A DNA stretch of 64,000 bases from Aurantimicrobium sp. INA4 (lineage in GTDB: Bacteria; Actinomycetota; Actinomycetes; Actinomycetales; Microbacteriaceae), in the NCBI RefSeq assembly GCF_027924525.1, contig NZ_AP027040.1, forward strand, positions 372,001 to 436,000, written 5' to 3'. A model generated the notes under the pieces. It did no database searches, had not been told where the DNA came from, and saw only the letters and a program-made list of their open reading frames with translations. A program made the translations under genes and the position numbers. Below are positions 1 to 64,000 of the stretch, in pieces (positions within the stretch are counted from its first letter, which is position 1; every line of letters starts with the position of its first letter).

Positions 1-490
1 AGCCGGTGAACGTTTCCACGTTGATGACCTTAACCTCAATGTCTTTACCGTTAGGTGCAGTGAAGGTGGTCTTTTCGCCGACCTTGAGGCCCAAGATGGC
101 AGCACCCATGGGGCTGCTCTCGCTGTAGACGGTGTAGTCGGTTCCGGCAGCAATTTCGCGGTTGCCGAGTAAGAACGTTGCTTCATCGCCGGCAATAGTG
201 GCGGTAATGACTGTTCCGGTTTCGACAACACCAGAACTTTGGGGAGCTTCGCCTACCTTGACGTCCTTGAGCAGAGCAGTCAGGGTGCGAATGCGAGCTT
301 CGATCTTGCCCTGCTCATCTTTAGCAGCGTGGTAGCCACCGTTTTCTTTGAGGTCACCCTCTTCGCGGGCAGCTTCAATACGCTTGGCAATCTCTTCACG
401 ACCGGTGGTGGACAGGGTGTCGAGTTCCGCCTTGAGGCGGTCATATGCCTCTTGGGTGAGCCATGTTTCTTTGATTTCTTCGCTAGCCAT
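1..490 (-). CDS. greA: Transcription elongation factor GreA (3' end cut by window)
   Basis: GreA binds the secondary channel of RNA polymerase and stimulates cleavage of backtracked transcripts. The reading frame starts at the ATG complementary to 488-490 and runs off the window after 163 codons, close to the usual family length of about 160, so only the last residues are missing. The N-terminal half shows the coiled-coil with the segment EEGDLKENGGYHAAKDEQG, whose acidic residues form the tip that enters the polymerase. The C-terminal half has the FKBP-like domain with SSPMGAAILGLKVGE. The DUF4307 gene lies 10 bases upstream on the same strand, so the two are probably co-transcribed. Confidence 0.96.
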   Translation of the reverse strand, partial: MASEEIKETWLTQEAYDRLKAELDTLSTTGREEIAKRIEAAREEGDLKENGGYHAAKDEQGKIEARIRTLTALLKDVKVGEAPQSSGVVETGTVITATIAGDEATFLLGNREIAAGTDYTVYSESSPMGAAILGLKVGEKTTFTAPNGKDIEVKVINVETFTG

Positions 491-500
491 AGGGTTTAGC

Positions 501-908
501 CTAGGTGAGCCAACATTGGTAAACCAAACCGGTTGTGGCGGGTTGGCTCGTGGTGATGGTCTCTTTAATATCGCGGATGCGCTGCTGCGAAGGGGGATAG
601 ATAAACACCTTCCAACCCACAATGGCAAAGCTGGTGTTGAGAGCCTGCACAGCACAGGCAACTTCATGTCCAGGAGTTGCCGTGAGCTCAAATTCCACGG
701 TCACGCTTGTCTCGGTGAGGTCCTCAAACCCCAGATCGCGTGCGGAGGTCTGCGGGCCAAACCCCAGAGCATCAGTAAAGATGACCCAGCTCACGAGACC
801 AACAATGATCACCGACGAAACAATGATGACACCGAGATTGCGGCGGATAGGTCCGCGGTCATCGCGTGATCGTCCGTAGCGATCTGCGAGGTTGTCTTCG
901 GTACTCAT
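501..908 (-). CDS. DUF4307 family membrane-anchored protein
   Basis: A 135-residue protein of unknown function. Residues 1-24 are polar and cytoplasmic, with the segment DRYGRSRDDR. One transmembrane helix spans about 25-45 (VIIVSSVIIVGLVSWVIF), and the rest is an extracytoplasmic domain with a conserved-looking Cys in HEVACAVQALN and a second near the end (YQCWLT), which could form a disulfide. Length and layout match the actinobacterial DUF4307 family, which commonly lies beside greA as it does here. Function is not known. Confidence 0.85.
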   Translation of the reverse strand: MSTEDNLADRYGRSRDDRGPIRRNLGVIIVSSVIIVGLVSWVIFTDALGFGPQTSARDLGFEDLTETSVTVEFELTATPGHEVACAVQALNTSFAIVGWKVFIYPPSQQRIRDIKETITTSQPATTGLVYQCWLT

Positions 909-1004
909 GGAGCTCCTTGGTGGCCCGTCGTGACGGACGAATTCTCAGCTTCGCCCAGTACTCTATTTATAAGGCTATTAGCTTAAAAACCATTCGGAGG
1001 AACC

Positions 1005-1211
1005 GTGCTGTTTGCAGAAGAGACAATTGACCCACAGCTGGTCTCTCCTGGCGTGGTGGGATTCGTTGCCACAATCCTTGTCACCATTGCGACCGTGCTT
1101 CTTCTGATCGACATGGTTCGTCGCATGCGCCGAGTGAACATGCGCGCAGAGATCAACAAGAAGCTCGATGCTGAGCAGGCTGCTGACACCAGCGCAGCCG
1201 AGTCGAAGTAG
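1005..1211 (+). CDS. Small single-pass membrane protein
   Basis: A 68-residue protein with a GTG start at 1005 preceded by a good ribosome binding site, CGGAGG, at 995-1000. Residues 17-38 form one transmembrane helix (VVGFVATILVTIATVLLLIDM), followed by a strongly basic stretch RRMRRVNMR and an acidic, alanine-rich tail. The positive-inside rule suggests the C-terminus is cytoplasmic. It is divergent from the DUF4307 gene. No function is assigned. Small membrane proteins of this sort are seen at this locus in related actinobacteria. Confidence 0.75.
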   Translation: MLFAEETIDPQLVSPGVVGFVATILVTIATVLLLIDMVRRMRRVNMRAEINKKLDAEQAADTSAAESK

Positions 1212-1223
1212 TCACTTTCCCTC

Positions 1224-1562
1224 ATGTCCAACCAGTTCGGAATGTATTCCGAGCAGTACACCAACGACTACTCGAAAGAACAAAATGAGCAGTTCACTGC
1301 TGCTTTTGATGCGATTACGCAGCAATTTGTTGCAGGCCTGAACGAGGGCGTGCCAGCAGACGCGGCATCCATCCAGGATGCTGTGCGTCAGCATTACGAG
1401 TTTTGCTCTCAGTTTTGGAAGCCCACTCGAGAGGCCTACAAGAGCCTCGCTTTGAGTTACATCATGCCTTCGCCCTATCGGGACACCTACGAAGGGATAG
1501 CCAAGGGCTTAGGGAAGTATCACTACGACGCGATTGTCATCTGGGCAGATAAGAACCTTTAG
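1224..1562 (+). CDS. Stand-alone TipAS-like antibiotic-recognition domain protein
   Basis: A 112-residue soluble, acidic alpha-helical protein. The segment HYEFCSQFWKPTREAYKSL and the end YHYDAIVIWADKNL resemble the TipAS ligand-binding domain, the C-terminal part of TipA-type MerR regulators that binds thiopeptides covalently or albicidin. The MerR DNA-binding part is absent. A Cys lies in HYEFCSQF; in TipAL a Cys bonds the thiopeptide, but whether this one is equivalent cannot be judged here. The gene starts 12 bases after the preceding small membrane protein and overlaps the convergent hemolysin III gene by 4 bases at its end. It could be a drug-binding or immunity protein; function is inferred. 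Confidence 0.7.
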   Translation: MSNQFGMYSEQYTNDYSKEQNEQFTAAFDAITQQFVAGLNEGVPADAASIQDAVRQHYEFCSQFWKPTREAYKSLALSYIMPSPYRDTYEGIAKGLGKYHYDAIVIWADKNL

Positions 1563-2245
1563 GCGTTGTAAGCAGGGTGCATGGCAATGAGCAAAATTGC
1601 CGTCCAGTGGCACATAAACGCGATAACCGTGAGTGTGTGGAAGATTTCATGGAAACCAAACACACCTGGAATGGGGTTGGGTTTCTTCATTCCGTAAATC
1701 ACTGCTCCGGCGGTGTAGGCCAAACCACCTACGATAACCAGCACCATCATGGCGATGTTTGCTTGGAAGAGATCAACCACGTACATCATGGCTGCCCAAC
1801 CGAGCAGGATGTACAAAGCTACATACAGCCACCGCGGGGCATGCACCCAAAACACTCGGAAGAAAATGCCCAACAGCGCACCGCTCCACACCATCACCAA
1901 CAGGAGAACACCCTTGCTGGGTGGGAGAGCCAACACTGCCAAAGGCGTGTAGGTACCGGCAATAAGTAAGAAAATGTTGGCGTGATCAAAACGTTTGAGC
2001 ATCACCTTGGTCTTAGGTTTCCAGTTGATGCGGTGATACAGCGCCGAGATGCCAAAAAGCAGCAGTGAGGTGGTCATGAAGACCGCAGAACTCCACTTAG
2101 CTGCGGGACCATCAGCCAGAACAATGAGCACAACTCCGGCTGCGATAGCCAAGGGGAAAGTGCCGGTGTGAATCCATCCACGCCACGAGGGCTTCACCTC
2201 CACGTGGGGGTGAGACTCGGCATCCTCGATTAGCGGCAAGCTCAT
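1559..2245 (-). CDS. trhA: Hemolysin III / TrhA (YqfA) family membrane protein
   Basis: A 228-residue seven-helix membrane protein of the hemolysin III/PAQR superfamily. The family signature residues are present: Ser/His in GISALYHRINW near residue 68, DHANIF with its Asp-His in helix 3, and the HEIFHTLTVIAFMCHW motif at the C-terminus, which supplies the metal-binding histidines. In bacteria the family is linked to membrane-fluidity homeostasis. The N-terminal 25 residues are cytoplasmic. The ATG at 2243-2245 has no Shine-Dalgarno sequence but lies 6 bases from a TACGCT box, suggesting leaderless transcription. It is divergent from uppS. Confidence 0.93.
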   Translation of the reverse strand: MSLPLIEDAESHPHVEVKPSWRGWIHTGTFPLAIAAGVVLIVLADGPAAKWSSAVFMTTSLLLFGISALYHRINWKPKTKVMLKRFDHANIFLLIAGTYTPLAVLALPPSKGVLLLVMVWSGALLGIFFRVFWVHAPRWLYVALYILLGWAAMMYVVDLFQANIAMMVLVIVGGLAYTAGAVIYGMKKPNPIPGVFGFHEIFHTLTVIAFMCHWTAILLIAMHPAYNA

Positions 2246-2251
2246 TTAAAC

Positions 2252-2257
2252 AGCGTA
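2252..2257 (-). promoter_or_regulatory. -10 box TACGCT, leaderless start of trhA
   Basis: On the minus strand TACGCT is followed by exactly 6 bases and then the ATG of the hemolysin III gene. There is no ribosome binding site in between. This fits the actinobacterial TANNNT -10 consensus with transcription starting at the start codon. Confidence 0.5.
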
Positions 2258-2329
2258 CGCCAGTTTTATTGTGCGCAAGCTGGGCGTAACACTGCTCACC
2301 AACGCCTAACCTTCGGTAAAGTCATGGAC

Positions 2330-3109
2330 GTGATGTCGCGCGCGAATAAGACAGGTCCGCTCTATGGCCTGTATCAAAAACGCCTGCGTCGGGGGCTCAA
2401 CAAGGACAATCTTCCACACCACATTGGAATGATTGTTGATGGCAACCGTCGCTGGGCCAGAGAGCGCTTCTTGGAAAACCCTTCTCACGGCCACCGCGCA
2501 GGCGCTCAGAAAGTTCCTGAGTTCCTGGTCTGGTGTGATGATCTAGGCATCAGCATGGTCACACTGTATTTGCTCTCCACCGATAACCTCACCGGGCGCG
2601 ATAAGTCTGAACTCACCGAGTTGTACAACATCATTGCGGAGCTTGCCGAAGGGCTATCTCACTTCCGTAACTGGAAAATCAATCACGTGGGCAAAGACGA
2701 TGTACTTCCTCCAGAGTTGTTAGCAACACTGCTGGATGCAGAAGAGCGAACCAAAAACAACACTGGTCTCCACGTAAACCTTGCCATCGGATATGGCGGC
2801 CGTGCCGAGATTGCCGATGCCGTGCGAAGCATCATCTCTGAGCACCAAGCACACGGTGGCAATCTCGATGACTTGGCCGACAAGCTCACACCAGAACTGA
2901 TCAGCGACCACCTCTATACCGGTGGACTACCTGACCCCGATCTCGTCATTAGGACATCTGGAGAACAGCGGCTTTCTGACTTTATGCTCTGGCAAAGTGC
3001 CCACTCCGAGTTCTATTTCGTGGAAGCCCTCTACCCAGATTTACGCGAAGTGGACTTCTTGCGAGCCATGCGTGACTACTCACGCAGAGAGCGTCGTTTC
3101 GGCGGATAA
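2330..3109 (+). CDS. uppS: Isoprenyl (polyprenyl) diphosphate synthase, UppS family
   Basis: A cis-prenyltransferase that condenses isopentenyl diphosphate onto an allylic primer, making the polyprenyl carrier for cell-wall synthesis. HIGMIVDGNRRWARER near residue 35 carries the catalytic Asp and the phosphate-binding Gly-Asn-Arg-Arg. Further family motifs are YLLSTDN, AIGYGGRAEI and DPDLVIRTSGEQRLSDFMLWQ, with EFYF near the end. Length is about 260 residues, normal for the family. Starts at 2324 (ATG), 2330 (GTG) and 2333 (ATG) are all in frame. A TAAAGT box at 2317-2322 favours 2330 or 2333 because the first would lie at or upstream of the transcript start. Strand and spacing suggest it is separate from phoH. 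Confidence 0.95.
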   Translation: MMSRANKTGPLYGLYQKRLRRGLNKDNLPHHIGMIVDGNRRWARERFLENPSHGHRAGAQKVPEFLVWCDDLGISMVTLYLLSTDNLTGRDKSELTELYNIIAELAEGLSHFRNWKINHVGKDDVLPPELLATLLDAEERTKNNTGLHVNLAIGYGGRAEIADAVRSIISEHQAHGGNLDDLADKLTPELISDHLYTGGLPDPDLVIRTSGEQRLSDFMLWQSAHSEFYFVEALYPDLREVDFLRAMRDYSRRERRFGG

Positions 3110-3126
3110 AGCCTCTGTGATGACAT

Positions 3127-3153
3127 CCCGATGACACTTAGATGAACATCGGG
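3127..3153 (+). terminator. Hairpin after uppS
   Basis: CCCGATG at 3127-3133 pairs perfectly with CATCGGG at 3147-3153 around a 13-base loop, 18 bases after the uppS stop. No T-run follows, so it is a weak intrinsic-terminator candidate. Confidence 0.4.
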
Positions 3154-3157
3154 CGTG

Positions 3158-3179
3158 TCGCCACGAAAGTCGGTGGCGA
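3158..3179. promoter_or_regulatory. Inverted repeat upstream of phoH
   Basis: TCGCCAC (3158-3164) and GTGGCGA (3173-3179) form a perfect 7-base inverted repeat with an 8-base spacer. It lies just upstream of the predicted phoH -10 box, so it could be an operator or a second hairpin behind the uppS terminator. Confidence 0.35.
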
Positions 3180-3185
3180 GGGTCG

Positions 3186-3191
3186 TACTTT
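3186..3191 (+). promoter_or_regulatory. -10 box TACTTT, leaderless start of phoH
   Basis: TACTTT is followed by 6 bases and the ATG of phoH at 3198, with no ribosome binding site between them. Confidence 0.4.
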
Positions 3192-3197
3192 CATGAC

Positions 3198-4559
3198 ATG
3201 AGCCCACAAAGTAGTGGCGCTAAGACTGGTCAATCCGGTCAGCGCCAGAAGTCCACTTCCTCATCCACAACCGAGCGTGTCTATGTCATAGATACCTCGG
3301 TTTTGTTGTCTGACCCCCAGGCACTGTTCCGCTTCGCGGAGCATGCCGTGGTCATCCCGGTGGTGGTGATTAGTGAGCTGGAAAAGAAACGTCACGATCC
3401 CGAGATCGGTTACTTCGCTCGTCAGGCGTTGCGCATTCTTGATGACTTACGCATTAAGCACGAACGTTTAGATTTCCCCATCCCCATCGGGGAGGGTGGT
3501 TCGCTCCGAGTCGAACTCAACCACTCCAACCAGGCAGTGCTTCCATCTGGATTGCAGCTGGGAGACAACGACAGTCGCATCCTGGCTGTGGCCATGAACC
3601 TCGCCAACGATGGTCTCAATGTCACCGTGGTCTCCAAAGATCTCCCCATGCGTGTCAAGGCTTCTTCTATCGGCATGAACGCTGAGGAATACCGTGCCGA
3701 GCTCGCCGTAGACAGCGGTTGGATGGGGCATGAGGAGATCGACCTCAGCGCTGACGACATGGCCATCTTGTATGAAGATGAGGTGCTGCGCACCAGCGCT
3801 GTCAAAGACACCCCCATCAACACAGGCCTCATTATTCACTCAGACCGTGGCTCAGCTCTGGGCCGCGTGGTGCATAAAGGTGAGATTGCTCTGGTGCGTG
3901 GAGACCGTGACATCTTTGGTCTTCACGGCCGTTCGGCAGAACAGCGTCTGGCGATCGACATGCTGCTCGACCCCAGCATGGGAATCATCTCACTGGGCGG
4001 CTCTGCCGGTACTGGAAAGTCGGCGCTGGCATTGTGTGCCGGGCTTGAGGCCGTTCTCGAGCGTCAGCAGCACAAGAAGATCATCGTCTTCCGCCCGCTT
4101 TACGCAGTCGGTGGTCAAGAGCTGGGCTACCTCCCAGGAGATAAAGAAGAAAAGATGAACCCCTGGGGTCAGGCAATCTTTGACACCTTGGGCGCGCTTG
4201 TCTCTGACAACGTCATGAATGAGGTTGTCGATCGCGGAATCCTCGAGGTTCTGCCACTGACTCACATCCGTGGTCGCTCACTCCACGATGCGTTCGTCAT
4301 CGTGGATGAGGCGCAGTCTCTCGAGCGCAACGTTCTGCTCACAGTGCTTAGCCGTATTGGCCAAAACTCTCGAGTAGTTCTCACGCATGACGTGGCTCAG
4401 CGAGACAACCTGCGAGTGGGTCGCCACGATGGCATCGCCAGCGTGATTGAAAGCCTCAAGGGACAGCCACTCTTCGGTCACATCACCCTGACCCGTTCCG
4501 AGCGCTCTGCTATTGCGGCGCTCGTCACCGACCTCCTGGAACGCCAGGAAGTCCTCTAG
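3198..4559 (+). CDS. PIN domain-PhoH family ATPase/RNase
   Basis: A 453-residue fusion of an N-terminal PIN ribonuclease domain (about 28-165) and a C-terminal PhoH ATPase domain (about 235-450). The PIN part shows [12 protein letters not shown], with the first acidic metal ligand, and DNDSRILA and VVSKD further on. The PhoH part shows Walker [14 protein letters not shown] near residue 268 and Walker [11 protein letters not shown] near residue 366. Such PIN-PhoH proteins (PhoH2/YlaK type) unwind and cut RNA in vitro and are often considered toxin-like. The first 25 residues are Ser/Thr/Gln-rich. It stands alone between uppS and a prepilin peptidase. Confidence 0.93.
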
Positions 4560-4617
4560 ACGCCACGCGAATAGCTGGGGAGGAGAGTACTCGTCGTCAG
4601 CTCACCCGCGGACTGTG

Positions 4618-4644
4618 GATAGCCCTCGCACTGCGAGGGCTATC
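4618..4644 (+). terminator. Strong hairpin after phoH
   Basis: A perfect 12-base stem (GATAGCCCTCGC / GCGAGGGCTATC) with a 3-base loop, 58 bases after the phoH stop. There is no clear T-run, so termination strength is uncertain, but position and stem quality fit a terminator. Confidence 0.6.
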
Positions 4645-4649
4645 TGCAT

Positions 4650-4655
4650 TAGCGT
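4650..4655 (+). promoter_or_regulatory. -10 box TAGCGT, leaderless start of prepilin peptidase
   Basis: TAGCGT lies 6 bases before the ATG at 4662 and directly after the phoH hairpin; no Shine-Dalgarno sequence is visible. Confidence 0.45.
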
Positions 4656-4661
4656 GAGCAC

Positions 4662-5165
4662 ATGACGTTGTGGCAAATCATTCCACTGGCCTATCTGGCG
4701 GTCGTGACCATTCCACTGGTGCGCATTGATTGGCGCACTCACCGACTTCCTAATGCCTGGGTGATGCCGGGCTATGCAGCAATAGCAATTGCCTGGATCG
4801 GCGTCTGGATCAGCACGGGGGAGTATCCACTCATTCCTGCCATTTCTGCGGCAGGCTATTTCGGATTCCTTCTCATCTTCAGCTACGGCGGAGGAATGGG
4901 TATGGGGGATGTGAAGCTTGCTGGTGTTCTCGGCGGTGCTGCCGGGTTGATTGGAGCACCCACGGCCATTCTGTCTCCAGTTTTTGCATTTATCTTTGGA
5001 GGCCTTGCCTCACTTGTTGTGTTGATTCTCACTTTGCTGAGGAGAAAAGATCTTCCCTTCTCTCAAGCTTGGGCGGTGACGAAAGAAACCCGGATTCCAT
5101 TTGGACCCTTCATGTTCCTGGGGTTCTGGGTTGCGATGGCGCTTACCGCATTGTTTGCGAGCTGA
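4662..5165 (+). CDS. A24 family prepilin peptidase
   Basis: A 167-residue membrane aspartyl protease with about five or six transmembrane helices. It cleaves the short leader of type IV prepilin-like proteins (pili or Tad systems). The second catalytic Asp lies in the signature GGGMGMGDVKLAGVLGG near residue 86. The first Asp is in VRIDWRTHRLPNAW near residue 24, so both are present. The N-terminal cytoplasmic methyltransferase domain of PilD is lacking, as in short archaeal and Tad-type enzymes. No pilin genes occur in the window, so its substrate lies elsewhere. The ATG follows a TAGCGT box by 6 bases. Confidence 0.88.
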   Translation: MTLWQIIPLAYLAVVTIPLVRIDWRTHRLPNAWVMPGYAAIAIAWIGVWISTGEYPLIPAISAAGYFGFLLIFSYGGGMGMGDVKLAGVLGGAAGLIGAPTAILSPVFAFIFGGLASLVVLILTLLRRKDLPFSQAWAVTKETRIPFGPFMFLGFWVAMALTALFAS

Positions 5166-5166
5166 G

Positions 5167-5172
5167 TAAAGT
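5167..5172 (+). promoter_or_regulatory. -10 box TAAAGT, leaderless start of alpha/beta hydrolase
   Basis: TAAAGT is followed by 6 bases and the ATG at 5179. It lies just after the prepilin peptidase stop. Confidence 0.4.
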
Positions 5173-5178
5173 GGGGCT

Positions 5179-5961
5179 ATGGCCGTCCCACAGATTTACA
5201 CCGTCTCAGATACTGCTGCTGAAGAACTAGCCTCAGCCGACAACGTTTTATTTCTCGGCAATGCCCTCGGCACTGATATTCATTTGTGGGAGAGAGCGAT
5301 GCCTGCTCTCTCAGCGCACTATTCCATCGTGCGCTTTGATATGCCAGGGCACGGAAAATCACCTGTCCCCACCGATTCCTACACTCTTGAAGAAGTCGCA
5401 GATGCCGTCATTGCTTCGGCAGACAAACTCGGAATTCAGCGTTTCGACTTTGCCGGGGTCTCGGTTGCTGGGGCCGTAGCTCTCGAGATTGCTCACAAAT
5501 ACCCTGACCGCATCAAGCACTCAGTCGTTGTGTGTTCTGCTCCCTATATGGGTGGCCATGAGGGGTGGAGTGAGCGTATTGCTCAGGTCGAAGCGCAAGG
5601 AACAGCCTCGCTCGTTCCTGCACTGCCTGCGCGCTGGTTCTCTGATGATTTCATCACCAAAGATCCTGGTGCGGTGAAAGCTCTCTTGGATATGGTCGCC
5701 TCGACCGATGACACCAGTTACATCAAAACGTGTGAAGCACTCGGAGCTTTTGATGCCCGCGGTTATCTGGCAGACATTCGTGTGCCCATTTTGGTGATCT
5801 CGGGAGAGATCGATCCTGGTTCTCCACCCGCAGCAGGGACAATAATTGCGGAAACCGTGCCCGGTGCTCAGCAGGTCATTATTGCCGGTGCATCACACCA
5901 GGCAGTTGTCGAAGCACCTCTCGAGGTTGCCAAGGCAATGACGACCTTTTTGTCCAAGTAG
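5179..5961 (+). CDS. Alpha/beta hydrolase, 3-oxoadipate enol-lactonase-like
   Basis: A 260-residue cytoplasmic alpha/beta-hydrolase. The nucleophile elbow is FAGVSVAGAVALE near residue 95, giving Gly-Val-Ser-Val-Ala where most relatives have a final Gly. The acid is in VISGEIDPGSPP and the catalytic His in IIAGASHQAVVEAP near residue 239. FDMPGHGKSP is the usual strand-4 motif. The fold and spacing are like PcaD enol-lactonases, but the protocatechuate route in this window uses 4,5-cleavage and needs no enol-lactonase, so the substrate is open. It is followed 9 bases later by a CitE-like lyase. Confidence 0.8.
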   Translation: MAVPQIYTVSDTAAEELASADNVLFLGNALGTDIHLWERAMPALSAHYSIVRFDMPGHGKSPVPTDSYTLEEVADAVIASADKLGIQRFDFAGVSVAGAVALEIAHKYPDRIKHSVVVCSAPYMGGHEGWSERIAQVEAQGTASLVPALPARWFSDDFITKDPGAVKALLDMVASTDDTSYIKTCEALGAFDARGYLADIRVPILVISGEIDPGSPPAAGTIIAETVPGAQQVIIAGASHQAVVEAPLEVAKAMTTFLSK

Positions 5962-5964
5962 TCT
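5959..5964 (+). promoter_or_regulatory. -10 box TAGTCT, leaderless start of citE-like gene
   Basis: TAGTCT overlaps the stop codon of the hydrolase gene and is followed by 6 bases and the ATG at 5971. This offers a private promoter for the downstream gene. Confidence 0.45.
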
Positions 5965-5970
5965 TTATCT

Positions 5971-6786
5971 ATGATTTCTGCAGAAATATCGCGCTCATGG
6001 CTGCTGGTTAACGGGGCAAAAACCGAAGAGTTTGACGTTGCTGCTTCATCTAAAGCAGACCAGATTGTTCTCGATATTGAAGACGCGGTAGACCCTTCGC
6101 AGAAGAACGTTGCCCGCGATGAAGTGGCAAAGTGGCTTGAAACGAAGCAAGCCTGGGTTCGCATTAACGACCGTGCATCAGATTTCTGGTCAGACGACAT
6201 TGACCAGCTTCGGGACGTACCCGGTTTATTGGGTGTCATGCTCGCGAAAACCGAAGACGGCTCACACGTCACTGAAACTTTCGATCGCCTCGGTGGCAAG
6301 ACCCGTGTGCTTGCCCTCGTAGAATCCGCATTAGGTATTGAAGAAGCTCGTGAGATTGCCTGCGCTCGCGGAGCCTTCCGTCTCGCCTTTGGCAGTGGTG
6401 ACTACCGTCGCGACACCGGAACCAGCGTGGAAGATATCGCCATGGCCTATCCTCGCTCGCGCCTGGTTGTGGCAAGTCGTATTGGAAACCTTCCTGGCCC
6501 CATCGATGGCCCCACGGTGGGATCCAGCTATGGAATTCTGCGTGAGAAGTCAGAGCACGCTGTTGCATTGGGAATGACCGGAAAACTGTGTTTGCACCAC
6601 GACCAAATTCCGGTCATCAACGAAGCAATCAGCCCCACCCAATCCGATGTGGCGTGGGCAAGATCATTCCTTGCAGACTTCGAAGCGCGTGGACGTGTTG
6701 TCCGCGACGGTAGTGACCTGCCACGTTTGGGCCGTGCTGAAAAGATTGAGAAGTTGGCTGTTGCCTTCGGCATCAACCCTTCTTAG
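5971..6786 (+). CDS. HpcH/HpaI-type CoA ester lyase (citrate lyase beta-like)
   Basis: A 271-residue TIM-barrel lyase of the CitE family, which cleaves or forms 3-hydroxyacyl-CoA esters such as citramalyl- or malyl-CoA using Mg2+. Seen motifs are RSWLLVNGAKTEEF at the N-terminus, QIVLDIEDAVDPSQKN (metal-binding Asp-Glu-Asp), WVRIND, LALVESALGIEEA (metal-ligand Glu near residue 117) and LAFGSGDYRRDTG. No citrate lyase alpha or gamma genes are near, so it is a stand-alone lyase. The exact CoA ester cannot be read from sequence. The end overlaps the convergent small membrane gene by 4 bases. Confidence 0.83.
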   Translation: MISAEISRSWLLVNGAKTEEFDVAASSKADQIVLDIEDAVDPSQKNVARDEVAKWLETKQAWVRINDRASDFWSDDIDQLRDVPGLLGVMLAKTEDGSHVTETFDRLGGKTRVLALVESALGIEEAREIACARGAFRLAFGSGDYRRDTGTSVEDIAMAYPRSRLVVASRIGNLPGPIDGPTVGSSYGILREKSEHAVALGMTGKLCLHHDQIPVINEAISPTQSDVAWARSFLADFEARGRVVRDGSDLPRLGRAEKIEKLAVAFGINPS

Positions 6787-7025
6787 TGCGTGTTTGAGTT
6801 TTTCTTTGAGCTGAGCTTGACATAGAGCCCTAACAACCGGGGCACAATGACATAGACCGCGAGCGGAACCACAATCAGCGTCAAAACGAATGCCTTAAAT
6901 ACTGGGTGGGTATTTCCCAGTGCGGGAATCAGAAAGGTTATTCCCAGCGCAACAAGAGGGAAAATCGTTAACCACGTAATGAAAGCGCGGACGTGAATTG
7001 AAACCTGTTGTGTTGGATGAGCCAT
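6783..7025 (-). CDS. Small two-helix membrane protein
   Basis: An 80-residue protein counted from the ATG complementary to 7023-7025; an in-frame ATG at 7047-7049 would add 8 residues. Two hydrophobic helices are seen, about 13-34 and 43-64 (FVLTLIVVPLAVYVIVPRLLG), with a basic C-terminus LSSKKNSNTH. The arrangement recalls the membrane tail found with ABM-type monooxygenase proteins, but the match is weak. The inner start is favoured by GAGAGG immediately upstream and by TAACGT 7 bases away. Function is unknown. Confidence 0.6.
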   Translation of the reverse strand: MAHPTQQVSIHVRAFITWLTIFPLVALGITFLIPALGNTHPVFKAFVLTLIVVPLAVYVIVPRLLGLYVKLSSKKNSNTH

Positions 7026-7032
7026 ACCTCTC

Positions 7033-7038
7033 ACGTTA
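7033..7038 (-). promoter_or_regulatory. -10 box TAACGT upstream of small membrane gene
   Basis: On the minus strand TAACGT is 7 bases before the ATG at 7025, consistent with a leaderless or very short leader transcript. Confidence 0.35.
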
Positions 7039-7118
7039 GGGCAATTCATAAACTTCTCTCAGCCCACTCATAAGTTCGCTCGATACAGTGAGAGCACATC
7101 CCCCTTATTGGAGTAATC

Positions 7119-7625
7119 ATGGCCGCGTCCACCCCAGAAACTTTTGACCCTGCTCAAGAGCCGAAGTCGTCCAAAGCAAAGACCGCTGCTTCCGCCTTGA
7201 AGCCTGCTGTGCAGCCCAGTGCCGCCGTCGCATCCTACCCGGGCCAGACTTTGGGAATAGTTGCTCTGGTGTTTGCTTTCTTTATGCCGCTTCCTGCGCT
7301 AGCGCTGGGAATCATCGCCTGGGTGTGGTCCAACAAGGCGGGTAAGAATAATGTTTTGGCGAAGGTTGCTGTCTTTGTCAGCGGCGCCCTTACCATCATC
7401 GGAATCTTCCTCTTGGGTATGTGGGTCGCATTTACCGCGGCGGTCTTCAGCGGGCCATTTGGGCCAGCGTATCCAGCGGGAGAAGTTCACATTTCAGGTG
7501 GCGGCGGTCACATGATGTTCGACGGTGACATGATGCACGAATTCGACCAATTGGAAGGGGAGATGAAGCACATGCTTCCTGCCCCGGGAGACCTGCCTCA
7601 ACTTGAAGCACCACAAAGCAACTAG
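7119..7625 (+). CDS. DUF4190-like membrane protein
   Basis: A 168-residue protein with a disordered N-terminus rich in Ala, Pro and Lys (1-42), then two hydrophobic helices: TLGIVALVFAFFMPLPALAL (about 45-70) and a second at about 86-112 with FVSGALTIIGIFLLGMW. The Gly/Met/His-rich tail (ISGGGGHMMFDGDMMHEF) is unusual and might bind metal. The helix pair with the short loop VWSNKAGKNN resembles DUF4190. A ribosome binding site, TTGGAG, precedes the ATG, and TACAGT at 7084-7089 could be the -10 box. Function is unknown. Confidence 0.65.
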   Translation: MAASTPETFDPAQEPKSSKAKTAASALKPAVQPSAAVASYPGQTLGIVALVFAFFMPLPALALGIIAWVWSNKAGKNNVLAKVAVFVSGALTIIGIFLLGMWVAFTAAVFSGPFGPAYPAGEVHISGGGGHMMFDGDMMHEFDQLEGEMKHMLPAPGDLPQLEAPQSN

Positions 7626-7641
7626 TTCTACCAGTGAGCGC

Positions 7642-7668
7642 GATGCCCCCGGTCAATCCGGGGGCATC
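7642..7668 (+). terminator. Intrinsic terminator-like hairpin
   Basis: An 11-base perfect stem (GATGCCCCCGG / CCGGGGGCATC) with loop TCAAT, 17 bases after the DUF4190-like gene. A short TGTGTT tract follows. It marks the boundary between the core region and the aromatic island. Confidence 0.7.
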
Positions 7669-7743
7669 TGTGTTCACTCCGCTAACTCCCCGTGAGGGGA
7701 TTGCGTTGGGTAACATGACCATGAGGCACTCAACGAGGTGGTG

Positions 7744-8514
7744 ATGGTGGCACACAACAAAGCTGAAACAGCTGAATCCAGCAGTGTCACCTCGCGTGCA
7801 CTGTCGGTGCTCTCTGCTTTTGAGAATTCTCCTGGCGCACTCTCTGTTGCCCGCATTTCTCAGCGCTCTGGTTTGCCCCTGTCCACCACCTACCGTCTCG
7901 TGCACGAGCTTGAAGAGTGGGGCGGTCTGGATAAGACCTCCGATGGTAAATATCAGGTGGGAATGCGCATCTGGGAGTTGGGCCAGTTAGCTGGTCGTCG
8001 TTTACGCGACCGTGCTCACCCTTTCTTGCAGGATCTTTTTGATCTCACTCACGAGAACGTACACATGGCTGTGCGCGAGGGAACCCAGACGCTCTATACC
8101 GACAAGATTTATGGCTCCCGCAAAGTTCCCCTCATTTCACGCGTGGGCGGCAGGCTGCCCCTGCATGCCACGGCCGTAGGCCGTGTGCTGTTGGCAGCCC
8201 AACCTGAATGGTTTATCGAGGCCTATTTCGAGCGTGAATTGGAAACTCCCACACCGAAAACGGTGGTCGACCCTGAGATTCTTCGTGCCGAAATAGATGA
8301 GGTACAGCGCACCGGGTATTCCATCACGATTGAGCAAATGCGTGTGGGGCAGTTCTCTCTGGCGCTGCCGGTCATTGTTGAAGGCCAGACCATCGCTGCG
8401 GTGGGTATGGTGCTCGATAAGGCAAAGATTGGTGAGGTGCGCCGCTTGATGCCGTTGATGCGAGGAACGGTCGAAAGCATACAATCTTCGATGTCTGGCC
8501 GAACAATTCGCTAA
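7744..8514 (+). CDS. IclR family transcriptional regulator (island regulator 1)
   Basis: A 256-residue IclR-type regulator. The N-terminal winged helix-turn-helix covers about 12-72 (ARISQRSGLPLSTTYRLV), and the C-terminal ligand-binding domain about 85-250 has LISRVGGRLPLHATAVGR and the family end motif. The ATG at 7744 is chosen over GTGs at 7738 and 7741 because GAGG at 7735-7738 is then correctly spaced. It is transcribed toward the P450 operon, whose upstream region carries an inverted repeat at 8572-8588. It probably controls that operon; many IclR proteins regulate aromatic catabolism and respond to pathway intermediates. Confidence 0.9.
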   Translation: MVAHNKAETAESSSVTSRALSVLSAFENSPGALSVARISQRSGLPLSTTYRLVHELEEWGGLDKTSDGKYQVGMRIWELGQLAGRRLRDRAHPFLQDLFDLTHENVHMAVREGTQTLYTDKIYGSRKVPLISRVGGRLPLHATAVGRVLLAAQPEWFIEAYFERELETPTPKTVVDPEILRAEIDEVQRTGYSITIEQMRVGQFSLALPVIVEGQTIAAVGMVLDKAKIGEVRRLMPLMRGTVESIQSSMSGRTIR

Positions 8515-8571
8515 CTATTTTCCTACCTTTTCCGCGTATTTACGGGGGTGAGGAAAATTCTTTCAATGTCA

Positions 8572-8588
8572 TTCTCATTCAGTGAGAA
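8572..8588. promoter_or_regulatory. Inverted repeat, candidate operator of the P450 operon
   Basis: TTCTCA and TGAGAA form a perfect 6-base inverted repeat with a 5-base spacer, 66 bases before the P450 ATG. Its location between an IclR gene and the operon it likely controls makes it the best operator candidate in this 139-base gap. Confidence 0.45.
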
Positions 8589-8653
8589 ACATGTCTATCT
8601 GTTTACCTCCGACAGGTCGACTATGTAAATAAGCAGTTCAAGGAGGAACGCAC

Positions 8654-9880
8654 ATGGGTGCAACCACATACCACGGATACGAGCCCTTCGACATGAAGGA
8701 TCCCTTCCCCGCTTATGCTGAGCTTCGCCGTGAAGAGCCCGTGATGTATGACGACCGCATCGGATACTACGTTGTCTCACGTTATGACGACGTGAAAGCA
8801 GTTTTCGAGGACTGGGAGAGCTTCTCCTCTGAGAACGCTCAGGCTCCTGTTCGCCCTATGGGTGCACCTGCCAAAAAGATCATGGAAGAAGGCGGCTTCA
8901 CCGCCTACTCCGGATTATCCGCTCGCATTCCGCCAGAGCACACCCGTATTCGCTCCATCGCCTCCAAGGCGTTCACTCCTCGCCGCTACAAAGTTCTCGA
9001 ACCAGCTATTCGCGAAAACGTCGACATCATGATTGACAAGATGCTCGCCGCGGGAGAACCCGGAGACATTCTCAGCGACATCGCCAACGACCTGCCCACA
9101 ATCACCATCCTGACCTTGTTTGGTGTTCCCATTTCTCGCATTCCTGAAATCAAGAAGTGGTCGGGTAGCCGTGCCTTAATGACGTGGGCAGAGCTCACCG
9201 ATGAAGAACAGATTCCTCACGCACACAACCTCGTTGAGTATTGGAACTTCTGCCAGGAAGTTGTGGCCAACAACAAGGCAAACCCCGGACAAGACAACCT
9301 CGCTGCAGACCTGTTGAAGCTTCAGGCTGAGGGCAACGACATCTCTGACCACGAAATTGCATCCCTGCTGTACTCGATGCTCTTCGCTGGCCACGAAACC
9401 ACCACCACCTTGATCTCAAACTCACTGCGCATGTTGCTGTCGAACCCTGAGACCTATCAAGCTCTCGTGGAAGACCCCGAGAAGATTCCAGGCGCCATTG
9501 ACGAGGTGCTGCGCATGGCAGGAAGCATTGTGGCTTGGCGTCGCAAGGCAACCCGCGATGCAGAAATCGCCGGAGTCAAGATTCCTGAAGGATCTGGTGT
9601 TCTTCTGCTCATGGGCTCGGCAAACCGCGATGCCAGCGTGTTTGAGAACCCCGATGTATTCGACATCGGCCGCGAAAATGCCCGTAACCACATGTCTTTC
9701 GGTTACGGAATCCACTTCTGCCTCGGAAACCTCCTTGCGAAACTGCAGGGCAAGGTTGCTTTGGAAGAAATCACCAAGAAAATTCCAACCCTGCGACTGA
9801 TGCCAGGAGCAGACATTAACTTCATCGAAAACCTCTCCTTCCGGGTACCAACGTCGGTACCAGTTGAGTGGACCAAGTAA
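8654..9880 (+). CDS. creJ: Cytochrome P450, CreJ-like (aryl-phosphate methyl hydroxylase)
   Basis: A 408-residue soluble class I P450. The heme loop is FGYGIHFCLG with the thiolate Cys at residue 356. The I-helix oxygen-activation motif is AGHETTTT near 245, and ExxR is EVLR near 284. A strong ribosome binding site, AAGGAGG, precedes the ATG. It is first in an operon whose other genes match the Corynebacterium glutamicum Cre set. There CreJ oxidises the methyl group of 4-methylphenyl phosphate stepwise, and a dedicated ferredoxin and reductase, also present here, supply electrons. The substrate assignment comes from this context; the P450 alone would be called only by family. Confidence 0.85.
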   Translation: MGATTYHGYEPFDMKDPFPAYAELRREEPVMYDDRIGYYVVSRYDDVKAVFEDWESFSSENAQAPVRPMGAPAKKIMEEGGFTAYSGLSARIPPEHTRIRSIASKAFTPRRYKVLEPAIRENVDIMIDKMLAAGEPGDILSDIANDLPTITILTLFGVPISRIPEIKKWSGSRALMTWAELTDEEQIPHAHNLVEYWNFCQEVVANNKANPGQDNLAADLLKLQAEGNDISDHEIASLLYSMLFAGHETTTTLISNSLRMLLSNPETYQALVEDPEKIPGAIDEVLRMAGSIVAWRRKATRDAEIAGVKIPEGSGVLLLMGSANRDASVFENPDVFDIGRENARNHMSFGYGIHFCLGNLLAKLQGKVALEEITKKIPTLRLMPGADINFIENLSFRVPTSVPVEWTK

Positions 9881-9889
9881 AGGAAAACC

Positions 9890-10960
9890 ATGGGAAAGTA
9901 CACCTTCGCTTTTGACAGCACAGAAACTCCAGAACACGACCGTCTAGGCGGCAAGTGCACCAGCCTGGCCATCATGACCAGCGCAGGTATGCCTGTCCCT
10001 CCCGGGTTCGCCGTGACCACTGACGCATTTGATGCAGTGATGAACCAGACCACACTGCGCGATCACATTGTGAAACACCTCGAAGGCCTTGACCCCAACG
10101 ATGTGACTGACGTAGACACCCGGGCAGCTCACATCCGCGAACTGATCATGACCCAGGAAGTTCCTGCTGATGTGCGCGATGAAACCATCGCTGCTTACAA
10201 GAAGCTCATGGACTTGTGTGGTGGCGAAGTACCTGTCGCCGTACGCTCCAGTGCTACCGCTGAAGATCTGCCTGACGCAAGCTTCGCTGGACAGCAGGAC
10301 ACCTACCTCTGGATTATTGGCCAAGAGGCTGTCATGCAGAAGATTCGTGAATGCTGGGCATCGCTGTACACCGCGCGTGCAATCACCTACCGCATGGCAA
10401 ACAACATCCCCGATGAGGGTCTGTCAATGGCTGTTGCTGTTCAGAAGATGGTCAACTCTCGCACTTCCGGTGTAGCCATGACCATTGACCCCAGCAACGG
10501 TGACAAGTCCAAGATTGTTGTCGACTCCAGCTGGGGCCTGGGCGAGATGGTTGTCTCTGGTGAAGTCACCCCAGATAACTTCCTTATCGACAAAGTCATG
10601 ATGCACATCATCAACCGCACCATTTCAGACAAGCACGAAGAACTCGTGCCTTCAGGTCACGGCACCGTGATTCGCAAGGAAGTCGACGCTGAGCGTCGCA
10701 ACAGCCCCAGCCTCAGCGATGAAGAGCTGATTCAGGTCGCAACTTTGGCTAAGGCTGCGCACAAACACTACGGAACAGTTCAGGACATTGAGTGGGCCAT
10801 CGACGCCGACCTTCCTGCAGGTTCCAACGTTCTCCTTCTGCAAAGCCGCCCCGAAACGGTGTGGTCGCAGAAGAAGCAGGAAGTGAAAATCACTTCCACC
10901 GGTTCCGGTATTGAAGCGATCACAAAGTCGCTGATGGCCCAAATCGGAGACCGCAAGTAA
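9890..10960 (+). CDS. PEP-synthase N-terminal (ATP-binding) domain protein, alkylphenol phosphorylation subunit
   Basis: A 356-residue protein equal to the ATP-grasp half of PEP synthase/PPDK. LGGKCTSLAIMTSAGMPVPPGFAVTT opens the domain in the usual way; VAVRSSATAEDLPDASFAGQ holds the nucleotide-binding Arg, and LLQSRPETVW ends the ATP-binding part. The phospho-His and PEP/pyruvate domains are absent and lie on the next gene. This split is known from phenylphosphate synthase of Thauera and CreHI of C. glutamicum, where the pair transfers a phosphoryl group from ATP to the phenol hydroxyl. The start is 9 bases after the P450 stop, with AAAGGAAA as ribosome binding site. Confidence 0.82.
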   Translation: MGKYTFAFDSTETPEHDRLGGKCTSLAIMTSAGMPVPPGFAVTTDAFDAVMNQTTLRDHIVKHLEGLDPNDVTDVDTRAAHIRELIMTQEVPADVRDETIAAYKKLMDLCGGEVPVAVRSSATAEDLPDASFAGQQDTYLWIIGQEAVMQKIRECWASLYTARAITYRMANNIPDEGLSMAVAVQKMVNSRTSGVAMTIDPSNGDKSKIVVDSSWGLGEMVVSGEVTPDNFLIDKVMMHIINRTISDKHEELVPSGHGTVIRKEVDAERRNSPSLSDEELIQVATLAKAAHKHYGTVQDIEWAIDADLPAGSNVLLLQSRPETVWSQKKQEVKITSTGSGIEAITKSLMAQIGDRK

Positions 10961-11034
10961 AGCCCCACAACAACGGCAACACCTGCACCACAACCCTGTA
11001 ACACCAGTCTCGACGATGAGAAAGGCACCACCAC

Positions 11035-12882
11035 ATGTTCGGAAAGAAGGCAAAAGCAATGACGCCTAGCGCTGCTCGTAAGAGCTTTGTCTCGCCTTAT
11101 GACCTGCCAGCGCCCAAGGGCGCTGAAGGTTGGCAAGACCTCTACCCATACAACCTTGTATTCCAGGAGAACCTGAAAGACAAGGAAAACGCGAAGTTCT
11201 GGTTCTGCGACTCGCAGCACTGGCCCAACGTGTTCAAGCCATTTGAGACCGTCGGTGTGGAATTCGCCGTACGTTGCCTCGGTGCGTACAACACCCGCCA
11301 CTACATCATCCCTCCAGCAAACGGTATTGAATTCCGTATTCACAACGGTTTCTGCTACATGAGCCCCGTTGCAGTTGCACCTGAGCTCATCGGTGACCGT
11401 GTACCTCACTTCATGGAGCGTGCAGGCTACTACTTCCAGAACTGGAACACCCTGCTCGAAAACTGGAAGAAGAAGGTTCTTGCAACCATCGAAGAGATGG
11501 ATGCCATCAACTTCGAAGCTCTTCCAGACATGGTTGACATTGAGGTCATCACCAGCGGTGCTGGTATTGACCCCACCGCCAAGATGATGGCTGACTACGA
11601 CCGTCTGATCCAGCTGGCATACAAGAACTGGGAGCACCACTTCGAGTTCCTGAACCTCGGTTACGTTGCCTACCTGGACTTCTTCGGCTTCTGCAAGGAA
11701 TCCTTCCCCGGCATCCCCGACTTAGCTATCGCCAAGATGGTGATGGGTGTGGACTCGGTTCTCTTCCGTCCTGATGACGAGCTCAAGGATCTCGCTGAGC
11801 TCGCTGTCAAGCACAACCTCACCGCTGTTTTCGCAAAGAACAACGACGCTGCAGCTACTCTGGCTGAGCTCGAAGGCTCTGCAGATGGCAAGAAGTGGAT
11901 TGCTGCGTGGGAGAAGGCTCAGGAGCCTTGGTTCAACTACACCAGCGGAAACGGTTTCTACGGTTCCGACATTTACTGGCGTGACAACCTAGACCTGCCT
12001 ATGGGCTACATCCAGGACTATGTTGTTCGTGCTGCAAAGGGCGAACAGCTTCACCGCCCCAAGGATGAGCTCATTGCAGAGCGCGACCGCATCACCAGCG
12101 AATACGCTGAACTTCTCGATGGCGAAGCCCTCGAGACCTTCAACGGCAAGCTCGGTCTTGCACGCACTGTGTACCCCTATGTAGAAGACCACAACTTCTA
12201 CATTGAGCACTGGACCATGGGCGTCTTCTGGCGCAAGGTTCGTCAGCTGTCTCGTCTGCTTCACAGCTACGGCTTCTGGACCGAACCAGATGACCTGCTC
12301 TACCTGACCCGCGACGAAGTACGTCCCGTACTGTTCGACCTCGCAACCGGTTGGGGTGTTGGCGCAGACTGCATCGCACCTACCTACTGGCCAGCTGAGA
12401 TCGAGCGTCGTCGCAAGATCGTAGATGCTCTGATGACTGCACGCCCCGAGCCTGCATTCAACGAGCCTCCTGCAGAAATCAACGAGCCATTCACCATCAT
12501 GCTCTGGGGTATCACCACCGAGCAGGTTCAGCAGTGGCTTGGCGCTGAAGAGGGCGACCCCAACCAGCTCAAGGGTATGGCAGCATCCCCTGGTGTTGTT
12601 GAGGGTAAGGCTCGCGTCATCATGGGACCTGAGCAGCTCGATGAGCTCCAGCAGGGTGAAATCCTTGTTGCACCAGTAACCGCACCGAGCTGGGGACCTG
12701 TCTTCGGCAAGATCAGCGCAACTGTGACCGACATCGGTGGAATGATGAGCCACGCGGCTATCGTTTGCCGTGAGTACGGCCTTCCCGCCGTTACCGGTAC
12801 CGGTTCTGCTTCCACCAAGATCAAGACCGGTATGAAGCTTCGAGTCGATGGCTCGAACGGTACCGTCGAGATCATTGGCTAA
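11035..12882 (+). CDS. PEP-utilising phospho-histidine subunit, alkylphenol phosphorylation
   Basis: A 615-residue partner of the preceding ATP-binding subunit. Near the C-terminus, DIGGMMSHAAIVCREYGLPA is the mobile phospho-His domain of PEP synthase-type enzymes, with the phosphorylated His at residue 573. The roughly 480 residues before it are the specific part of the large subunit of phenylphosphate-synthase-like enzymes, which binds the phenol; I see no PEP/pyruvate TIM barrel after the His domain. The ATG at 11035 has a weak upstream site; ATG 11059 follows AGAAGG and is an alternative. Role: formation of aryl phosphate as directing group for the P450. Confidence 0.82.
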   Translation: MFGKKAKAMTPSAARKSFVSPYDLPAPKGAEGWQDLYPYNLVFQENLKDKENAKFWFCDSQHWPNVFKPFETVGVEFAVRCLGAYNTRHYIIPPANGIEFRIHNGFCYMSPVAVAPELIGDRVPHFMERAGYYFQNWNTLLENWKKKVLATIEEMDAINFEALPDMVDIEVITSGAGIDPTAKMMADYDRLIQLAYKNWEHHFEFLNLGYVAYLDFFGFCKESFPGIPDLAIAKMVMGVDSVLFRPDDELKDLAELAVKHNLTAVFAKNNDAAATLAELEGSADGKKWIAAWEKAQEPWFNYTSGNGFYGSDIYWRDNLDLPMGYIQDYVVRAAKGEQLHRPKDELIAERDRITSEYAELLDGEALETFNGKLGLARTVYPYVEDHNFYIEHWTMGVFWRKVRQLSRLLHSYGFWTEPDDLLYLTRDEVRPVLFDLATGWGVGADCIAPTYWPAEIERRRKIVDALMTARPEPAFNEPPAEINEPFTIMLWGITTEQVQQWLGAEEGDPNQLKGMAASPGVVEGKARVIMGPEQLDELQQGEILVAPVTAPSWGPVFGKISATVTDIGGMMSHAAIVCREYGLPAVTGTGSASTKIKTGMKLRVDGSNGTVEIIG

Positions 12883-12907
12883 GTAAGCAGCCACTAAGGA
12901 ATAAACC

Positions 12908-13621
12908 ATGTCGTCCCCATCCCACTCACCAGTTGTCAATCACCTGGGCCGCGATGTCACCGGAAAAATTCCGGACGCATCTCGAGTCCCCGGGATGATT
13001 GAAATGAACGAGCGGGATGGGGCGATTTGGTCCCTGGCGAAGGATTTCCTTCGCACACGCGATAACGATGCGCACAGCCTGTATGCATATTCGATCGCCC
13101 AAGCTCTGCTCTCACAAATTCCTGAAGCCGATGAAAACATCGTGCTTCCCGCAATTCTTTTGCACGACACTGGCTGGTCAACGGTGGATGAGCGCCTCGC
13201 CCTCGAAGCTATTGCTCCCGGAGCCGATGGTTCCCTCGATCACCTCATCATTCAGCATGAGAAAGAGGGTGCACGCATTGCTCGTGAAATCCTCGAGCAG
13301 GTTGGTGTCCCCGAGGAGGACATCGTCCAGATTGTGGACATCATTGATGGCCACGACACCCGCCTTGTAGCGATGAGCACAAACGACGCCGTCGTGAAAG
13401 ACTCCGACAAGGTCTGGCGCGTCACCCCACACGGTCGCCGTGTCGTGATGGACTGGTTTGGCATTGATGCCGAGCAGTCGCTGCGGTTGTGTGCCTACCG
13501 CGCATATAACGAACTTTTTACTGACCAAGCCAAAGCCATGTCCAGGGTTCTCGTCACCACAGCGTGCATGGACTATATGGATGAACTGGCTAATACGTAC
13601 ACCCGAGAGGACCTCGCCTAA
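12908..13621 (+). CDS. creD: HD-domain phosphohydrolase, CreD-like (copy 1)
   Basis: A 237-residue HD-superfamily metal phosphohydrolase. The motif ILLHDTGWSTVDE carries the His-Asp pair at 86-87. HDTR in VDIIDGHDTR and the later DSDKVWRV give further metal ligands. In the Cre system an HD-type enzyme removes the phosphate once the side chain is oxidised, releasing 4-hydroxybenzoate or its precursors. The protein is clearly paralogous to the HD protein at 15993-16655: they share LRTR.ND, ILLHDTGW, IAREVL/IAREIL and IIDGHDT. The ribosome binding site is AAGGAATA. The stop overlaps the next start (TAATG). Confidence 0.8.
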   Translation: MSSPSHSPVVNHLGRDVTGKIPDASRVPGMIEMNERDGAIWSLAKDFLRTRDNDAHSLYAYSIAQALLSQIPEADENIVLPAILLHDTGWSTVDERLALEAIAPGADGSLDHLIIQHEKEGARIAREILEQVGVPEEDIVQIVDIIDGHDTRLVAMSTNDAVVKDSDKVWRVTPHGRRVVMDWFGIDAEQSLRLCAYRAYNELFTDQAKAMSRVLVTTACMDYMDELANTYTREDLA

Positions 13622-14379
13622 TGGCCACAGATCAATTTGAGGGCAAAGTTGTCATCGTCACCGGTGCAGCTGGCGGCCTCGGTCGCGCATTTGCGCAGGG
13701 TTTTGCTGCCGAGGGTGCACAGCTTGTTGTGGCTGATATTGACCTCGCTGGTGTGGAAGAAACTGCAGCGATGCTGACCGCCTCTGGCGCAGCAGCAATC
13801 GCTGTCAAGGTAGATGTCACCAACAAAGAATCCACCGATGCCCTCGCTCAGGCAGCCATCGATGCTTTTGGTCGCATTGATGTGCTCATCAACAACGCGG
13901 CCATCTATGCAACATTGACCCGCAAGCCTTTTACCGAGATTGACCCCGCTGAATGGGATCGCGTCATGAACGTGAACGTCAAGGGCGCGTGGCTGTGTTC
14001 GGCCTCGGTATATCCACGGATGACACAACCAGGTGGCCGCATTGTGAACATTGCCTCCGCCACCGTCTTCAGTGGCTCACCTTTATGGATGCACTATGTC
14101 GCATCTAAGGGTGCCGTGATTGGTATGACCCGCGTCATGGCACGAGAGGTTGGACCCCAGGGTGTCACCGTTAACGCCATTGCACCCGGCTTTACGCTCA
14201 CCGAAGCAAGCCTCAGCCTGATGGAAGACGCTGAAACCTATGGTGTTGACCGCGGAGCGATCAAGCGTGCCAGCCAGCCTGAAGACATTGTGGGAACCGC
14301 AATTTTCCTCGCCGGCGAACAGTCCGGATACATCACCGGTCAGACCCTCGTGGTCGATGGCGGCAAACAATTTATCTAA
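13621..14379 (+). CDS. creG: Short-chain dehydrogenase, CreG-like alcohol dehydrogenase
   Basis: A 252-residue classical SDR. The NAD(P)-binding motif is VTGAAGGLGRAF near residue 12, NNAAIY follows near residue 91, and the catalytic YVASK has Tyr159 and Lys163. An Asp at the end of the second strand (ADIDLAG) suggests preference for NAD+. The end ITGQTLVVDGG is the usual family C-terminus. In the Cre context it would oxidise the 4-hydroxymethyl group, made by the P450, to the aldehyde, with the phosphate still attached or after removal. It is translationally coupled to the preceding HD gene. Confidence 0.82.
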   Translation: MATDQFEGKVVIVTGAAGGLGRAFAQGFAAEGAQLVVADIDLAGVEETAAMLTASGAAAIAVKVDVTNKESTDALAQAAIDAFGRIDVLINNAAIYATLTRKPFTEIDPAEWDRVMNVNVKGAWLCSASVYPRMTQPGGRIVNIASATVFSGSPLWMHYVASKGAVIGMTRVMAREVGPQGVTVNAIAPGFTLTEASLSLMEDAETYGVDRGAIKRASQPEDIVGTAIFLAGEQSGYITGQTLVVDGGKQFI

Positions 14380-14416
14380 GAACTCGTACGACAGAAAGAG
14401 ACAACAGGAGTTAGAC

Positions 14417-14737
14417 ATGCCTCACGTAACCTACATTTCCCCCGACGGAACCGAGACCACCCTCGAAGCCCGAGACGGTGACTCCGTGATGGAGATCGCT
14501 GTCAAGAACGGTGTCAAAGGCATCGTCGCAGAGTGCGGTGGCGCATGCTCATGTGCAACCTGCCACGTCTACGTCGATGACGCATTCGTAGATGCTGTCG
14601 GTGAAGTTTCCGACCTCGAGGACGACATGCTCGATGGTGCTGAGTCTGAACGCCTTCCTGTTTCCCGCCTGTCTTGCCAGATCAAGATGTGTGCAGACCT
14701 CGACGGTCTCAAAGTCCGGATCGCCCCTAAGCAGTAA
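14417..14737 (+). CDS. [2Fe-2S] ferredoxin, putidaredoxin type
   Basis: A 106-residue vertebrate/putidaredoxin-type ferredoxin. Cluster ligands are Cys40, Cys46, Cys49 (C-x5-C-x2-C in ECGGACSCATC) and Cys87 (LSC); Cys44 is an extra cysteine. It starts at the ATG at 14417 behind ACAGGAG. It would carry single electrons from the reductase encoded 5 bases downstream to the P450 at the head of the operon, matching the CreE/CreF redox partners. I do not assign E or F because I am unsure which letter belongs to which partner. Confidence 0.93.
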   Translation: MPHVTYISPDGTETTLEARDGDSVMEIAVKNGVKGIVAECGGACSCATCHVYVDDAFVDAVGEVSDLEDDMLDGAESERLPVSRLSCQIKMCADLDGLKVRIAPKQ

Positions 14738-14742
14738 TCATC

Positions 14743-15987
14743 ATGAAAGAAAAGATTCTCATCATCGGTGCCGGCCAAGCCGGCATGCAAATAGCCTCGT
14801 CGCTGCGCGACGAAGGCTATGCCGGTGATGTCACCATCGTGGGCGAGGAAGCATATGCTCCCTATCAACGCCCACCGCTGTCAAAGGCCTATCTGGCCGG
14901 CGAGATGGATGAGGAATCTTTAGAGTTCCGAAACGAACACTTCTATGTTGAGAACAACATTGGCGTGGTGACTGGCGAGCAGATCGAGCATGTTGAGTTT
15001 GGTCCCAACGGGGGAGTAGCCACCGGTCGCTCAGGTAAAACCTACGCATTCGACAAGCTTGCTCTCACCACTGGTGCAGATCCGCGCAAGCTAAAAGTCG
15101 ACGGAGCAGATCTTGACGGGGTGCTGTACATGCGCCACCTCGACGATGCCAAAGAGCTCAAAAAGCGCTGGGATTCCATTACGCACGTCGTTGTTCTCGG
15201 CGGAGGCTTTATTGGTCTCGAGGTTGCTGCCGTTGCGCAAAAGCATGGAAAGAACGTCACCGTGCTGCAATCCGGTAGCAGGCTCATGGGCCGTGCAGTC
15301 TCACCTATCGTGAGTGACTTTTATAAAGCAGCCCATGAAAAACGTGGCACAACCGTCACTCTCAATGCTCAGGTGTCTCACCTTGTTGGCGAAAACGGCA
15401 TGGTAACCGGAGTGCAACTGGCTGACGGTTCTGTCGTTCCAGCAGACATCGTCATGGTGGGTATTGGCGTTACCGCACGCGGTGAACTGGCCGACCAGCT
15501 GGCACTCGAGATGGAAGATGGCGTCATCGTTGTCAATGAATACGCCGAAACTTCCAACCCCAATGTTGTTGCAGCCGGCGATGCAGTAATTTTGCCTCAC
15601 CCTCTTGGCCACGAAGGTCAGGTTCGACTCGAATCTGTTCAGAATGCTGTTGATCAAGCCAAGGTTGCAGCGAAAACCCTCATGGGAATTCGCGAGCCAT
15701 ACCGCGCTGTTCCCTGGTTCTGGTCCGATCAAGCAGATCTCAAACTCCAGATTGCAGGCTTGTCTTCTGGATATGACCAGACCGTTATTCGCGGCGATAT
15801 GGCCGCGGAAAAGTTCTCCGTTCTGTATTACAAGAACGGTTCCCTGTTGGCTATCGACGCTGTCAATGACGTCAGCGACTACATGGCCGTTCGCCGCGCA
15901 CTCACTGCAAGAGCAAACATTCCTGCAGAAGCGGCAGCAGACTCCACCATTGCACTCAAAACGCTCATCACGGGCGGGGAAGCGTAA
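14743..15987 (+). CDS. FAD-dependent ferredoxin reductase
   Basis: A 414-residue NAD(P)H:ferredoxin reductase of the putidaredoxin-reductase family. FAD binding is through IIGAGQAGMQIASSL at the N-terminus, NAD(H) binding through VVVLGGGFIGLEVAAV near residue 150, and the second FAD contact is VVAAGDAV near residue 285. PYQRPPLSKAYL is the typical second motif of this family, and the last 80 residues are the reductase C-terminal dimerisation domain with VPWFWSDQADLKLQ. Together with the ferredoxin it forms the electron supply for the CreJ-like P450. Confidence 0.93.
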   Translation: MKEKILIIGAGQAGMQIASSLRDEGYAGDVTIVGEEAYAPYQRPPLSKAYLAGEMDEESLEFRNEHFYVENNIGVVTGEQIEHVEFGPNGGVATGRSGKTYAFDKLALTTGADPRKLKVDGADLDGVLYMRHLDDAKELKKRWDSITHVVVLGGGFIGLEVAAVAQKHGKNVTVLQSGSRLMGRAVSPIVSDFYKAAHEKRGTTVTLNAQVSHLVGENGMVTGVQLADGSVVPADIVMVGIGVTARGELADQLALEMEDGVIVVNEYAETSNPNVVAAGDAVILPHPLGHEGQVRLESVQNAVDQAKVAAKTLMGIREPYRAVPWFWSDQADLKLQIAGLSSGYDQTVIRGDMAAEKFSVLYYKNGSLLAIDAVNDVSDYMAVRRALTARANIPAEAAADSTIALKTLITGGEA

Positions 15988-15992
15988 AGAAA

Positions 15993-16655
15993 ATGACGAT
16001 GGAATACACGCATGTCCTTGGAGACATCCCGACCCTCGCTAATGGGGCAAGCCCCCGCGGTCAATGGGAAAACCTTGATGCAGTATGGGTGGCAGTTCGC
16101 CCCTACCTGCGCACTCGTGCTAACGACATTCACCTGCCACTGTCGTTCAACTTTGCTGAGCTACTCCTGGACCACCACCCTGAGGCAGATTCACTAGTGA
16201 CTCGTCTTGCGATACTTCTGCACGACACGGGCTGGGCTCGTGTGGATGAAGATCGAATTATCTCTGAGGGTTTCCGTAGTGAGAATGCCATGCAGTCCGA
16301 TGTTCGTGTTCTGCACGAGATCGAGGGTTGCAACATTGCCCGTGAAGTCCTGCCTCCCCTCGGATATAGCGAAGAAGTTGTCGAAGCTGTCTGCAAGATC
16401 ATTGACGGCCACGACACTGACCCCAACCATGACGGCATCGAAGATGCCATCATGCGTGATGCTGACCGCCTTTGGCGTTTCCAGCCCACAGGTATGGCCT
16501 TCTCTGCACTGTGGTTTGGTAAGACACCACAGGAGATTCGCCTCCGTCTGGAAGACACCATCTACGGCCAGCTCATCACTCCCGAGGCGCGCGCCATCGC
16601 AGAAGTAGAACTTGCTCGTTCCATCGAACTGCTCAAACTCGACGTTATTCAGTAA
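15993..16655 (+). CDS. HD-domain phosphohydrolase, CreD-like (copy 2)
   Basis: A 220-residue HD-superfamily protein, second copy in the operon. The HD pair is His77-Asp78 in LAILLHDTGWARVDED, with CKIIDGHDTDPNHD and MRDADRLWRF as later ligand motifs. It is about 20 residues shorter at the N-terminus than copy 1 and diverged, but all visible metal ligands are kept, so it is probably active. Two copies could serve different phosphorylated intermediates, such as alcohol versus acid. The start is 5 bases after the reductase stop; ATG at 15999 is an alternative. The next gene follows 7 bases after the stop. Confidence 0.78.
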   Translation: MTMEYTHVLGDIPTLANGASPRGQWENLDAVWVAVRPYLRTRANDIHLPLSFNFAELLLDHHPEADSLVTRLAILLHDTGWARVDEDRIISEGFRSENAMQSDVRVLHEIEGCNIAREVLPPLGYSEEVVEAVCKIIDGHDTDPNHDGIEDAIMRDADRLWRFQPTGMAFSALWFGKTPQEIRLRLEDTIYGQLITPEARAIAEVELARSIELLKLDVIQ

Positions 16656-16662
16656 GGACATC

Positions 16663-18120
16663 ATGACCACGCTCCAGGAATACCACGACGATAACTTCAT
16701 CAACGGAGATTGGGTTAAGTCCCTCTCTTCCACGAAGATCGAAGTTGTCGATCCTTCCACTGAGGAAGTATGGGGAGCTGTTCCTGCCTCAACCGTTGAA
16801 GACATTGACCGTGCTGTTCAGTCAGCGCACAATGCTTTCCGAGGCTCAGGATGGAGCGATATTGGTGCTCCCGCACGTGCAGAGATGATGATTCGTCTTG
16901 CCGAGGAGTTTGAAGCACGCGCTGAGCGCCTAGCCATGATCATTACGAGTGAAAACGGCACTGGCATCACCGAAACACGTCAGGCTGCAGGTCACGCCGG
17001 CAAGCTCCTGCGCTACTACGCCGGCCTTGCCGACTATGTCGACCAGGTTGATGAGCGTCCTTTCCCCGGCGTTTCTGACCAGTTCACCGAAGTTGTTCGC
17101 CAGCCTCGTGGTGTTGCTGCCTTGATAGCACCTTGGAACTTCCCTGTTGCTCTCGTGATGGTCAAACTTGCTCCCGCACTCATTGCCGGCTGCACAGTGG
17201 TCATCAAGCCTGCATCAGAAACCCCTTTGGATCTGCGCATCCTGATGGAAGCAGCTCAGGCTGCAGGTATTCCTGAGGGTGTGCTCAACCTCATCACCTG
17301 CAGTCGTGATGTTGTTGGTGCCCTGGTAGAACACCCGCTCGTGGCCAAGGTTGCTTTCACCGGTTCCACAGGCGTCGGACGCCTGCTCGCTGAGCAGTGC
17401 GGACGCCTACTTCGCCCGGTCACTCTTGAACTTGGTGGAAAGTCAGCAAGCATCGTGCTTCCTGATGCCAACTTGGACTACTTCGCCTCCATGCTCAACC
17501 GCACGTGTCTGCGTAATACTGGCCAGACCTGCTACAACTCGACTCGTATTCTTGCGCCACGGTCGATGTATAACGAGGTTGTCGATGCTGTTGCAACCGT
17601 CGTGGGAAACACCATCATTGGGGACCCTTTCGACCCTGCGACTGTGTATGGACCTTCTGCTTCAAAGAAGCAGGCAGCCACTGTTGCTGACTACATCCGC
17701 ATCGGGCAGGAAGAAGGCGCTCGAGTTGCTGTGGGTGGTTCGGGAATGCCGGAGGGCATCACTCGTGGCTACTACAACAAGCCCACCGTCTTTGCTGATG
17801 TGAACAACCAGATGCGTGTGGCCCGTGAAGAGATTTTTGGCCCCGTGCTCGTTGTCATTCCTTACGAGGATGAAAATGACGCCGTGAGCATCGCCAACGA
17901 TTCGCCGTTTGGTTTGGGTGGCTCTATCTTCACTGAGGACCCCGAGCACGGCGCTGCACTAGCTCGCCGCATTGAATCAGGTTCTGTGGGTATCAACTTC
18001 TACGGATCTAACCTTGCTGCCCCATTTGGTGGCTGGAAAGATTCAGGAATTGGTATGGAATATGGCCCCGAGGCCATCGGCGCCTACACGCGCATGAAGT
18101 CCATCCACCGCAAGCGCTAA
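16663..18120 (+). CDS. creC: Aldehyde dehydrogenase, CreC-like
   Basis: A 485-residue NAD(P)+-dependent aldehyde dehydrogenase. The catalytic Cys290 lies in NTGQTCYNSTR and the general-base Glu256 in LELGGKSASIVL. PWNFPVALVMVKLAPALIAG and FTGSTGVGR are the cofactor motifs. A start at 16612 would add residues inside the upstream gene; the ATG at 16663 behind AAGGA is preferred. As last gene of the operon it would oxidise 4-hydroxybenzaldehyde or its phosphate to the acid, which PobA then uses. The end is 7 bases from the convergent DUF2218 gene. Confidence 0.88.
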   Translation: MTTLQEYHDDNFINGDWVKSLSSTKIEVVDPSTEEVWGAVPASTVEDIDRAVQSAHNAFRGSGWSDIGAPARAEMMIRLAEEFEARAERLAMIITSENGTGITETRQAAGHAGKLLRYYAGLADYVDQVDERPFPGVSDQFTEVVRQPRGVAALIAPWNFPVALVMVKLAPALIAGCTVVIKPASETPLDLRILMEAAQAAGIPEGVLNLITCSRDVVGALVEHPLVAKVAFTGSTGVGRLLAEQCGRLLRPVTLELGGKSASIVLPDANLDYFASMLNRTCLRNTGQTCYNSTRILAPRSMYNEVVDAVATVVGNTIIGDPFDPATVYGPSASKKQAATVADYIRIGQEEGARVAVGGSGMPEGITRGYYNKPTVFADVNNQMRVAREEIFGPVLVVIPYEDENDAVSIANDSPFGLGGSIFTEDPEHGAALARRIESGSVGINFYGSNLAAPFGGWKDSGIGMEYGPEAIGAYTRMKSIHRKR

Positions 18121-18127
18121 GAACGGG

Positions 18128-18418
18128 TCACTGCCACTGAATGTCCAGTGGGTCTAGCTTGGACGCAAACTTTCTTAGGTGACGCTCCAGGACGTCTTTG
18201 ACAATGACAAGGGTGTCTTGGTCGTGGGCGCGAGCTTCAAGTACGAGAACACCGCTGCCGGGTAACACTTTGCCTTCACCATCGCGGATCAGGAGTTCCC
18301 ATCCTTGACTTGTTTCCGTCATGGGGCACTTGTGAGACAGATGTGAGGCAAGTTGTTTGCCATATCTTTCAGGGCGCTCAATAACAACCTCTGCGCGTTC
18401 AACAAGTTCGAAGCTCAT
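18128..18418 (-). CDS. DUF2218 domain protein
   Basis: A 96-residue cytoplasmic protein beginning MSFELVERAEVVIERPERYG, followed by KQLASHLSHK and a central SGVLVLEARAHDQDTL strand region. Size and pattern fit DUF2218, a family of unknown function. The frame remains open upstream to 18628, but that extension overlaps pobA and the hairpin at 18450-18486, so the ATG at 18416-18418 is chosen. It lies between the aldehyde dehydrogenase and pobA without clear link to either. Confidence 0.8.
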   Translation of the reverse strand: MSFELVERAEVVIERPERYGKQLASHLSHKCPMTETSQGWELLIRDGEGKVLPGSGVLVLEARAHDQDTLVIVKDVLERHLRKFASKLDPLDIQWQ

Positions 18419-18449
18419 GTGCTCATTATCCAGTGTTAAGGTGAAAATG

Positions 18450-18486
18450 TTCGAGGCCCCCTTACTGCTGGTCCGGGGGCCTCGAA
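18450..18486 (-). terminator. Terminator of pobA
   Basis: A perfect 12-base stem (TTCGAGGCCCCC / GGGGGCCTCGAA) with a 13-base loop, 11 bases after the pobA stop. On the minus strand it is followed by CATTTTC. It separates pobA from the DUF2218 gene. Confidence 0.75.
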
Positions 18487-18497
18487 GTTTTGTGTGG

Positions 18498-19691
18498 TTA
18501 TGAACGCCAGTCGTCAGCGTCGTAATCCCAGCCCACATAACCCTCAGCGATAAAGGTCTGTCCTGCCAGAGACTCGGTGTGTGAGTAGAGGTCTGCAACT
18601 TGACGGTTCTTATCGAACTCGGTTGCATCCGGTGCGATGTGCAGCATGGTGGTCATCATGTAGGAGTAGTTGGCGGCCTTCCAAATGCGCTTGAGGGCGT
18701 CTTCTTGGTACGTGTCCAAGTACTTTTCAGAACCTGAGCGGTAGTACTCACGCAGTGCTCGGTTGAGCCACAGCACATCACTAAAGGCGAGGTTGAGGCC
18801 CTTGGCTCCGGTGGGAGGAACGGTGTGTGCGGCATCACCCATCAAGAAGACCTTGTTCTTGCGCAGGCTGTCGTGGACGTAGCTGCGGAACTTGAGTACG
18901 TCCTTGCGGAAAATAGGTCCGCGCTTGAGTTCGTGGGTCGCCACACCAGCTTGGAGCTTGTCCCAGATCTGCTCATCGTTGACGGCATTGACATCCATGT
19001 TGGGGTCGCACTGGAAATACATGCGCTGGATGTGTTCGTCACGGGTGGAGATGAGTACGAAGCCTTCTTCGGAGCGGCTGTAGATGAGTTCTTCAGAGCT
19101 GGGTGGTGCTTCCACGAGGATTCCATACCAACCGAAGGGGTATTCACGAGCCATACCGCTGAACTTGTTGCCGGTGACATATTCGCGGGCGATGCTCATC
19201 GAACCGTCAGCACCGATAACAAAATCCGCTGAGATTTCGAATGCTTCACCGGTGGCAGTCTTGCCCACAATCATGGGGCCGTTGGGGCCGTCAACTACTT
19301 TGTCGGCGAGGTGCTCAAACAGGGGAGAGACACCTGCGTTGACGCGGGCCTTGATTTGGTCCTTGAGTACTTCGTGTTGGGGATAGAGATAAACGCCCTT
19401 GCCGGTGAGCGCGGGGAAATCAAAGCGGTGAGCGTGGCCGTCAAAGTGGAACTCGATGCCATCGTGACGCATGGTTTCAACATGCTCACGTGAGACAACG
19501 TCGGTGTCGACGAGAACCTCAACGGCAGGGGATTCAAGAATTCCTGCCTTGACAGTTCCTTCAATGTCTTCGCGGCTGCGGCCGTCGATCACTACCGAAT
19601 CGATGCCGGCGCGCTGGAGGAGGTGTGCAAGCTGGAGTCCTGCGGGGCCAGCGCCCAAAATGCCTACCTGGGTGCGAATACTTGTGGTCAT
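18498..19691 (-). CDS. pobA: 4-hydroxybenzoate 3-monooxygenase (PobA)
   Basis: A 397-residue flavoprotein aromatic hydroxylase converting 4-hydroxybenzoate to protocatechuate with NAD(P)H and O2. The FAD motif is VGILGAGPAGLQLAHLLQ at residues 9-26, the DG fingerprint is FVIGADGSMSIAREYV near residue 155, and the second FAD motif is FLMGDAAHTVPPTGAKGLN near 285. Length matches PobA (about 394). It is transcribed divergently from an IclR regulator across a 111-base gap with an inverted repeat. It links the phenol-oxidation operon to the protocatechuate 4,5-cleavage operon. Confidence 0.95.
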   Translation of the reverse strand: MTTSIRTQVGILGAGPAGLQLAHLLQRAGIDSVVIDGRSREDIEGTVKAGILESPAVEVLVDTDVVSREHVETMRHDGIEFHFDGHAHRFDFPALTGKGVYLYPQHEVLKDQIKARVNAGVSPLFEHLADKVVDGPNGPMIVGKTATGEAFEISADFVIGADGSMSIAREYVTGNKFSGMAREYPFGWYGILVEAPPSSEELIYSRSEEGFVLISTRDEHIQRMYFQCDPNMDVNAVNDEQIWDKLQAGVATHELKRGPIFRKDVLKFRSYVHDSLRKNKVFLMGDAAHTVPPTGAKGLNLAFSDVLWLNRALREYYRSGSEKYLDTYQEDALKRIWKAANYSYMMTTMLHIAPDATEFDKNRQVADLYSHTESLAGQTFIAEGYVGWDYDADDWRS

Positions 19692-19751
19692 CTTTGAGCC
19701 TTTACTTCTTCAGGGGAAACATCTGTGTCTATTCAGGCCTGTTCGCCACAG

Positions 19752-19772
19752 TGAAACAAGGATAAAGTTTCA
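19752..19772. promoter_or_regulatory. Inverted repeat between pobA and IclR gene
   Basis: TGAAAC (19752-19757) and GTTTCA (19767-19772) form a perfect 6-base inverted repeat with 9 bases between. Its position in the divergent gap suggests an operator for the adjacent IclR regulator acting on pobA and its own gene. Confidence 0.45.
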
Positions 19773-19802
19773 TGAGATGGAATTTTCAGAAGGGACAACC
19801 TG

Positions 19803-20564
19803 ATGAGCCCTGCACGGGTTGAAAGTGGTGCACCCACAGCGCTGCTGGAGCGAGCCATGGAAATACTTGGATGCTTTGACTCCAAGCACAGCGCCCTCAC
19901 CCTGACGCAGATCGCAGAGATTACGAAGCTTCCCATGTCGACCTGTCACAGGATTGTGGGCACACTCGAACAAGGTGGCTTCCTGAGCAAGGGTGGCGAT
20001 CGTCGTTTCCGGGTAGGGACCAAGCTCTGGACCATTGCCCAGCATGCGCCATTGAGCGAACGTTTACGTGAAAGCGCACTTCCCACCCTGGCTCGACTCT
20101 ATGAAGAGACGGGGGAGAACGTCACGCTTGCCGTTCTCGACCGCGGGCAGGCTCTCTATGTTGACCGTCTGGTTGGTGAGCGCAGTATCCCCACCATCAG
20201 TCGAGCCGGCGGCCACCTTCCGCTGCACACAACGGGTGTGGGCAAAGTATTGCTTGCCTATCAATCCGAGAAAGCTATTGAGCAATATCTGTCTCAACCA
20301 CTTCCTAAGCCCACCCCACAATCCATTACTAACCCGGAAGCCCTGCGAAAAGACCTGGCTGAAGTTCGCAAGAACGGCTACTCGATCACTCGTCAAGAAA
20401 TGACGCGTGGAAGTGGCTCTATCGCTGTTCCCATCGTGCGCAAGGAGAAGTGTGTTGCCGCAGTTGGCGTGATTGTTCACCTCAATAGGCTCGACATCAA
20501 TCGTTTGGTTTCCACCCTGAAAGATGCGGCAGCTTCCATCGCTGCTGAACTCGAGGGTCACTAA
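19803..20564 (+). CDS. IclR family regulator, likely PobR-type (island regulator 2)
   Basis: A 253-residue IclR protein. The winged helix-turn-helix is at about 12-75 (TQIAEITKLPMSTCHRIV), and the effector domain shows ISRAGGHLPLHTTGVGKVL and a C-terminal helical part. It is divergent from pobA and separated by an inverted repeat, the usual arrangement for a PobR-type activator of 4-hydroxybenzoate hydroxylase, though PobR homologs belong to several families. The ATG at 19803 has AGAAGGG upstream. The three IclR proteins of the island share the PLHATGVGKVL-type motif but are otherwise well diverged. Confidence 0.88.
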   Translation: MSPARVESGAPTALLERAMEILGCFDSKHSALTLTQIAEITKLPMSTCHRIVGTLEQGGFLSKGGDRRFRVGTKLWTIAQHAPLSERLRESALPTLARLYEETGENVTLAVLDRGQALYVDRLVGERSIPTISRAGGHLPLHTTGVGKVLLAYQSEKAIEQYLSQPLPKPTPQSITNPEALRKDLAEVRKNGYSITRQEMTRGSGSIAVPIVRKEKCVAAVGVIVHLNRLDINRLVSTLKDAAASIAAELEGH

Positions 20565-20615
20565 ACCGCTGAGGTTCCATGTCATGAGCGCCTTGTCTGC
20601 AATTGTGTATAACTG

Positions 20616-20629
20616 ATAGCATTTGCTAT
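20616..20629. promoter_or_regulatory. Inverted repeat and -10 box before the toxin-antitoxin pair
   Basis: ATAGC and GCTAT form a perfect 5-base inverted repeat with a 4-base spacer, ending directly before the ATG at 20630. The same bases hold TAGCAT (20617-20622), 7 bases before the ATG, so a bound HTH antitoxin could shut its own leaderless promoter. Confidence 0.4.
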
Positions 20630-21115
20630 ATGTCATCCGTTTCATCATTTGAGCAACTGCAGGCTGAAGCCCGCGCTGCGGATCTGCTCTATGCCAGATC
20701 ACGAAAGATGTTGGTGGATGCCGTTCGCGCGGGAGTCAAGGCTGGGCTGAGCCAGCGAGACATCGCAGCTGCCGTAGGTAGGAGCCAACCAGAGGTTTCG
20801 AGACTGGTTCGGTTTCAAGGCCAGACCCCCCTCGGTAAAAAACTTCGTCAGCACCGCAGTGAAGTCATCAAGATTGCCAAATCTCACGGCGCTCGAGATC
20901 TCAAAGTCTTTGGCAGTGTGGTGACGGGCAAGGATCATGAAGGCTCAGATATTGACCTGTTAGCAACTTTCGACCCCAGTGTTGACCTTTTCGATATGGT
21001 TCGCCTGGAGTTCGCACTCGGCGAATTGCTAGGAGTTGAAGTAGATGTTGTTCCAGAGAAGTCGCTCAGACCGTTCCTTAGAGACAGAGTCCTCAGTGAG
21101 GCAGTACCACTGTGA
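20630..21115 (+). CDS. HTH-fused MNT-type nucleotidyltransferase antitoxin
   Basis: A 161-residue protein. The N-terminal part, about 1-66, is a helix-turn-helix domain with GLSQRDIAAAVGRSQPEVS. The C-terminal part, about 80-161, is a minimal nucleotidyltransferase: VFGSVVTGKDHEGSDIDLL has the GS-x10-DxD signature with Gly95-Ser96 and Asp107/Asp109. MNT/MntA antitoxins of HepT pairs AMPylate the toxin, and the HTH here would add DNA-binding autoregulation. The ATG at 20630 is preferred to 20603 because the inverted repeat and TAGCAT box lie just before it. The gene overlaps the HepT gene at GTGA. Confidence 0.8.
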   Translation: MSSVSSFEQLQAEARAADLLYARSRKMLVDAVRAGVKAGLSQRDIAAAVGRSQPEVSRLVRFQGQTPLGKKLRQHRSEVIKIAKSHGARDLKVFGSVVTGKDHEGSDIDLLATFDPSVDLFDMVRLEFALGELLGVEVDVVPEKSLRPFLRDRVLSEAVPL

Positions 21116-21444
21116 GTAGAACCGATGAAGAACTAGTCCTCGATGTGCTTGACCACATTCAAATTCTGAAATCACACCTCACAAGGACTTATCTGGAGCA
21201 AGTCATCATTGTTGATGCGGTCAATATGCGGCTTTCGGCCGCAATTGAATCGCTTGCTCAAACCTCTCCCGAATTCCGGGCACAGTATTTCGCAGAAGAG
21301 TGGAAACTGATGAAAGCCACCAGGAATCGAATTTCACATGGCTATTCCTTCGTGGATCAGTCAATAATTCAACAGACCGTTGTTAATCGTTTGCCGGGTT
21401 TAGAACAACAACTTCGTACTGCACTAGTTGAGCTCTCAACCTAG
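21112..21444 (+). CDS. HepT-like toxin (DUF86 family HEPN ribonuclease)
   Basis: A 110-residue all-helical HEPN protein. The catalytic motif R-x4-H-x-Y is seen as RNRISHGY, with Arg71, His76 and Tyr78. In HepT toxins this loop is the RNase active site, and the Tyr is the site AMPylated by the MntA partner. The GTG start at 21112 overlaps the antitoxin stop, so the pair is translationally coupled. All key residues are intact, so it is likely functional. The pair lies between two IclR regulator genes inside the catabolic island. Confidence 0.8.
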   Translation: MSRTDEELVLDVLDHIQILKSHLTRTYLEQVIIVDAVNMRLSAAIESLAQTSPEFRAQYFAEEWKLMKATRNRISHGYSFVDQSIIQQTVVNRLPGLEQQLRTALVELST

Positions 21445-21447
21445 GCT
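21442..21447 (+). promoter_or_regulatory. -10 box TAGGCT, leaderless start of IclR regulator 3
   Basis: TAGGCT overlaps the HepT stop codon and is 6 bases before the ATG at 21454; no ribosome binding site is visible. Confidence 0.5.
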
Positions 21448-21453
21448 GTAGTT

Positions 21454-22242
21454 ATGAGTGAAACGACAGGCACGCGTACCGTCACTGGTCGCGCGCTCGC
21501 CGTCCTCGACACCTTCGATGCCAAGCATCGACGTCAGTCACTAGCTTCCATAGCCAGGCGCGCTGACCTTCCCCTGACGACAACCCACCGTCTCGTTCAC
21601 GAGTTGGAGAAGCAGGACGCCCTAGTTCGTGGTTCCGACGGGGATTATGAAATCGGAAGCAAAATCTGGCGATTAGGAATGCTTGCTTCGGTTCACGCAG
21701 ATCTGCGTGAAGTCGCGCTTCCCTACATGGAAGATGTGTATCAACTCGGCAGTGATGCGGTTCAAATAGCAGTGCTTGATGGTTTCCGCTGTTTGATTGT
21801 GGACCGTATTGCTGGCTCGCGAAGCCTGGAAGTCATGAGTAAGCCTGGTTCCAGGCTTCCTCTTCACGCCACGGGGGTGGGCAAAGTTCTTCTTGCACAC
21901 GGAGGCTCAGAACTGCAGCATGCAGTGTTCAACTCTCTGGATAAGTTCACGGATCAAACCATCACTGATCCGGGTTTATTGGATTCCCAACTCAAATCGA
22001 TTCGCACTCAAGGCTTCGCGTGGACGCGTGAAGAACTCGCGGAGGGAGCAATCTCCATTGCTGTGCCCTTGCGCGGCAAGGGCGGCAACGTGATTGCGGC
22101 GCTGGGAATTGTGGCTCCCAGTGATGGACGCGACTTGGGCAAAATGGTGCCGGTCATGCAGGTCACCGGTGCCGCTCTGTCGCAAAAACTAGTTGAGGCA
22201 GGTCTGGGCGAGACGGTTCGCCCTCAATCCGAGCTAAATTAG
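21454..22242 (+). CDS. IclR family regulator (island regulator 3, lig operon)
   Basis: A 262-residue IclR regulator. The winged helix-turn-helix spans about 10-70 (LASIARRADLPLTTTHRLV), and the effector-binding part has VMSKPGSRLPLHATGVGKVL and AISIAVPLRGKGGNV. It is followed after 99 bases by the protocatechuate 4,5-cleavage operon on the same strand and is the likely regulator of that operon. The inducer could be protocatechuate or a ring-cleavage product. It begins 9 bases after HepT but from its own TAGGCT promoter. Confidence 0.88.
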   Translation: MSETTGTRTVTGRALAVLDTFDAKHRRQSLASIARRADLPLTTTHRLVHELEKQDALVRGSDGDYEIGSKIWRLGMLASVHADLREVALPYMEDVYQLGSDAVQIAVLDGFRCLIVDRIAGSRSLEVMSKPGSRLPLHATGVGKVLLAHGGSELQHAVFNSLDKFTDQTITDPGLLDSQLKSIRTQGFAWTREELAEGAISIAVPLRGKGGNVIAALGIVAPSDGRDLGKMVPVMQVTGAALSQKLVEAGLGETVRPQSELN

Positions 22243-22341
22243 CCTTCCACTATCCGGAAGACTCCTTGGATTTCTGCGCCACAATGCAGTTGTCTGGATA
22301 CAGGCTTTATTGCTTTTATTCAGAGTTTTCAAGGGAGAATC
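22243..22341 (+). promoter_or_regulatory. Promoter/operator region of the lig operon
   Basis: This 99-base gap holds a 5-base inverted repeat, CTTCC-N7-GGAAG (22244-22260), and a weak promoter candidate, TTGTCT (22290-22295) with TTTTAT (22314-22319) at 18 bases. AAGGGAG precedes the ligK ATG. No stronger signal is seen. Confidence 0.3.
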
Positions 22342-23022
22342 ATGGCACGCGTTGTTCGAGGAACACCACGAACCCCACTCGAGATTGTTGACGGCCTTGC
22401 CGCACTCGGATCCGCAACCGTTCATGAGGCCCAGGGCCGTATTGGTCTGTTGAACCGTCGTCTGCGTCCCATTTTCCCCGCCATGATTGCCGGAAACGCG
22501 CTGACCTGTGAAGTTGCCCCCGGCGATAACTGGATGATTCACGTCGCCGTTGAGCAGGCTCAGCCTGGAGACATTCTGGTTGTCACTCCCACCAGCCCCT
22601 GCGACGATGGCTACCTCGGTGACCTTCTCGCCGAGAGTCTGATGGCTCACGGCGTGCGCGGTCTCGTCATTGACGCCGGTGTGCGCGACGTGGCAACACT
22701 GACCGAAATGGGCTTCCCTGTTTGGTCCAAGACCATCAGTTCGCAAGGAACCGTCAAGGAAACTATTGCAAACGTGCAGACTCCCATCTTGATGGCAGAT
22801 CAGCTTGTTCGCCCGGGGGATGTCATCGTGGCTGACATTGACGGCGTCTGCTTGGTCAAGCGCGAAGATGCCGAAAAGGTTCTCAAGGCTGCTCAAGAGC
22901 GCGAAGCAATGGAAGCCGGCAAACGCAAACGTCTGGCTGCGGGTGAACTCGGTCTCGATATTTACAACATGCGCGAGAAGCTCGCGGCTAAGGGACTTGT
23001 TTACGAGGACTACCAGGGATGA
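22342..23022 (+). CDS. ligK: 4-carboxy-4-hydroxy-2-oxoadipate aldolase (LigK, RraA family)
   Basis: A 226-residue class II aldolase of the RraA fold. It splits 4-carboxy-4-hydroxy-2-oxoadipate into pyruvate and oxaloacetate, the last step of protocatechuate 4,5-cleavage, and often also decarboxylates oxaloacetate. The active-site Arg-Asp pair is seen in [13 protein letters not shown] near residues 115-120, and [13 protein letters not shown] is the N-terminal family motif. RraA proteins without enzymatic role are about 160 residues; the longer form here, within a lig operon, supports the aldolase. It is first of seven overlapping genes. Confidence 0.88.
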
Positions 23023-24119
23023 CCAACACTCAAGTAGCCGTCGACTGCGCAGTCATGCGCGGAGGAACATCCAAAGGACTGTTCTTCCTCGCGAGTGATC
23101 TGCCAGCAGATCGCGCTGCCCGAGATACTTTCCTGTTTGCCGCGATGGGGTCACCAGACGTGCGCGAGATTGACGGCATGGGTGGCGGACACCCGCTCAC
23201 CTCCAAGGTTGCCGTTGTCTCGAAGTCTGAGCGAGACGGCATTGATGTGGATTACCTGTTCTTGCAGGTGTGGCCTGACCGCGCTGAGGTCAGCGACCAG
23301 CAGAACTGCGGAAACATCCTGGCAGGTGTGGGCCCCTTTGCTATTGAAAAAGGTTTGGTCCGCGCAGCAGATGGTGTGACTCCCGTTGCCATCTACATGG
23401 AAAACACTGACTCCAAGGCGACTGCTTTTGTCGAGACTCCCGGTGGAGTCGTGAACTATGCCGGCACCGCACGGATTGACGGAGTTCCTGGAACTCACGC
23501 CCCGATCACCATCAACTTTGAAGATGTTGCTGGATCCAGCTGTGGTGCTTTGCTGCCCACCGGCAACATAGTGGATGAGGTTCTCGGTGTGCAGGTGACT
23601 TGCATCGACAACGGCATGCCTGTTGTCTGCCTGAATGCTTCCGACTTCGGCATTACTGGCTATGAAACTCCAGCTGAGCTCGAGGCAAACGCAGAACTCA
23701 AGGCCCGTGTGGAAGCGGTTCGCTTAGAGGTTGGTCCGCTCATGAACTTAGGTGATGTCACCAACAAAACCGTGCCCAAGATGAGCTTGCTAGCGCCAGC
23801 CCAAGACAGTGGCCTCGTCTCTACCCGCACCTTTATTCCTCACCGTGTGCACGAAAGCATCGGTGTTCTCGGTGCTGTCTCTGTTGCGACCGCGTGCATG
23901 CTCGAAGGAAGCGTTGCTGCCCAGATTGCTGGCCTAGACGCAGTGGGCTCGAGCATGGAGATTGAGGTTGAACACCCCACCGGTTTCTTCACCGTCCAGA
24001 TGGAAGTCGATAACTCCTCGGGCACACCTGTTGTGACAAAGTCTGCGCTGCTGCGCACCGCCCGCATGCTCATGCAGGGATCAGTTTTTGTACCTCAAAC
24101 CGCGTGGGAGAACGCATGA
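23019..24119 (+). CDS. 4-oxalomesaconate tautomerase/isomerase, PrpF family (GalD/LigU-like)
   Basis: A 366-residue protein of the PrpF fold, two diaminopimelate-epimerase-like halves. [17 protein letters not shown] at the N-terminus is the family signature, with [19 protein letters not shown] further on. In protocatechuate or gallate routes such proteins convert the keto and enol forms of 4-oxalomesaconate (GalD) or shift its double bond (LigU) before hydration. Sequence alone does not separate the two. It overlaps ligK by 4 bases and ligJ by 4 bases (ATGA). Confidence 0.85.
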
Positions 24120-25135
24120 TTATCGACATTCACGGCCACTACACGACAGCTCCCGAGCTGCACAACCAGTGGCGTATTGACCAGCTTGCCGCCTATGCTG
24201 CTGGTCAGCCCAGCCCTGAATACCCTGAAATCTCCGATGAGGTAATCAGAGAGACCATTGAGCAGAACCAACTCAAGCTCATCAAAGAGCGCGGCTCGGA
24301 TCTGACCATCTTCTCTCCCCGCGCTTCGGCCATGGGGCACCACGAGGGAGACCAGCGCATCAGCCTGGAGTGGACTGTTGCTTGCAACAACCTCATCAAG
24401 CGCGTTGTTGACCTTTTCCCTGAAGACTTCGTGGGTGTTGCTCAGCTGCCCCAGTCACCTGGTGCTGATCTGACCGAGACCATCAAGGAAATGGAACGCT
24501 GCATCAATGAACTGGGCTTCATTGGTGTGAACCTTAACCCTGACCCCTCCGGTGGTCAGTGGCAGACCGTTCCATTGACGGATAAGTTCTGGTACCCGCT
24601 CTACGAGAAGATGGTCGAACTTGATGTTCCCGCCATGATTCACGTCTCTGCCTCGTGTAACCACAACTTCCACGCCACCGGTGCTCACTATATGAATGCA
24701 GACACGACGGCGTTTATGCAGTTGCTCCAGGGCAACCTGTTCGCTGACTTCCCCACACTGCGATTCATCATTCCTCACGGTGGTGGAGCTGTTCCCTACC
24801 ACTGGGGCCGCTACCGTGGTCTGGCAGACATGCTCAAGCAGCCCAGCGTGGACACCCACCTCATGAACAACGTGTTCTTCGACACCTGTGTTTACCACCA
24901 GCCAGGTATTGATCTTCTTGTCGATGTCATCGACAACAAGAACATCCTCTTTGGTTCGGAAATGATTGGTGCCGTTCGCGGAATCGACCCACAAACCGGT
25001 CACTATTTCGATGACACCAAGCGTTACATCGACGCAGCGAAGATCTCCGACGAAGAACGTGCCAACATCTTCTCCAAGAATGCCCGTAAGGTATTTCCTC
25101 GCCTTGATGCCAAGCTGACGGAGCGTGGAATGTGA
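24116..25135 (+). CDS. ligJ: 4-oxalomesaconate hydratase (LigJ, amidohydrolase family)
   Basis: A 339-residue TIM-barrel protein of the amidohydrolase-2 (ACMSD-like) family. [14 protein letters not shown] gives the His-x-His metal motif at residues 6-8, MIHVSAS a later His, and IIPHGGGAVPYHWGRYRG the C-terminal metal region, with LFGSEMIG holding the acidic residue region. LigJ adds water to 4-oxalomesaconate to give 4-carboxy-4-hydroxy-2-oxoadipate. The ATG at 24116 is chosen over GTG 24104 because GGGAG is then spaced 5 bases away and it overlaps the upstream stop. Confidence 0.88.
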   Translation: MIIDIHGHYTTAPELHNQWRIDQLAAYAAGQPSPEYPEISDEVIRETIEQNQLKLIKERGSDLTIFSPRASAMGHHEGDQRISLEWTVACNNLIKRVVDLFPEDFVGVAQLPQSPGADLTETIKEMERCINELGFIGVNLNPDPSGGQWQTVPLTDKFWYPLYEKMVELDVPAMIHVSASCNHNFHATGAHYMNADTTAFMQLLQGNLFADFPTLRFIIPHGGGAVPYHWGRYRGLADMLKQPSVDTHLMNNVFFDTCVYHQPGIDLLVDVIDNKNILFGSEMIGAVRGIDPQTGHYFDDTKRYIDAAKISDEERANIFSKNARKVFPRLDAKLTERGM

Positions 25136-26019
25136 GCGCATTCGTAAAAGATGCTGACTGGCTCGACTGGCACCCCAACCCCAGTAGACCTAAGTTTGTG
25201 GTGCCAGCAGGTGCCGTAGACGCCCATTGTCACGTGTTCGGTCCCGGAGATGTGTTCCCCTTCGCACCCGAGCGCAAATACACTCCGTGTGATGCCAGCT
25301 GGGAACAGCTCTTTGCTCTGCGTGACTTCCTCGGCTTCGAGAAGAACGTCGTGGTGCAGGCCACCTGCCACGGCTCAGACAACTCAGCCTTGCTGGATGT
25401 TCTTGAGCGTGCCAATGGTAAAGCCCGTGGTGTGGTCACGGTGAAGCCCGACATCACGGTTGAAGAACTGCAGCGCATGCACGATCTGGGTGTGCGCGGG
25501 GTTCGCTTCAACTACGTCAAGCGATTGGTTGATCCCAAGCCCGATGACTACTACCGCGAGATCATCGAGAAGATCCGCCCTCTGGGCTGGCACGTTGTGC
25601 TCTACTTCGAGCCTGCAGACCTGAAGGAAAAGAAGGAATTCTTCAACTCGCTGAACATTCCACTCGTGATTGACCACATGGGTCGCCCTGATGTCACCAA
25701 GCCTGTCGACAACGAAGAATTCGAGATGTTCCTTGATTTCATGCGAGGCAACAAAGACATCTGGTGCAAGGTCAGCTGCCCAGACCGCCTCACCAAGAGC
25801 GGTTCACCTGAGTACGCAGATGTTGTTCCCTTCGCGAAGAAGATTGTCGAAGAGTTCCCTGATCGCGTTTTGTGGGGCACGGACTGGCCACACCCCAACA
25901 TGAAAACCGAGATGCCCGATGACGGCATCTTGGTTGACTATGTTCCTTCGATTGCAGTGACCCCAGAGCTGCAAGAGAAATTGCTTGTAACGAACCCCAA
26001 CACCCTCTACTGGAGCTAA
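25132..26019 (+). CDS. ligI: 2-pyrone-4,6-dicarboxylate hydrolase (LigI)
   Basis: A 295-residue amidohydrolase-family lactonase that opens 2-pyrone-4,6-dicarboxylate to 4-oxalomesaconate. VDAHCHVFGPGDVFPF near residue 26 is the conserved N-terminal motif, ATCHGSDNSALLDVL the second, VIDHMGRPDVTKP the third, and LWGTDWPHPNMK near residue 245 carries the catalytic Asp. LigI is unusual in its superfamily in needing no metal. The GTG start at 25132 overlaps the ligJ stop. Confidence 0.92.
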   Translation: MSAFVKDADWLDWHPNPSRPKFVVPAGAVDAHCHVFGPGDVFPFAPERKYTPCDASWEQLFALRDFLGFEKNVVVQATCHGSDNSALLDVLERANGKARGVVTVKPDITVEELQRMHDLGVRGVRFNYVKRLVDPKPDDYYREIIEKIRPLGWHVVLYFEPADLKEKKEFFNSLNIPLVIDHMGRPDVTKPVDNEEFEMFLDFMRGNKDIWCKVSCPDRLTKSGSPEYADVVPFAKKIVEEFPDRVLWGTDWPHPNMKTEMPDDGILVDYVPSIAVTPELQEKLLVTNPNTLYWS

Positions 26020-26021
26020 TC

Positions 26022-26420
26022 ATGAAGCCCAACTTTGAGCAGTACAAGGACATTCCAGGAACGACCATCTTCACTATTGAGTTGGCTCGTCAAGGTTTCC
26101 ACCTCAACCAGTTCTGCATGAGCCTGCGTACTGAAGAAAACCGCAAGCGTTTCTTGGCAGATAACCGTGCCTACCTCGACGAGTGGGACATGACCGAAGA
26201 GCAGAAGCAGGCGGTCGTTGACCGTGACTTCCAAAAGATGCTCGACCTGGGCGGAAATGTCTACTTCCTGTCCAAGATTTTCGCGTCAGAAGGACTGTCC
26301 TATGTTCAAGCCGTCAGCACAATGACGGATATGAACGTGGAGGAATACCAGCAGATGATGCTGGACGGCGGCCGCAATATTGAAGGATGGCGTTCAAAGA
26401 AGGAACGAGGCGAAGCATAA
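26022..26420 (+). CDS. ligA: Protocatechuate 4,5-dioxygenase alpha subunit (LigA)
   Basis: A 132-residue small helical subunit of the extradiol dioxygenase. Seen are IFTIELARQGFHLNQFCMSL, LTEEQKQAV-like MTEEQKQAVVDRDF and LGGNVYFLSKIFASEGLSYV, all typical of LigA. It has no metal site itself but closes the active-site pocket of LigB. It starts 2 bases after the ligI stop and overlaps ligB by one base (TAATG), so the two subunits are translationally coupled. Confidence 0.93.
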   Translation: MKPNFEQYKDIPGTTIFTIELARQGFHLNQFCMSLRTEENRKRFLADNRAYLDEWDMTEEQKQAVVDRDFQKMLDLGGNVYFLSKIFASEGLSYVQAVSTMTDMNVEEYQQMMLDGGRNIEGWRSKKERGEA

Positions 26421-27265
26421 TGGCCAAGATTGTTGCAGGTATTGCGACCAGTCACGTCCCCGCCGTCGGCCACGCCGTCGACTCGGGAAAGACCCAAGAT
26501 GCCTATTGGAAGCCCATGTTTGATGGCTACGAATTCTCCAAGCAGTGGGCCAAAGACAACCCTGCTGATGTTGCGATCATCGTGTACAACGACCACGCGT
26601 CTTACTTCGGCATGGAAATCATGCCCACCTTCGCTATTGGTATCGCCGATAGCTACGCCATCTGCGACGAAGGCTATGGCCCTCGTCCCGTGCCCGTCGT
26701 AGAAGGTGCACCCGAGCTGGCAACCCACCTTGCAGCTTCGCTGATCACGGATGATTTCGATATGACCGTGCTCAACGTTCTCGAAGTTGACCACGGACTC
26801 ACCGTGCCCATGTCGTTGATGTATGGCACTCCCGACAAGTGGCCGACCAAGGTTATTCCATTGCCCGTTAACGTGGTGATGAACCCACAGCCCTCCGGTG
26901 AGCGTTGCCTTGCCCTGGGCAAGGCAATCCGCCGCGCTGTTGAACAGTTCGATGGTGACCTCAAGGTTGAAGTGTGGGGAACCGGTGGCATGAGCCACCA
27001 GATCCAGGGTGCACGAGCAGGTTTAATCAACCTGCCCTGGGACATCCAATTCATGGATGACCTCATCAACCAGCCTGAGGTGCTGCAATACAAGCCACAC
27101 CTGGAATACATGATCGAAGCAGGTTCGGAAGGCGTTGAGCTCATTATGTGGCTCATCATGCGCGGAGCTCTCGGTGACAAGGTCAACGAGGTTTACCGCT
27201 TCAACCACGTTCCTGCCTCCAACACCTCAGTTGGACACCTCATCTTGACCCCGAAGGAAGACTAA
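26420..27265 (+). CDS. ligB: Protocatechuate 4,5-dioxygenase beta subunit (LigB)
   Basis: A 281-residue catalytic subunit of a type II extradiol dioxygenase, opening protocatechuate between carbons 4 and 5 with Fe(II) and O2. GIATSHVPAVGHA places the iron-ligand His at residue 12 and YNDHASYFG the second at residue 59; MSHQIQG places the catalytic His at 193. These line up with His12, His61 and His195 of the well-studied LigAB. The start is the ATG at 26420 that overlaps the ligA stop, giving the standard N-terminus MAKIVAGI. Confidence 0.94.
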   Translation: MAKIVAGIATSHVPAVGHAVDSGKTQDAYWKPMFDGYEFSKQWAKDNPADVAIIVYNDHASYFGMEIMPTFAIGIADSYAICDEGYGPRPVPVVEGAPELATHLAASLITDDFDMTVLNVLEVDHGLTVPMSLMYGTPDKWPTKVIPLPVNVVMNPQPSGERCLALGKAIRRAVEQFDGDLKVEVWGTGGMSHQIQGARAGLINLPWDIQFMDDLINQPEVLQYKPHLEYMIEAGSEGVELIMWLIMRGALGDKVNEVYRFNHVPASNTSVGHLILTPKED

Positions 27266-27267
27266 GA

Positions 27268-28218
27268 ATGACCGTCAATATTGCCGTCGTAGGTTTGGGT
27301 GCCTTCGGTCAGAAGCATCTGGATGCTCTGGCCAACATCGCTGATGCCAACATCAAATACGTCGCTCACAGCCGCCAGAACGTGGCGGATGAAATCGCTG
27401 AGAAGTATGGGGCAGAAAAGGGCTTTGACAACTACACCGAGCTTCTGGCCCAGCCAGACCTTGACGGTGTGATCCTTGCCACCCCGACCCAGATGCACCA
27501 TGACCAGACCATTGAGGCTCTGCGAGCAGGAAAGCACGTCATGGTGGAAATCCCCATGGCAGATAACCTGCAGGGTGTTCAAGAAATCGTGGACGTTCAG
27601 CAAGAAACCGGCTTGATCGCCATGGCTGGTCACACCCGCCGTTTCAATCCGTCACACCAGTGGGTTCACAACAAGATCACCGCCGGAGAATTCAACATTC
27701 AACAGATGGATGTGCAGACCTACTTCTTCCGCCGCACCAACATGAACGCACTTGGTCAGCCACGTTCGTGGACTGACCACCTGCTGTGGCACCACGCAGC
27801 CCACACGGTGGACCTGTTCCAGTACCAAACAGGCGAGAAAATCGTGAAGGCGAATGCCATTCAGGGTCCTAAGCACCCTGAACTCGGTATTGCCATGGAT
27901 ATGTCCATCCAGTTGGCCACCGAAACCGGCAAGATTTGCACCCTGTCACTCTCGTTCAACAACGATGGGCCATTGGGAACCTTCTTCCGCTACATCGGAG
28001 ACACTGGCACCTACATTGCCCGCTATGACGACCTCGTCACCGGTAAAGAGGAAGTCATTGACGTCTCCAACGTCGATGTGTCCATGAACGGTATTGAGCT
28101 TCAGGACCGTGAATTCGTGGCAGCGATCAAGGAAGGCCGTGAACCTAACGCGAGCGTTGCTCAGGTTCTTCCCTGCTACATCGTTCTCGACAAATTGCAG
28201 CAGCAGCTGGACTACTAA
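27268..28218 (+). CDS. ligC: 4-carboxy-2-hydroxymuconate-6-semialdehyde dehydrogenase (LigC)
   Basis: A 316-residue Gfo/Idh/MocA-family oxidoreductase. NIAVVGLGAFGQKHLDAL is the Rossmann motif at the N-terminus, and MVEIPMADNLQGVQEI carries the usual Lys/Glu-Ile-Pro family region with EIP in place of EKP. Downstream, WTDHLLWHHAAHTVDLFQYQ is characteristic of LigC. It oxidises the hemiacetal form of the ring-cleavage product to 2-pyrone-4,6-dicarboxylate, using NADP+. It is last in the operon and followed by a strong bidirectional terminator. Confidence 0.92.
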   Translation: MTVNIAVVGLGAFGQKHLDALANIADANIKYVAHSRQNVADEIAEKYGAEKGFDNYTELLAQPDLDGVILATPTQMHHDQTIEALRAGKHVMVEIPMADNLQGVQEIVDVQQETGLIAMAGHTRRFNPSHQWVHNKITAGEFNIQQMDVQTYFFRRTNMNALGQPRSWTDHLLWHHAAHTVDLFQYQTGEKIVKANAIQGPKHPELGIAMDMSIQLATETGKICTLSLSFNNDGPLGTFFRYIGDTGTYIARYDDLVTGKEEVIDVSNVDVSMNGIELQDREFVAAIKEGREPNASVAQVLPCYIVLDKLQQQLDY

Positions 28219-28243
28219 ACCTTTCTGCCACCTCCAGGACAGA

Positions 28244-28279
28244 ACGAGTTATCCCCTACACTGTGCGGGGATAACTCGT
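28244..28279. terminator. Bidirectional terminator between ligC and the fum-cluster genes
   Basis: A perfect 13-base stem (ACGAGTTATCCCC / GGGGATAACTCGT) with a 10-base loop between convergent genes. Its 3' arm touches the stop codon of the minus-strand gene. It closes the aromatic island. Confidence 0.75.
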
Positions 28280-29055
28280 TAAGACTTCTTCGTCGGAGGC
28301 TGAGCGTGTGGAATTTTCTTCCCATGCATGATGCGGCCGTGCGTGAACTGGATGGGTGCAATCATGGTGCTTTCGTATCCGCTCTGCGCCAAAATCTCCA
28401 CCACATCCTGCATTTCTATTTGGTGGCGCTTAAAGTTGTGCGCGGCATCGTTGATGAGTTCTTGAGCTGTGGCAGCAGTCATGCCCTCGAATTGCCGCTG
28501 AATTTCCTGCCAGGCAAAGTCCTGCATTCCGACGCTCTCGGCAGCCCACAGAGTATCTGTGAGAGCTCCAGTGAGGGATTTAGCCAAAAGATTTCTCAGA
28601 AGCTGACGCGTGGCAACATCACCTGCCTTATCTGAAATAAAGAAGGCAGGAAGGGATAAGACAGTGAGTTCAGACACAAGTCGCAACGCTGCAGCACCAG
28701 ATGCTTCTACACCTACCTCTGCCACAAGGGCGGCATCTGCACAGGCGCCCTCAGGAACTGTTTGTTCAATGCGCTGTTTGAGGTCAGGAGTTCCTGCAGA
28801 GAAATCTGCATAGATTGCTCCTGCTTTCAGGACAGGAGCAATCTTCTCTGCAGTTGAATGAGCAAGATGGGGTGCGCTGTGCACGAGAACGATATCTGCA
28901 CCCTCGACGGCGTCTTCGATGCTCGAACTGAACGGAATAGGGACATACCGCGAGACATGAGAATCAAAGCCCGCCACGTCTGCGCCGGCGCCCTTGAGTG
29001 ATACGGCTAACTCAAGCAAGGAGTCAGATAAACCGATAACAGCGATACGAGTCAT
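28279..29055 (-). CDS. NAD-binding 6PGDH-like dehydrogenase with DUF1932-type C-terminus
   Basis: A 258-residue protein of the beta-hydroxyacid dehydrogenase superfamily. The Rossmann part opens with TRIAVIGLSDSLLELAVSL; the usual Gly-x-Gly-x-x-Gly is degenerate (GLSDSL), so cofactor binding may be weakened or altered. The C-terminal helical half, from about 165, resembles DUF1932. The ATG at 29055 is chosen over 29073 because AGGA is well spaced. It lies 7 bases behind the aldo/keto reductase at the end of the fumC run of genes. The substrate is unknown. Confidence 0.65.
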   Translation of the reverse strand: MTRIAVIGLSDSLLELAVSLKGAGADVAGFDSHVSRYVPIPFSSSIEDAVEGADIVLVHSAPHLAHSTAEKIAPVLKAGAIYADFSAGTPDLKQRIEQTVPEGACADAALVAEVGVEASGAAALRLVSELTVLSLPAFFISDKAGDVATRQLLRNLLAKSLTGALTDTLWAAESVGMQDFAWQEIQRQFEGMTAATAQELINDAAHNFKRHQIEMQDVVEILAQSGYESTMIAPIQFTHGRIMHGKKIPHAQPPTKKS

Positions 29056-29062
29056 GGAGTTC

Positions 29063-30058
<996 letters not shown>

Positions 30059-31453
30059 TTAGGGATGTGTCATGGACAGTACATCTAGGGCACTGTCGAG
30101 TTGTTCAAGCGTGAGCTTCTTACCATCGACATAGCCGAGTTCCAGCGTGGCTTCGCGGATAGTGATGCCGTGAGCAACGGCATGCTTGGCGATCTTTGCT
30201 GCTGCTTCATAACCGATGTATTTATTCAGCGGTGTCACGATCGAGGGACTGGACTCAGCCAGCGCCCGAGCTCGCTTCACATTGGCCTCCAGGCCGTTAA
30301 CGGTCTTATCAGCGAGGATGCGCGCAGAGGCAGAAAGTAAACGGATTGATTCCAGCACGGAGCTTCCCATCACGGGAATAGCGACGTTGAGCTCGAAAAG
30401 TCCAGACGCGCCACCCATCACAACAGCCGCATCATTACCAATGACACGCATGCAGACCATGAGTACTGCTTCGGGAACTACAGGATTCACCTTGCCCGGC
30501 ATGATGGAGGAGCCTGGTTGCAGATCAGGGATATGAATTTCAGCAAGGCCGGTATTTGGCCCTGAGCCCATCCAGCGAATGTCATTACAGATTTTGGTCA
30601 AGCTCACCGCGATGGTGCGCAATGCACCTGAGGCCTCCACCAAGCCATCGCGATTGGCTTGGGCTTCAAAATGGTCACGGGCTTCAGTAATCGGCAACTT
30701 GGTTTCTTTGGCCAGTTTCTTAATCACCAATTGAGGGAAACCCTTGGGGGTGTTGATCCCCGTTCCCACGGCTGTTCCTCCGAGGGGAACTTCGGCTACA
30801 CGGGGCAGGGCAGCTTTGATGCGTTCAATGCCGAGGCGAATCTGTGCTGCATAGCCGCCAAACTCTTGGCCGAGAGTAACAGGGGTGGCATCCATGAGGT
30901 GGGTGCGGCCTGACTTCACCACGTTTGCCCACTTCTTGGCTTTCTTCTCGAGTGCCTTAGCGAGATATTCCAAAGATGGAATGAGATCTTTGATGAGTGC
31001 ACTGGTCACCGCCACATGCACGGACGTGGGAAACACATCGTTGGAGGACTGTGAGCAATTCACGTGATCATTGGGGTGAACAGGCTTCTTCAGTTTCTTT
31101 GAGGCGAGAGTAGCCAGCACCTCGTTCATGTTCATGTTTGAGCTGGTGCCAGAGCCTGTTTGGTAAATGTCGATAGGGAACTGATCGTCATACTTGCCCG
31201 CAATAACCTCATCGGCTGCCCACGCGATGGCATCTGCGAGGCGCTGGTTAAGCACACCCAGTTCAGCATTGGCCAGGGCAGCGGATTTTTTGATCTGCGC
31301 CAGGGCTGCGATGTGAGCTGCCTCGAGAGTGGAGCCTGAGATGGGGAAGTTCTCCACCGCGCGCTGGGTTTGTGCACCATAGAGAGCAGTGATGGGAACC
31401 AGCACTTCACCCATCGTGTCGTGTTCGACGCGGAAATCCTTGTTTGTGGCCAC
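30059..31453 (-). CDS. fumC: Fumarate hydratase class II (FumC)
   Basis: A 464-residue fumarase interconverting fumarate and malate in the TCA cycle; no iron-sulfur cluster. The fumarase/aspartase signature [12 protein letters not shown] is present with the catalytic Ser, [16 protein letters not shown] binds the substrate, and [19 protein letters not shown] carries the second His region. The start is GTG at 31453 behind AGGAG. The enzyme is core, but it lies next to the island whose products enter the TCA cycle. Confidence 0.97.
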
Positions 31454-31488
31454 GAGTACTCCTGAGGTGGGGGAAGGGATGGGAAAAG

Positions 31489-32151
31489 TTAGATACCGAT
31501 GTCTCCTACGACAACATCGGGCTTTACAGCACCTTGACCCAAGCGATAGTTGGCGCCCACGATGGCCAATTTGCCGTCGGCAATTGCTTGAGTAATAAGT
31601 TCTGAGCTTTCCATCAGCTCAGCAATGGTGTCGCGCAGGTGTTCGCGACCCACCTCGAGAGCATCTACGTCAGCGGGGTTGAGGGAACCATCCGGGGCAA
31701 ACTGTCCTGCCTTGCCGGCAACGCGGCGAATGGCGGGAACAATGCGTGAGACCAAGCTCGCAATGTGTGGAGGAAGCTGTGAGGCATCTGGGCCCAGCAT
31801 ATTTATGGCGCCCTTGATTGCTCCACAGTTGTCGTGACCGAGCACCACAATGAGAGGAACTTCCAAGATTCCGACCGCGTATTCCAGTGAGCCCACGACA
31901 GAGTCAGAAATAATCTGGCCTGCATTGCGGACCACGAACAGATCACCCAGGCCTTTATCGAAAATAATTTCTGCGGCAAGACGGGAGTCGGAACAGCCAA
32001 AGAGAGCTGACAGTGGACGCTGCTCCTCCATGAGTTCGTTGCGGCGTTCCACATCCTGGCGGGGGTGAGCGGGGGCGCCTAGAACGAACAGTTCATTTCC
32101 GCGAATCATTTCAGCCCAAGCGTCTGCTGGGCTTAGTCGCGTTCGGTTCAT
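31489..32151 (-). CDS. Beta-carbonic anhydrase
   Basis: A 220-residue zinc enzyme for reversible CO2 hydration. The ligands are Cys and Asp in [11 protein letters not shown] near residue 53 and His and Cys in [12 protein letters not shown] near 109-112, giving the usual Cys-His-Cys set with the Asp-Arg dyad. The start at 32151 overlaps the DUF4245 stop by 4 bases (ATGA). It lies in a run xseB-DUF4245-carbonic anhydrase-fumC that is common in Microbacteriaceae. Confidence 0.95.
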
Positions 32152-32792
32152 TGGGTGCTCCTCAGGTCTGCCGTAATCGAGGTGGCCAGCTGTTCAAACT
32201 CAACAGGTTCAGCCGTGCCAAAGAGGACGATGGTGGCATCACCGGAGGTGGTGACCATCGCGTATTCAACATTGCCGGGATCACTCATTTCCCGGTTGTC
32301 ATACACGGTCCAGACCTGGCCATCGATTGTCATTTCTCCCGTTGGGGGATATTCATTGAGAGTTTGTGAAACCCATGTCGCGTCAGCCTCAAAAGCTTCA
32401 TTGAAAGCAATGAACTGATCGTTGGGAGTGATAAAGCCGATATACCAACTGGTCACTTTCCCATTGCTGGCATTACGCAGCTCTGCTGCGTTTGCACGCC
32501 AATCTTCGGGCATAGCAGGTACAAGCAAATCACGGTTTAACGTTTGCGCTGCAACCTCGCTCTGGGCCACGTAGTCAATGTTCCATTGGGGGTCACCATC
32601 GGGGCGAGGCACGAGGAAATAAATCACCAACACCAATGCCAGAGTGACCAGCATGGAATAGACAAGGTTGTTGATGGTCTTACGAGATTTGTAGAGCCTG
32701 GAATTTTCCGCCTTACGGGCAGCAGTCTCTTCCGGTGTCTCGGGCCTACCTAGCTCCGCGACAATCTTGGGTTCCTTCTTGCGAGGGCTCAT
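32148..32792 (-). CDS. DUF4245 family membrane-anchored protein
   Basis: A 214-residue protein with a charged cytoplasmic N-terminus, one transmembrane helix at about residues 45-65 ([20 protein letters not shown]), and an extracytoplasmic domain of about 145 residues with [18 protein letters not shown]. It fits DUF4245, found beside xseB or fumC in many actinobacteria; role unknown. The ATG at 32790-32792 overlaps the xseB stop (ATGA) and is preferred to an upstream in-frame start at 32864. Confidence 0.83.
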
Positions 32793-33019
32793 TCTGCTGA
32801 GGCGCCTGCAGAATCTAAACCAGCTCGGGCGGCGTTCAGGCGCTCTTTGGCTCCGACCAGCCATTCTTCGCAGCGAGCGGCAAGTGCTTCACCGCGCTCC
32901 CAGAGGGTGAGAGTCTCTTCGAGAGTGGGGCTGCCTTGCTCGAGTTGCGCAACGACAGCGACAAGCTCGTTACGTGCTTCTTCGTAGCTGAGCTTGGAGA
33001 CATCTGCTGGTGTTGCCAT
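32789..33019 (-). CDS. xseB: Exodeoxyribonuclease VII small subunit (XseB)
   Basis: A 76-residue small subunit. [37 protein letters not shown] is the signature helical region seen in XseB. Several XseB copies bind one XseA, the large catalytic subunit encoded nearby on the same strand but separated by an oxidoreductase gene on the other strand. Its stop overlaps the DUF4245 start. Confidence 0.95.
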
Positions 33020-33117
33020 ACCTCAATTCTACCTGCAGCGGTGGTGTGCGTTCACGTCCTGTGCACAGCATTCATGCGGGGCAGACAAACACCACCCTGG
33101 TGAGTCAGAATGAGGGT

Positions 33118-34098
33118 ATGCGTGCAGCCGTAGCAATCAGTCAAGACCCGTCCAACCCTCTAGCGGGGCTTGTTGTTCAAGATATGCCCGAACCACAAGC
33201 GGTTCCTGGCTGGGTCAAAGTCAAAGTAGTTGCCTCCTCGTTGAACCCACACGATCTGTGGACCCTCAAAGGTGTGGGCCATCCAGCTGAGCGGATCCCG
33301 ATGATATTAGGCTGCGATGCAGCCGGATATCTCGAAGATGGAACCCCTGTGATTGTTCACCCCGTATTTGGAGACGCAGAGCGCGGTCATGGTGACATCA
33401 CCATGGATCCGCAGCGTGCTCTGCTCTCGGAAGTCCACAACGGTGGTTTTGCTGAATGGGTGCTCGTTCCAGAAACACATGTTGTGCCCAAGCCGGACTA
33501 TTTCAGTTTTGAGGAAGCTGCTGTTCTTCCCATCGCGTGGGGTACCGCGTACCGCATGTTGTTCACACGTGCGGGACTCAAGCCTGGAGATAAGGTGCTG
33601 GTGCAAGGTGCCACCGGTGGTGTTGCCAGTGCCGCTATTTCTTTAGCCAAGGCAGCGGGTGCCACGGTCTATGCCACCACTCGAGATGAAGCGAACTTTG
33701 ATTTTGCGAACAAGGCAGGAGCAGACGAGGTGTTCATCACCGGAGCCCGTTTGCCTGAACGTGTCGATATTGTCGTGGAAACCATCGGGGAAGCCACCTG
33801 GTCTCATTCACTCAAAGCGCTTCGCCCCGGGGGAACTGTTGTTATTTGTGGCGCAACTTCGGGCCCGAATGCCTCAGCAGACTTGAACCGTGTTTTCTAT
33901 CAGCAGCTTTCGGTGATCGGTTCAACCGGATGCACCGTGGATGAATTTACCCACCTGCTCGCATTTATGCAGTCTGAAGGATTACGTCCCACCATAACCG
34001 ACACGGTGAGCCTAGAAAACATCCACGAAGGATTCCAGAAGCTCCTAGCTGGCAAACAGCTTGGCAAGATTGCCGTGCGCGTCAGCGAAGAAAACTAA
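33118..34098 (+). CDS. Zinc-type alcohol dehydrogenase-like (MDR/quinone oxidoreductase) protein
   Basis: A 326-residue medium-chain dehydrogenase/reductase. The GroES-like part has SSLNPHDLWTLKG near residue 45 and CDAAGYLEDGTPVIVHP; the Rossmann part has VLVQGATGGVASAAISLAKA near residue 160. The Cys/His ligands of the catalytic zinc are not evident, and the loop with four structural Cys is missing, so it is of the quinone-oxidoreductase/enoyl-reductase type. It starts at ATG 33118 behind GAGGGT; the upstream open frame to 33010 overlaps the xseB start region. The gene sits between xseB and xseA on the opposite strand. Confidence 0.83.
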   Translation: MRAAVAISQDPSNPLAGLVVQDMPEPQAVPGWVKVKVVASSLNPHDLWTLKGVGHPAERIPMILGCDAAGYLEDGTPVIVHPVFGDAERGHGDITMDPQRALLSEVHNGGFAEWVLVPETHVVPKPDYFSFEEAAVLPIAWGTAYRMLFTRAGLKPGDKVLVQGATGGVASAAISLAKAAGATVYATTRDEANFDFANKAGADEVFITGARLPERVDIVVETIGEATWSHSLKALRPGGTVVICGATSGPNASADLNRVFYQQLSVIGSTGCTVDEFTHLLAFMQSEGLRPTITDTVSLENIHEGFQKLLAGKQLGKIAVRVSEEN

Positions 34099-34122
34099 GC
34101 ACTATGCCAAGAAAGAAGCAGA

Positions 34123-35343
34123 CTACTTCTTTTTTGGTGCACCCTTCGAGACAGCATCAACCGTGCCCTCAGCGAGGGTGAGTGTAAATTCAGTGTTTGC
34201 TGGAGCATCCTTCGCACTGCGTGCGACGGAGCCGTCCGCCAAGACAGCGATGGCGTAGCCACGATCCAAGGTTTGCTGAGGCGAGAGCGCTCGCAGCTGA
34301 GTTTTCAAAGACACTGTCTCTTGCATGGCGTTGTGCAATGCGCGGTCGACAAGGTCAGAACCGCGCTGCACGTTGCGCACAATCTCTTCAGCCCGAGTGG
34401 CAATGATCCAATCAGAATCTGCCAGCACGGGTCGAGAACGCAGGCTCTCTAAGCGCTCCAGCTCAGTCGAGAGGAAACTTGTGACCTTGTTGCTGATTCG
34501 GCTCTTCGCATCAGCAACGCGAGCAAGTTCCTCACTCACGTCGGGAACAACCCGCTTGGCTGCATCAGTGGGGGTGGAAGCGCGCAGATCTGCCACGTTA
34601 TCTAACAGGGGCGCATCGGCCTCGTGGCCGATGGCGCTGACCAGGGGAGTGACACAGGCAGCCGCCACACGCACTAGCTTTTCATCGCTGAACGGCAAGA
34701 GATTCTGGAAATCGCCACCACCGCGCGCAATGATGATGACATCAACCTCGGGGTCGGCATCCAGTTTCTGGATTGCGGCAATAACCTCGGGAACGGTTTG
34801 GTCACCTTGCACCTTGGTGTGAATGACCTTGAATTCAACCTGTGGCCAGCGCAGGTGAGCATTGCGTAGGACATCTTTTTCTGCGTCAGAGTCTTGACCG
34901 GTGATCAGCCCAATGCATTGTGGCAAGAACGGAAGTGGAACCTTCCGGTCAGCGTCAAAGAGGCCCTCCTTGGCCAGCTGAGCGCGAAGGCGCTCCAACT
35001 TCTCCAACAGATCGCCCAAGCCAACATGGCGTAATTCCAGAACATTAAGCCCCAACTGGCCATTCTTTTTCCAAAAGTCCACTTTGACCAGCGCAATAAC
35101 GCGGTCACCCTGTTTGATGTCATCAGGCATCTTGGTGCGGGCGTTCGACCAAATGGTGAAGCCCATAGTGGAGTCTTCGGTGAGGTCTTTGAGTTTTCCA
35201 AAGATTCCCGAGGAACGCTGATCCCACTGGGTGATCTCGCCTTCAACCCACACCAGACCGAGGCGGTCTAGGTATGCCTTGAGCTTGGTCGTCAGGGCAG
35301 CAATGGGCCACGGCTCGTCCGGGGTCGATGCTACCTCACTCAT
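34123..35343 (-). CDS. xseA: Exodeoxyribonuclease VII large subunit (XseA)
   Basis: A 406-residue catalytic subunit of single-strand-specific ExoVII. The OB fold at the N-terminus has [21 protein letters not shown], and the catalytic core has [20 protein letters not shown] and [24 protein letters not shown]; a coiled-coil follows and the end is DRGYAIAVL. The ATG at 35341-35343 is chosen because the family N-terminus is right there and the open extension to 35490 overlaps ispH. It is divergent from ispH. Confidence 0.95.
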
Positions 35344-35391
35344 ACCTATCAGGCTAGTAGAGACCACGGGCAAACACTCATCTTCGTCGCC

Positions 35392-35397
35392 TAAGCT
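35392..35397 (+). promoter_or_regulatory. -10 box TAAGCT, leaderless start of ispH
   Basis: TAAGCT lies 7 bases before the in-frame GTG at 35405. It supports that GTG as the ispH start over downstream ATGs at 35432 and 35453. Confidence 0.4.
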
Positions 35398-35404
35398 GGA
35401 GTAC

Positions 35405-36427
35405 GTGAGCGCAACGAATATTGGACTGGGTATGCCCCGCATACCCCGCCCCATGAAGACCCTGGTTGAGATGCCGTCGCCGAACCCCAAGAAGGTTCTC
35501 CTGGCTTCTCCACGTGGTTATTGTGCTGGCGTTGACCGTGCAGTCATCACGGTAGAGAAGGCACTTGAAACCTACGGTGCACCCGTCTACGTGCGCAAAG
35601 AGATCGTTCACAACAAGTACGTAGTTTCAACCTTGGAAGAGGCAGGAGCCATTTTCGTCGACGAAGTCGATGAAGTTCCTGCGGGTTCACATCTCGTGTT
35701 CTCAGCTCACGGTGTCTCACCAGCGGTTGTGGCCAGCGCTGAAGCCAAGAACATGCAAACCATAGATGCCACCTGTCCGCTGGTGACGAAAGTTCACCGT
35801 GAAGCAGTGCGCTTTGCTCGCGACGATTATGAAATCCTTCTCATTGGGCATGTCGGCCACGAAGAGGTAGAAGGAACAGCAGGGGAAGCCCCGGACCATG
35901 TCACCATCGTGGATGGTCCTCACGCAGTTCCTGACATTGAGGTCAAAGACCCCAACAAAGTTGTCTGGTTGTCACAAACGACGTTGAGCGTGGACGAGAC
36001 CATGGAAACAGTGCGCCTGTTGCGTGAACGTTTCCCCAACTTGCAAGATCCCCCCAGTGACGACATTTGTTATGCCACCCAAAACCGTCAGATTGCCATC
36101 AAGAAGGTTGCAGCAAACTCTGACCTTGTCATTGTTGTTGGCTCAGCCAACTCATCAAACTCCGTGCGATTGGTGGAGGTAGCACTGGAATACGGAGCCA
36201 AGGCGTCTTATCGTGTTGATTTCGCCGATGAAATTCAGCAGGAATGGTTTGACGGAGTTTCCACAGTTGGGGTGACCAGCGGAGCATCTGTTCCCGAAGA
36301 GCTCGTTCAAGATGTGCTCACAGTGATTGCAACTGCCGGATATACCGACATCGAAGAAGTAAAGACAGCCGAAGAAGACCTGATCTTCTCTTTGCCTAAA
36401 GAACTGCGGCCAAAGCGCGCGAGCTAA
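35405..36427 (+). CDS. ispH: 4-hydroxy-3-methylbut-2-enyl diphosphate reductase (IspH)
   Basis: A [4Fe-4S] enzyme for the last step of the MEP isoprenoid pathway, giving isopentenyl and dimethylallyl diphosphates that UppS also uses. Cluster Cys are in [13 protein letters not shown] (Cys40), [12 protein letters not shown] and [28 protein letters not shown] holds substrate His. Length is 340 residues from GTG 35405. ATG 35432 or 35453 would give 331 or 324. The GTG is favoured by the TAAGCT box, but the N-terminal 25 residues are not conserved, so this is uncertain. Confidence 0.95.
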
Positions 36428-36429
36428 AA

Positions 36430-36915
36430 CTACTTCGCAGAGTTCGCCATGTTGTTGATGGCTTCTTGGAATCCAGGGTCAGCCAACAACGAGATGAAGA
36501 TGCATGCGGTGGAAAGAATATTGGAGATAACTGCTCCAATAACTGGAACCCACCACGACTTCTTCTTTGCTTGCATGCGCTCGCGTGATTTCCAAACAAC
36601 TAAAGCAAGAATGACTGCCTGAATAGTGACGGCGATCCAACCCATTTGGGTGGCAAATGCCACACCTGTAAACGTGCCCATGTTGAAGTCGGGCATGAGG
36701 GTGTTGAGTTCATCAACGAGTGCGTTCATCACTGGGCGAGGGTTGATGTAATCAGCGAGGCCTGAAAAGACCGAATACACGCCAACGAAGATCAAACCCC
36801 AGGTAATGAATCGATCCAGAGCAAGGCTCCGCTCCTGCTTCTCCTCAGGAGTAAGCGGAGTCGGAGCCTGCTTGGAATCTTCAGGCTTGGGAGCCTGTGG
36901 TTTTTTATCTGACAA
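36430..36915 (-). CDS. DUF6264-like four-helix membrane protein
   Basis: A 161-residue membrane protein with a disordered N-terminus rich in Pro, Lys and Gln (1-30) and about three or four hydrophobic helices, including RFITWGLIFVGVYSVFSGLA, IAVTIQAVILALVVWKS and VPVIGAVISNILSTACIFIS. It lies between ispH and fbaA, in the place where a DUF6264 protein is often seen in Microbacteriaceae, but the family match is from memory and tentative. It follows fbaA's strand with a 3-base gap after the aldolase stop region. Confidence 0.6.
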   Translation of the reverse strand: MSDKKPQAPKPEDSKQAPTPLTPEEKQERSLALDRFITWGLIFVGVYSVFSGLADYINPRPVMNALVDELNTLMPDFNMGTFTGVAFATQMGWIAVTIQAVILALVVWKSRERMQAKKKSWWVPVIGAVISNILSTACIFISLLADPGFQEAINNMANSAK

Positions 36916-36918
36916 GAA

Positions 36919-37944
36919 TTACTTTCCGGAGTGGCCGGCAGAACCAAGCTGCTCGGTTGAGTGGACGACGCGTGCTGCCATGGCAGTCTCCGCGATCTTT
37001 CCCCAGGCGCGGGGGTCGTAGATCTTCTTGTTTCCTACTTCACCGTCAACCTTGAGCACACCGTCGTAGTTGCGGAACATGGTGTCTGCAACAGAACGGG
37101 TAAAGGCGTACTGTGTGTCAGTGTCGATGTTCATCTTGACTACACCGTTGGCTACGGCTTCAGCAATCTCTTCATCCGTTGAACCAGATCCACCGTGGAA
37201 TACGAGGTCGAAAGGCTTGGGGCCGGTGCCGAACTTGGTAGCTACACCTTCCTGGATGTCCTTGAGCAGTTCTGGACGGAGCTTGACGTTACCGGGCTTG
37301 TAGACACCGTGAACGTTTCCGAAGGTCATGGCGGCCATGTAGCGACCATTCTCTCCTAGACCAAGAGCTTCAACAGTCTTGATGCCGTCTTCCACGGTGG
37401 TGTAGAGGCTGTCGTTGATGTCGTGGGAGACACCGTCTTCTTCTCCACCAACAACACCGATCTCAACCTCGAGGATGGCGTGGATGTTCTTGGTCTTTGC
37501 CAGCATCATCTCGGCGATGTCGAGGTTTTCGGTCAGGGGCACTGCCGAGCCATCCCACATGTGGGACTGGAAGATGGGGTTGCGTCCTGCGCGAACTTCT
37601 TCTTCAGAAGCGTTGATCAAGGGGAGAACAAAGTCATCGAGAGCGTTCTTGGGGCAGTGGTCGGTGTGTAGTGCCACGGTGATGGGGTAGCTCTTTGCTA
37701 CTTCGTGAGCAAACTTCGCGAAAGCAAGTGCACCGGTTGCACGTGCCTTAACGGTGTGGCCTGCGAAGTAGTCAGCACCACCAGTGGTGACCTGGATGAT
37801 TCCGTCGGAACCTGCCTCGGTGAGGCCCTGAAGAACAGCGTTCAGTGTCTGAGAGCTCGAGACGTTGAATGCAGGGTAAGCAAAGCCTTTGGCTTTTGCT
37901 TTGTCGAGCATCTCTGCATACTGTTCCGGGGTTGCGACGGGCAT
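36919..37944 (-). CDS. fbaA: Class II fructose-bisphosphate aldolase
   Basis: A 341-residue zinc-dependent aldolase of glycolysis and gluconeogenesis. VALHTDHCPKNALDD supplies the catalytic Asp and first His ligand, LEVEIGVVGGEEDGV the second motif, and FGNVHGVYKPGNVKL and LVFHGGSGSTDEEI the later His ligand and phosphate loop. Length fits the class IIa form (about 340-360). It is divergent from glpX, a gluconeogenic partner acting on its product. Confidence 0.96.
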   Translation of the reverse strand: MPVATPEQYAEMLDKAKAKGFAYPAFNVSSSQTLNAVLQGLTEAGSDGIIQVTTGGADYFAGHTVKARATGALAFAKFAHEVAKSYPITVALHTDHCPKNALDDFVLPLINASEEEVRAGRNPIFQSHMWDGSAVPLTENLDIAEMMLAKTKNIHAILEVEIGVVGGEEDGVSHDINDSLYTTVEDGIKTVEALGLGENGRYMAAMTFGNVHGVYKPGNVKLRPELLKDIQEGVATKFGTGPKPFDLVFHGGSGSTDEEIAEAVANGVVKMNIDTDTQYAFTRSVADTMFRNYDGVLKVDGEVGNKKIYDPRAWGKIAETAMAARVVHSTEQLGSAGHSGK

Positions 37945-38089
37945 GTCATCTCCTTGATTCTGGCGCGAATATACGTGGGAAAGCGCCTCTCTAGTCTAAT
38001 CGGGATGTGAGGCCCCTCATTTATTGGTATTTCGCATCCAAATGTATTGCTGCGCGCTCGTCGAATAGAAGGTGACGCGCGTCGACGCC

Positions 38090-38095
38090 TAGGCT
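38090..38095 (+). promoter_or_regulatory. -10 box TAGGCT, leaderless start of glpX
   Basis: TAGGCT is followed by 6 bases and the GTG at 38102, the same arrangement as at 21442. No ribosome binding site is seen. Confidence 0.5.
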
Positions 38096-38101
38096 GAAAT
38101 C

Positions 38102-39094
38102 GTGACGTCAACGAATACAGGCATTTTGAACCTCCACCCCGACCGCAACCTAGGTATGGAATTGGTGCGCGCCACCGAAGCCGCCGCGATTCGCGCAGTG
38201 CCATTTATCGGCCATGGCGACAAGAATGCTGCTGACAAAGCAGCAGTCGACGCCATGCGTGCTTTTCTCTCCACGGTGAACTTTGAGGGCGTTGTCGTCA
38301 TTGGTGAGGGTGAAAAAGATGAAGCCCCCATGCTGTTTAACGGTGAGAAGGTGGGAACCGGACGAGGTCCTGCCTGCGATATTGCCGTAGACCCCATCGA
38401 CGGCACCAGCCTGACGGCTGCGGGCCGCCAGAACGCAGTCTCCGTCATCGCCGTCTCTGACCGTGGCACCATGCTGGATGCCTCCTCCGTTTTTTATATG
38501 AACAAAATCGTCACCGGTGAAGCAGGCGTTGGCGTTGTTGATATTCGTAAGCCCATTGGTGAAAACATTCGTGCGCTGGCCAAAGCGATGGGTAAGCCAG
38601 TTGGCGACATTCGCGTCGCCATTCTTGACCGCCCACGTCACGAGGGTCTTATTCAGGAAATCCGCGATGCTGGGGCCGGAACACGCTTGCTGCTGGACGG
38701 TGATGTTGCTGGTGGTATCAACGCAGCCCGCTACGAGTCACGCATTGATATGTGTGTCGGTATCGGTGGAAGCCCCGAAGGTGTGGTCACCGCCTGCGCC
38801 ATCAAGGCGCTCGGTGGCCAGATTCAAACCATGCTGGCTCCCAAGGATGACGAAGAGATGCAGCGCGGTATTGATGCTGGCCTCAAGTTTGATCATGTCT
38901 ATGACCAAGACAGCTTGGTCACCAGTGACAACACCTTCTTTGTTGCTACCGGCGTAACCGATGGTGGTCTGGTTGAAGGTGTTCGCCGTAAGGGGCCGAT
39001 TATCCGCACAGACAGCATCATTTTGCGAGGCAAGTCTGGCACCATCCGTCGCGTGCAGACGGACTACCGCGCAGATCGCTGGCTCGAGGTCTAA
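38102..39094 (+). CDS. glpX: Class II fructose-1,6-bisphosphatase (GlpX)
   Basis: A 330-residue phosphatase of gluconeogenesis. Metal-binding motifs are VIGEGEKDEAPML (near residue 62) and AVDPIDGTSLTAAGRQNA (near 99), both of the Li+-sensitive phosphatase type; GIGGSPEGVVTACAIKALGG lies near 220. The GTG start at 38102 is supported by the TAGGCT box. The end overlaps the convergent MFS gene by 4 bases. Confidence 0.96.
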   Translation: MTSTNTGILNLHPDRNLGMELVRATEAAAIRAVPFIGHGDKNAADKAAVDAMRAFLSTVNFEGVVVIGEGEKDEAPMLFNGEKVGTGRGPACDIAVDPIDGTSLTAAGRQNAVSVIAVSDRGTMLDASSVFYMNKIVTGEAGVGVVDIRKPIGENIRALAKAMGKPVGDIRVAILDRPRHEGLIQEIRDAGAGTRLLLDGDVAGGINAARYESRIDMCVGIGGSPEGVVTACAIKALGGQIQTMLAPKDDEEMQRGIDAGLKFDHVYDQDSLVTSDNTFFVATGVTDGGLVEGVRRKGPIIRTDSIILRGKSGTIRRVQTDYRADRWLEV

Positions 39095-40326
39095 ACCTTC
39101 GAGTGAAGTTCTACGTCAACCGTTCGGTTGCGACGCAGAATCACTGCGGCCGGCACGTTCAGTGCAACAGAGACAACCAACAGAGTAATTAGTACAACTG
39201 TCCAGCTACTGGTTGAACCATACAGAATTCCCATGAGTGGCGGAGCCAGGGCTGCGCTGAGATAGGCAACAATCTGAGCGAATCCGCTCAGTGCCATAGA
39301 ACTTCTGACGTTTTCTGTTCGCAGATTCACCAGGGTCAGAGCCAGTGGAAACTCAAGACATCCTGTTCCGACGATGGCGACCCACAACCAAATCAGATGA
39401 TCGGGTGCAAAAAGTAGGCCGAGATATCCCACGAGATAAAACACACTGGAGATTGTGACAAGCCAGTGAGCATGTTTCCCCATGCGCTTCGCTAGCCCTG
39501 GAACAACAAATGCTAGGGGTAAACCAATTCCAGCAAAGAGGGCAAGCAGCGCCCCGCTTTGTGCCGGGGTCACACCGGCAATATCAATCAAGATCACGGG
39601 CATCCAGGCATACATGGCATAACCGGTAATGGAAGACACGGCCAAGACGATGCCCACAGACCACGCTGTGGGGGAATGCCACGGGTGGACTCTGCGCACA
39701 AGGGGAGCGGCTTCGGGAGCATCAAAGCTGGAGTCTTTGCGGTGTGAGCGGTATTCCACAACCCATGGAATCAGGGCAAGGATGGCAAAGATTGCCCATT
39801 GCAATAGAGATCCTCGCCATGTCACAACGTGTGCAACCGGAACTGCAATCAGTGCAGGTAAGAAGGCGCTAATAGACATGACCGACATATAGATGGCCGT
39901 CATAGTGCTGACGCGATCTGGGAAATACTTCCTCACTGCGGGTGGCATGGCGACGTTGGCAAAGCCCATACCAACCAGAGCAGTGAGGGCTCCAAAAGCC
40001 AAGGTCTGCCAGTTTACAGAGAATGCGCGAAGAATGTGTCCTGCAATCATCAAGACAAGCGCCAGGATGAGTGTGCGCTCAATACCGATGCGCTTTTCAA
40101 TTCGGGGAGTGAAGATACCTCCAGCGGCAAAGCTCAGAGGCGCAATGGCTCCGAGCAAGGCAATAGCTGCAGTGTTGAGCTCATAGGTAGCGCTGATTTC
40201 AGGAATGAGCGGAGAGAGCCCTGCCACAGCTGCACGCATACTGAACGCAACGAGAACAATGCCCGCAAACGCTAAAACGCGCCCGGCGAGCAAAGCGCGG
40301 GGCGCGTTAGAAGCTGGGGAACTCAC
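39091..40326 (-). CDS. MFS transporter, CynX/NimT family
   Basis: A 411-residue integral membrane protein with 12 predicted helices. RAAVAGLSPLIPEISATYEL at the N-terminus is typical of the CynX/NimT group, which holds cyanate and 2-nitroimidazole transporters. The loop between halves (YRSHRKDSSFDAPEAAP) is cytoplasmic. The substrate cannot be read from sequence; cyanate is only a family label, and no cyanase is in the window. Confidence 0.83.
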   Translation of the reverse strand: MSSPASNAPRALLAGRVLAFAGIVLVAFSMRAAVAGLSPLIPEISATYELNTAAIALLGAIAPLSFAAGGIFTPRIEKRIGIERTLILALVLMIAGHILRAFSVNWQTLAFGALTALVGMGFANVAMPPAVRKYFPDRVSTMTAIYMSVMSISAFLPALIAVPVAHVVTWRGSLLQWAIFAILALIPWVVEYRSHRKDSSFDAPEAAPLVRRVHPWHSPTAWSVGIVLAVSSITGYAMYAWMPVILIDIAGVTPAQSGALLALFAGIGLPLAFVVPGLAKRMGKHAHWLVTISSVFYLVGYLGLLFAPDHLIWLWVAIVGTGCLEFPLALTLVNLRTENVRSSMALSGFAQIVAYLSAALAPPLMGILYGSTSSWTVVLITLLVVSVALNVPAAVILRRNRTVDVELHSKV

Positions 40327-40341
40327 GTTCCCATCATGGCA

Positions 40342-41574
40342 CTAGCTCGCTTCAGGCTTGTCATCAGTGTCCACGAGCTCGCCTGCAGTAAGAGGTTTGG
40401 GAGCTTCATGAACCTCGATACCTTCGGGCAAGATCTTGGTGGGATCGATGCCCGGGAATTTGCGAGCTGTTGAAAGCACGCGAGTTTCGAGTGAGGAAAT
40501 AAAGCCGTTGTAGTGCTTGACCGTGTTCTCGATTGCCTTACGCAGATCTTCAGTGTGCTTAGTCATGGTGCTGAGTCTGCTGTAGAGCTCAATACCGAGG
40601 TCAAAGAGTTTCTTTGCTTCATCGGTGACAACCTGCTGCTGCCAGGTGTAGGAAACAGTTTTGAGTACTGCCCAGAGGTTGACGGGGGAGGCGAGAGCTA
40701 CGCGCTTACCAAAGGCGTAATCCAGCAATGTGGGGTCTGCCTCCAATGCTGAGGCCAGCAGAGACTCACTAGGAATGAACGCGAGAACAAACTCTGGACT
40801 GAAATCGAATCCACTCCAGTAGCTCTTGGAGCTCAGGGCATCAACGTGGGAGCGAACAGCCTTGACGTGCGCTTTCATGAGGCTTTCACGGCGGGCTGCT
40901 TCCTCACCAGTTGCGGTGACAGGTATCTGGCTCGCTTCCAAGTACGAATTGAAAGGTACTTTTGCATCAATCACGATGGTCTTGCCGCCAGGAAGATTAA
41001 TGACCATATCTGGGCGGATGGTTCCACCATCCGTTGTCATGGTCGTTTGAGTATCAAAGTCCACGTGGGCAGTCAGGCCGGCAACCTCAACGAGGCGGCG
41101 AAGCTGTGCTTCACCCCAGGTGCCTCTGACGCTGTTAGAGCTCAAGGCTGAAGCAAGTGATTGCGTTGTCGCCCGAAGCTCTTCACCGAACTGACGAGAT
41201 TGGCTGAGTTGCTGAGCAATTTGGCCATATTGTTCCTGGCGTTGATTTTCCAGATCGTTGACCTTGGTTTGCATCGCCTGCAAGGTCTCTTTCACGGGGG
41301 CGAGAGCTTCAAGAACTTTATGTTCCTCCTGAGCGCGGGCAGCATCATCTGCTTGCCTGCGGTCGTTCGCCTCACGCAGTTCAGAAAGCATGCGCTCTAG
41401 AGTCTGGATTTGCTCGTCTTTACCGGCAAGGCGGGCTTCGGCAGTTGCAGCACGGACGGCCAAATCTCCAGAATCACTCGGTAGTGATTTGCGTGATCGC
41501 AAAGCCCAACCGATGGCAATACCAGCGATGAGCCCTGCAATTAATCCCAGAACCAGAAAGAGAGTGAAGTCCAT
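40342..41574 (-). CDS. rmuC: DNA recombination protein RmuC
   Basis: A 410-residue protein with an N-terminal transmembrane helix (residues 4-26), a long coiled coil (about 40-155, rich in Glu, Gln, Arg) and a nuclease-like domain. GTWGEAQLRRLVEVAGL and IVIDAKVPFNSYLEA are the family motifs, and VLAFIPSESLLASALE is conserved. RmuC limits sequence inversions at short repeats, which may matter in a genome with a large repetitive gene. It is divergent from mmsA. Confidence 0.93.
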   Translation of the reverse strand: MDFTLFLVLGLIAGLIAGIAIGWALRSRKSLPSDSGDLAVRAATAEARLAGKDEQIQTLERMLSELREANDRRQADDAARAQEEHKVLEALAPVKETLQAMQTKVNDLENQRQEQYGQIAQQLSQSRQFGEELRATTQSLASALSSNSVRGTWGEAQLRRLVEVAGLTAHVDFDTQTTMTTDGGTIRPDMVINLPGGKTIVIDAKVPFNSYLEASQIPVTATGEEAARRESLMKAHVKAVRSHVDALSSKSYWSGFDFSPEFVLAFIPSESLLASALEADPTLLDYAFGKRVALASPVNLWAVLKTVSYTWQQQVVTDEAKKLFDLGIELYSRLSTMTKHTEDLRKAIENTVKHYNGFISSLETRVLSTARKFPGIDPTKILPEGIEVHEAPKPLTAGELVDTDDKPEAS

Positions 41575-41584
41575 GTATTTAGTG

Positions 41585-41626
41585 TGTCAGCAGGTACTGA
41601 CATTTCCCGGTCGCCACGGCTAGAGT
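41585..41626 (+). promoter_or_regulatory. mmsA promoter with overlapping inverted repeat
   Basis: CTGACA (41597-41602) and TAGAGT (41621-41626) form a good -35/-10 pair at 18 bases. TGTCAG-N6-CTGACA (41585-41602) is a perfect 6-base inverted repeat that includes the -35 box, a candidate operator. AGAAGGA before the ATG at 41654 is the ribosome binding site. Confidence 0.5.
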
Positions 41627-41653
41627 AGGTACGCACAGAAGGAACTGATATTT

Positions 41654-43150
41654 ATGTCGCAACTCCCCGTTGTTTCTCACTGGATTGATGGGGCAGAGTG
41701 CCCCTCCACGTCCGGTCGTACCGCTCCTGTTTATGACCCAGCTCTTGGTGAAATCACCAAAGAGGTTGCGTTAGCAAATCAGGCGGAAATCAATGCAGCA
41801 ATTGCTTCCGCAAAAGCTGCTTTTCCCGAATGGCGTGACTCCTCTCTCGCCAAACGTCAACAGGTTATTTTCAAGTTCCGTGAGCTGCTCAACGAGCGCA
41901 AGGGTGAACTCGCAGAAATCATCACCAGCGAGCATGGCAAGGTTCTTTCGGACGCCATGGGTGAAATCACTCGTGGCCAGGAAGTGGTCGAGTTTGCCTG
42001 CGGCATCAACCAGATGCTCAAGGGTGAATACTCCGAAAACGCCTCCACGGGCGTTGATGTTTACTCAACTCGTCAGCCACTTGGAGTTGTAGGAGTGATC
42101 TCTCCTTTCAACTTCCCCGCTATGGTTCCCATGTGGTTCTTCCCTGTTGCTATTGCCGCAGGTAACACTGTTGTCTTGAAGCCTTCAGAAAAAGACCCTT
42201 CTGCAGCCATCTGGCTCGCCAAACTTCTCAAGGAAGCTGGTCTTCCTGACGGTGTCTTCAACGTTCTCAACGGTGACAAGGAATCCGTCGACGGACTTCT
42301 CGAGCACCCCGATGTTCAGGCCATCTCTTTCGTGGGATCCACACCTATTGCGAAGTATGTCTACGAAACCGGCGCCAAGAACGGTAAGCGAGTTCAAGCT
42401 CTCGGTGGCGCCAAGAACCACATGCTTGTTCTCCCCGATGCAGATCTCGACCTCGTAGCCGACTCAGCCATCAACGCTGGATTCGGTTCTGCCGGTGAGC
42501 GTTGCATGGCAATCTCGGTTGTTGTGGCTGTTGAACCAGTTGCCGACCCACTGATTGAGAAGATTGTGGAGCGCATGGGCAAGCTCACTACCGGTGATGG
42601 TCGTCGTAACTGTGACATGGGACCTTTGGTTACTGAGGTTCACCGTGACAAGGTTGCTTCTTACATCGATATTGCCAAAGCAGATGGTGCGACAGTTGTT
42701 GTCGACGGCCGCGAACAAGAATTTGACGGCGCTGCCGGCGGATTCTGGCTCGGCCCCACCCTCATCGACAACGTTCCCACCACCTCCAAGGTCTACACCG
42801 AGGAAATCTTCGGCCCTGTGCTCTCCATCGTTCGCGTGAAGAGCTACGACGAGGGTGTTGAGCTCATCAACAACGGTGCGTTCGGTAACGGAACCGCGAT
42901 CTTCACCAACGATGGTGGTGCAGCTCGTCGCTTCCAGAACGAGATAGAGGTCGGCATGATCGGCATCAACGTGCCGATTCCTGTGCCTGTGGCTTACTAC
43001 TCCTTCGGTGGTTGGAAGAACTCACTGTTCGGTGACACCAAGGCACACGGCGCTGAAGGGGTTCACTTCTTCACCCGTGGCAAGGCCATCACCAGCCGCT
43101 GGCTCGACCCCAGCCATGGAGGCATCAACCTGGGCTTCCCGCAGAACTAA
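41654..43150 (+). CDS. mmsA: CoA-acylating methylmalonate-semialdehyde dehydrogenase
   Basis: A 498-residue aldehyde dehydrogenase of the MmsA type, making propionyl-CoA or acetyl-CoA from (methyl)malonate semialdehyde in valine and inositol breakdown. The catalytic Cys is in GSAGERCMAISVVVAV; the usual Glu of other ALDHs (LELGGK) is changed to QALGGAKNHMLVLPDA, as is typical of this CoA-dependent branch. PFNFPAMVPMWFFPVAIAAG is the cofactor motif. No mmsB or other pathway partner is beside it. Confidence 0.93.
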   Translation: MSQLPVVSHWIDGAECPSTSGRTAPVYDPALGEITKEVALANQAEINAAIASAKAAFPEWRDSSLAKRQQVIFKFRELLNERKGELAEIITSEHGKVLSDAMGEITRGQEVVEFACGINQMLKGEYSENASTGVDVYSTRQPLGVVGVISPFNFPAMVPMWFFPVAIAAGNTVVLKPSEKDPSAAIWLAKLLKEAGLPDGVFNVLNGDKESVDGLLEHPDVQAISFVGSTPIAKYVYETGAKNGKRVQALGGAKNHMLVLPDADLDLVADSAINAGFGSAGERCMAISVVVAVEPVADPLIEKIVERMGKLTTGDGRRNCDMGPLVTEVHRDKVASYIDIAKADGATVVVDGREQEFDGAAGGFWLGPTLIDNVPTTSKVYTEEIFGPVLSIVRVKSYDEGVELINNGAFGNGTAIFTNDGGAARRFQNEIEVGMIGINVPIPVPVAYYSFGGWKNSLFGDTKAHGAEGVHFFTRGKAITSRWLDPSHGGINLGFPQN

Positions 43151-43156
43151 GCATTC

Positions 43157-43750
43157 ATGCCAGCGACCACCGAAGTTTCACGACCTCGGTGGTCGCTGAG
43201 CGCTGTTTTATGGATTTGTGTGTTGGCCATCATGGCTGGTTTCCAAACCTGGCGGGGGGCATATGTTGATGGGGCGTTGTTCTTTGCCTTAGTGGCAATG
43301 CTGATTATTGATCGGCTTACTGGCGGCCGCATCATTTTGTTGAAACAACCCGTGGTGGCTCCCAAGATAGTTATCTTGGCTATCACTGGAGTTTTGGGAC
43401 TCGTCCTAGTTCTTGCCCCTCGGCACAGCTGGATCGATTTGGTTGCTTTGGTGGCCATTGGAGTCACTGTTCTTATCGTTGCCTGGGCGCCAACCCCTGA
43501 ACGCCCTGAGCGCTCCCACACCTCGCTGCTGCGTTCAATGTGGTTTTGGTCGATGGCGGCAGTGGCATTGTGCGTCTGGGAGGCAACCGCCTTTGTGTTG
43601 AGCGTGACCGTCCCAGATGGGATCGACATGTTTCCGACAATCTCTGTGCTTCTTGACCCGTTCGTAGAAAACATCTGGGGCCGGATTGTTTTTGTTGGAT
43701 TGTGGCTTGCTGCCGGCTTAGGTCTCCTCCAGTTGTGGAGGAAGCCATGA
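43157..43750 (+). CDS. Multi-pass membrane protein of unknown function
   Basis: A 197-residue protein with about five hydrophobic helices, among them LWICVLAIMAGFQTW, IVILAITGVLGLVLVLAP, LVALVAIGVTVLIVAW and IVFVGLWLAAGLGLLQLW, and short loops with a few charged residues (PTPERPERSH). No family is recognised. It begins 6 bases after mmsA and overlaps the next small membrane gene by 4 bases (ATGA), so these two are probably translated together. Confidence 0.7.
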   Translation: MPATTEVSRPRWSLSAVLWICVLAIMAGFQTWRGAYVDGALFFALVAMLIIDRLTGGRIILLKQPVVAPKIVILAITGVLGLVLVLAPRHSWIDLVALVAIGVTVLIVAWAPTPERPERSHTSLLRSMWFWSMAAVALCVWEATAFVLSVTVPDGIDMFPTISVLLDPFVENIWGRIVFVGLWLAAGLGLLQLWRKP

Positions 43751-43965
43751 TGTGGAATCTCGTTGCGTTCGGTTATCTCGTGATAGTCCTCACAGCAATT
43801 GCCGTTGAGATTTATGCTCAGAGAAAACCTCATGTCATTGCCCCACTGGGGGACATGCTCGATCACGTCATGAAGTCACGAACTACCAGAGTTGCCGTCA
43901 TTGCGGCATGGTGGTGGTTTGGTTGGCACTTTGCCTTTGCTGAAACTGTCCAGTTGACTCTCTAG
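43747..43965 (+). CDS. Small membrane protein, DUF6186-like
   Basis: A 72-residue protein with two hydrophobic helices (about 3-21, WNLVAFGYLVIVLTAIAVE, and about 48-66, VAVIAAWWWFGWHFAF) around a polar loop ending HVMKSRTTR. The pattern recalls DUF6186 of actinobacteria, tentatively. The ATG at 43747 overlaps the previous stop, ruling out the longer frame from 43702. It lies 21 bases before ychF. Confidence 0.6.
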   Translation: MMWNLVAFGYLVIVLTAIAVEIYAQRKPHVIAPLGDMLDHVMKSRTTRVAVIAAWWWFGWHFAFAETVQLTL

Positions 43966-43986
43966 TGCCCGGTACGCTTAACCCTT

Positions 43987-45060
43987 GTGGCTCTAACTAT
44001 CGGAATCGTCGGACTGCCCAACGTAGGCAAGTCCACCCTCTTTAATGCACTGACCAAAAACCAGGTTCTCGCGGCGAACTATCCCTTCGCAACAATTGAA
44101 CCCAACATTGGTGTGGTCAACCTCCCTGATGCGCGCTTGAACAAGCTGGCTGAAATCTTTGGCAGCCAGCAGCTGTTGCCAGCTGCGGTGTCCTTTGTTG
44201 ACATCGCCGGCATTGTGAAGGGGGCCTCCGAGGGTGAAGGTCTGGGAAACAAGTTCCTGGCCAACATTCGTGAGGCAGACGCCATTGCCCAGGTAGTTCG
44301 CGGATTCTCTGACCACGACGTTGTTCACGTTGATGGCAAGATTTCTCCCGCAAGTGACCTGGAGACCATCAATACCGAGCTCATTCTTGCTGACCTAGAA
44401 ACCTTGGAAAAGGCAATCACGCGCCTCGAGAAGGAAGTCAAAGCGAAGAAGGCAGAACCTGCAGCCCTTGAGGCGGCCGTTGAAGCGCAAAAGGTGCTTA
44501 ACGAAGGCAAGCTTCTCTCTGTTTCTGGCATCGATCTTGCCCCCATCAAGGATCTTGGTCTCATGACTGCGAAGCCGGTGATCTTCGTATTCAACGTGGA
44601 TGAGTCTGTGTTGACCGATGAAGCGAAGCGCGCTGAATTGGCTGCTCTGGTTACTCCTGCGAAGGCAGTGTTCTTGGATGCCAAACTTGAATCTGAACTT
44701 ATTGATCTTTCTCCAGAAGATGCTGCTGAATTGCTAGCCTCCACAGGTCAGGAAGAGTCCGGCTTGGATCAACTCGCTCGTATTGGCTTTGACACCCTCG
44801 GTCTGCAGACCTATCTCACCGCGGGTCCTAAAGAAGCTCGTGCGTGGACCATTGGTAAGGGCTGGAAAGCTCCCCAAGCAGCCGGTGTGATCCACACTGA
44901 CTTTGAAAAGGGTTTCATCAAAGCTGAAATCATCTCCTTTGAGGACCTCGTTGAGACCGGTTCTGTTGCGGAAGCTCGCGCCAAAGGCAAGGCCCGCATG
45001 GAAGGTAAGGACTACGTTATGCAAGATGGCGACGTGGTCGAATTCCGCTTCAATGTCTAA
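43987..45060 (+). CDS. ychF: Redox-regulated ATPase YchF
   Basis: A 357-residue Obg-family P-loop protein that prefers ATP to GTP. G1 is GLPNVGKSTLFNALT (residues 8-22), DIAGIVKGASEGEGLG is G3 with its switch region, and NVDE stands where G4 is NKxD in true GTPases, matching the ATP specificity. The C-terminal TGS domain has GVIHTDFEKGFIKAEIISFEDL. The GTG start at 43987 fits the family N-terminus. YchF binds ribosomes and modulates stress responses. The end overlaps the next gene by 8 bases. Confidence 0.96.
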   Translation: MALTIGIVGLPNVGKSTLFNALTKNQVLAANYPFATIEPNIGVVNLPDARLNKLAEIFGSQQLLPAAVSFVDIAGIVKGASEGEGLGNKFLANIREADAIAQVVRGFSDHDVVHVDGKISPASDLETINTELILADLETLEKAITRLEKEVKAKKAEPAALEAAVEAQKVLNEGKLLSVSGIDLAPIKDLGLMTAKPVIFVFNVDESVLTDEAKRAELAALVTPAKAVFLDAKLESELIDLSPEDAAELLASTGQEESGLDQLARIGFDTLGLQTYLTAGPKEARAWTIGKGWKAPQAAGVIHTDFEKGFIKAEIISFEDLVETGSVAEARAKGKARMEGKDYVMQDGDVVEFRFNV

Positions 45061-45613
45061 CATTGTCTACTTTGTCGCCTCAACTCTTGATGGCTACATC
45101 GCTGACTCTGACGGATCACTAGAGTGGCTCACCTCTATTGAGGGAGCTCCCGAGGACATTACCTCCAGCTTTATCTCAACCGTGGGTGTTCAAGTCATGG
45201 GTTCGCGAACCTATGAGTGGTTACTCGAGAATGAAAACATCCTGAGCCACCCAGAAAAATGGTCACAGTTCTTTGGTGAGATGAAAACTGTTGTGTTCAG
45301 CTCGCGGGCGCTTCCTGTACCAGAGATGGCAGACATTGCATTCGTTCATGGGTCACCTTCTGAGCTTGTAGACGAGATCACCACCCGGGCTGGTGATGAA
45401 AACATCTGGCTGGTTGGCGGTGGTCAACTGGCTTCGCAATTTCTTGCGGCGAATCTGATTGACCGTCTGGAAATCACCTACGCTCCCGTAGTGCTCGGCA
45501 GCGGGGTCAAGCTTTTTGGTGATCTCAGTGACTTTGTTCGGGTAGATATTCGTGAAACACTTCCGAGTGGAAACTTTATTCACGTAAAGTGTGACGTTTC
45601 TCTCACGTCCTAA
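45053..45613 (+). CDS. Dihydrofolate reductase-like (RibD C-terminal) family protein
   Basis: A 186-residue protein of the RibD_C/DHFR-like family. IVYFVASTLDGYIAD at the N-terminus, MGSRTYEWLL and IWLVGGGQLASQFL are the cofactor and fold motifs. These proteins bind NADPH, and most stand-alone members have no known substrate. The ATG at 45053 overlaps the ychF stop by 8 bases in another frame; the open frame upstream of it lies within ychF and is not used. Confidence 0.82.
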   Translation: MSNIVYFVASTLDGYIADSDGSLEWLTSIEGAPEDITSSFISTVGVQVMGSRTYEWLLENENILSHPEKWSQFFGEMKTVVFSSRALPVPEMADIAFVHGSPSELVDEITTRAGDENIWLVGGGQLASQFLAANLIDRLEITYAPVVLGSGVKLFGDLSDFVRVDIRETLPSGNFIHVKCDVSLTS

Positions 45614-45633
45614 GTAACCCTAAGGAGCACAGC

Positions 45634-46314
45634 ATGTGTGGAGGTTACGCGCTCGCGGAACCCACTGAAGTGCTTGAGGACGTCTTTCATGTGGAAGTCA
45701 TAGGTGAGAACCTGCCTGGTCCGAGTTGGAATATTCGGCCGACCAATCAGGTTCCTATTGTGGTCGACACCATTGATGCGCAAACAGGTGCTCAGCTTCG
45801 GCGCTTAGAAAGCGCCCGCTGGTCCCTTATTCCTTCATGGGTAAAGGGGGAACCACCCAAGTTCTCCACATTCAACGCTCGCAGTGAAGATGCGGCGTCC
45901 AAAGCATCTTGGCGTGATGCGGTCAAATCCAAGCGCTGCCTTGTTCCGGCCTCTGGTTATTTCGAGTGGGTTGTCGAAGACGGTGTGAAAGTTCCGCATT
46001 ACATTCACTCAGACCACCTGATTGCTTTTGCAGGGTTGTATTCGTGGTGGAGAGCAGCCGAAAGTGATCCGTGGATGCTTACCGCCACCATCTTGACTAT
46101 GCCGACCGTGCCGGAGCTGGCAGCGATTCACGATCGCAATCCTGTGCCACTACCTGAGCAGTACTGGGATGAGTGGCTGAACCCTTCAACGGTGGGAACT
46201 CAAGAATTGGTTGATGCCGCTGTGGCGGCAGCTATCCCTGTTGCGGCTTGCTTGCGAGAGTATGCGGTCAACCCTTTGCGCGGCAATGGGCCTGAACTTA
46301 TTGAGCCTCGCTAA
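45634..46314 (+). CDS. SRAP domain protein (HMCES/YedK family)
   Basis: A 226-residue protein that forms a covalent thiazolidine bond to abasic sites in single-stranded DNA. The catalytic Cys2 is in MCGGYAL. Further conserved residues are Asn and Arg in FNARSEDA, Glu in PASGYFEWV and His in AIHDRNPVPL. All active-site residues are intact. A good ribosome binding site, AAGGAG, precedes the ATG. Its place just before heliorhodopsin may be chance, though both can be tied to light stress. Confidence 0.93.
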   Translation: MCGGYALAEPTEVLEDVFHVEVIGENLPGPSWNIRPTNQVPIVVDTIDAQTGAQLRRLESARWSLIPSWVKGEPPKFSTFNARSEDAASKASWRDAVKSKRCLVPASGYFEWVVEDGVKVPHYIHSDHLIAFAGLYSWWRAAESDPWMLTATILTMPTVPELAAIHDRNPVPLPEQYWDEWLNPSTVGTQELVDAAVAAAIPVAACLREYAVNPLRGNGPELIEPR

Positions 46315-46338
46315 CTGAAGTATTCACTGAAACTTCAG
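46315..46338 (+). terminator. Hairpin after the SRAP gene
   Basis: CTGAAGT (46315-46321) and ACTTCAG (46332-46338) form a perfect 7-base stem with a 10-base loop directly after the stop. A weak T-rich tract (CATTTATTG) follows. TAGGCT at 46357-46362 beyond it could be a -10 box for heliorhodopsin. Confidence 0.4.
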
Positions 46339-46421
46339 CCCCATTTATTGCATTAGTAGGCTCAAGCGACCAGACTGACACCTAACTGGGTTTTTCCCCA
46401 GCCAACACAGGACGGTGCACA

Positions 46422-47225
46422 GTGGCTCGCAAAATTCGCAGTGAAGACGAACAAATTAAACGCCTCCGGGTGTACAACATCGTTGCTGGAGCAATACACC
46501 TGCTGCAAGGTCTTGCATTCCTCTTCATTCTCACCAAGCTCAGTTCTCAAGTGATGTTCCCGGTCACCGTGGACTATATGACAGGTCCTCCCGGTGTCGA
46601 TCTCCCCACCGAGCGGGTGACCCTGTTTGAAGTCAACCTGGGTCTGGGAGTTGTGGCGTTCTTGTTTATGTCTGCTTTCTTCCACTTCCTTATTTCACTA
46701 CCTGGGGTCTTCACTCGCTATGCCAACGGGCTCAAGCTCAACCACAACTACTTCCGGTGGACCGAGTATTCCTTGAGTTCCTCTGTGATGATCTGGCTTA
46801 TTGCTCAACTCAATGGCGCGACAGATTTCGCAGCACTGTTTGCCATCTTCGCCGTCAACGCCTCCATGATCTTCTTTGGTGCTTTGCAGGAGAAGTATGA
46901 AAAGCCTGGAAATAAGAAGTTCCTGCCGTTCATCTTCGGTTCCATGACCGGTATTGTTCCCTGGATTATCATCGCGATTTACACTCTGCAGCCAGGTTCA
47001 ACCAGCGCTGCAGAGGTTCCCGGCTTTGTTTATGGCATCGTCATTTCACTGTTCATCTTCTTCAACACCTTCGCGATCAACCAGGTGCTGCAGTATCGCC
47101 AAATTGGTGGCTGGAAGAGCTACCTGCGCGGTGAGCGTGCATACATCACGCTCAGCCTGGTAGCCAAGAGTGTGCTTGCCTGGCAGGTTTTCTCCGGCGC
47201 TCTTGTTCCACTCTTTGTGAGCTAA
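46422..47225 (+). CDS. Heliorhodopsin
   Basis: A 267-residue seven-helix retinal protein of the heliorhodopsin family, which sits in the membrane with its N-terminus inside, opposite to type 1 rhodopsins. Helix 3 shows FRWTEYSLSSSVMIW, with the counterion Glu at residue 115, and helix 7 SLVAKSVLAWQVF, with the retinal-binding Lys at 249. His26 and His88 match the buried histidines of characterised members. There is no ion-pump motif. Function in nature is unsettled, with sensing proposed. The GTG start at 46422 is behind AGGA. No retinal-synthesis gene is near. Confidence 0.93.
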   Translation: MARKIRSEDEQIKRLRVYNIVAGAIHLLQGLAFLFILTKLSSQVMFPVTVDYMTGPPGVDLPTERVTLFEVNLGLGVVAFLFMSAFFHFLISLPGVFTRYANGLKLNHNYFRWTEYSLSSSVMIWLIAQLNGATDFAALFAIFAVNASMIFFGALQEKYEKPGNKKFLPFIFGSMTGIVPWIIIAIYTLQPGSTSAAEVPGFVYGIVISLFIFFNTFAINQVLQYRQIGGWKSYLRGERAYITLSLVAKSVLAWQVFSGALVPLFVS

Positions 47226-47357
47226 TTCAGGGCCCCTCTGGACCGTCAACGACTCGATAATTTTCCCAGCATTTCTGGTTGAGAGACTTCTGAGTCATAA
47301 CACGGATCTTTGGTAGCCAAAATCCTGTTCACAGCAAACTTTCACACTACTTTCGAG

Positions 47358-47387
47358 TTAGACCTGAGGTCTAAAACAAGGTACTTT
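47358..47387 (+). promoter_or_regulatory. Palindromic operator and -10 box before the giant surface gene
   Basis: TTAGACCT-G-AGGTCTAA (47358-47374) is a perfect 8-base inverted repeat with a single central base. It covers the -35 position of TACTTT (47382-47387). A further repeat, GTAAC-N4-GTTAC, lies at 47394-47407. A regulator dimer likely binds here. Confidence 0.5.
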
Positions 47388-47390
47388 TAA

Positions 47391-50300
47391 GTGGTAACGA
47401 GTGTTACATCGTCTCCTATGAAGTATCTGAAGATTCATCTGCAACGGCGCATCGTGCACATCTATGCCACGGTGCTGTCAGTCGCAACCAAATGTTGGGA
47501 GTCCAGTCGAAAGTTTGTTGGCAGAGTCTGGAAAAAACCTCAACTTTCTCTCGGTAAATCTGTTTTCATTCCTGGATCAGCTAATTTCCTTCGAAAGCTT
47601 TGGGCAACCTGTTCAACCCTCAGCATTTTTGGGTTGCTGGCAGGTTTTCTCGTATTTATCGCAACACCGCAGCCTGCTTCTGCTGCGGCTGCGTGCGTGC
47701 CATCCAGCAGTAACTCAGGCGGTTTCACCACACTGACGTTTACCAACACCTCTGAATGTACCTGGACGGTTCCCAATGGTGTGGTTGCCTTTGATGTCCT
47801 GGCTGTGGGTGCAGGTGGTGGTGGTGGAGCTGACGCCGGAAGCGGTGGTGGTGGTGGCGCCTATTACTTCAACTCTGTGAATCTGGGTTCTTTGGTGTCG
47901 CCGTCATTCAACATCACAGTTGGTATTGGTGGTCGTCCACAAATTCACACCTCAAACTCTTCGATTCCCTCAAGCTATTTCACCAGTAACAACTTTGCAG
48001 GTTCGGCAACCACGTTTGTTAATTCAACATCTACCTTTTCAATTACGGCGTATGGCGGAGGTGCCGGTCAGTGGTCGGGACCTGATTCCGCTGCAGGATG
48101 GACTGCTGGTGGTTCAGCTCCTGCCGTAACAAACTCTCTCGGACTCACACTGGGAACTGCCACCTCGAGTGTTGGTGGCTCGGGTGGTGCCGGAATCGCA
48201 TTTGGCTCGACTTGCGGTAACACCTCAGGTGCAGCCGGTATTGCAGGTACGGGGGGAATAAATGGGATAACAAGTTTTCCTGGTAGTTACGCCGGTGGTG
48301 GTGGAGGTGGTGCTTGCCTCAACGGTGCCTACGCTGCCATCGATACATCACGTCGTGGTGGTGCCGGTGTCAATGGCGGCGGTAACGGTTCTGGTGGATA
48401 CGTAGGCACGACAGCTAAGTTTTTGTCTCGTGTAGCTACCGCAAACTCTGGTGGTGGTGGTGGTGCAGGTGCATCACACGGTGACATCTCACTCATTACT
48501 GACCCAGAAACTGGAATCCAGGGCTACTCCCGAAACGGTGCCAAGGGTGCCGATGGTGTTGTTAAGGTTCGCTACAAGAATGCTCCAACAAGCGTCTCAA
48601 CAATCACGAGCCCAAGCAATGTCTTCGCCGCGACAGGAACATCGCCAACCTTTAGTGTCTCTTCAACTGATCCCGGCGGTGGAACAGTCAGAATCCAGTG
48701 GCAGGTTTCCACTGACTCTGGTTCAAGCTGGTCGAATGTTGGCACGCTGAATACAGGCACGAGCAATACCTACACAGTGAGTTCTGTTACGACCACCCAA
48801 AATGGCTATCAATACAGGGCTTTGGTGAGAAACTACGATGCGGGCGGAAACTATTCCGAAACTGCTTCCAACGCAGCAACACTGCGAGTCACTGCCTCAA
48901 CATTGAGCAGTATTTCCTTTAGCCCAAGTACCGTCACGACGGGCACAACCACGCAATACCTTGTCAACGGGAGTGCATCAGTACAACAATCTTTCTTCGG
49001 GTGTTACTCCGATCGAACAGACGCAACAAGAACGCCCCTAGTCGGGTCTGGAACATGGATAGGTTCAGCTAATTTCAGCCGCACTAATTCAGGCACCACG
49101 CCTGAAACGTTCGTTCGAGAATTGTGGTTTAACAGGGACTCCAACGGTAATCCAGTCAACTCAGTCCCTTCTGCTGCTGACTGCACGAGAATTGCGGGAG
49201 CCTTCAGCCCAGACATCAGTGCAACGCTCGTGACTAACCCCACAGCAAGTGTGACCTCTTCCGCATCGGCATACACGCCAGCCGTGGGATCAAACTTTTC
49301 TACTACTTTGACAAGCTCCGGAATCGGAAGTTCTGTGAGCTACAGTGTCAGCCCCTCACTTCCGGCTGGATTGACGCTTTCACCCAGTACTGGAGTAATT
49401 CAAGGCACACCGACAACTGTTCAAGGAGCAACGAGTTATACAGTCACAGCAACCGGCTCCACGTATGGTTCAGCTACTCGCTCGTTCACCATTGAGGTAG
49501 TCAAGGGCACACAAACGGTTGCCTTCACCTCTTCTGCGCCATCAACTCCGTTGCCTAACGGAACGTATACTCCGACCGCGACAAGTTCTATTGGACAGAC
49601 GGTTACCCTTTCGGTCAGCTCGTCCAACGGTAATGTCTGTTCAATTTCTGGGGGAGTTGTCACATTCCAGGAATCTGGTGACTGTGTCATCACAGCGACA
49701 CAGGCTGGAACCTCAAATTACCTTTCCGCCACGGCAACCCAAACGATTACTGTTGGCCGTCTCTCGCAAACTGTGACTTTTAGTTCTGTACCTGCGAAAA
49801 CCTTTGGGGATGCAGATTTTTCTGTATCTGCAACGACAACTGCTGGATCGCTTCCCATCGTTTACGCATCTACAGATACTGCGAAATGTACTGTCGCAGG
49901 CTCTACTGTTCGAATTGTTGAAGCCGGTAACTGTGTCATTACAGCCACGCAAACAGGAACTGCGGTTTACCTCCCCGCGTCGCAGAGTCTGACTATCTCT
50001 GTTGCTAAGGCCTCCCAGGCAACAGTCACCGTCACTAGCAACTCAACCGTTGTGTACGGTTCCACTTTGTCGCTGACAGCCTCTGGAGGTTCTGGAAGTG
50101 CGTCTGGATACGTCTTCACGAAAGTTTCTGGACCTTGCACTATTTCTGGCACAACACTGAGCACTAGTGCCGCGGGAGATTGCGTTTACAACGCTTACAA
50201 AGCCGGAGATGCAAACTACAATCAGTCGGCCACTTCAGCAAATTTCACCACCACGATTACACCCAAGCCCTTGACGCTTTCTGTGACGGTGTCACCCTCT

Positions 50301-53300
50301 TCTCGCGCCTATAACACCACCAGGGATGTGACCCTCGGAACAACTACCGCGTCTAACCTCACAGGAATTATCAACGGCGACGATGTCTCGGTAGATCACA
50401 CCAAACTTTCTGCCACCGTTGCGACCGCAGATGTGGGCACAAATAAAGCGGTCACTGTTGCTGTGGCAAGTGGGTACCTCACTGGAACCAAGGCAGGAAA
50501 TTACCAACTTCCTACAATTTCTGGTTCGCCAGTTTTGACAATTACACAGGCGACACAATCCTCCATCACATTCTCGAGTGCACTTACAACAATTTTTGGT
50601 CAAAACATCACCCTGGCTGCCTCGGGTGGTAGCGGCACAGGCGCGCTCACATTTGCAACCTCAAGCGGTGCTTGCCAAATTGCGTCATCTATTCTGACCC
50701 CGGTCAGTGCGGGAACCTGTGTTGTTGTCGCTACTCGTGCAGCTGACACCAACTACACCGCCCAAACAGCAAGCTACTCTGTTTCAATTGCCTATGCCGA
50801 CCAAGCTGTCGTATCGATGACCAGTGCAACCACGGTTGAATACGGTACTAACCTCACGCTTGGTGCCCAGGGTGGTAGCGGAACTGGTGCCTATGAGTTT
50901 GCCAAGGTTTCAGGAAACTGTAGCGTTTCCGGAACCACGATGACGCCCTCTGCTGTTGGAGACTGTGTTGTCAAAGCTCGGAAAGCCGGAGACTCCGGTT
51001 ACAACGTCTCCGCGTGGAGTGCGGATGTCACCATCAGCATTACTCCCAAGCCGTTGACTATTGTGGTCACTCCTTTTCCATCCTCCCGTGATTACAACGG
51101 ATCACGTACGGTTATCCTCGCGACATTGTCTTCTGCGCACGTAACGGGTCTTGTTGGCAACGACTCCATCACTTTGGATAATTCCAAGATCAGTGCCACA
51201 GTTCCCGACGCTTCCGTTGGCGTCAACAAGCCCGTCACCACAGTTATCTCCAGTGGCTTCTTAGGTGGAACTCACGCAGCTAACTATCAAGAGCCCACGG
51301 TCTCAAACTCTCCGGTGCTGACAATTACCCAAGCAACTCAATCCGCTGTGACCATGAGTAGCGCAACTACCTTTGTCTATGGCAGCTCACTCACGTTGAC
51401 CGCTACAGGTGGCACAGGCACTGGTGCTCTTGAATACGCTGTTGTTTCTGGAAACTGTTCTGTAACCGGCGACAGCTTAACTGCTTCCTCGGTAGGCGAT
51501 TGTGTGGTCAAGGCCCGCCGCGCAGCAGACACCAACTACAGCATTTCTGAATGGTCCGCGAGCCAGACAGTGACTGTGACGCCCAAGCCTCTTACCCTCG
51601 CAGTGACTGTAAATCCCTCGTCACGTGCATTTGACACCACTAGAACTGTGACCCTCGCAGACACCACTGCAGCTGATCTCACCGGCATCATCAATAATGA
51701 CGTGGTAAATGTCGATAACAGCAAGCTTTCTGCCACGGTGGCATCAGCCATTGTGGGGGATAACAAGGCAGTAACCGTCACCGTTGCCTTGGGCTATCTA
51801 ACCGGTGCTGATGCGGGAAACTACCAGCTCCCCACTATTTCTGGTTCACCCACGATAAATATTGTGAAGGCAGATCAAACCACGGTGACCATGACCAGTG
51901 CCACCACAGTTGTCTATGGAAACACGCTCACACTGTCAGCGAGCGGTGGCGAAAGCGTCATGGGTTACGAGTATGAGGTTGTCAGCGGCCCTTGTTCCGT
52001 TTCTGCTGCGACTTTGAGCACAACCGCGGCTGGAACCTGCGTGGTTCGTGGCCGTCACCTGGGCGACACGAACTACAACGTTTCTGCTTGGTCAGCGAAT
52101 GTCAACATCAGTGTCACTCCAAAACCATTGACTCTGTCTGTGACGGTTGATCCCTCATCAAGGCCCTACAACACCTCTACTGCTGTGGGATTGGCGGCAA
52201 CATCTTCGTCCAATCTGACTGGAATTATCAACAATGACGTCGTCACTACTGACGACACCAAGCTCAGCGCTGCAGTAACCACTGCAGATGTTGGAACGAA
52301 TAAGGCTGTCACGGTTACTGTCAACGCTGGGTTCTTGACTGGAACTAATGCAGCCAATTACTCGGTAAGTTCGGTCTCAGGTACTCCTGTACTCACCATT
52401 ACACAGACTTCTCAGGCCTCGTTGTCATGGACCAGCGCACTCACCACGGTTTATGGCAGCACGCTGACACTTTCCGCCTCGGGCGGTTCAGGAACAGGAG
52501 CTCTGAGCTACGCCACCACTAGTGGACCCTGTACAGTCTCAAGTTCAATCGTGACGCCAACCAGTGTCGGAACCTGTGTGGTTGTTGTTACCCGCGCAGC
52601 AGACACCAATTACACAGCGCAGACATTGACCGGAAACGTTTCCATTACTCAGGCAGCCCAAGCGACAGTTTCGGTGACCAGCGCTACAACAGTCGTTTAT
52701 GGGAGCACCCTAACGCTCACGGCAACTGGTGGAAGTGGAACCGGGGCTTTTGACTACGCAGTTGTCACAGGTGACTGTACTTTGTCCGGCGACGTTTTGA
52801 CGGCGGGCAGCGTTGGGGACTGTGAGGTTAAAGCTCGTCGTCTCGCTAGCACCAACTATCTGGATTCGGCATGGTCGAGCAATGTCACTGTCTCCGTCAC
52901 GGCGAAGCCAATCACTCTCACCGTCTCTCCCGTCAATCGTCAGTGGAATGGCGAAACCGCTGTATCGCTGGGAACCACAACCGCTGCAAGCCTCACCGGT
53001 ATTGAAGCTGGTGACAGTGTCACCGTGGACCACAGCAAGCTTTCTGCATCAGTAGCAACTGCAGCTGTGGGTGATAACAAAGCAGTGACTGTGACTGTCG
53101 CTGCAGGTTATCTTGGCGGCACTGATGCTGGAAACTATCAGCTGCCGACAATCGCCGGTTCTCCCACCGTCAATATAACCCGCGCTAACCAGTCGGCACT
53201 TTCGTTCACAAGTGCAACCACGATGGTTTATGGTCAAACCCTGACCCTGGCAGCTATCGGGGGAAGCGGAACTGGTGCAATTTCGTACAGCGTCGTCAGC

Positions 53301-56300
53301 GGAAGTTGTACCGTGTCAACAGCTTCATTGTCAGCCGCGAATGCGGGGGACTGTGTGATCCGCGCAACCAAGGCCCAAGACTCCACCTACCTCGTTGAAA
53401 CAGTTGATTACACGGTGTCAGTTGGCACAGCCACACAATCAACCGTTTCTGTGAGCAACTCCAACACTGTTGTCTACGGCCAGACCCTCACCCTCACCAT
53501 CTCAGGAGGTAACGGAACGGGTGCTGCAGAATTTGAGCGCATCAGCGGCCCCTGTTCTATTTCAGGAGACACCCTGTCAACCACAGCTGTAGGGGACTGT
53601 GTCATTCACGCTCGAAAGCTCACAGATGGGGCATATGACACTTCGGCTTGGTCGGCGAACTTCACCATTACCATCACACCTAAGCCGATTAGTCTCTCGG
53701 TTTCAGTTTCGCCCAGCTCGCGCGCGTATGACACCACACGAAATGTTGCGCTCGCTGCAACCTCAGCGTCCAACCTCACTGGCATTATCAATGGCGACAC
53801 CGTCACTACCGATGACACCAAGCTCACAGCCACAGTTTCTTCTGCAGATGTGGGAACCAACAAGGCCGTCACGGTAACAGTTGCTTCTGGTTATCTCACT
53901 GGAACCCACGCAGCAAACTATTCCGTCAGTTCAGTCACGGGAACCCCAGTTCTGACCATTACCCAGGCAAACCAGGGAGCCCTGTCGTGGGTTAGTGCCC
54001 TGTCGACGGTCTATGGTCAAGACATCACACTCTCCGCAACTGGCGGAAGCGGTACCGGCGCATTGAGCTATGCCAAAACAAGCGGTCCATGTACTGTTTC
54101 TAGCTCGATCGTGACCCCCACAAGCGTGGGAACCTGTGTAGTAGTTGTAACTCGTGCAGCAGATACGAACTACACGGCACAAACCCTTACAGGAAACGTG
54201 GCTATTGGGCAGGCAACCCAATCAACCGTGAGCGCAACCAGTGCCACGACGGTTGTGTATGGCTCGACCCTCACTCTCACCGCAACCGGCGGTAACGGAA
54301 GTGGAGCCTATGAGTTCCAACACATCAGCGGTGACTGTGATGTCACGGGATCAACCTTGACACCCTTGGCCGTCGGGGATTGTGAGTTCAAGGTGCGCAA
54401 GCTCAGCAGCACCAACTACCTCACTTCTGCCTGGTCAACAAATGTCACCGTCTCTATGACCGCAAAGCCACTCACCCTGACGGTGTCACCGGTTTCACGC
54501 CAATATGACGGAACACGTGTCATTACATTGGCTACGAGCACCGTGGCAGATCTGACTGGAATTGAAGCTGGCGACCAGCTCACTGTTGATCATTCACAAC
54601 TCAGTGCCACAGTGGCTAACTCGGCAGTAGGCACCAACAAAGCAGTTACGGTAACGGTCGGAGCTGCTTTCCTCAGCGGTGCGGATGTGGCGAACTACCT
54701 TCTGCCCACTATTGCTGGTTCTCCTGTGGTGGACATTACCCGCGCTAACCAGGCGTCGTTGAGTTTTACCTCTGCAAACTCAACCACTTACGGCATCGAT
54801 ATTCCGTTGAGTGTCAGTGGTGGCACAGGAACCGGTGCTGTTTCGTATTCCGTGAGCAGTGGGCCTTGTGCTGTTTCTTCAACCACACTGACTCCTACTG
54901 CGTCAGGAACTTGTGTTGTCACAGCGACGAAAGCCCAAGATTCCACCTACCTTGCCGAATCGGTGAGCTATAACGTGGCCGTGGCTGCCGCTGACCAGGC
55001 TTCCGTCACTGTGACGAACTCCAACACGGTGGTTTATGGATCAACGCTTGCGCTCACAGCATCAGGAGGAACAGGTTCCGGTGCTTTTGAATTTGCACCA
55101 GTTTCAGGCCCTTGTTCCGTATCTGGATCAACTCTCTCCACCAGTTCAGTGGGAACCTGTGTTATCCAGGCCCGAAAGCTGGGAGATAGTGCATATAACG
55201 CATCAGCATGGTCAGCGAACTACTCAATTGCCATCACGGCAAAGCCGTTGACGTTAAGTGTTACCGTCTCACCCGCATCTCGCGCTTATGACACCACTCG
55301 TAATGTGTCACTGGCTGCCACAAGTGCAGCGAACCTTTCCGGCATCATCAACAATGATGTGGTTTCCACTGACGACACCAAGCTCAGCGCCACGATTGCT
55401 ACTGCGGATGTTGCGACGAATAAAGCAGTGACGGTGACTGTTGCTAACGGATACCTCATCGGCACACATGCGGCGAACTATCAACTGCCCACAGTTAGTG
55501 GCTCACCAGTTTTGACGGTGACTCAAGCCAGCCAGACTGCACTGTCATGGACCACTGTGCTCACAACAATCTTTGGCCAGAACCTCACCCTTTCTGCCTC
55601 TGGTGGAAGTGGCACGGGAGCGCTGAGCTATGCCACAACCAGTGGTCCGTGTTCTGTTGCCAGCTCGATAGTTACTCCGTCGAGTGTGGGTACCTGTGTG
55701 GTTGTCGTAACCCGTGCCGCCGATACGAATTACACAGCTCAAACCCTCAGCGGCAATGTAGAAATCAGCCAGGCGTCTCAGGCGACGGTGACAATGACTA
55801 ACGCAACCACCGTGGTTTACGGCAGCACGCTCACACTGACGGCAACAGGAGGTAGCGGCTCAGGCGCCTTCGATTTCGCCAAAGTGAACGGAAACTGTGT
55901 TGTAGAGAATGGTGTGCTCACACCATTGGGTGTGGGTGACTGTGTAGTGCACGCGCGCAAACTCAGCAGCACCAACTACACAACTTCCGCATGGTCAAAC
56001 GATCTCACCGTCACAATGACTGCCAAGCCACTGACGCTGTCAGTAACTGCGCAAAACCGTCAATGGAACGGTGGTACCTCTGTCTCCCTGGCCTCAACTT
56101 CGGTGGCAGATCTCACCGGTGTTGAGGCTGGCGACTCCATCACCGTAGACGATTCTTACCTTTCTGCCTCAGTTGCAACAGCAGATGTAGGTACAAACAA
56201 GGCTGTTACCGTCACTGTCTCTGCTGGTTATCTCTCTGGTGTTGATGCCGTGAACTACCAGCTTCCTGTGATTGCCGGTTCCCCCACAGTTAACATCTCC

Positions 56301-59300
56301 AAAGCAGACCAAGCAACATTGAGCTTCACTTCGGCGACGTCATTCGTATACGGACAGACTCTTACGTTGACCACCACGGGAGGAACTGGAACTAGTACCA
56401 CCAGCTACGCAGTCGATAGTGGTCCGTGTAGCGTTTCTGGTTCGACCCTGTCTTCTTCTGCAGCTGGTTCCTGTGTCATCACAGCAACCAAGGCACAGGA
56501 TGCCAACTATCTGGCGCAGACAGCGACCTCAACTGTTGAGATTGCCTTCGCTAACCAAGCGGCGGTATCAATCACTAGCGCCACCACTGTTGTCTATGGT
56601 TCAACCCTGAAATTAACCGCCACTGGTGGAACGGGAACCGGTGCTTTCGAGTTCGCCAAGGTCTCAGGTCCCTGTTCAATCTCCGGAACGACCCTGAGCA
56701 CTACCGCAGTTGGAAACTGTATCTTCCAAGCGCGTAAGCAGGCAGACAGCGGATATAACGCTTCGGCATGGACCTCAAACTACACGGTTACCATCACGCC
56801 TAAGCCACTTTCGTTAGCGGTCACCGTTGACCCCAGTTCCCGTCAATACAACACGTCCCGCACAGTGACGCTTGCGCCCACGAGCGCATCAAACCTGACA
56901 GGCATCATCAACAATGATGTGGTGAGCACAGACGATTCCAAACTCTCTGCTCAGGTTTCCACTGCTGATGTGGCAACCAACAAAGTAGTCACGGTTACCG
57001 TGGCGCAAGGCTTCTTGACTGGCGCAAACGCTGGAAACTACCAGCTCCCCACAGTCTCAGGAACACCCGTCATCACAATCACTCGCACCGCACAGGCGGC
57101 AATCACTGTCACAAGTGCACTCACAACGGTCTTTGGCCAGAACATTTCACTTTCGGCCACAGGCGGAAGTGGCACAGGTGCCCTCACGTTCGCTACAACC
57201 GGCGGCCCATGTATGGTGGCCTTATCCATCATGACCCCCACCAGTGCAGGTAGCTGTGTCGTTGTTGCAACACGTGCAGAGGACACCAACTACTTAGCTC
57301 AGACCCAGACAGAAACTATCTCAATCGCGGCAGCAACCCAGTCCACCGTTACCATCACAAGTGCAACAACAGTGGAATACGGTTCAACGCTGACATTGAC
57401 CGCTTCAGGTGGCTCGGGAACCGGCGCCTACTCATTTACTGAAGTCTCAGGCGCATGTGATGTTGTTGGAACAACTCTGATCCCGCTTTCTGCGGGTGAA
57501 TGTGTCATTCACGCTCGTAAAGCTGGGGATGCGTCCTATGCAACCTCTGCCTGGTCCGCTGATGTGACTATCACCTTGACGCCTAAGCCACTCACTCTTT
57601 TCGTGACTCCTTCCCCAGGGCTGCGGCCTTATAACGGCAGCTCAATTGTGGAACTGGCAACCACCACTGCAGCGGATCTGGTGGGTATCGAACCAGGCGA
57701 TGACGTCAGCGTAGATCACTCCAAGCTTGTCGCGACTGTGTCCTCACCGTCTGTGGGAGTAAATAAAGCTGTCACTGTAACTGTCAACGCTGGGTATGTC
57801 ATTGGACCTGACTCTGGCAACTATCAACTCCCCACCATTGTGGGGACCCCTCTGCTCACGATTACGCAGACAAACCAAGCAGGAATCTCTTTTGCCAACG
57901 CGTCGAGCGTTCAATATGGACAAAACCTCAACCTTGTTGCTTCGGGTGGTTCAGGTAGTGGTGCACTAACCATCGTTCGTACCAGTGGGCCATGTACTGT
58001 GACAAACAATGTCATGACCTCCACGGGTGTGGGTACCTGTGCGGTCACGGCCACTCGTGCAGCTGATGCGACCTACCTAGAGGAATCCACGACAGCAAAC
58101 ATCACAATTACACGTGCTTCGCAGACTCTGAACTTCACCTCTAATGTTCCTGAAGAAGCATTGCCTGGAATGACCTATACACCCGTTGCGGTTTCTAGTG
58201 GCGGTGCCTCTGTTTCATTGAACATCACTAACGGTTTAGCGACGGTGTGTTCCATGAGTAATGGGGTAGTTACTTTCCTTGCTCGGGGACAATGTGTGAT
58301 TACGGCAAGTCAGTCTGGAACCACCAACTACCTTCCAGCGTCCTCTGTCTCGCAAACAATCGTGGCTGGAATGCTGAACCAAACCATCACGTTCCCTGCG
58401 ATATCTGATCGAAACTTTGGCTCTTCAGCATTTTCTGCTTCAGCCACCGTGAACTCAGGTTTGAGCCTTGGCTATAACACCACGACCGGTTCGATTTGTA
58501 GTGTCAACTCATCTGGTTTGATTACACCGTTGGCTGTAGGAACGTGTTCAATCACGGTCACCCAAGCTTCAGGAAATGACGTTTATGCTCCTGCAAGCCC
58601 GGTAACACGCACATATAGGGTTCTTGCTATAGTTCCTACCGCGCCACAGATTACCTCCGTATCTTCAGGTGATTCTTCGATTACAGTTGCCTTCACTCCA
58701 CCTGCAAGCCGCGGTGGGGCGCCCATCACTAACTACGTGCTCACAGCTACTCCGACCTCTGGGCCTTCCATTATCAAGAGTGACTGTGCGGCAGTGCCTG
58801 TACTGACACCTCCTGCCTGCACAATCTCAGGACTCATAAACGGTGAAAGCTACACCGTTGCTATTGCTGCGACAAACTCCGCAGGTACAGGCCCTGATTC
58901 AAATACTTCACCCTCAATCGCGCCCGCCACCGCGCCAGATTCTGTTGCTTCTTTGGCTGCAATTCCAGGAAACACCACGTTGACCGTCACCTGGCGTCCT
59001 CCGACAAACTTTGGTGGAGGAACCTTCAGTCGTTACGAGGTGACAATTACTCCTCGAGGAGAAAGCCCGCTTCCAACCGTTAACCTTTTCGCTTCAACCG
59101 CTAACAGGCACACTTTCACTGGGCTGACAAACGGCGTTGCATATGACGTAGAAGTGGTTGTCATAAGCTCTGCAAACACAACAGATATGGGATCCAACCG
59201 AGCTAATGCAATTGGTATTCCGGCCACTGAGGCATCCGCTCCACGCAATGTCGTCATTACGCCAACTTCCTCGAGCACCGCGCTCGTCACCTGGGAAGTC

Positions 59301-60164
59301 CCCACTTCTAATGGTGGTTCTCCGATTACCGGCTACTCTCTGAGCCCTGGAGGCTGCATCTTTAGCACCCCAACAGCTACTCGCTGTGAATACCGCGGAC
59401 TGACGCCAGGGTCCACTCTCAATGTTTCTGTAACTGCCATGAACATCATGGGTGGATCGCCTGCAGCTGAGGCATCAGCAGTGATGCCTGCCGCACCTGT
59501 AGCAGTTGTTTCTGCAGCCCGCACAGTGAGCCCAACAGTAACCCCAACACCTCCAGTTGAAGCTCCTCCAGTTATTTCCTCTATTCCAGAATTTAGGGAT
59601 GCTCCATATCCAGGAATTCAATTTGATGCTCCTGCAACAGGCAATGCAAAGGCGCTATTAGATGGCAATGAAATAGAGGCGTGGCTTTCAGTTTCTGAAC
59701 AAAAAGTCACAGTCCAAACCGAGCAGGGAGTTCTTGTAACCCTGGAGAATACAACCCAATCAACAACCAATGGATCATCCCTGGTGTTAAATCCTGGATC
59801 AACAGTGGCCGTGGAAGCTCAGGGATACACACCCAACTCGCCTTTGGAAGCCTGGATTTTCTCAACTCCAGCTCGCTTGGGTTCAGGAATTGCCGATGAA
59901 ACCGGGGCATTCAAGGGCGAGTTCCCACTCAGCTCAGCATCACAGCTGGGGCAACATACTGTTGTATTGCACGGACTTTCCACTCAAGGTGAAGTTGTCA
60001 CGGTTGCAATTGGCGTGAAGATTGTTGCGCCGGTGAGCCAGACACCTGAACCCGAATCAGGATCAGATTCGCTGCTGTTTAGCTCGGTACTCATGTTCTT
60101 GGCAGTCATGGTTACCCTGACGGTCTTGGTTATGCGCCGCAGAGCACGAAAGTCAGGCGAGTAA
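47391..60164 (+). CDS. Giant repetitive cell-surface protein (glycine-rich, Ig/MBG-like, YDG-like, Fn3 domains, C-terminal anchor)
   Basis: A 4257-residue predicted surface protein with no interruption. Order: long basic N-region, then a signal helix near 70-98 ending PASAAAAC; a Gly-rich domain (about 104-397) with GGGGG runs; an Ig-like part and a putative-Ig part (about 619-707); then an array of some 20 Cys-paired Ig/MBG-like modules and 11 YDG-like modules (about 874-3570); further Ig-like modules; three Fn3 domains (about 3750-4036); a Pro/Thr-rich linker; and a transmembrane helix with RRRARKSGE at the end. There is no LPxTG motif, so the membrane helix holds it. Starts GTG 47391 and ATG 47418 are both possible; the TACTTT box favours the latter. 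Adhesion or envelope scaffold is the likely role. Confidence 0.85.
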   Translation: MVTSVTSSPMKYLKIHLQRRIVHIYATVLSVATKCWESSRKFVGRVWKKPQLSLGKSVFIPGSANFLRKLWATCSTLSIFGLLAGFLVFIATPQPASAAAACVPSSSNSGGFTTLTFTNTSECTWTVPNGVVAFDVLAVGAGGGGGADAGSGGGGGAYYFNSVNLGSLVSPSFNITVGIGGRPQIHTSNSSIPSSYFTSNNFAGSATTFVNSTSTFSITAYGGGAGQWSGPDSAAGWTAGGSAPAVTNSLGLTLGTATSSVGGSGGAGIAFGSTCGNTSGAAGIAGTGGINGITSFPGSYAGGGGGGACLNGAYAAIDTSRRGGAGVNGGGNGSGGYVGTTAKFLSRVATANSGGGGGAGASHGDISLITDPETGIQGYSRNGAKGADGVVKVRYKNAPTSVSTITSPSNVFAATGTSPTFSVSSTDPGGGTVRIQWQVSTDSGSSWSNVGTLNTGTSNTYTVSSVTTTQNGYQYRALVRNYDAGGNYSETASNAATLRVTASTLSSISFSPSTVTTGTTTQYLVNGSASVQQSFFGCYSDRTDATRTPLVGSGTWIGSANFSRTNSGTTPETFVRELWFNRDSNGNPVNSVPSAADCTRIAGAFSPDISATLVTNPTASVTSSASAYTPAVGSNFSTTLTSSGIGSSVSYSVSPSLPAGLTLSPSTGVIQGTPTTVQGATSYTVTATGSTYGSATRSFTIEVVKGTQTVAFTSSAPSTPLPNGTYTPTATSSIGQTVTLSVSSSNGNVCSISGGVVTFQESGDCVITATQAGTSNYLSATATQTITVGRLSQTVTFSSVPAKTFGDADFSVSATTTAGSLPIVYASTDTAKCTVAGSTVRIVEAGNCVITATQTGTAVYLPASQSLTISVAKASQATVTVTSNSTVVYGSTLSLTASGGSGSASGYVFTKVSGPCTISGTTLSTSAAGDCVYNAYKAGDANYNQSATSANFTTTITPKPLTLSVTVSPSSRAYNTTRDVTLGTTTASNLTGIINGDDVSVDHTKLSATVATADVGTNKAVTVAVASGYLTGTKAGNYQLPTISGSPVLTITQATQSSITFSSALTTIFGQNITLAASGGSGTGALTFATSSGACQIASSILTPVSAGTCVVVATRAADTNYTAQTASYSVSIAYADQAVVSMTSATTVEYGTNLTLGAQGGSGTGAYEFAKVSGNCSVSGTTMTPSAVGDCVVKARKAGDSGYNVSAWSADVTISITPKPLTIVVTPFPSSRDYNGSRTVILATLSSAHVTGLVGNDSITLDNSKISATVPDASVGVNKPVTTVISSGFLGGTHAANYQEPTVSNSPVLTITQATQSAVTMSSATTFVYGSSLTLTATGGTGTGALEYAVVSGNCSVTGDSLTASSVGDCVVKARRAADTNYSISEWSASQTVTVTPKPLTLAVTVNPSSRAFDTTRTVTLADTTAADLTGIINNDVVNVDNSKLSATVASAIVGDNKAVTVTVALGYLTGADAGNYQLPTISGSPTINIVKADQTTVTMTSATTVVYGNTLTLSASGGESVMGYEYEVVSGPCSVSAATLSTTAAGTCVVRGRHLGDTNYNVSAWSANVNISVTPKPLTLSVTVDPSSRPYNTSTAVGLAATSSSNLTGIINNDVVTTDDTKLSAAVTTADVGTNKAVTVTVNAGFLTGTNAANYSVSSVSGTPVLTITQTSQASLSWTSALTTVYGSTLTLSASGGSGTGALSYATTSGPCTVSSSIVTPTSVGTCVVVVTRAADTNYTAQTLTGNVSITQAAQATVSVTSATTVVYGSTLTLTATGGSGTGAFDYAVVTGDCTLSGDVLTAGSVGDCEVKARRLASTNYLDSAWSSNVTVSVTAKPITLTVSPVNRQWNGETAVSLGTTTAASLTGIEAGDSVTVDHSKLSASVATAAVGDNKAVTVTVAAGYLGGTDAGNYQLPTIAGSPTVNITRANQSALSFTSATTMVYGQTLTLAAIGGSGTGAISYSVVSGSCTVSTASLSAANAGDCVIRATKAQDSTYLVETVDYTVSVGTATQSTVSVSNSNTVVYGQTLTLTISGGNGTGAAEFERISGPCSISGDTLSTTAVGDCVIHARKLTDGAYDTSAWSANFTITITPKPISLSVSVSPSSRAYDTTRNVALAATSASNLTGIINGDTVTTDDTKLTATVSSADVGTNKAVTVTVASGYLTGTHAANYSVSSVTGTPVLTITQANQGALSWVSALSTVYGQDITLSATGGSGTGALSYAKTSGPCTVSSSIVTPTSVGTCVVVVTRAADTNYTAQTLTGNVAIGQATQSTVSATSATTVVYGSTLTLTATGGNGSGAYEFQHISGDCDVTGSTLTPLAVGDCEFKVRKLSSTNYLTSAWSTNVTVSMTAKPLTLTVSPVSRQYDGTRVITLATSTVADLTGIEAGDQLTVDHSQLSATVANSAVGTNKAVTVTVGAAFLSGADVANYLLPTIAGSPVVDITRANQASLSFTSANSTTYGIDIPLSVSGGTGTGAVSYSVSSGPCAVSSTTLTPTASGTCVVTATKAQDSTYLAESVSYNVAVAAADQASVTVTNSNTVVYGSTLALTASGGTGSGAFEFAPVSGPCSVSGSTLSTSSVGTCVIQARKLGDSAYNASAWSANYSIAITAKPLTLSVTVSPASRAYDTTRNVSLAATSAANLSGIINNDVVSTDDTKLSATIATADVATNKAVTVTVANGYLIGTHAANYQLPTVSGSPVLTVTQASQTALSWTTVLTTIFGQNLTLSASGGSGTGALSYATTSGPCSVASSIVTPSSVGTCVVVVTRAADTNYTAQTLSGNVEISQASQATVTMTNATTVVYGSTLTLTATGGSGSGAFDFAKVNGNCVVENGVLTPLGVGDCVVHARKLSSTNYTTSAWSNDLTVTMTAKPLTLSVTAQNRQWNGGTSVSLASTSVADLTGVEAGDSITVDDSYLSASVATADVGTNKAVTVTVSAGYLSGVDAVNYQLPVIAGSPTVNISKADQATLSFTSATSFVYGQTLTLTTTGGTGTSTTSYAVDSGPCSVSGSTLSSSAAGSCVITATKAQDANYLAQTATSTVEIAFANQAAVSITSATTVVYGSTLKLTATGGTGTGAFEFAKVSGPCSISGTTLSTTAVGNCIFQARKQADSGYNASAWTSNYTVTITPKPLSLAVTVDPSSRQYNTSRTVTLAPTSASNLTGIINNDVVSTDDSKLSAQVSTADVATNKVVTVTVAQGFLTGANAGNYQLPTVSGTPVITITRTAQAAITVTSALTTVFGQNISLSATGGSGTGALTFATTGGPCMVALSIMTPTSAGSCVVVATRAEDTNYLAQTQTETISIAAATQSTVTITSATTVEYGSTLTLTASGGSGTGAYSFTEVSGACDVVGTTLIPLSAGECVIHARKAGDASYATSAWSADVTITLTPKPLTLFVTPSPGLRPYNGSSIVELATTTAADLVGIEPGDDVSVDHSKLVATVSSPSVGVNKAVTVTVNAGYVIGPDSGNYQLPTIVGTPLLTITQTNQAGISFANASSVQYGQNLNLVASGGSGSGALTIVRTSGPCTVTNNVMTSTGVGTCAVTATRAADATYLEESTTANITITRASQTLNFTSNVPEEALPGMTYTPVAVSSGGASVSLNITNGLATVCSMSNGVVTFLARGQCVITASQSGTTNYLPASSVSQTIVAGMLNQTITFPAISDRNFGSSAFSASATVNSGLSLGYNTTTGSICSVNSSGLITPLAVGTCSITVTQASGNDVYAPASPVTRTYRVLAIVPTAPQITSVSSGDSSITVAFTPPASRGGAPITNYVLTATPTSGPSIIKSDCAAVPVLTPPACTISGLINGESYTVAIAATNSAGTGPDSNTSPSIAPATAPDSVASLAAIPGNTTLTVTWRPPTNFGGGTFSRYEVTITPRGESPLPTVNLFASTANRHTFTGLTNGVAYDVEVVVISSANTTDMGSNRANAIGIPATEASAPRNVVITPTSSSTALVTWEVPTSNGGSPITGYSLSPGGCIFSTPTATRCEYRGLTPGSTLNVSVTAMNIMGGSPAAEASAVMPAAPVAVVSAARTVSPTVTPTPPVEAPPVISSIPEFRDAPYPGIQFDAPATGNAKALLDGNEIEAWLSVSEQKVTVQTEQGVLVTLENTTQSTTNGSSLVLNPGSTVAVEAQGYTPNSPLEAWIFSTPARLGSGIADETGAFKGEFPLSSASQLGQHTVVLHGLSTQGEVVTVAIGVKIVAPVSQTPEPESGSDSLLFSSVLMFLAVMVTLTVLVMRRRARKSGE
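50010..58110 (+). repeat. Tandem domain repeats inside the giant gene
   Basis: Eleven copies of a roughly 100-residue YDG-like module begin near 50262, 51045, 51582, 52110, 52909, 53680, 54460, 55236, 56020, 56800 and 57580. Most are 780 bases apart, made up of one YDG-like and two Ig-like modules of about 80 residues. The two short intervals lack one Ig-like module each. YDG types alternate between forms with DTTR/NTSR and with QWNG/YDG/YNG, so the true period is about 1560 bases in the second half. Confidence 0.88.
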
Positions 60165-61463
60165 TTATTTCTCAGGCTTGATTTTCACGGTATTGAGAAT
60201 CAGGCCAGCCCCGTTACGCATAATGAGCTTGGCATCCGGGGTGATCTTGGTCAGTAGTGGATAGACCGCAGTGGCCAACATCATGCCGATCGCCATAGCA
60301 AAGAAGGTAAGTCCGGCCGTTCCGGCAACATCGCTGAGATTTTGTGAAGCTTCCAGCTCTCCCGTGAGCGCAACGAAGCCTGTCGAGCCAGGGACAATCA
60401 GCCAAAACGTGGGGAGGAAGATAGCCAAATCTCCCGGGCCACCACCTAACCGAGCATTAATTGCCCAGGAGGTAATCAATCCTGCAGCTGTGGCGATGCC
60501 TGCAGACAGGGGAACACCCAGGCTTGGAACTGCCAGCACAGAGATGGCAAAACTGAACATCATCACAAACAAGCTGGGAAGCCAGAGTCGAAGAGGTGTG
60601 CAGAAGTAGAGGAAAGTTCCCACGCCATAAATTGCTGCACCTGCCCAGGCCACCCATGCGGGGGTGAGGGTGACTGTGACATCCTCGAGTCGGCTGGCGG
60701 GGATGCCGCTTACTGAAATGGCCAGAACACCTCCGAAGGCCATACTGCCCAAAATCATGAGGGCATACATCAGTCGGGATGCGCCGGAGACCATATAGCC
60801 GCTCACTAGTTCAATAATTCCCGAGGTCAGTGTTGCTCCGGGCAGCAACACCACAATGAGCATCGCGACCATGCGAACAGGGTCTGGCTTATCCAACAAG
60901 ATTGAGATTCCAGCGACCATGAGGCCAGCAACAAAGGTAGCCATGAGAGGCAGTAAAGCTGCAAAGCGAGTACTTCTGCTGAGGTTGAGCACCATGATGC
61001 CCACCAACAAACCCATAATCGTTACCGCGGCCAATGCGGGGAGGTCTAGGCGGAACGCTGCACCAAAACCTAGCGCTGACAGTGAATAGCCAATCACTCG
61101 CAACCAGGCAGGATAGATGGGCTTCATCGTTGCGATGGAGCGCAGGCTCTCGGCAACATCATGGGCATCGTCATGGTTATGACGGGCTTGGGCAAGAATT
61201 GATTGCACCTTCGTCATTTGGTCAAAGCGGTAACTCGTCTTCACTACACGAATCTGGGGAACGCCGTGTTTTTTCGTTTCCGTGAGCACCAAAGTCGGCA
61301 GTAGAGCAATTTCTGCATCAGCGTTATAGGCATCAGCAAGATCACGCAGCACAAGTTCTGCTTGGGGAGCTGGATAAGTCGAGCTCACCATCGCAGCTGC
61401 TGCTTCAGTGAGCATGTTTGTCACATCAGGTCGGGTGGAAGGTTGCCCCACTTGCTCAGTCAT
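60165..61463 (-). CDS. Threonine/serine exporter family protein (ThrE)
   Basis: A 432-residue membrane protein with an N-terminal cytoplasmic domain of about 120 residues (DUF1212/ThrE type, with LPTLVLTETKK) and about ten transmembrane helices. The two membrane halves have LLPGATLTSGIIELVSG and FWLIVPGSTGFVAL, the typical ThrE motifs. ThrE of C. glutamicum exports threonine and serine. The stop directly abuts the stop of the giant gene, with no terminator visible between. The ATG follows a TAGCGT box by 6 bases. Confidence 0.9.
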   Translation of the reverse strand: MTEQVGQPSTRPDVTNMLTEAAAAMVSSTYPAPQAELVLRDLADAYNADAEIALLPTLVLTETKKHGVPQIRVVKTSYRFDQMTKVQSILAQARHNHDDAHDVAESLRSIATMKPIYPAWLRVIGYSLSALGFGAAFRLDLPALAAVTIMGLLVGIMVLNLSRSTRFAALLPLMATFVAGLMVAGISILLDKPDPVRMVAMLIVVLLPGATLTSGIIELVSGYMVSGASRLMYALMILGSMAFGGVLAISVSGIPASRLEDVTVTLTPAWVAWAGAAIYGVGTFLYFCTPLRLWLPSLFVMMFSFAISVLAVPSLGVPLSAGIATAAGLITSWAINARLGGGPGDLAIFLPTFWLIVPGSTGFVALTGELEASQNLSDVAGTAGLTFFAMAIGMMLATAVYPLLTKITPDAKLIMRNGAGLILNTVKIKPEK

Positions 61464-61469
61464 GACTCA

Positions 61470-61475
61470 ACGCTA
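61470..61475 (-). promoter_or_regulatory. -10 box TAGCGT, leaderless start of thrE-like gene
   Basis: On the minus strand TAGCGT is 6 bases before the ATG at 61463; no ribosome binding site lies between. Confidence 0.5.
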
Positions 61476-61500
61476 ACAAATCACCAGCACAACCTAGACT
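61473..61500 (+). promoter_or_regulatory. Promoter of the SDR-SRPBCC pair
   Basis: CTAACA (61473-61478) and TAGACT (61495-61500) are 16 bases apart, ahead of the SDR ATG at 61535, which has its own AGAGGA site. It partly overlaps the divergent thrE promoter, so the two may compete. Confidence 0.4.
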
Positions 61501-61534
61501 TGAGGCCACAACATCTTTGTTGAAAGAGGATTCC

Positions 61535-62314
61535 ATGGAATACACCGGAAGTACTGCGCTGATTACCGGAGCAAGTGCCGGCATCGGTGTTGCCTATGCG
61601 GATGGTTTCGCCGCTCGCGGAGCAAACCTTGTCCTGGTTGCGCGCCGAAAGGGCCGTCTTGATGTCCTTGCAGCGCGTTTGCGTCAGCAATACTCGGTCA
61701 ACGTGGAGGTCATTGCACTTGATCTCACCTCAGCAGGTGCCGTGGCCAAGCTGGAAAAAGAGATGGCCAAAAAGAAACTTACCGTTGATGTTCTGGTCAA
61801 CAACGCAGGCTTTGGGCTCAATGGTTTCTTCGTTAACGAAGACAGGGCACTAACCCAGCAAGAAATCACGCTCAATATCGGTGTTCTTGTCGACCTCACC
61901 GCAGCTTTCTTGCCTGGAATGCTTGAGCGTGACCGCGGTGCTGTGGTCAACATTGCCAGCACGGCATCCTTCCAACCTGTGCCAGGCATGGCCGTCTATG
62001 GCGCCACGAAAGCATTTGTGCGCTCCTTTACCGAAGCTCTCTGGGGAGAGCTGGGAACCTCGAAGGTTCGCGTGCTGGCAGTCAGCCCCGGTGCAACCGA
62101 ATCAGAATTCTTCATCGTTGCCGGCGGGAAGCCCTCGGGCAAAGCCGTTCCTGCAACAGATGTGGTGGAGAAAACTTTCTCGGCACTGGAGAAAAACACC
62201 CCCTCTGTTGTGGTCGGCGGAGCAAACGCTGTCGGTGCTGGTCTTGTGAAGTTTTTCCCCAAGAAAACGACCATCAGCCTGGTGGGCAAAATGTTCCTCC
62301 CGAAGGAGAAGTAA
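61535..62314 (+). CDS. Short-chain dehydrogenase (DltE/YqjQ-like)
   Basis: A 259-residue SDR of the group with ALITGASAGIGVAYADGFA for NAD(P) binding, NNAGFGLNG and catalytic YGATKAF (Tyr and Lys intact). Two Arg after the second strand (VARRKGRLD) suggest NADPH. It looks like the DltE/YqjQ cluster of general dehydrogenases. The ATG at 61535 behind AGAGGA is preferred to 61517. It overlaps the SRPBCC gene by one base (TAATG), so the two are translationally coupled. Confidence 0.88.
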   Translation: MEYTGSTALITGASAGIGVAYADGFAARGANLVLVARRKGRLDVLAARLRQQYSVNVEVIALDLTSAGAVAKLEKEMAKKKLTVDVLVNNAGFGLNGFFVNEDRALTQQEITLNIGVLVDLTAAFLPGMLERDRGAVVNIASTASFQPVPGMAVYGATKAFVRSFTEALWGELGTSKVRVLAVSPGATESEFFIVAGGKPSGKAVPATDVVEKTFSALEKNTPSVVVGGANAVGAGLVKFFPKKTTISLVGKMFLPKEK

Positions 62315-62778
62315 TGCAGCACAATTTCCTCTACTCCGTCGAGCGTGAGTACACCCAGCCCATGTCCCGTATCTGGGAGGCATGGACCGACGCAGCCCAG
62401 CTTGAGGCGTGGTATCACCCGACAGAGCTAAAAAATGTTCCCGGTTCTTCAATCTCAGAGCCAGAAGTTGGTGGAATGTGGGCTATCGCTGTTGATGTTC
62501 CAGAGTATGGATTCCAGTCCTGTTTCTGGGGCACATACACTGCTGTCGAACCAGGCAAGCTCATCGAGCACACCATGTTTTACTCCCAAGACCCTGCAGA
62601 ATTCGCAGCCAAAGATCTTTCGGGAGAATTTGCCAAGATTGTGGTCGATTTCGAGGAGCGCCCAACCGGAAGCTGGGTTCGCTTTACTCAGTATGGTGAG
62701 CTGCCAGAAGAACACATCCACATGGCCAAGGCGGGGATGGAGAGTTACTTCCAGTCCTTAGCTGACTACCTGGCTTAG
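62314..62778 (+). CDS. SRPBCC (AHSA1-like) domain protein
   Basis: A 154-residue START/Bet v1-fold protein. YSVEREYTQPMSRIWEAWTDAAQLEAWYHP is split here as the typical N-terminal motif (IWEAWTDAAQLEAWY), and SWVRFTQYGELPEEH with the C-terminal helix completes the fold. Such proteins bind hydrophobic ligands or act as co-chaperone-like factors; the ligand is unknown. It is coupled to the preceding SDR and its stop abuts the convergent SDR stop. Confidence 0.85.
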   Translation: MQHNFLYSVEREYTQPMSRIWEAWTDAAQLEAWYHPTELKNVPGSSISEPEVGGMWAIAVDVPEYGFQSCFWGTYTAVEPGKLIEHTMFYSQDPAEFAAKDLSGEFAKIVVDFEERPTGSWVRFTQYGELPEEHIHMAKAGMESYFQSLADYLA

Positions 62779-63582
62779 TTAGCCCAGCAGAGATTTCATC
62801 TGCTTATAAATCATGGCCGCTGCCTTCTCGGGCATGAGCCTGGTGAGCTTGTCCATGGTTTTGGCGTCAGAGCCAATGAAGACTTTGTAAGCATTCTTTT
62901 CAATAGCGCCAATGATGGTGTGTGCAGCCACCTCAACACTGGTTGTTTTGAACTTATTAGCCTCATGAGGATCCATGTTGGCAGGCATGGCCATACCTGA
63001 GTTCTGGGCAATATTGGTTGCAATGGCACCGGGGTAAATGGCAGTGACATGAACCTTTGTGTCCATGAGCTCAGAATGAAGACCTTCGGTCAGAAGTTTC
63101 ACAGCAGCCTTGGTAGCCCCATAAATTGTCTGACCAGGTACGGGGGCGTAACCACCCATGCTGGAGACATTGGCAATGTAACCCTCCGGGCGCTTGAGCA
63201 GTTCAGGCAGGAATGCCTTCACCGTGTTGATGGTGCCATAGAGGTTGACATTCATGACGCGTTCGATGGCGTCAAAGTCGAGGTCGTTTACTTTTACAAA
63301 GGGCTGAATAATGCCTGCCACGTTTACAAGGGCATCAACCTGGCCGTGCTTGCTAATTACTGTTTTCGGGAGTGCCAATACTTTGGCTCTGTCAGTGATG
63401 TTGAGGGTGTGCGTAGAAAGCTTGGCACCTGCGCCGGCAAGCTTCTTTGTCTCTTTCAAACCTTCCGCGTTGAGGTCAACCGCAGCAACGATGGCACCTT
63501 TGGCGAGAAGTTGTAATACAAGCTCGCGTGCAATTCCGTTACCTCCACCGGTAACGACAAATACTTTTCCTGCAATGTCCAT
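62779..63582 (-). CDS. Short-chain dehydrogenase
   Basis: A 267-residue SDR. FVVTGGGNGIARELVLQL is the cofactor motif, VNVAGI replaces the usual NNAG, and the catalytic YGATKAA is intact with a preceding Ser in NVSSMGGY. The second-strand end VDLNAEG suggests NAD+. The ATG at 63582 behind AAAGAG is chosen; the longer frame to 63615 lacks a ribosome binding site. The substrate is not known. The similarity to the SDR at 61535 suggests an old duplication across the SRPBCC gene. Confidence 0.88.
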   Translation of the reverse strand: MDIAGKVFVVTGGGNGIARELVLQLLAKGAIVAAVDLNAEGLKETKKLAGAGAKLSTHTLNITDRAKVLALPKTVISKHGQVDALVNVAGIIQPFVKVNDLDFDAIERVMNVNLYGTINTVKAFLPELLKRPEGYIANVSSMGGYAPVPGQTIYGATKAAVKLLTEGLHSELMDTKVHVTAIYPGAIATNIAQNSGMAMPANMDPHEANKFKTTSVEVAAHTIIGAIEKNAYKVFIGSDAKTMDKLTRLMPEKAAAMIYKQMKSLLG

Positions 63583-63677
63583 GAGTGAACTCTTTTCTGG
63601 ATGAGGACAACCCATCCAACTTCAGTATGCTCCTGCTGGAGAGCTGGCGGATAGTGGATTCTGCCACTGAGCGGTCC

Positions 63678-63683
63678 TAGACT
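63678..63683 (+). promoter_or_regulatory. -10 box TAGACT before the DUF1761 gene
   Basis: TAGACT lies 29 bases before the ATG at 63713; the -35 region is poor (TGGATT at 17 bases). Confidence 0.3.
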
Positions 63684-63712
63684 AAAACGTCACTTTCTCA
63701 CTAAGGAACACC

Positions 63713-64000
63713 ATGTTTTTACTTGAATTGAACTGGATTGCCATTCTTGTAGCATTCGTTGCCGCATTTATTGCTGGAGCAATCTGGTTTGGACCAAAGA
63801 CGTTCTTCCCTGCGTGGTGGCGTGCCATGGGTAAAGATCCAAACAACATGGAAGTCACCGGCAACATGGCGGTCACCTTCAGTGCCACCGCCATAGCCGC
63901 ATTCATCGAGGCAGTGACTGTTGCATCCGTGATTTATTTTGTGGCACAGTCAAACCCCAACTTTGGTGTTCTCGAGGGTGGTCTCGTCGGCCTTCTCCTT
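63713..64000 (+). CDS. DUF1761 family membrane protein (3' end cut by window)
   Basis: The first 96 codons of a membrane protein begin at the ATG at 63713 behind AAGGAACA. The opening, LNWIAILVAFVAAFIAGAIW, is a transmembrane helix; FGPKTFFPAWWRAMGK follows, and MAVTFSATAIAAFIEAVTVA starts the second helix. This is the pattern of DUF1761, a family of small four-helix membrane proteins of unknown function. The rest is beyond the window. Confidence 0.8.
   Translation, partial: MFLLELNWIAILVAFVAAFIAGAIWFGPKTFFPAWWRAMGKDPNNMEVTGNMAVTFSATAIAAFIEAVTVASVIYFVAQSNPNFGVLEGGLVGLLL

Follow-up and report, generated by a model that had tools for sequence, protein, structure and literature searches.

Does a tightly packed run of nine genes in the complete 1.58 Mb genome of Aurantimicrobium sp. 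INA4 encode the Cre pathway of Corynebacterium glutamicum, and if so, what is the one gene doing there that the C. glutamicum set does not contain? Within the window, by which we mean the whole 64,000-nucleotide stretch that was analysed, nine open reading frames lie on the + strand at 8654..18120 with intergenic gaps of -1 to 74 nt, and an earlier note made from the letters alone had described them as a nine-gene Cre-like operon. Its account of strand, coordinates and protein families was borne out, with Pfam giving p450, PPDK_N, a PEP-utilizers swivel domain, HD (in two genes), SDR, Fer2, Pyr_redox_2 with Reductase_C, and Aldedh. The gene order is creJ-I-H-HDx-G-F-E-D-C. Each of CreC, D, E, F, G, H, I and J, all eight described C. 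glutamicum enzymes, has a counterpart here at 49-67% identity and in the same relative order, in agreement with the Cre-like reading; CreD, CreE, CreF and CreC reach only 49-55%. The C-D-E-F-G-H-I-J clustering is thus retained with a single insertion, the second HD-domain gene, which we call HDx. We consider it very probable that the locus encodes a Cre pathway in which p-cresol, or a closely related 4-alkylphenol, undergoes phosphate-directed oxidation.

The first gene, creJ (8654..9880), encodes a cytochrome P450 whose heme ligand was correctly placed at Cys356, a residue within FGYGIHFCLG. The protein scores 619 bits against PDB 5xjn and 7ccf and 616 against 5gwe, with the next chain at 246, and at 67% identity to 5xjn it is a CreJ-type P450; against C. 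glutamicum CreJ (L118), 268/399 residues are identical. The aryl kinase would be supplied by the next two genes, creI (9890..10960; PPDK_N, 5.7e-112; 193/320 identical to C. glutamicum), the ATP-grasp half, and creH (11035..12882; PEP-utilizers, 2.5e-23; 402/616 identical), the substrate-binding and phospho-His swivel half. Residues 565-573 of CreH read TDIGGMMSH, which fits the swivel motif T/SxxGGxxxH given for the kinase in the accessible part of PMC12167813, and His573 is the predicted phospho-His. Alignments of CreH from one further genome (G053) contain stops within the matched stretch, possibly through decay, possibly because the alignment runs beyond the end.

The remaining counterparts of C. 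glutamicum genes are creG, a short-chain alcohol dehydrogenase (13621..14379; adh_short_C2, 6.3e-62; 163/245 identical), creF, a [2Fe-2S] ferredoxin (14417..14737; Fer2, 4.9e-12; 53/96), creE, a ferredoxin reductase (14743..15987; Pyr_redox_2, 2.9e-63, and Reductase_C, 3.5e-30; 200/408), creD, an HD phosphohydrolase in the same relative position as its C. glutamicum homologue (15993..16655; Pfam HD; 103/212), and creC, an aldehyde dehydrogenase (16663..18120; Aldedh, 2.5e-151, scanned from 16612; 252/481). For creC, the ATG at 16663 appears a more likely start than the TTG at 16612, and creF more likely begins at 14417, giving 106 amino acids, than at 14240, where the open reading frame would encode 165.

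The earlier note had named best relatives in unrelated clusters as an outcome that would count against its reading. The reading survived this search: in a survey of 80 genome_contigs loci, CreI, CreH and CreD were found alongside in 53 of the 58 loci whose P450 is at least 45% identical to CreJ and in 0 of the 22 whose P450 falls below 45%. Open reading frame lists for two loci (L048 and L049) show a CreJ-like P450 without a full kinase. Among viral contigs, two stretches fit the search pattern and neither encodes a relative.

The unit proposed as 8654-18120 is sound for the genes it contains, but it extends beyond those bounds on both sides. Upstream lies a gene for an IclR-family regulator, here termed R0 (7738..8514, + strand; Pfam IclR_C, 2e-33; HTH_IclR, 1.6e-14), a homologue of which adjoins creJ in many related actinobacterial loci, making R0 the probable regulator of the cre operon. 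Between the two genes is the 17-bp palindrome TTCTCATTCAGTGAGAA (8572..8588), a predicted operator through which R0 would probably control the operon. Because a search of the window allowing up to three mismatches returned one site against 0.58 expected, which by itself proves nothing, the case for an operator rests on the cross-genome count. The 15-bp core is present in 7/7 aligned creJ upstream regions, and with zero mismatches the full 17 bp occurs exactly once per genome in 10/10 clade genomes, 2446-2541 nt from creH, that is, before creJ. One of the genomes (G000) has a second copy elsewhere with two mismatches. Across positions 7600-22400, a promoter scan was uninformative, with 6 sites against 6.9 expected; terminator-like sites numbered 23 against 13.2 expected in a scan of the same interval.

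Downstream, positions 18498-28218 hold pobA and a protocatechuate 4,5-cleavage set. The pobA product (18498..19691, - strand), a 4-hydroxybenzoate 3-monooxygenase, scores 442 bits against NF006091 (cut-off 351) and 346 against the stricter TIGR02360, below its cut-off of 539. All further genes of this region are on the + strand, beginning with two IclR-family regulators of PcaR/PcaU/PobR-like type (19803..20564 and 21454..22242), for both of which the best NCBIfam model is TIGR02431, below cut-off. Curated cut-offs were exceeded by the LigK-type 4-carboxy-4-hydroxy-2-oxoadipate aldolase (22342..23022; TIGR02798, 310 bits against 304.5; NF006731, 339 against 179) and by the alpha and beta subunits of protocatechuate 4,5-dioxygenase, ligA (26022..26420; TIGR02792, 172 bits against 108.6) and ligB (26387..27265; NF009903, 448 against 317), and the 4-oxalomesaconate tautomerase (23019..24119) reaches 525 bits against an NF033377 cut-off of 440. 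For three further genes we infer roles from family and position, with no equivalog model over cut-off: an Amidohydro_2 protein at 24104..25135, without an NCBIfam match at 1e-20 and placed by position as a putative LigJ-type 4-oxalomesaconate hydratase; a second Amidohydro_2 protein at 25132..26019, a putative LigI-type 2-pyrone-4,6-dicarboxylate hydrolase (NF042924, 237 bits, below the cut-off of 500); and a GFO/IDH/MocA oxidoreductase at 27268..28218 (OxRdtase_C, 2.7e-95), by position a putative LigC-type dehydrogenase. LigB was found in 8/8 genus genomes examined. In two genomes (G003 and G019), LigB matches contain stops within the matched stretch, for which decay and an overrunning alignment are again possible causes. 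One genome (G000) has a single intradiol-type match, weak but over cut-off at 57 bits, and given this match an alternative ring-cleavage route is possible there. A PobA-like match is present in 9 of the 80 surveyed loci, all nine of them Cre-bearing, and this placement beside Cre genes, in the window as elsewhere, fits 4-hydroxybenzoate as the product.

What the sequence itself holds is orthology of eight Cre genes, their order, an extra HD gene, core lig genes and the palindrome; from these we infer the substrate, flux, regulation and induction, and the role and activity of HDx. The biochemistry of CreHI and of the Cre oxidation system has been described (PMC12167813, PMC7764795 and PMC9549646, as far as their available text goes). 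By analogy, CreI would draw phosphate from ATP, and the swivel histidine of CreH would transfer it to the oxygen of the phenol. CreJ, served by CreE and CreF, would then oxidise the methyl group of this aryl phosphate, CreG and CreC would help complete the alcohol and aldehyde steps, and HD phosphohydrolases would strip the phosphate to leave 4-hydroxybenzoate. PobA would convert this to protocatechuate, and LigAB, LigC, LigI, LigJ, the tautomerase and LigK would carry protocatechuate to pyruvate and oxaloacetate.

A Cre-type machine could instead tolerate p-cresol and have another para-substituted phenol as its true substrate, such as 4-ethylphenol, a 4-alkylguaiacol or a phenol from phytoplankton. 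The Cre oxidation system takes a range of p- and m-alkylphenols, according to the portion of PMC9549646 available. Within the genus, the P450 is about 65% identical to that of the window and CreH 76-78%, from which CreJ drifts faster. The P450 pocket comparison proposed in the earlier note was made at the level of sequence segments, with borders that are our own assumption. Six recognition-like segments match C. glutamicum CreJ at 31/39, 10/19, 13/15, 17/18, 8/10 and 11/12 positions, against 0.667 overall. Because the F-region segment (10/19) is the least conserved and falls below the whole-protein identity, the preferred alkyl chain may differ from that of the C. glutamicum enzyme, but the other five, at 79-94%, lie above the 67% mean. 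The neighbouring pobA also fits 4-hydroxybenzoate, which p-cresol would be expected to yield, and a guaiacol substrate would require an O-demethylase, so that a different true substrate seems rather unlikely. That the locus is a functionless relic or a mis-assembled island is scarcely credible: stops are seen in some relatives (the LigB and CreH matches noted above), but none in the window's cre genes, where frames are open throughout, and full-length CreH with HDx and creG adjoining is present in 8/8 genus genomes examined, besides the exact palindrome in each of ten clade genomes.

Within the Cre reading, the earlier note had counted both HD proteins as part of the set; this holds for CreD, but HDx (12908..13621; Pfam HD), between creH and creG, lies outside the C. 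glutamicum complement. HDx has an HD hydrolase fold, and it and CreD fall into separate clades that both extend over three phyla, with the D clade (support 100/99) including both the window and C. glutamicum proteins. HDx was present in 11 of 28 CreJ-bearing genomes searched and not found in 13/13 Cre-bearing Corynebacterium genomes searched, where the best candidates per genome were scored and a miss is not absolute. Because HDx spans three phyla, yet was not found in these Corynebacterium genomes, the laboratory model C. glutamicum would appear to be without a widely conserved part of the pathway. The chances are about even that HDx is a second aryl-phosphate hydrolase acting at an oxidation level other than that of CreD. 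It could also be no enzyme by itself and instead pair with CreD or regulate it, as half of a hetero-oligomer for instance. The two are paralogues (36% identity, hhalign E 6.6e-58), and every one of the 34 HDx-bearing loci among the 53 that carry J, I and H also has D. Against such a partnership, residues H56, H86, D87, H117, H149 and D167 of HDx are all invariant in 50 sequences, 19 of the 53 loci have D with no full HDx match (two with partial matches, three cut by a contig end), and HDx occurs without a D-type match in one genome (G124) and in L049 within its 21 kb, making this unlikely. The H-HD-H-H-D pattern of six residues is common to dinuclear HD hydrolases and HD oxygenases, and HDx could accordingly be an HD-fold diiron oxygenase or another non-phosphatase acting on the aryl phosphate; no HD oxygenase folds were among the 50 VIA-align matches listed for HDx, which is not proof of absence, and we regard this as highly improbable. 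Returning to the hydrolase reading, we suggest tentatively, at somewhat less than even confidence, that the ancestral Cre pathway had both CreD and HDx as stage-specific phosphohydrolases for different side-chain oxidation levels, with Corynebacterium as a reduced form that lost HDx and freshwater planktonic Microbacteriaceae keeping the two-phosphatase form in an operon behind one IclR operator.

New here are the split of HDx and CreD into two clades, the PobA and lig set after the cre genes, and the once-per-genome palindrome. No publication on freshwater actinobacterial cre genes, or on a second HD gene, was found in the literature, weak evidence given that titles and the starts of abstracts were covered and subscription papers are underrepresented; 'aromatic' and 'P450' were absent from the Aurantimicrobium papers checked. 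The reach of the phosphate-handle route for P450 methyl oxidation would grow from a single soil model to include streamlined freshwater plankton, and its predicted continuation to central metabolism fits in about 20 kb of the genome. HDx, kept in three phyla yet outside the model pathway, poses the enzymological question of which aryl phosphate it acts on. Natural transformation and targeted gene inactivation both work in Aurantimicrobium photophilum (PMC11577799, in its available portion), so a direct test within the genus may be feasible if this species carries the cluster.

Among known systems, the closest is Cre of C. glutamicum (creCDEFGHIJ, cg0637-cg0645; gene names from a table in the accessible part of PMC7764795), which shares all eight enzymes, their relative order and 49-67% identity, and in a close relative of which (L119) an IclR gene adjoins creJ. 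The window differs in the extra HDx between creG and creH and in the downstream pobA and 4,5-cleavage lig genes, C. glutamicum being positive for the intradiol family in our control set. Actinobacteria have other routes for p-cresol as well, which counts against the Cre reading; that described for Rhodococcus opacus 1CP begins with ring hydroxylation (PMC13101518, seen in part). The Hpe pathway of Rhodococcus rhodochrous GD02 shares the family of its two-component aryl kinase, HpeHI, and the later removal of the phosphate tag, but its table in the available text of PMC9618137 lists a biotin carboxylase, a NagD-like phosphatase and CoA enzymes and no P450. No hpeCBA-type carboxylase was found among the ten window proteins at 7738-18120, and the CreH encoded here is nearer to C. 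glutamicum CreH than HpeH is, the latter being 46% identical to CreH (from the same partial source). Phenylphosphate synthase PpsAB of Thauera and Aromatoleum, compared here by description from the accessible part of PMC12167813, is likewise a two-component dikinase acting on phenol, but belongs to anaerobic phenol catabolism. The Cre loci of other genera that were searched, with flanks of up to about 10 kb, gave a single lig-type match, in L043, to the MocA-type oxidoreductase at 25%. The window resembles the Lig protocatechuate 4,5-cleavage pathway in its LigA, LigB, LigK and tautomerase, and differs from it in that its lig genes adjoin a cre operon.

The nine open reading frames (ORFs) described in the earlier note at 8654-18120 on the forward strand (creJ-I-H-HDx-G-F-E-D-C) proved to be real, to run in one direction and to be tightly packed, with intervening gaps of 9, 74, 25, -1, 37, 5, 5 and 7 nt. 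The last gap is computed with a reassigned start for creC (aldehyde dehydrogenase), which is probably ATG 16663 and not TTG 16612. For each of the nine ORFs, Pfam gives the family that had been named from the sequence alone. The IclR-family gene R0 (7738-8514) lies 139 nt upstream of the operon. Upstream of the island, alpha/beta hydrolase and HpcH/HpaI-type aldolase/lyase genes occupy 5179-6786 (forward strand) and are possibly also catabolic.

The genome consists of one contig of 1,581,031 bases with a completeness of 100, and the streamlined planktonic lifestyle guessed for its host fits A. minutum KNC, described in PMC4929513 as an ultramicrobacterium of the plankton whose streamlined genome has 1,622,386 bp. 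The window also carries a 4257-aa ORF (47391-60164, forward strand) containing a glycine-rich domain besides eleven YDG-domain and three fibronectin type III stretches; its product is a giant protein, probably surface-exposed, in a streamlined genome.

In public sources, the window P450 is 97% identical to Aurantimicrobium proteins and up to 99% identical to other proteins. Its PDB matches scored 619 bits (5xjn/7ccf) and 616 bits (5gwe), with the next chain at 246, and these entries carry the molecule name cytochrome P450 only. We take them to be CreJ of C. glutamicum, an assignment that agrees with the 100% identity of the PDB sequence in genome G840, where the gene is part of an eight-gene cluster, and with the order of that cluster. 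This order is the creC-creJ order given in PMC7764795. Compared with the C. glutamicum genome, local identities were 268/399 for CreJ, 193/320 for CreI, 402/616 for CreH, 163/245 for CreG, 53/96 for CreF, 200/408 for CreE, 103/212 for CreD and 252/481 for CreC; the stretch compared is partly masked, but no masking falls within the matches of these eight genes.

Linkage was examined in the best 80 of 574 confirmed relatives from a scan of genome contigs, loci that do not represent independent events. Among these, 58 encode a P450 with an identity of 45% or more to that of the window, and CreI, CreH and CreD (each with a match covering 70% or more of the query) are all present in 53 of them, the exceptions being L022 and L023 (contigs of about 3 kb), L046 (which ends at a contig end), L048 and L049. 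In the last two, the CreJ-like P450 (57-58% identical) is not followed by a complete CreH/CreI kinase. The remaining 22 loci, with P450s at most 39% identical, contained no match to CreI, CreH, CreD, HDx, CreE or CreF. The unrelated clusters that had been considered as possible homes of the best P450 relatives were thus not what was found, with CreI, CreH and CreD in 53/58 loci versus 0/22. Eight C. glutamicum counterparts occur in the same order, and the main claim of a Cre-like operon was right. CreJ was detected in 4/394 genomes sampled from the class (the window's own counted), 13/242 of the genus holding C. glutamicum and 12/301 of the Rhodococcus tukisamuensis family (that species' genome counted). 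Full-length CreH (76-100% identical) occurs in 8/8 genomes examined of the window's genus, its own included. The system is thus rare in the class and found in every examined genome of this genus.

The additional HD-domain gene, HDx (12908-13621, forward strand), encodes a protein identical to the HD phosphohydrolase CreD of the operon at 72/199 positions (profile E-value 6.6e-58), and by sequence the two are paralogues. A tree built from 42 HD proteins of these loci separates HDx and CreD by one branch (support 100/99), with Actinomycetota, Pseudomonadota and Bacteroidota on both sides; because both clades span three phyla, the duplication looks no younger than the spread of the cluster. CreD is present in all 53 loci with CreJ, CreI and CreH, and HDx in 34; of the other 19, L066 and L072 contain partial HDx matches, and in L028, L040 and L058 a contig end cuts the side where HDx may lie. 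Its place varies: planktonic Microbacteriaceae have it between creH and creG, other actinobacteria on either side of the IclR gene or behind creC, whereas in Pseudomonadota and Bacteroidota it follows creD and creC and precedes creG. Across the 28 CreJ-bearing whole genomes from the class, Rhodococcus-family and Corynebacterium searches (minus the window's own), HDx was found in 11 (9/12 in the Rhodococcus family, 2/3 in the others) and in 0/13 from Corynebacterium, where the sole match was a D-type protein (37-39% identity). Among the 394 class genomes, precisely four have HDx/D-type proteins (E at most 1e-15), the same four that have CreJ, one of them (G288) with a D-type match only; neither is therefore a general housekeeping gene in this sample. 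Genome G124 has a cre cluster (L099) with HDx and no D-type match, a single case giving a natural hint that HDx may be able to dephosphorylate; its kinase pair, on the other strand, is only 44% and 41% identical to CreH and CreI.

A 17-bp palindrome (8572-8588) precedes creJ, and when the sequences upstream of creJ from seven members of the planktonic clade are aligned, they share its core. An exact copy of the 15-bp core TCTCAYTSARTGAGA occurs in 12/128 loci examined, and in the Rhodoluna locus L013 a single outer base is changed. With zero mismatches, TTCTCAYTSARTGAGAA has one site per genome in 10/10 clade genomes (G000-G007, G019, G053), 2446-2541 nt from creH and directly before creJ, and none in G013 and G027, the two other genomes searched. 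Allowing up to two mismatches gave 1-5 sites in each of the 12 genomes, versus 0-2 for a reversed-pattern control. R0 would be the protein binding this predicted operator. A one-mismatch copy directly before pobA in G013 (L102; G013:C1:2745195-2745211) hints that operators may be common to related IclR regulators.

Downstream, PobA (18498-19691) is encoded on the strand opposite to the operon, followed by two IclR genes and, at 22342-28218, LigK, 4-oxalomesaconate tautomerase, two amidohydrolases, LigA, LigB and a MocA-type oxidoreductase. The scores of LigA, LigB, LigK and the tautomerase exceed curated cut-offs, and LigC, LigI and LigJ roles are predicted from family and position. PobA-like matches (37-93%) occur in 9 of the best 80 loci, all Cre-bearing. 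LigB was found in 8/8 genus genomes examined (the G003 match has an internal TGA), no more than about 16 kb from creH in G000, G002, G004 and G007, about 25-43 kb away in G003, G005 and G006, and on a separate contig in G001. Second LigB-like genes, 52% identical to the window's, lie at G003:C1:829479-830300 and G005:C1:1279221-1280042. The intradiol family PF00775, matched in 4/14 control genomes, C. glutamicum included, gave one weak match over the cut-off in G000 (57 bits) versus best matches of 195-234 bits in G004, G013 and G019, which favors 4,5 cleavage in the window's genome; judged from gene content, protocatechuate is most likely cleaved at this position.

The J, H, I and E trees place the window in a group of planktonic Microbacteriaceae that includes Rhodoluna and Alpinimonas (ten rows, among those listed); in the J tree, the fork holding this group has a support of 93/89, which does not reach the star threshold. 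Within the genus (loci L001-L007, L009 and L101 of G000-G007), one version of the cluster is carried by G000, G002, G004, G005 and G007 (CreH 97-100% identical) and another by G001, G003 and G006 (76-78%). In both the J and the H tree, the latter (L027, L101) falls with other genera, Alpinimonas among them (starred, 100/99), apart from the former. Rhodoluna joins the first version in the H tree (100/97) and falls outside both in the J, I and E trees. Read informally, the two divergent versions and these groupings suggest that the cluster may have been exchanged among planktonic Microbacteriaceae.

The window system belongs to a known kind, the Cre system, whose biochemistry is covered in parts of PMC12167813, PMC7764795, PMC9549646 and PMC8796525 and in section 5 of PMC9618137. 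Read in reverse (C-D-E-F-G-[HDx]-H-I-J), its gene order is identical to that of the C. glutamicum cluster save for one insertion, HDx. Three features are new: this second HD gene, which is conserved and which the laboratory model lacks; the adjoining 4,5-cleavage pathway within a minimal genome; and a candidate operator of the cre operon.
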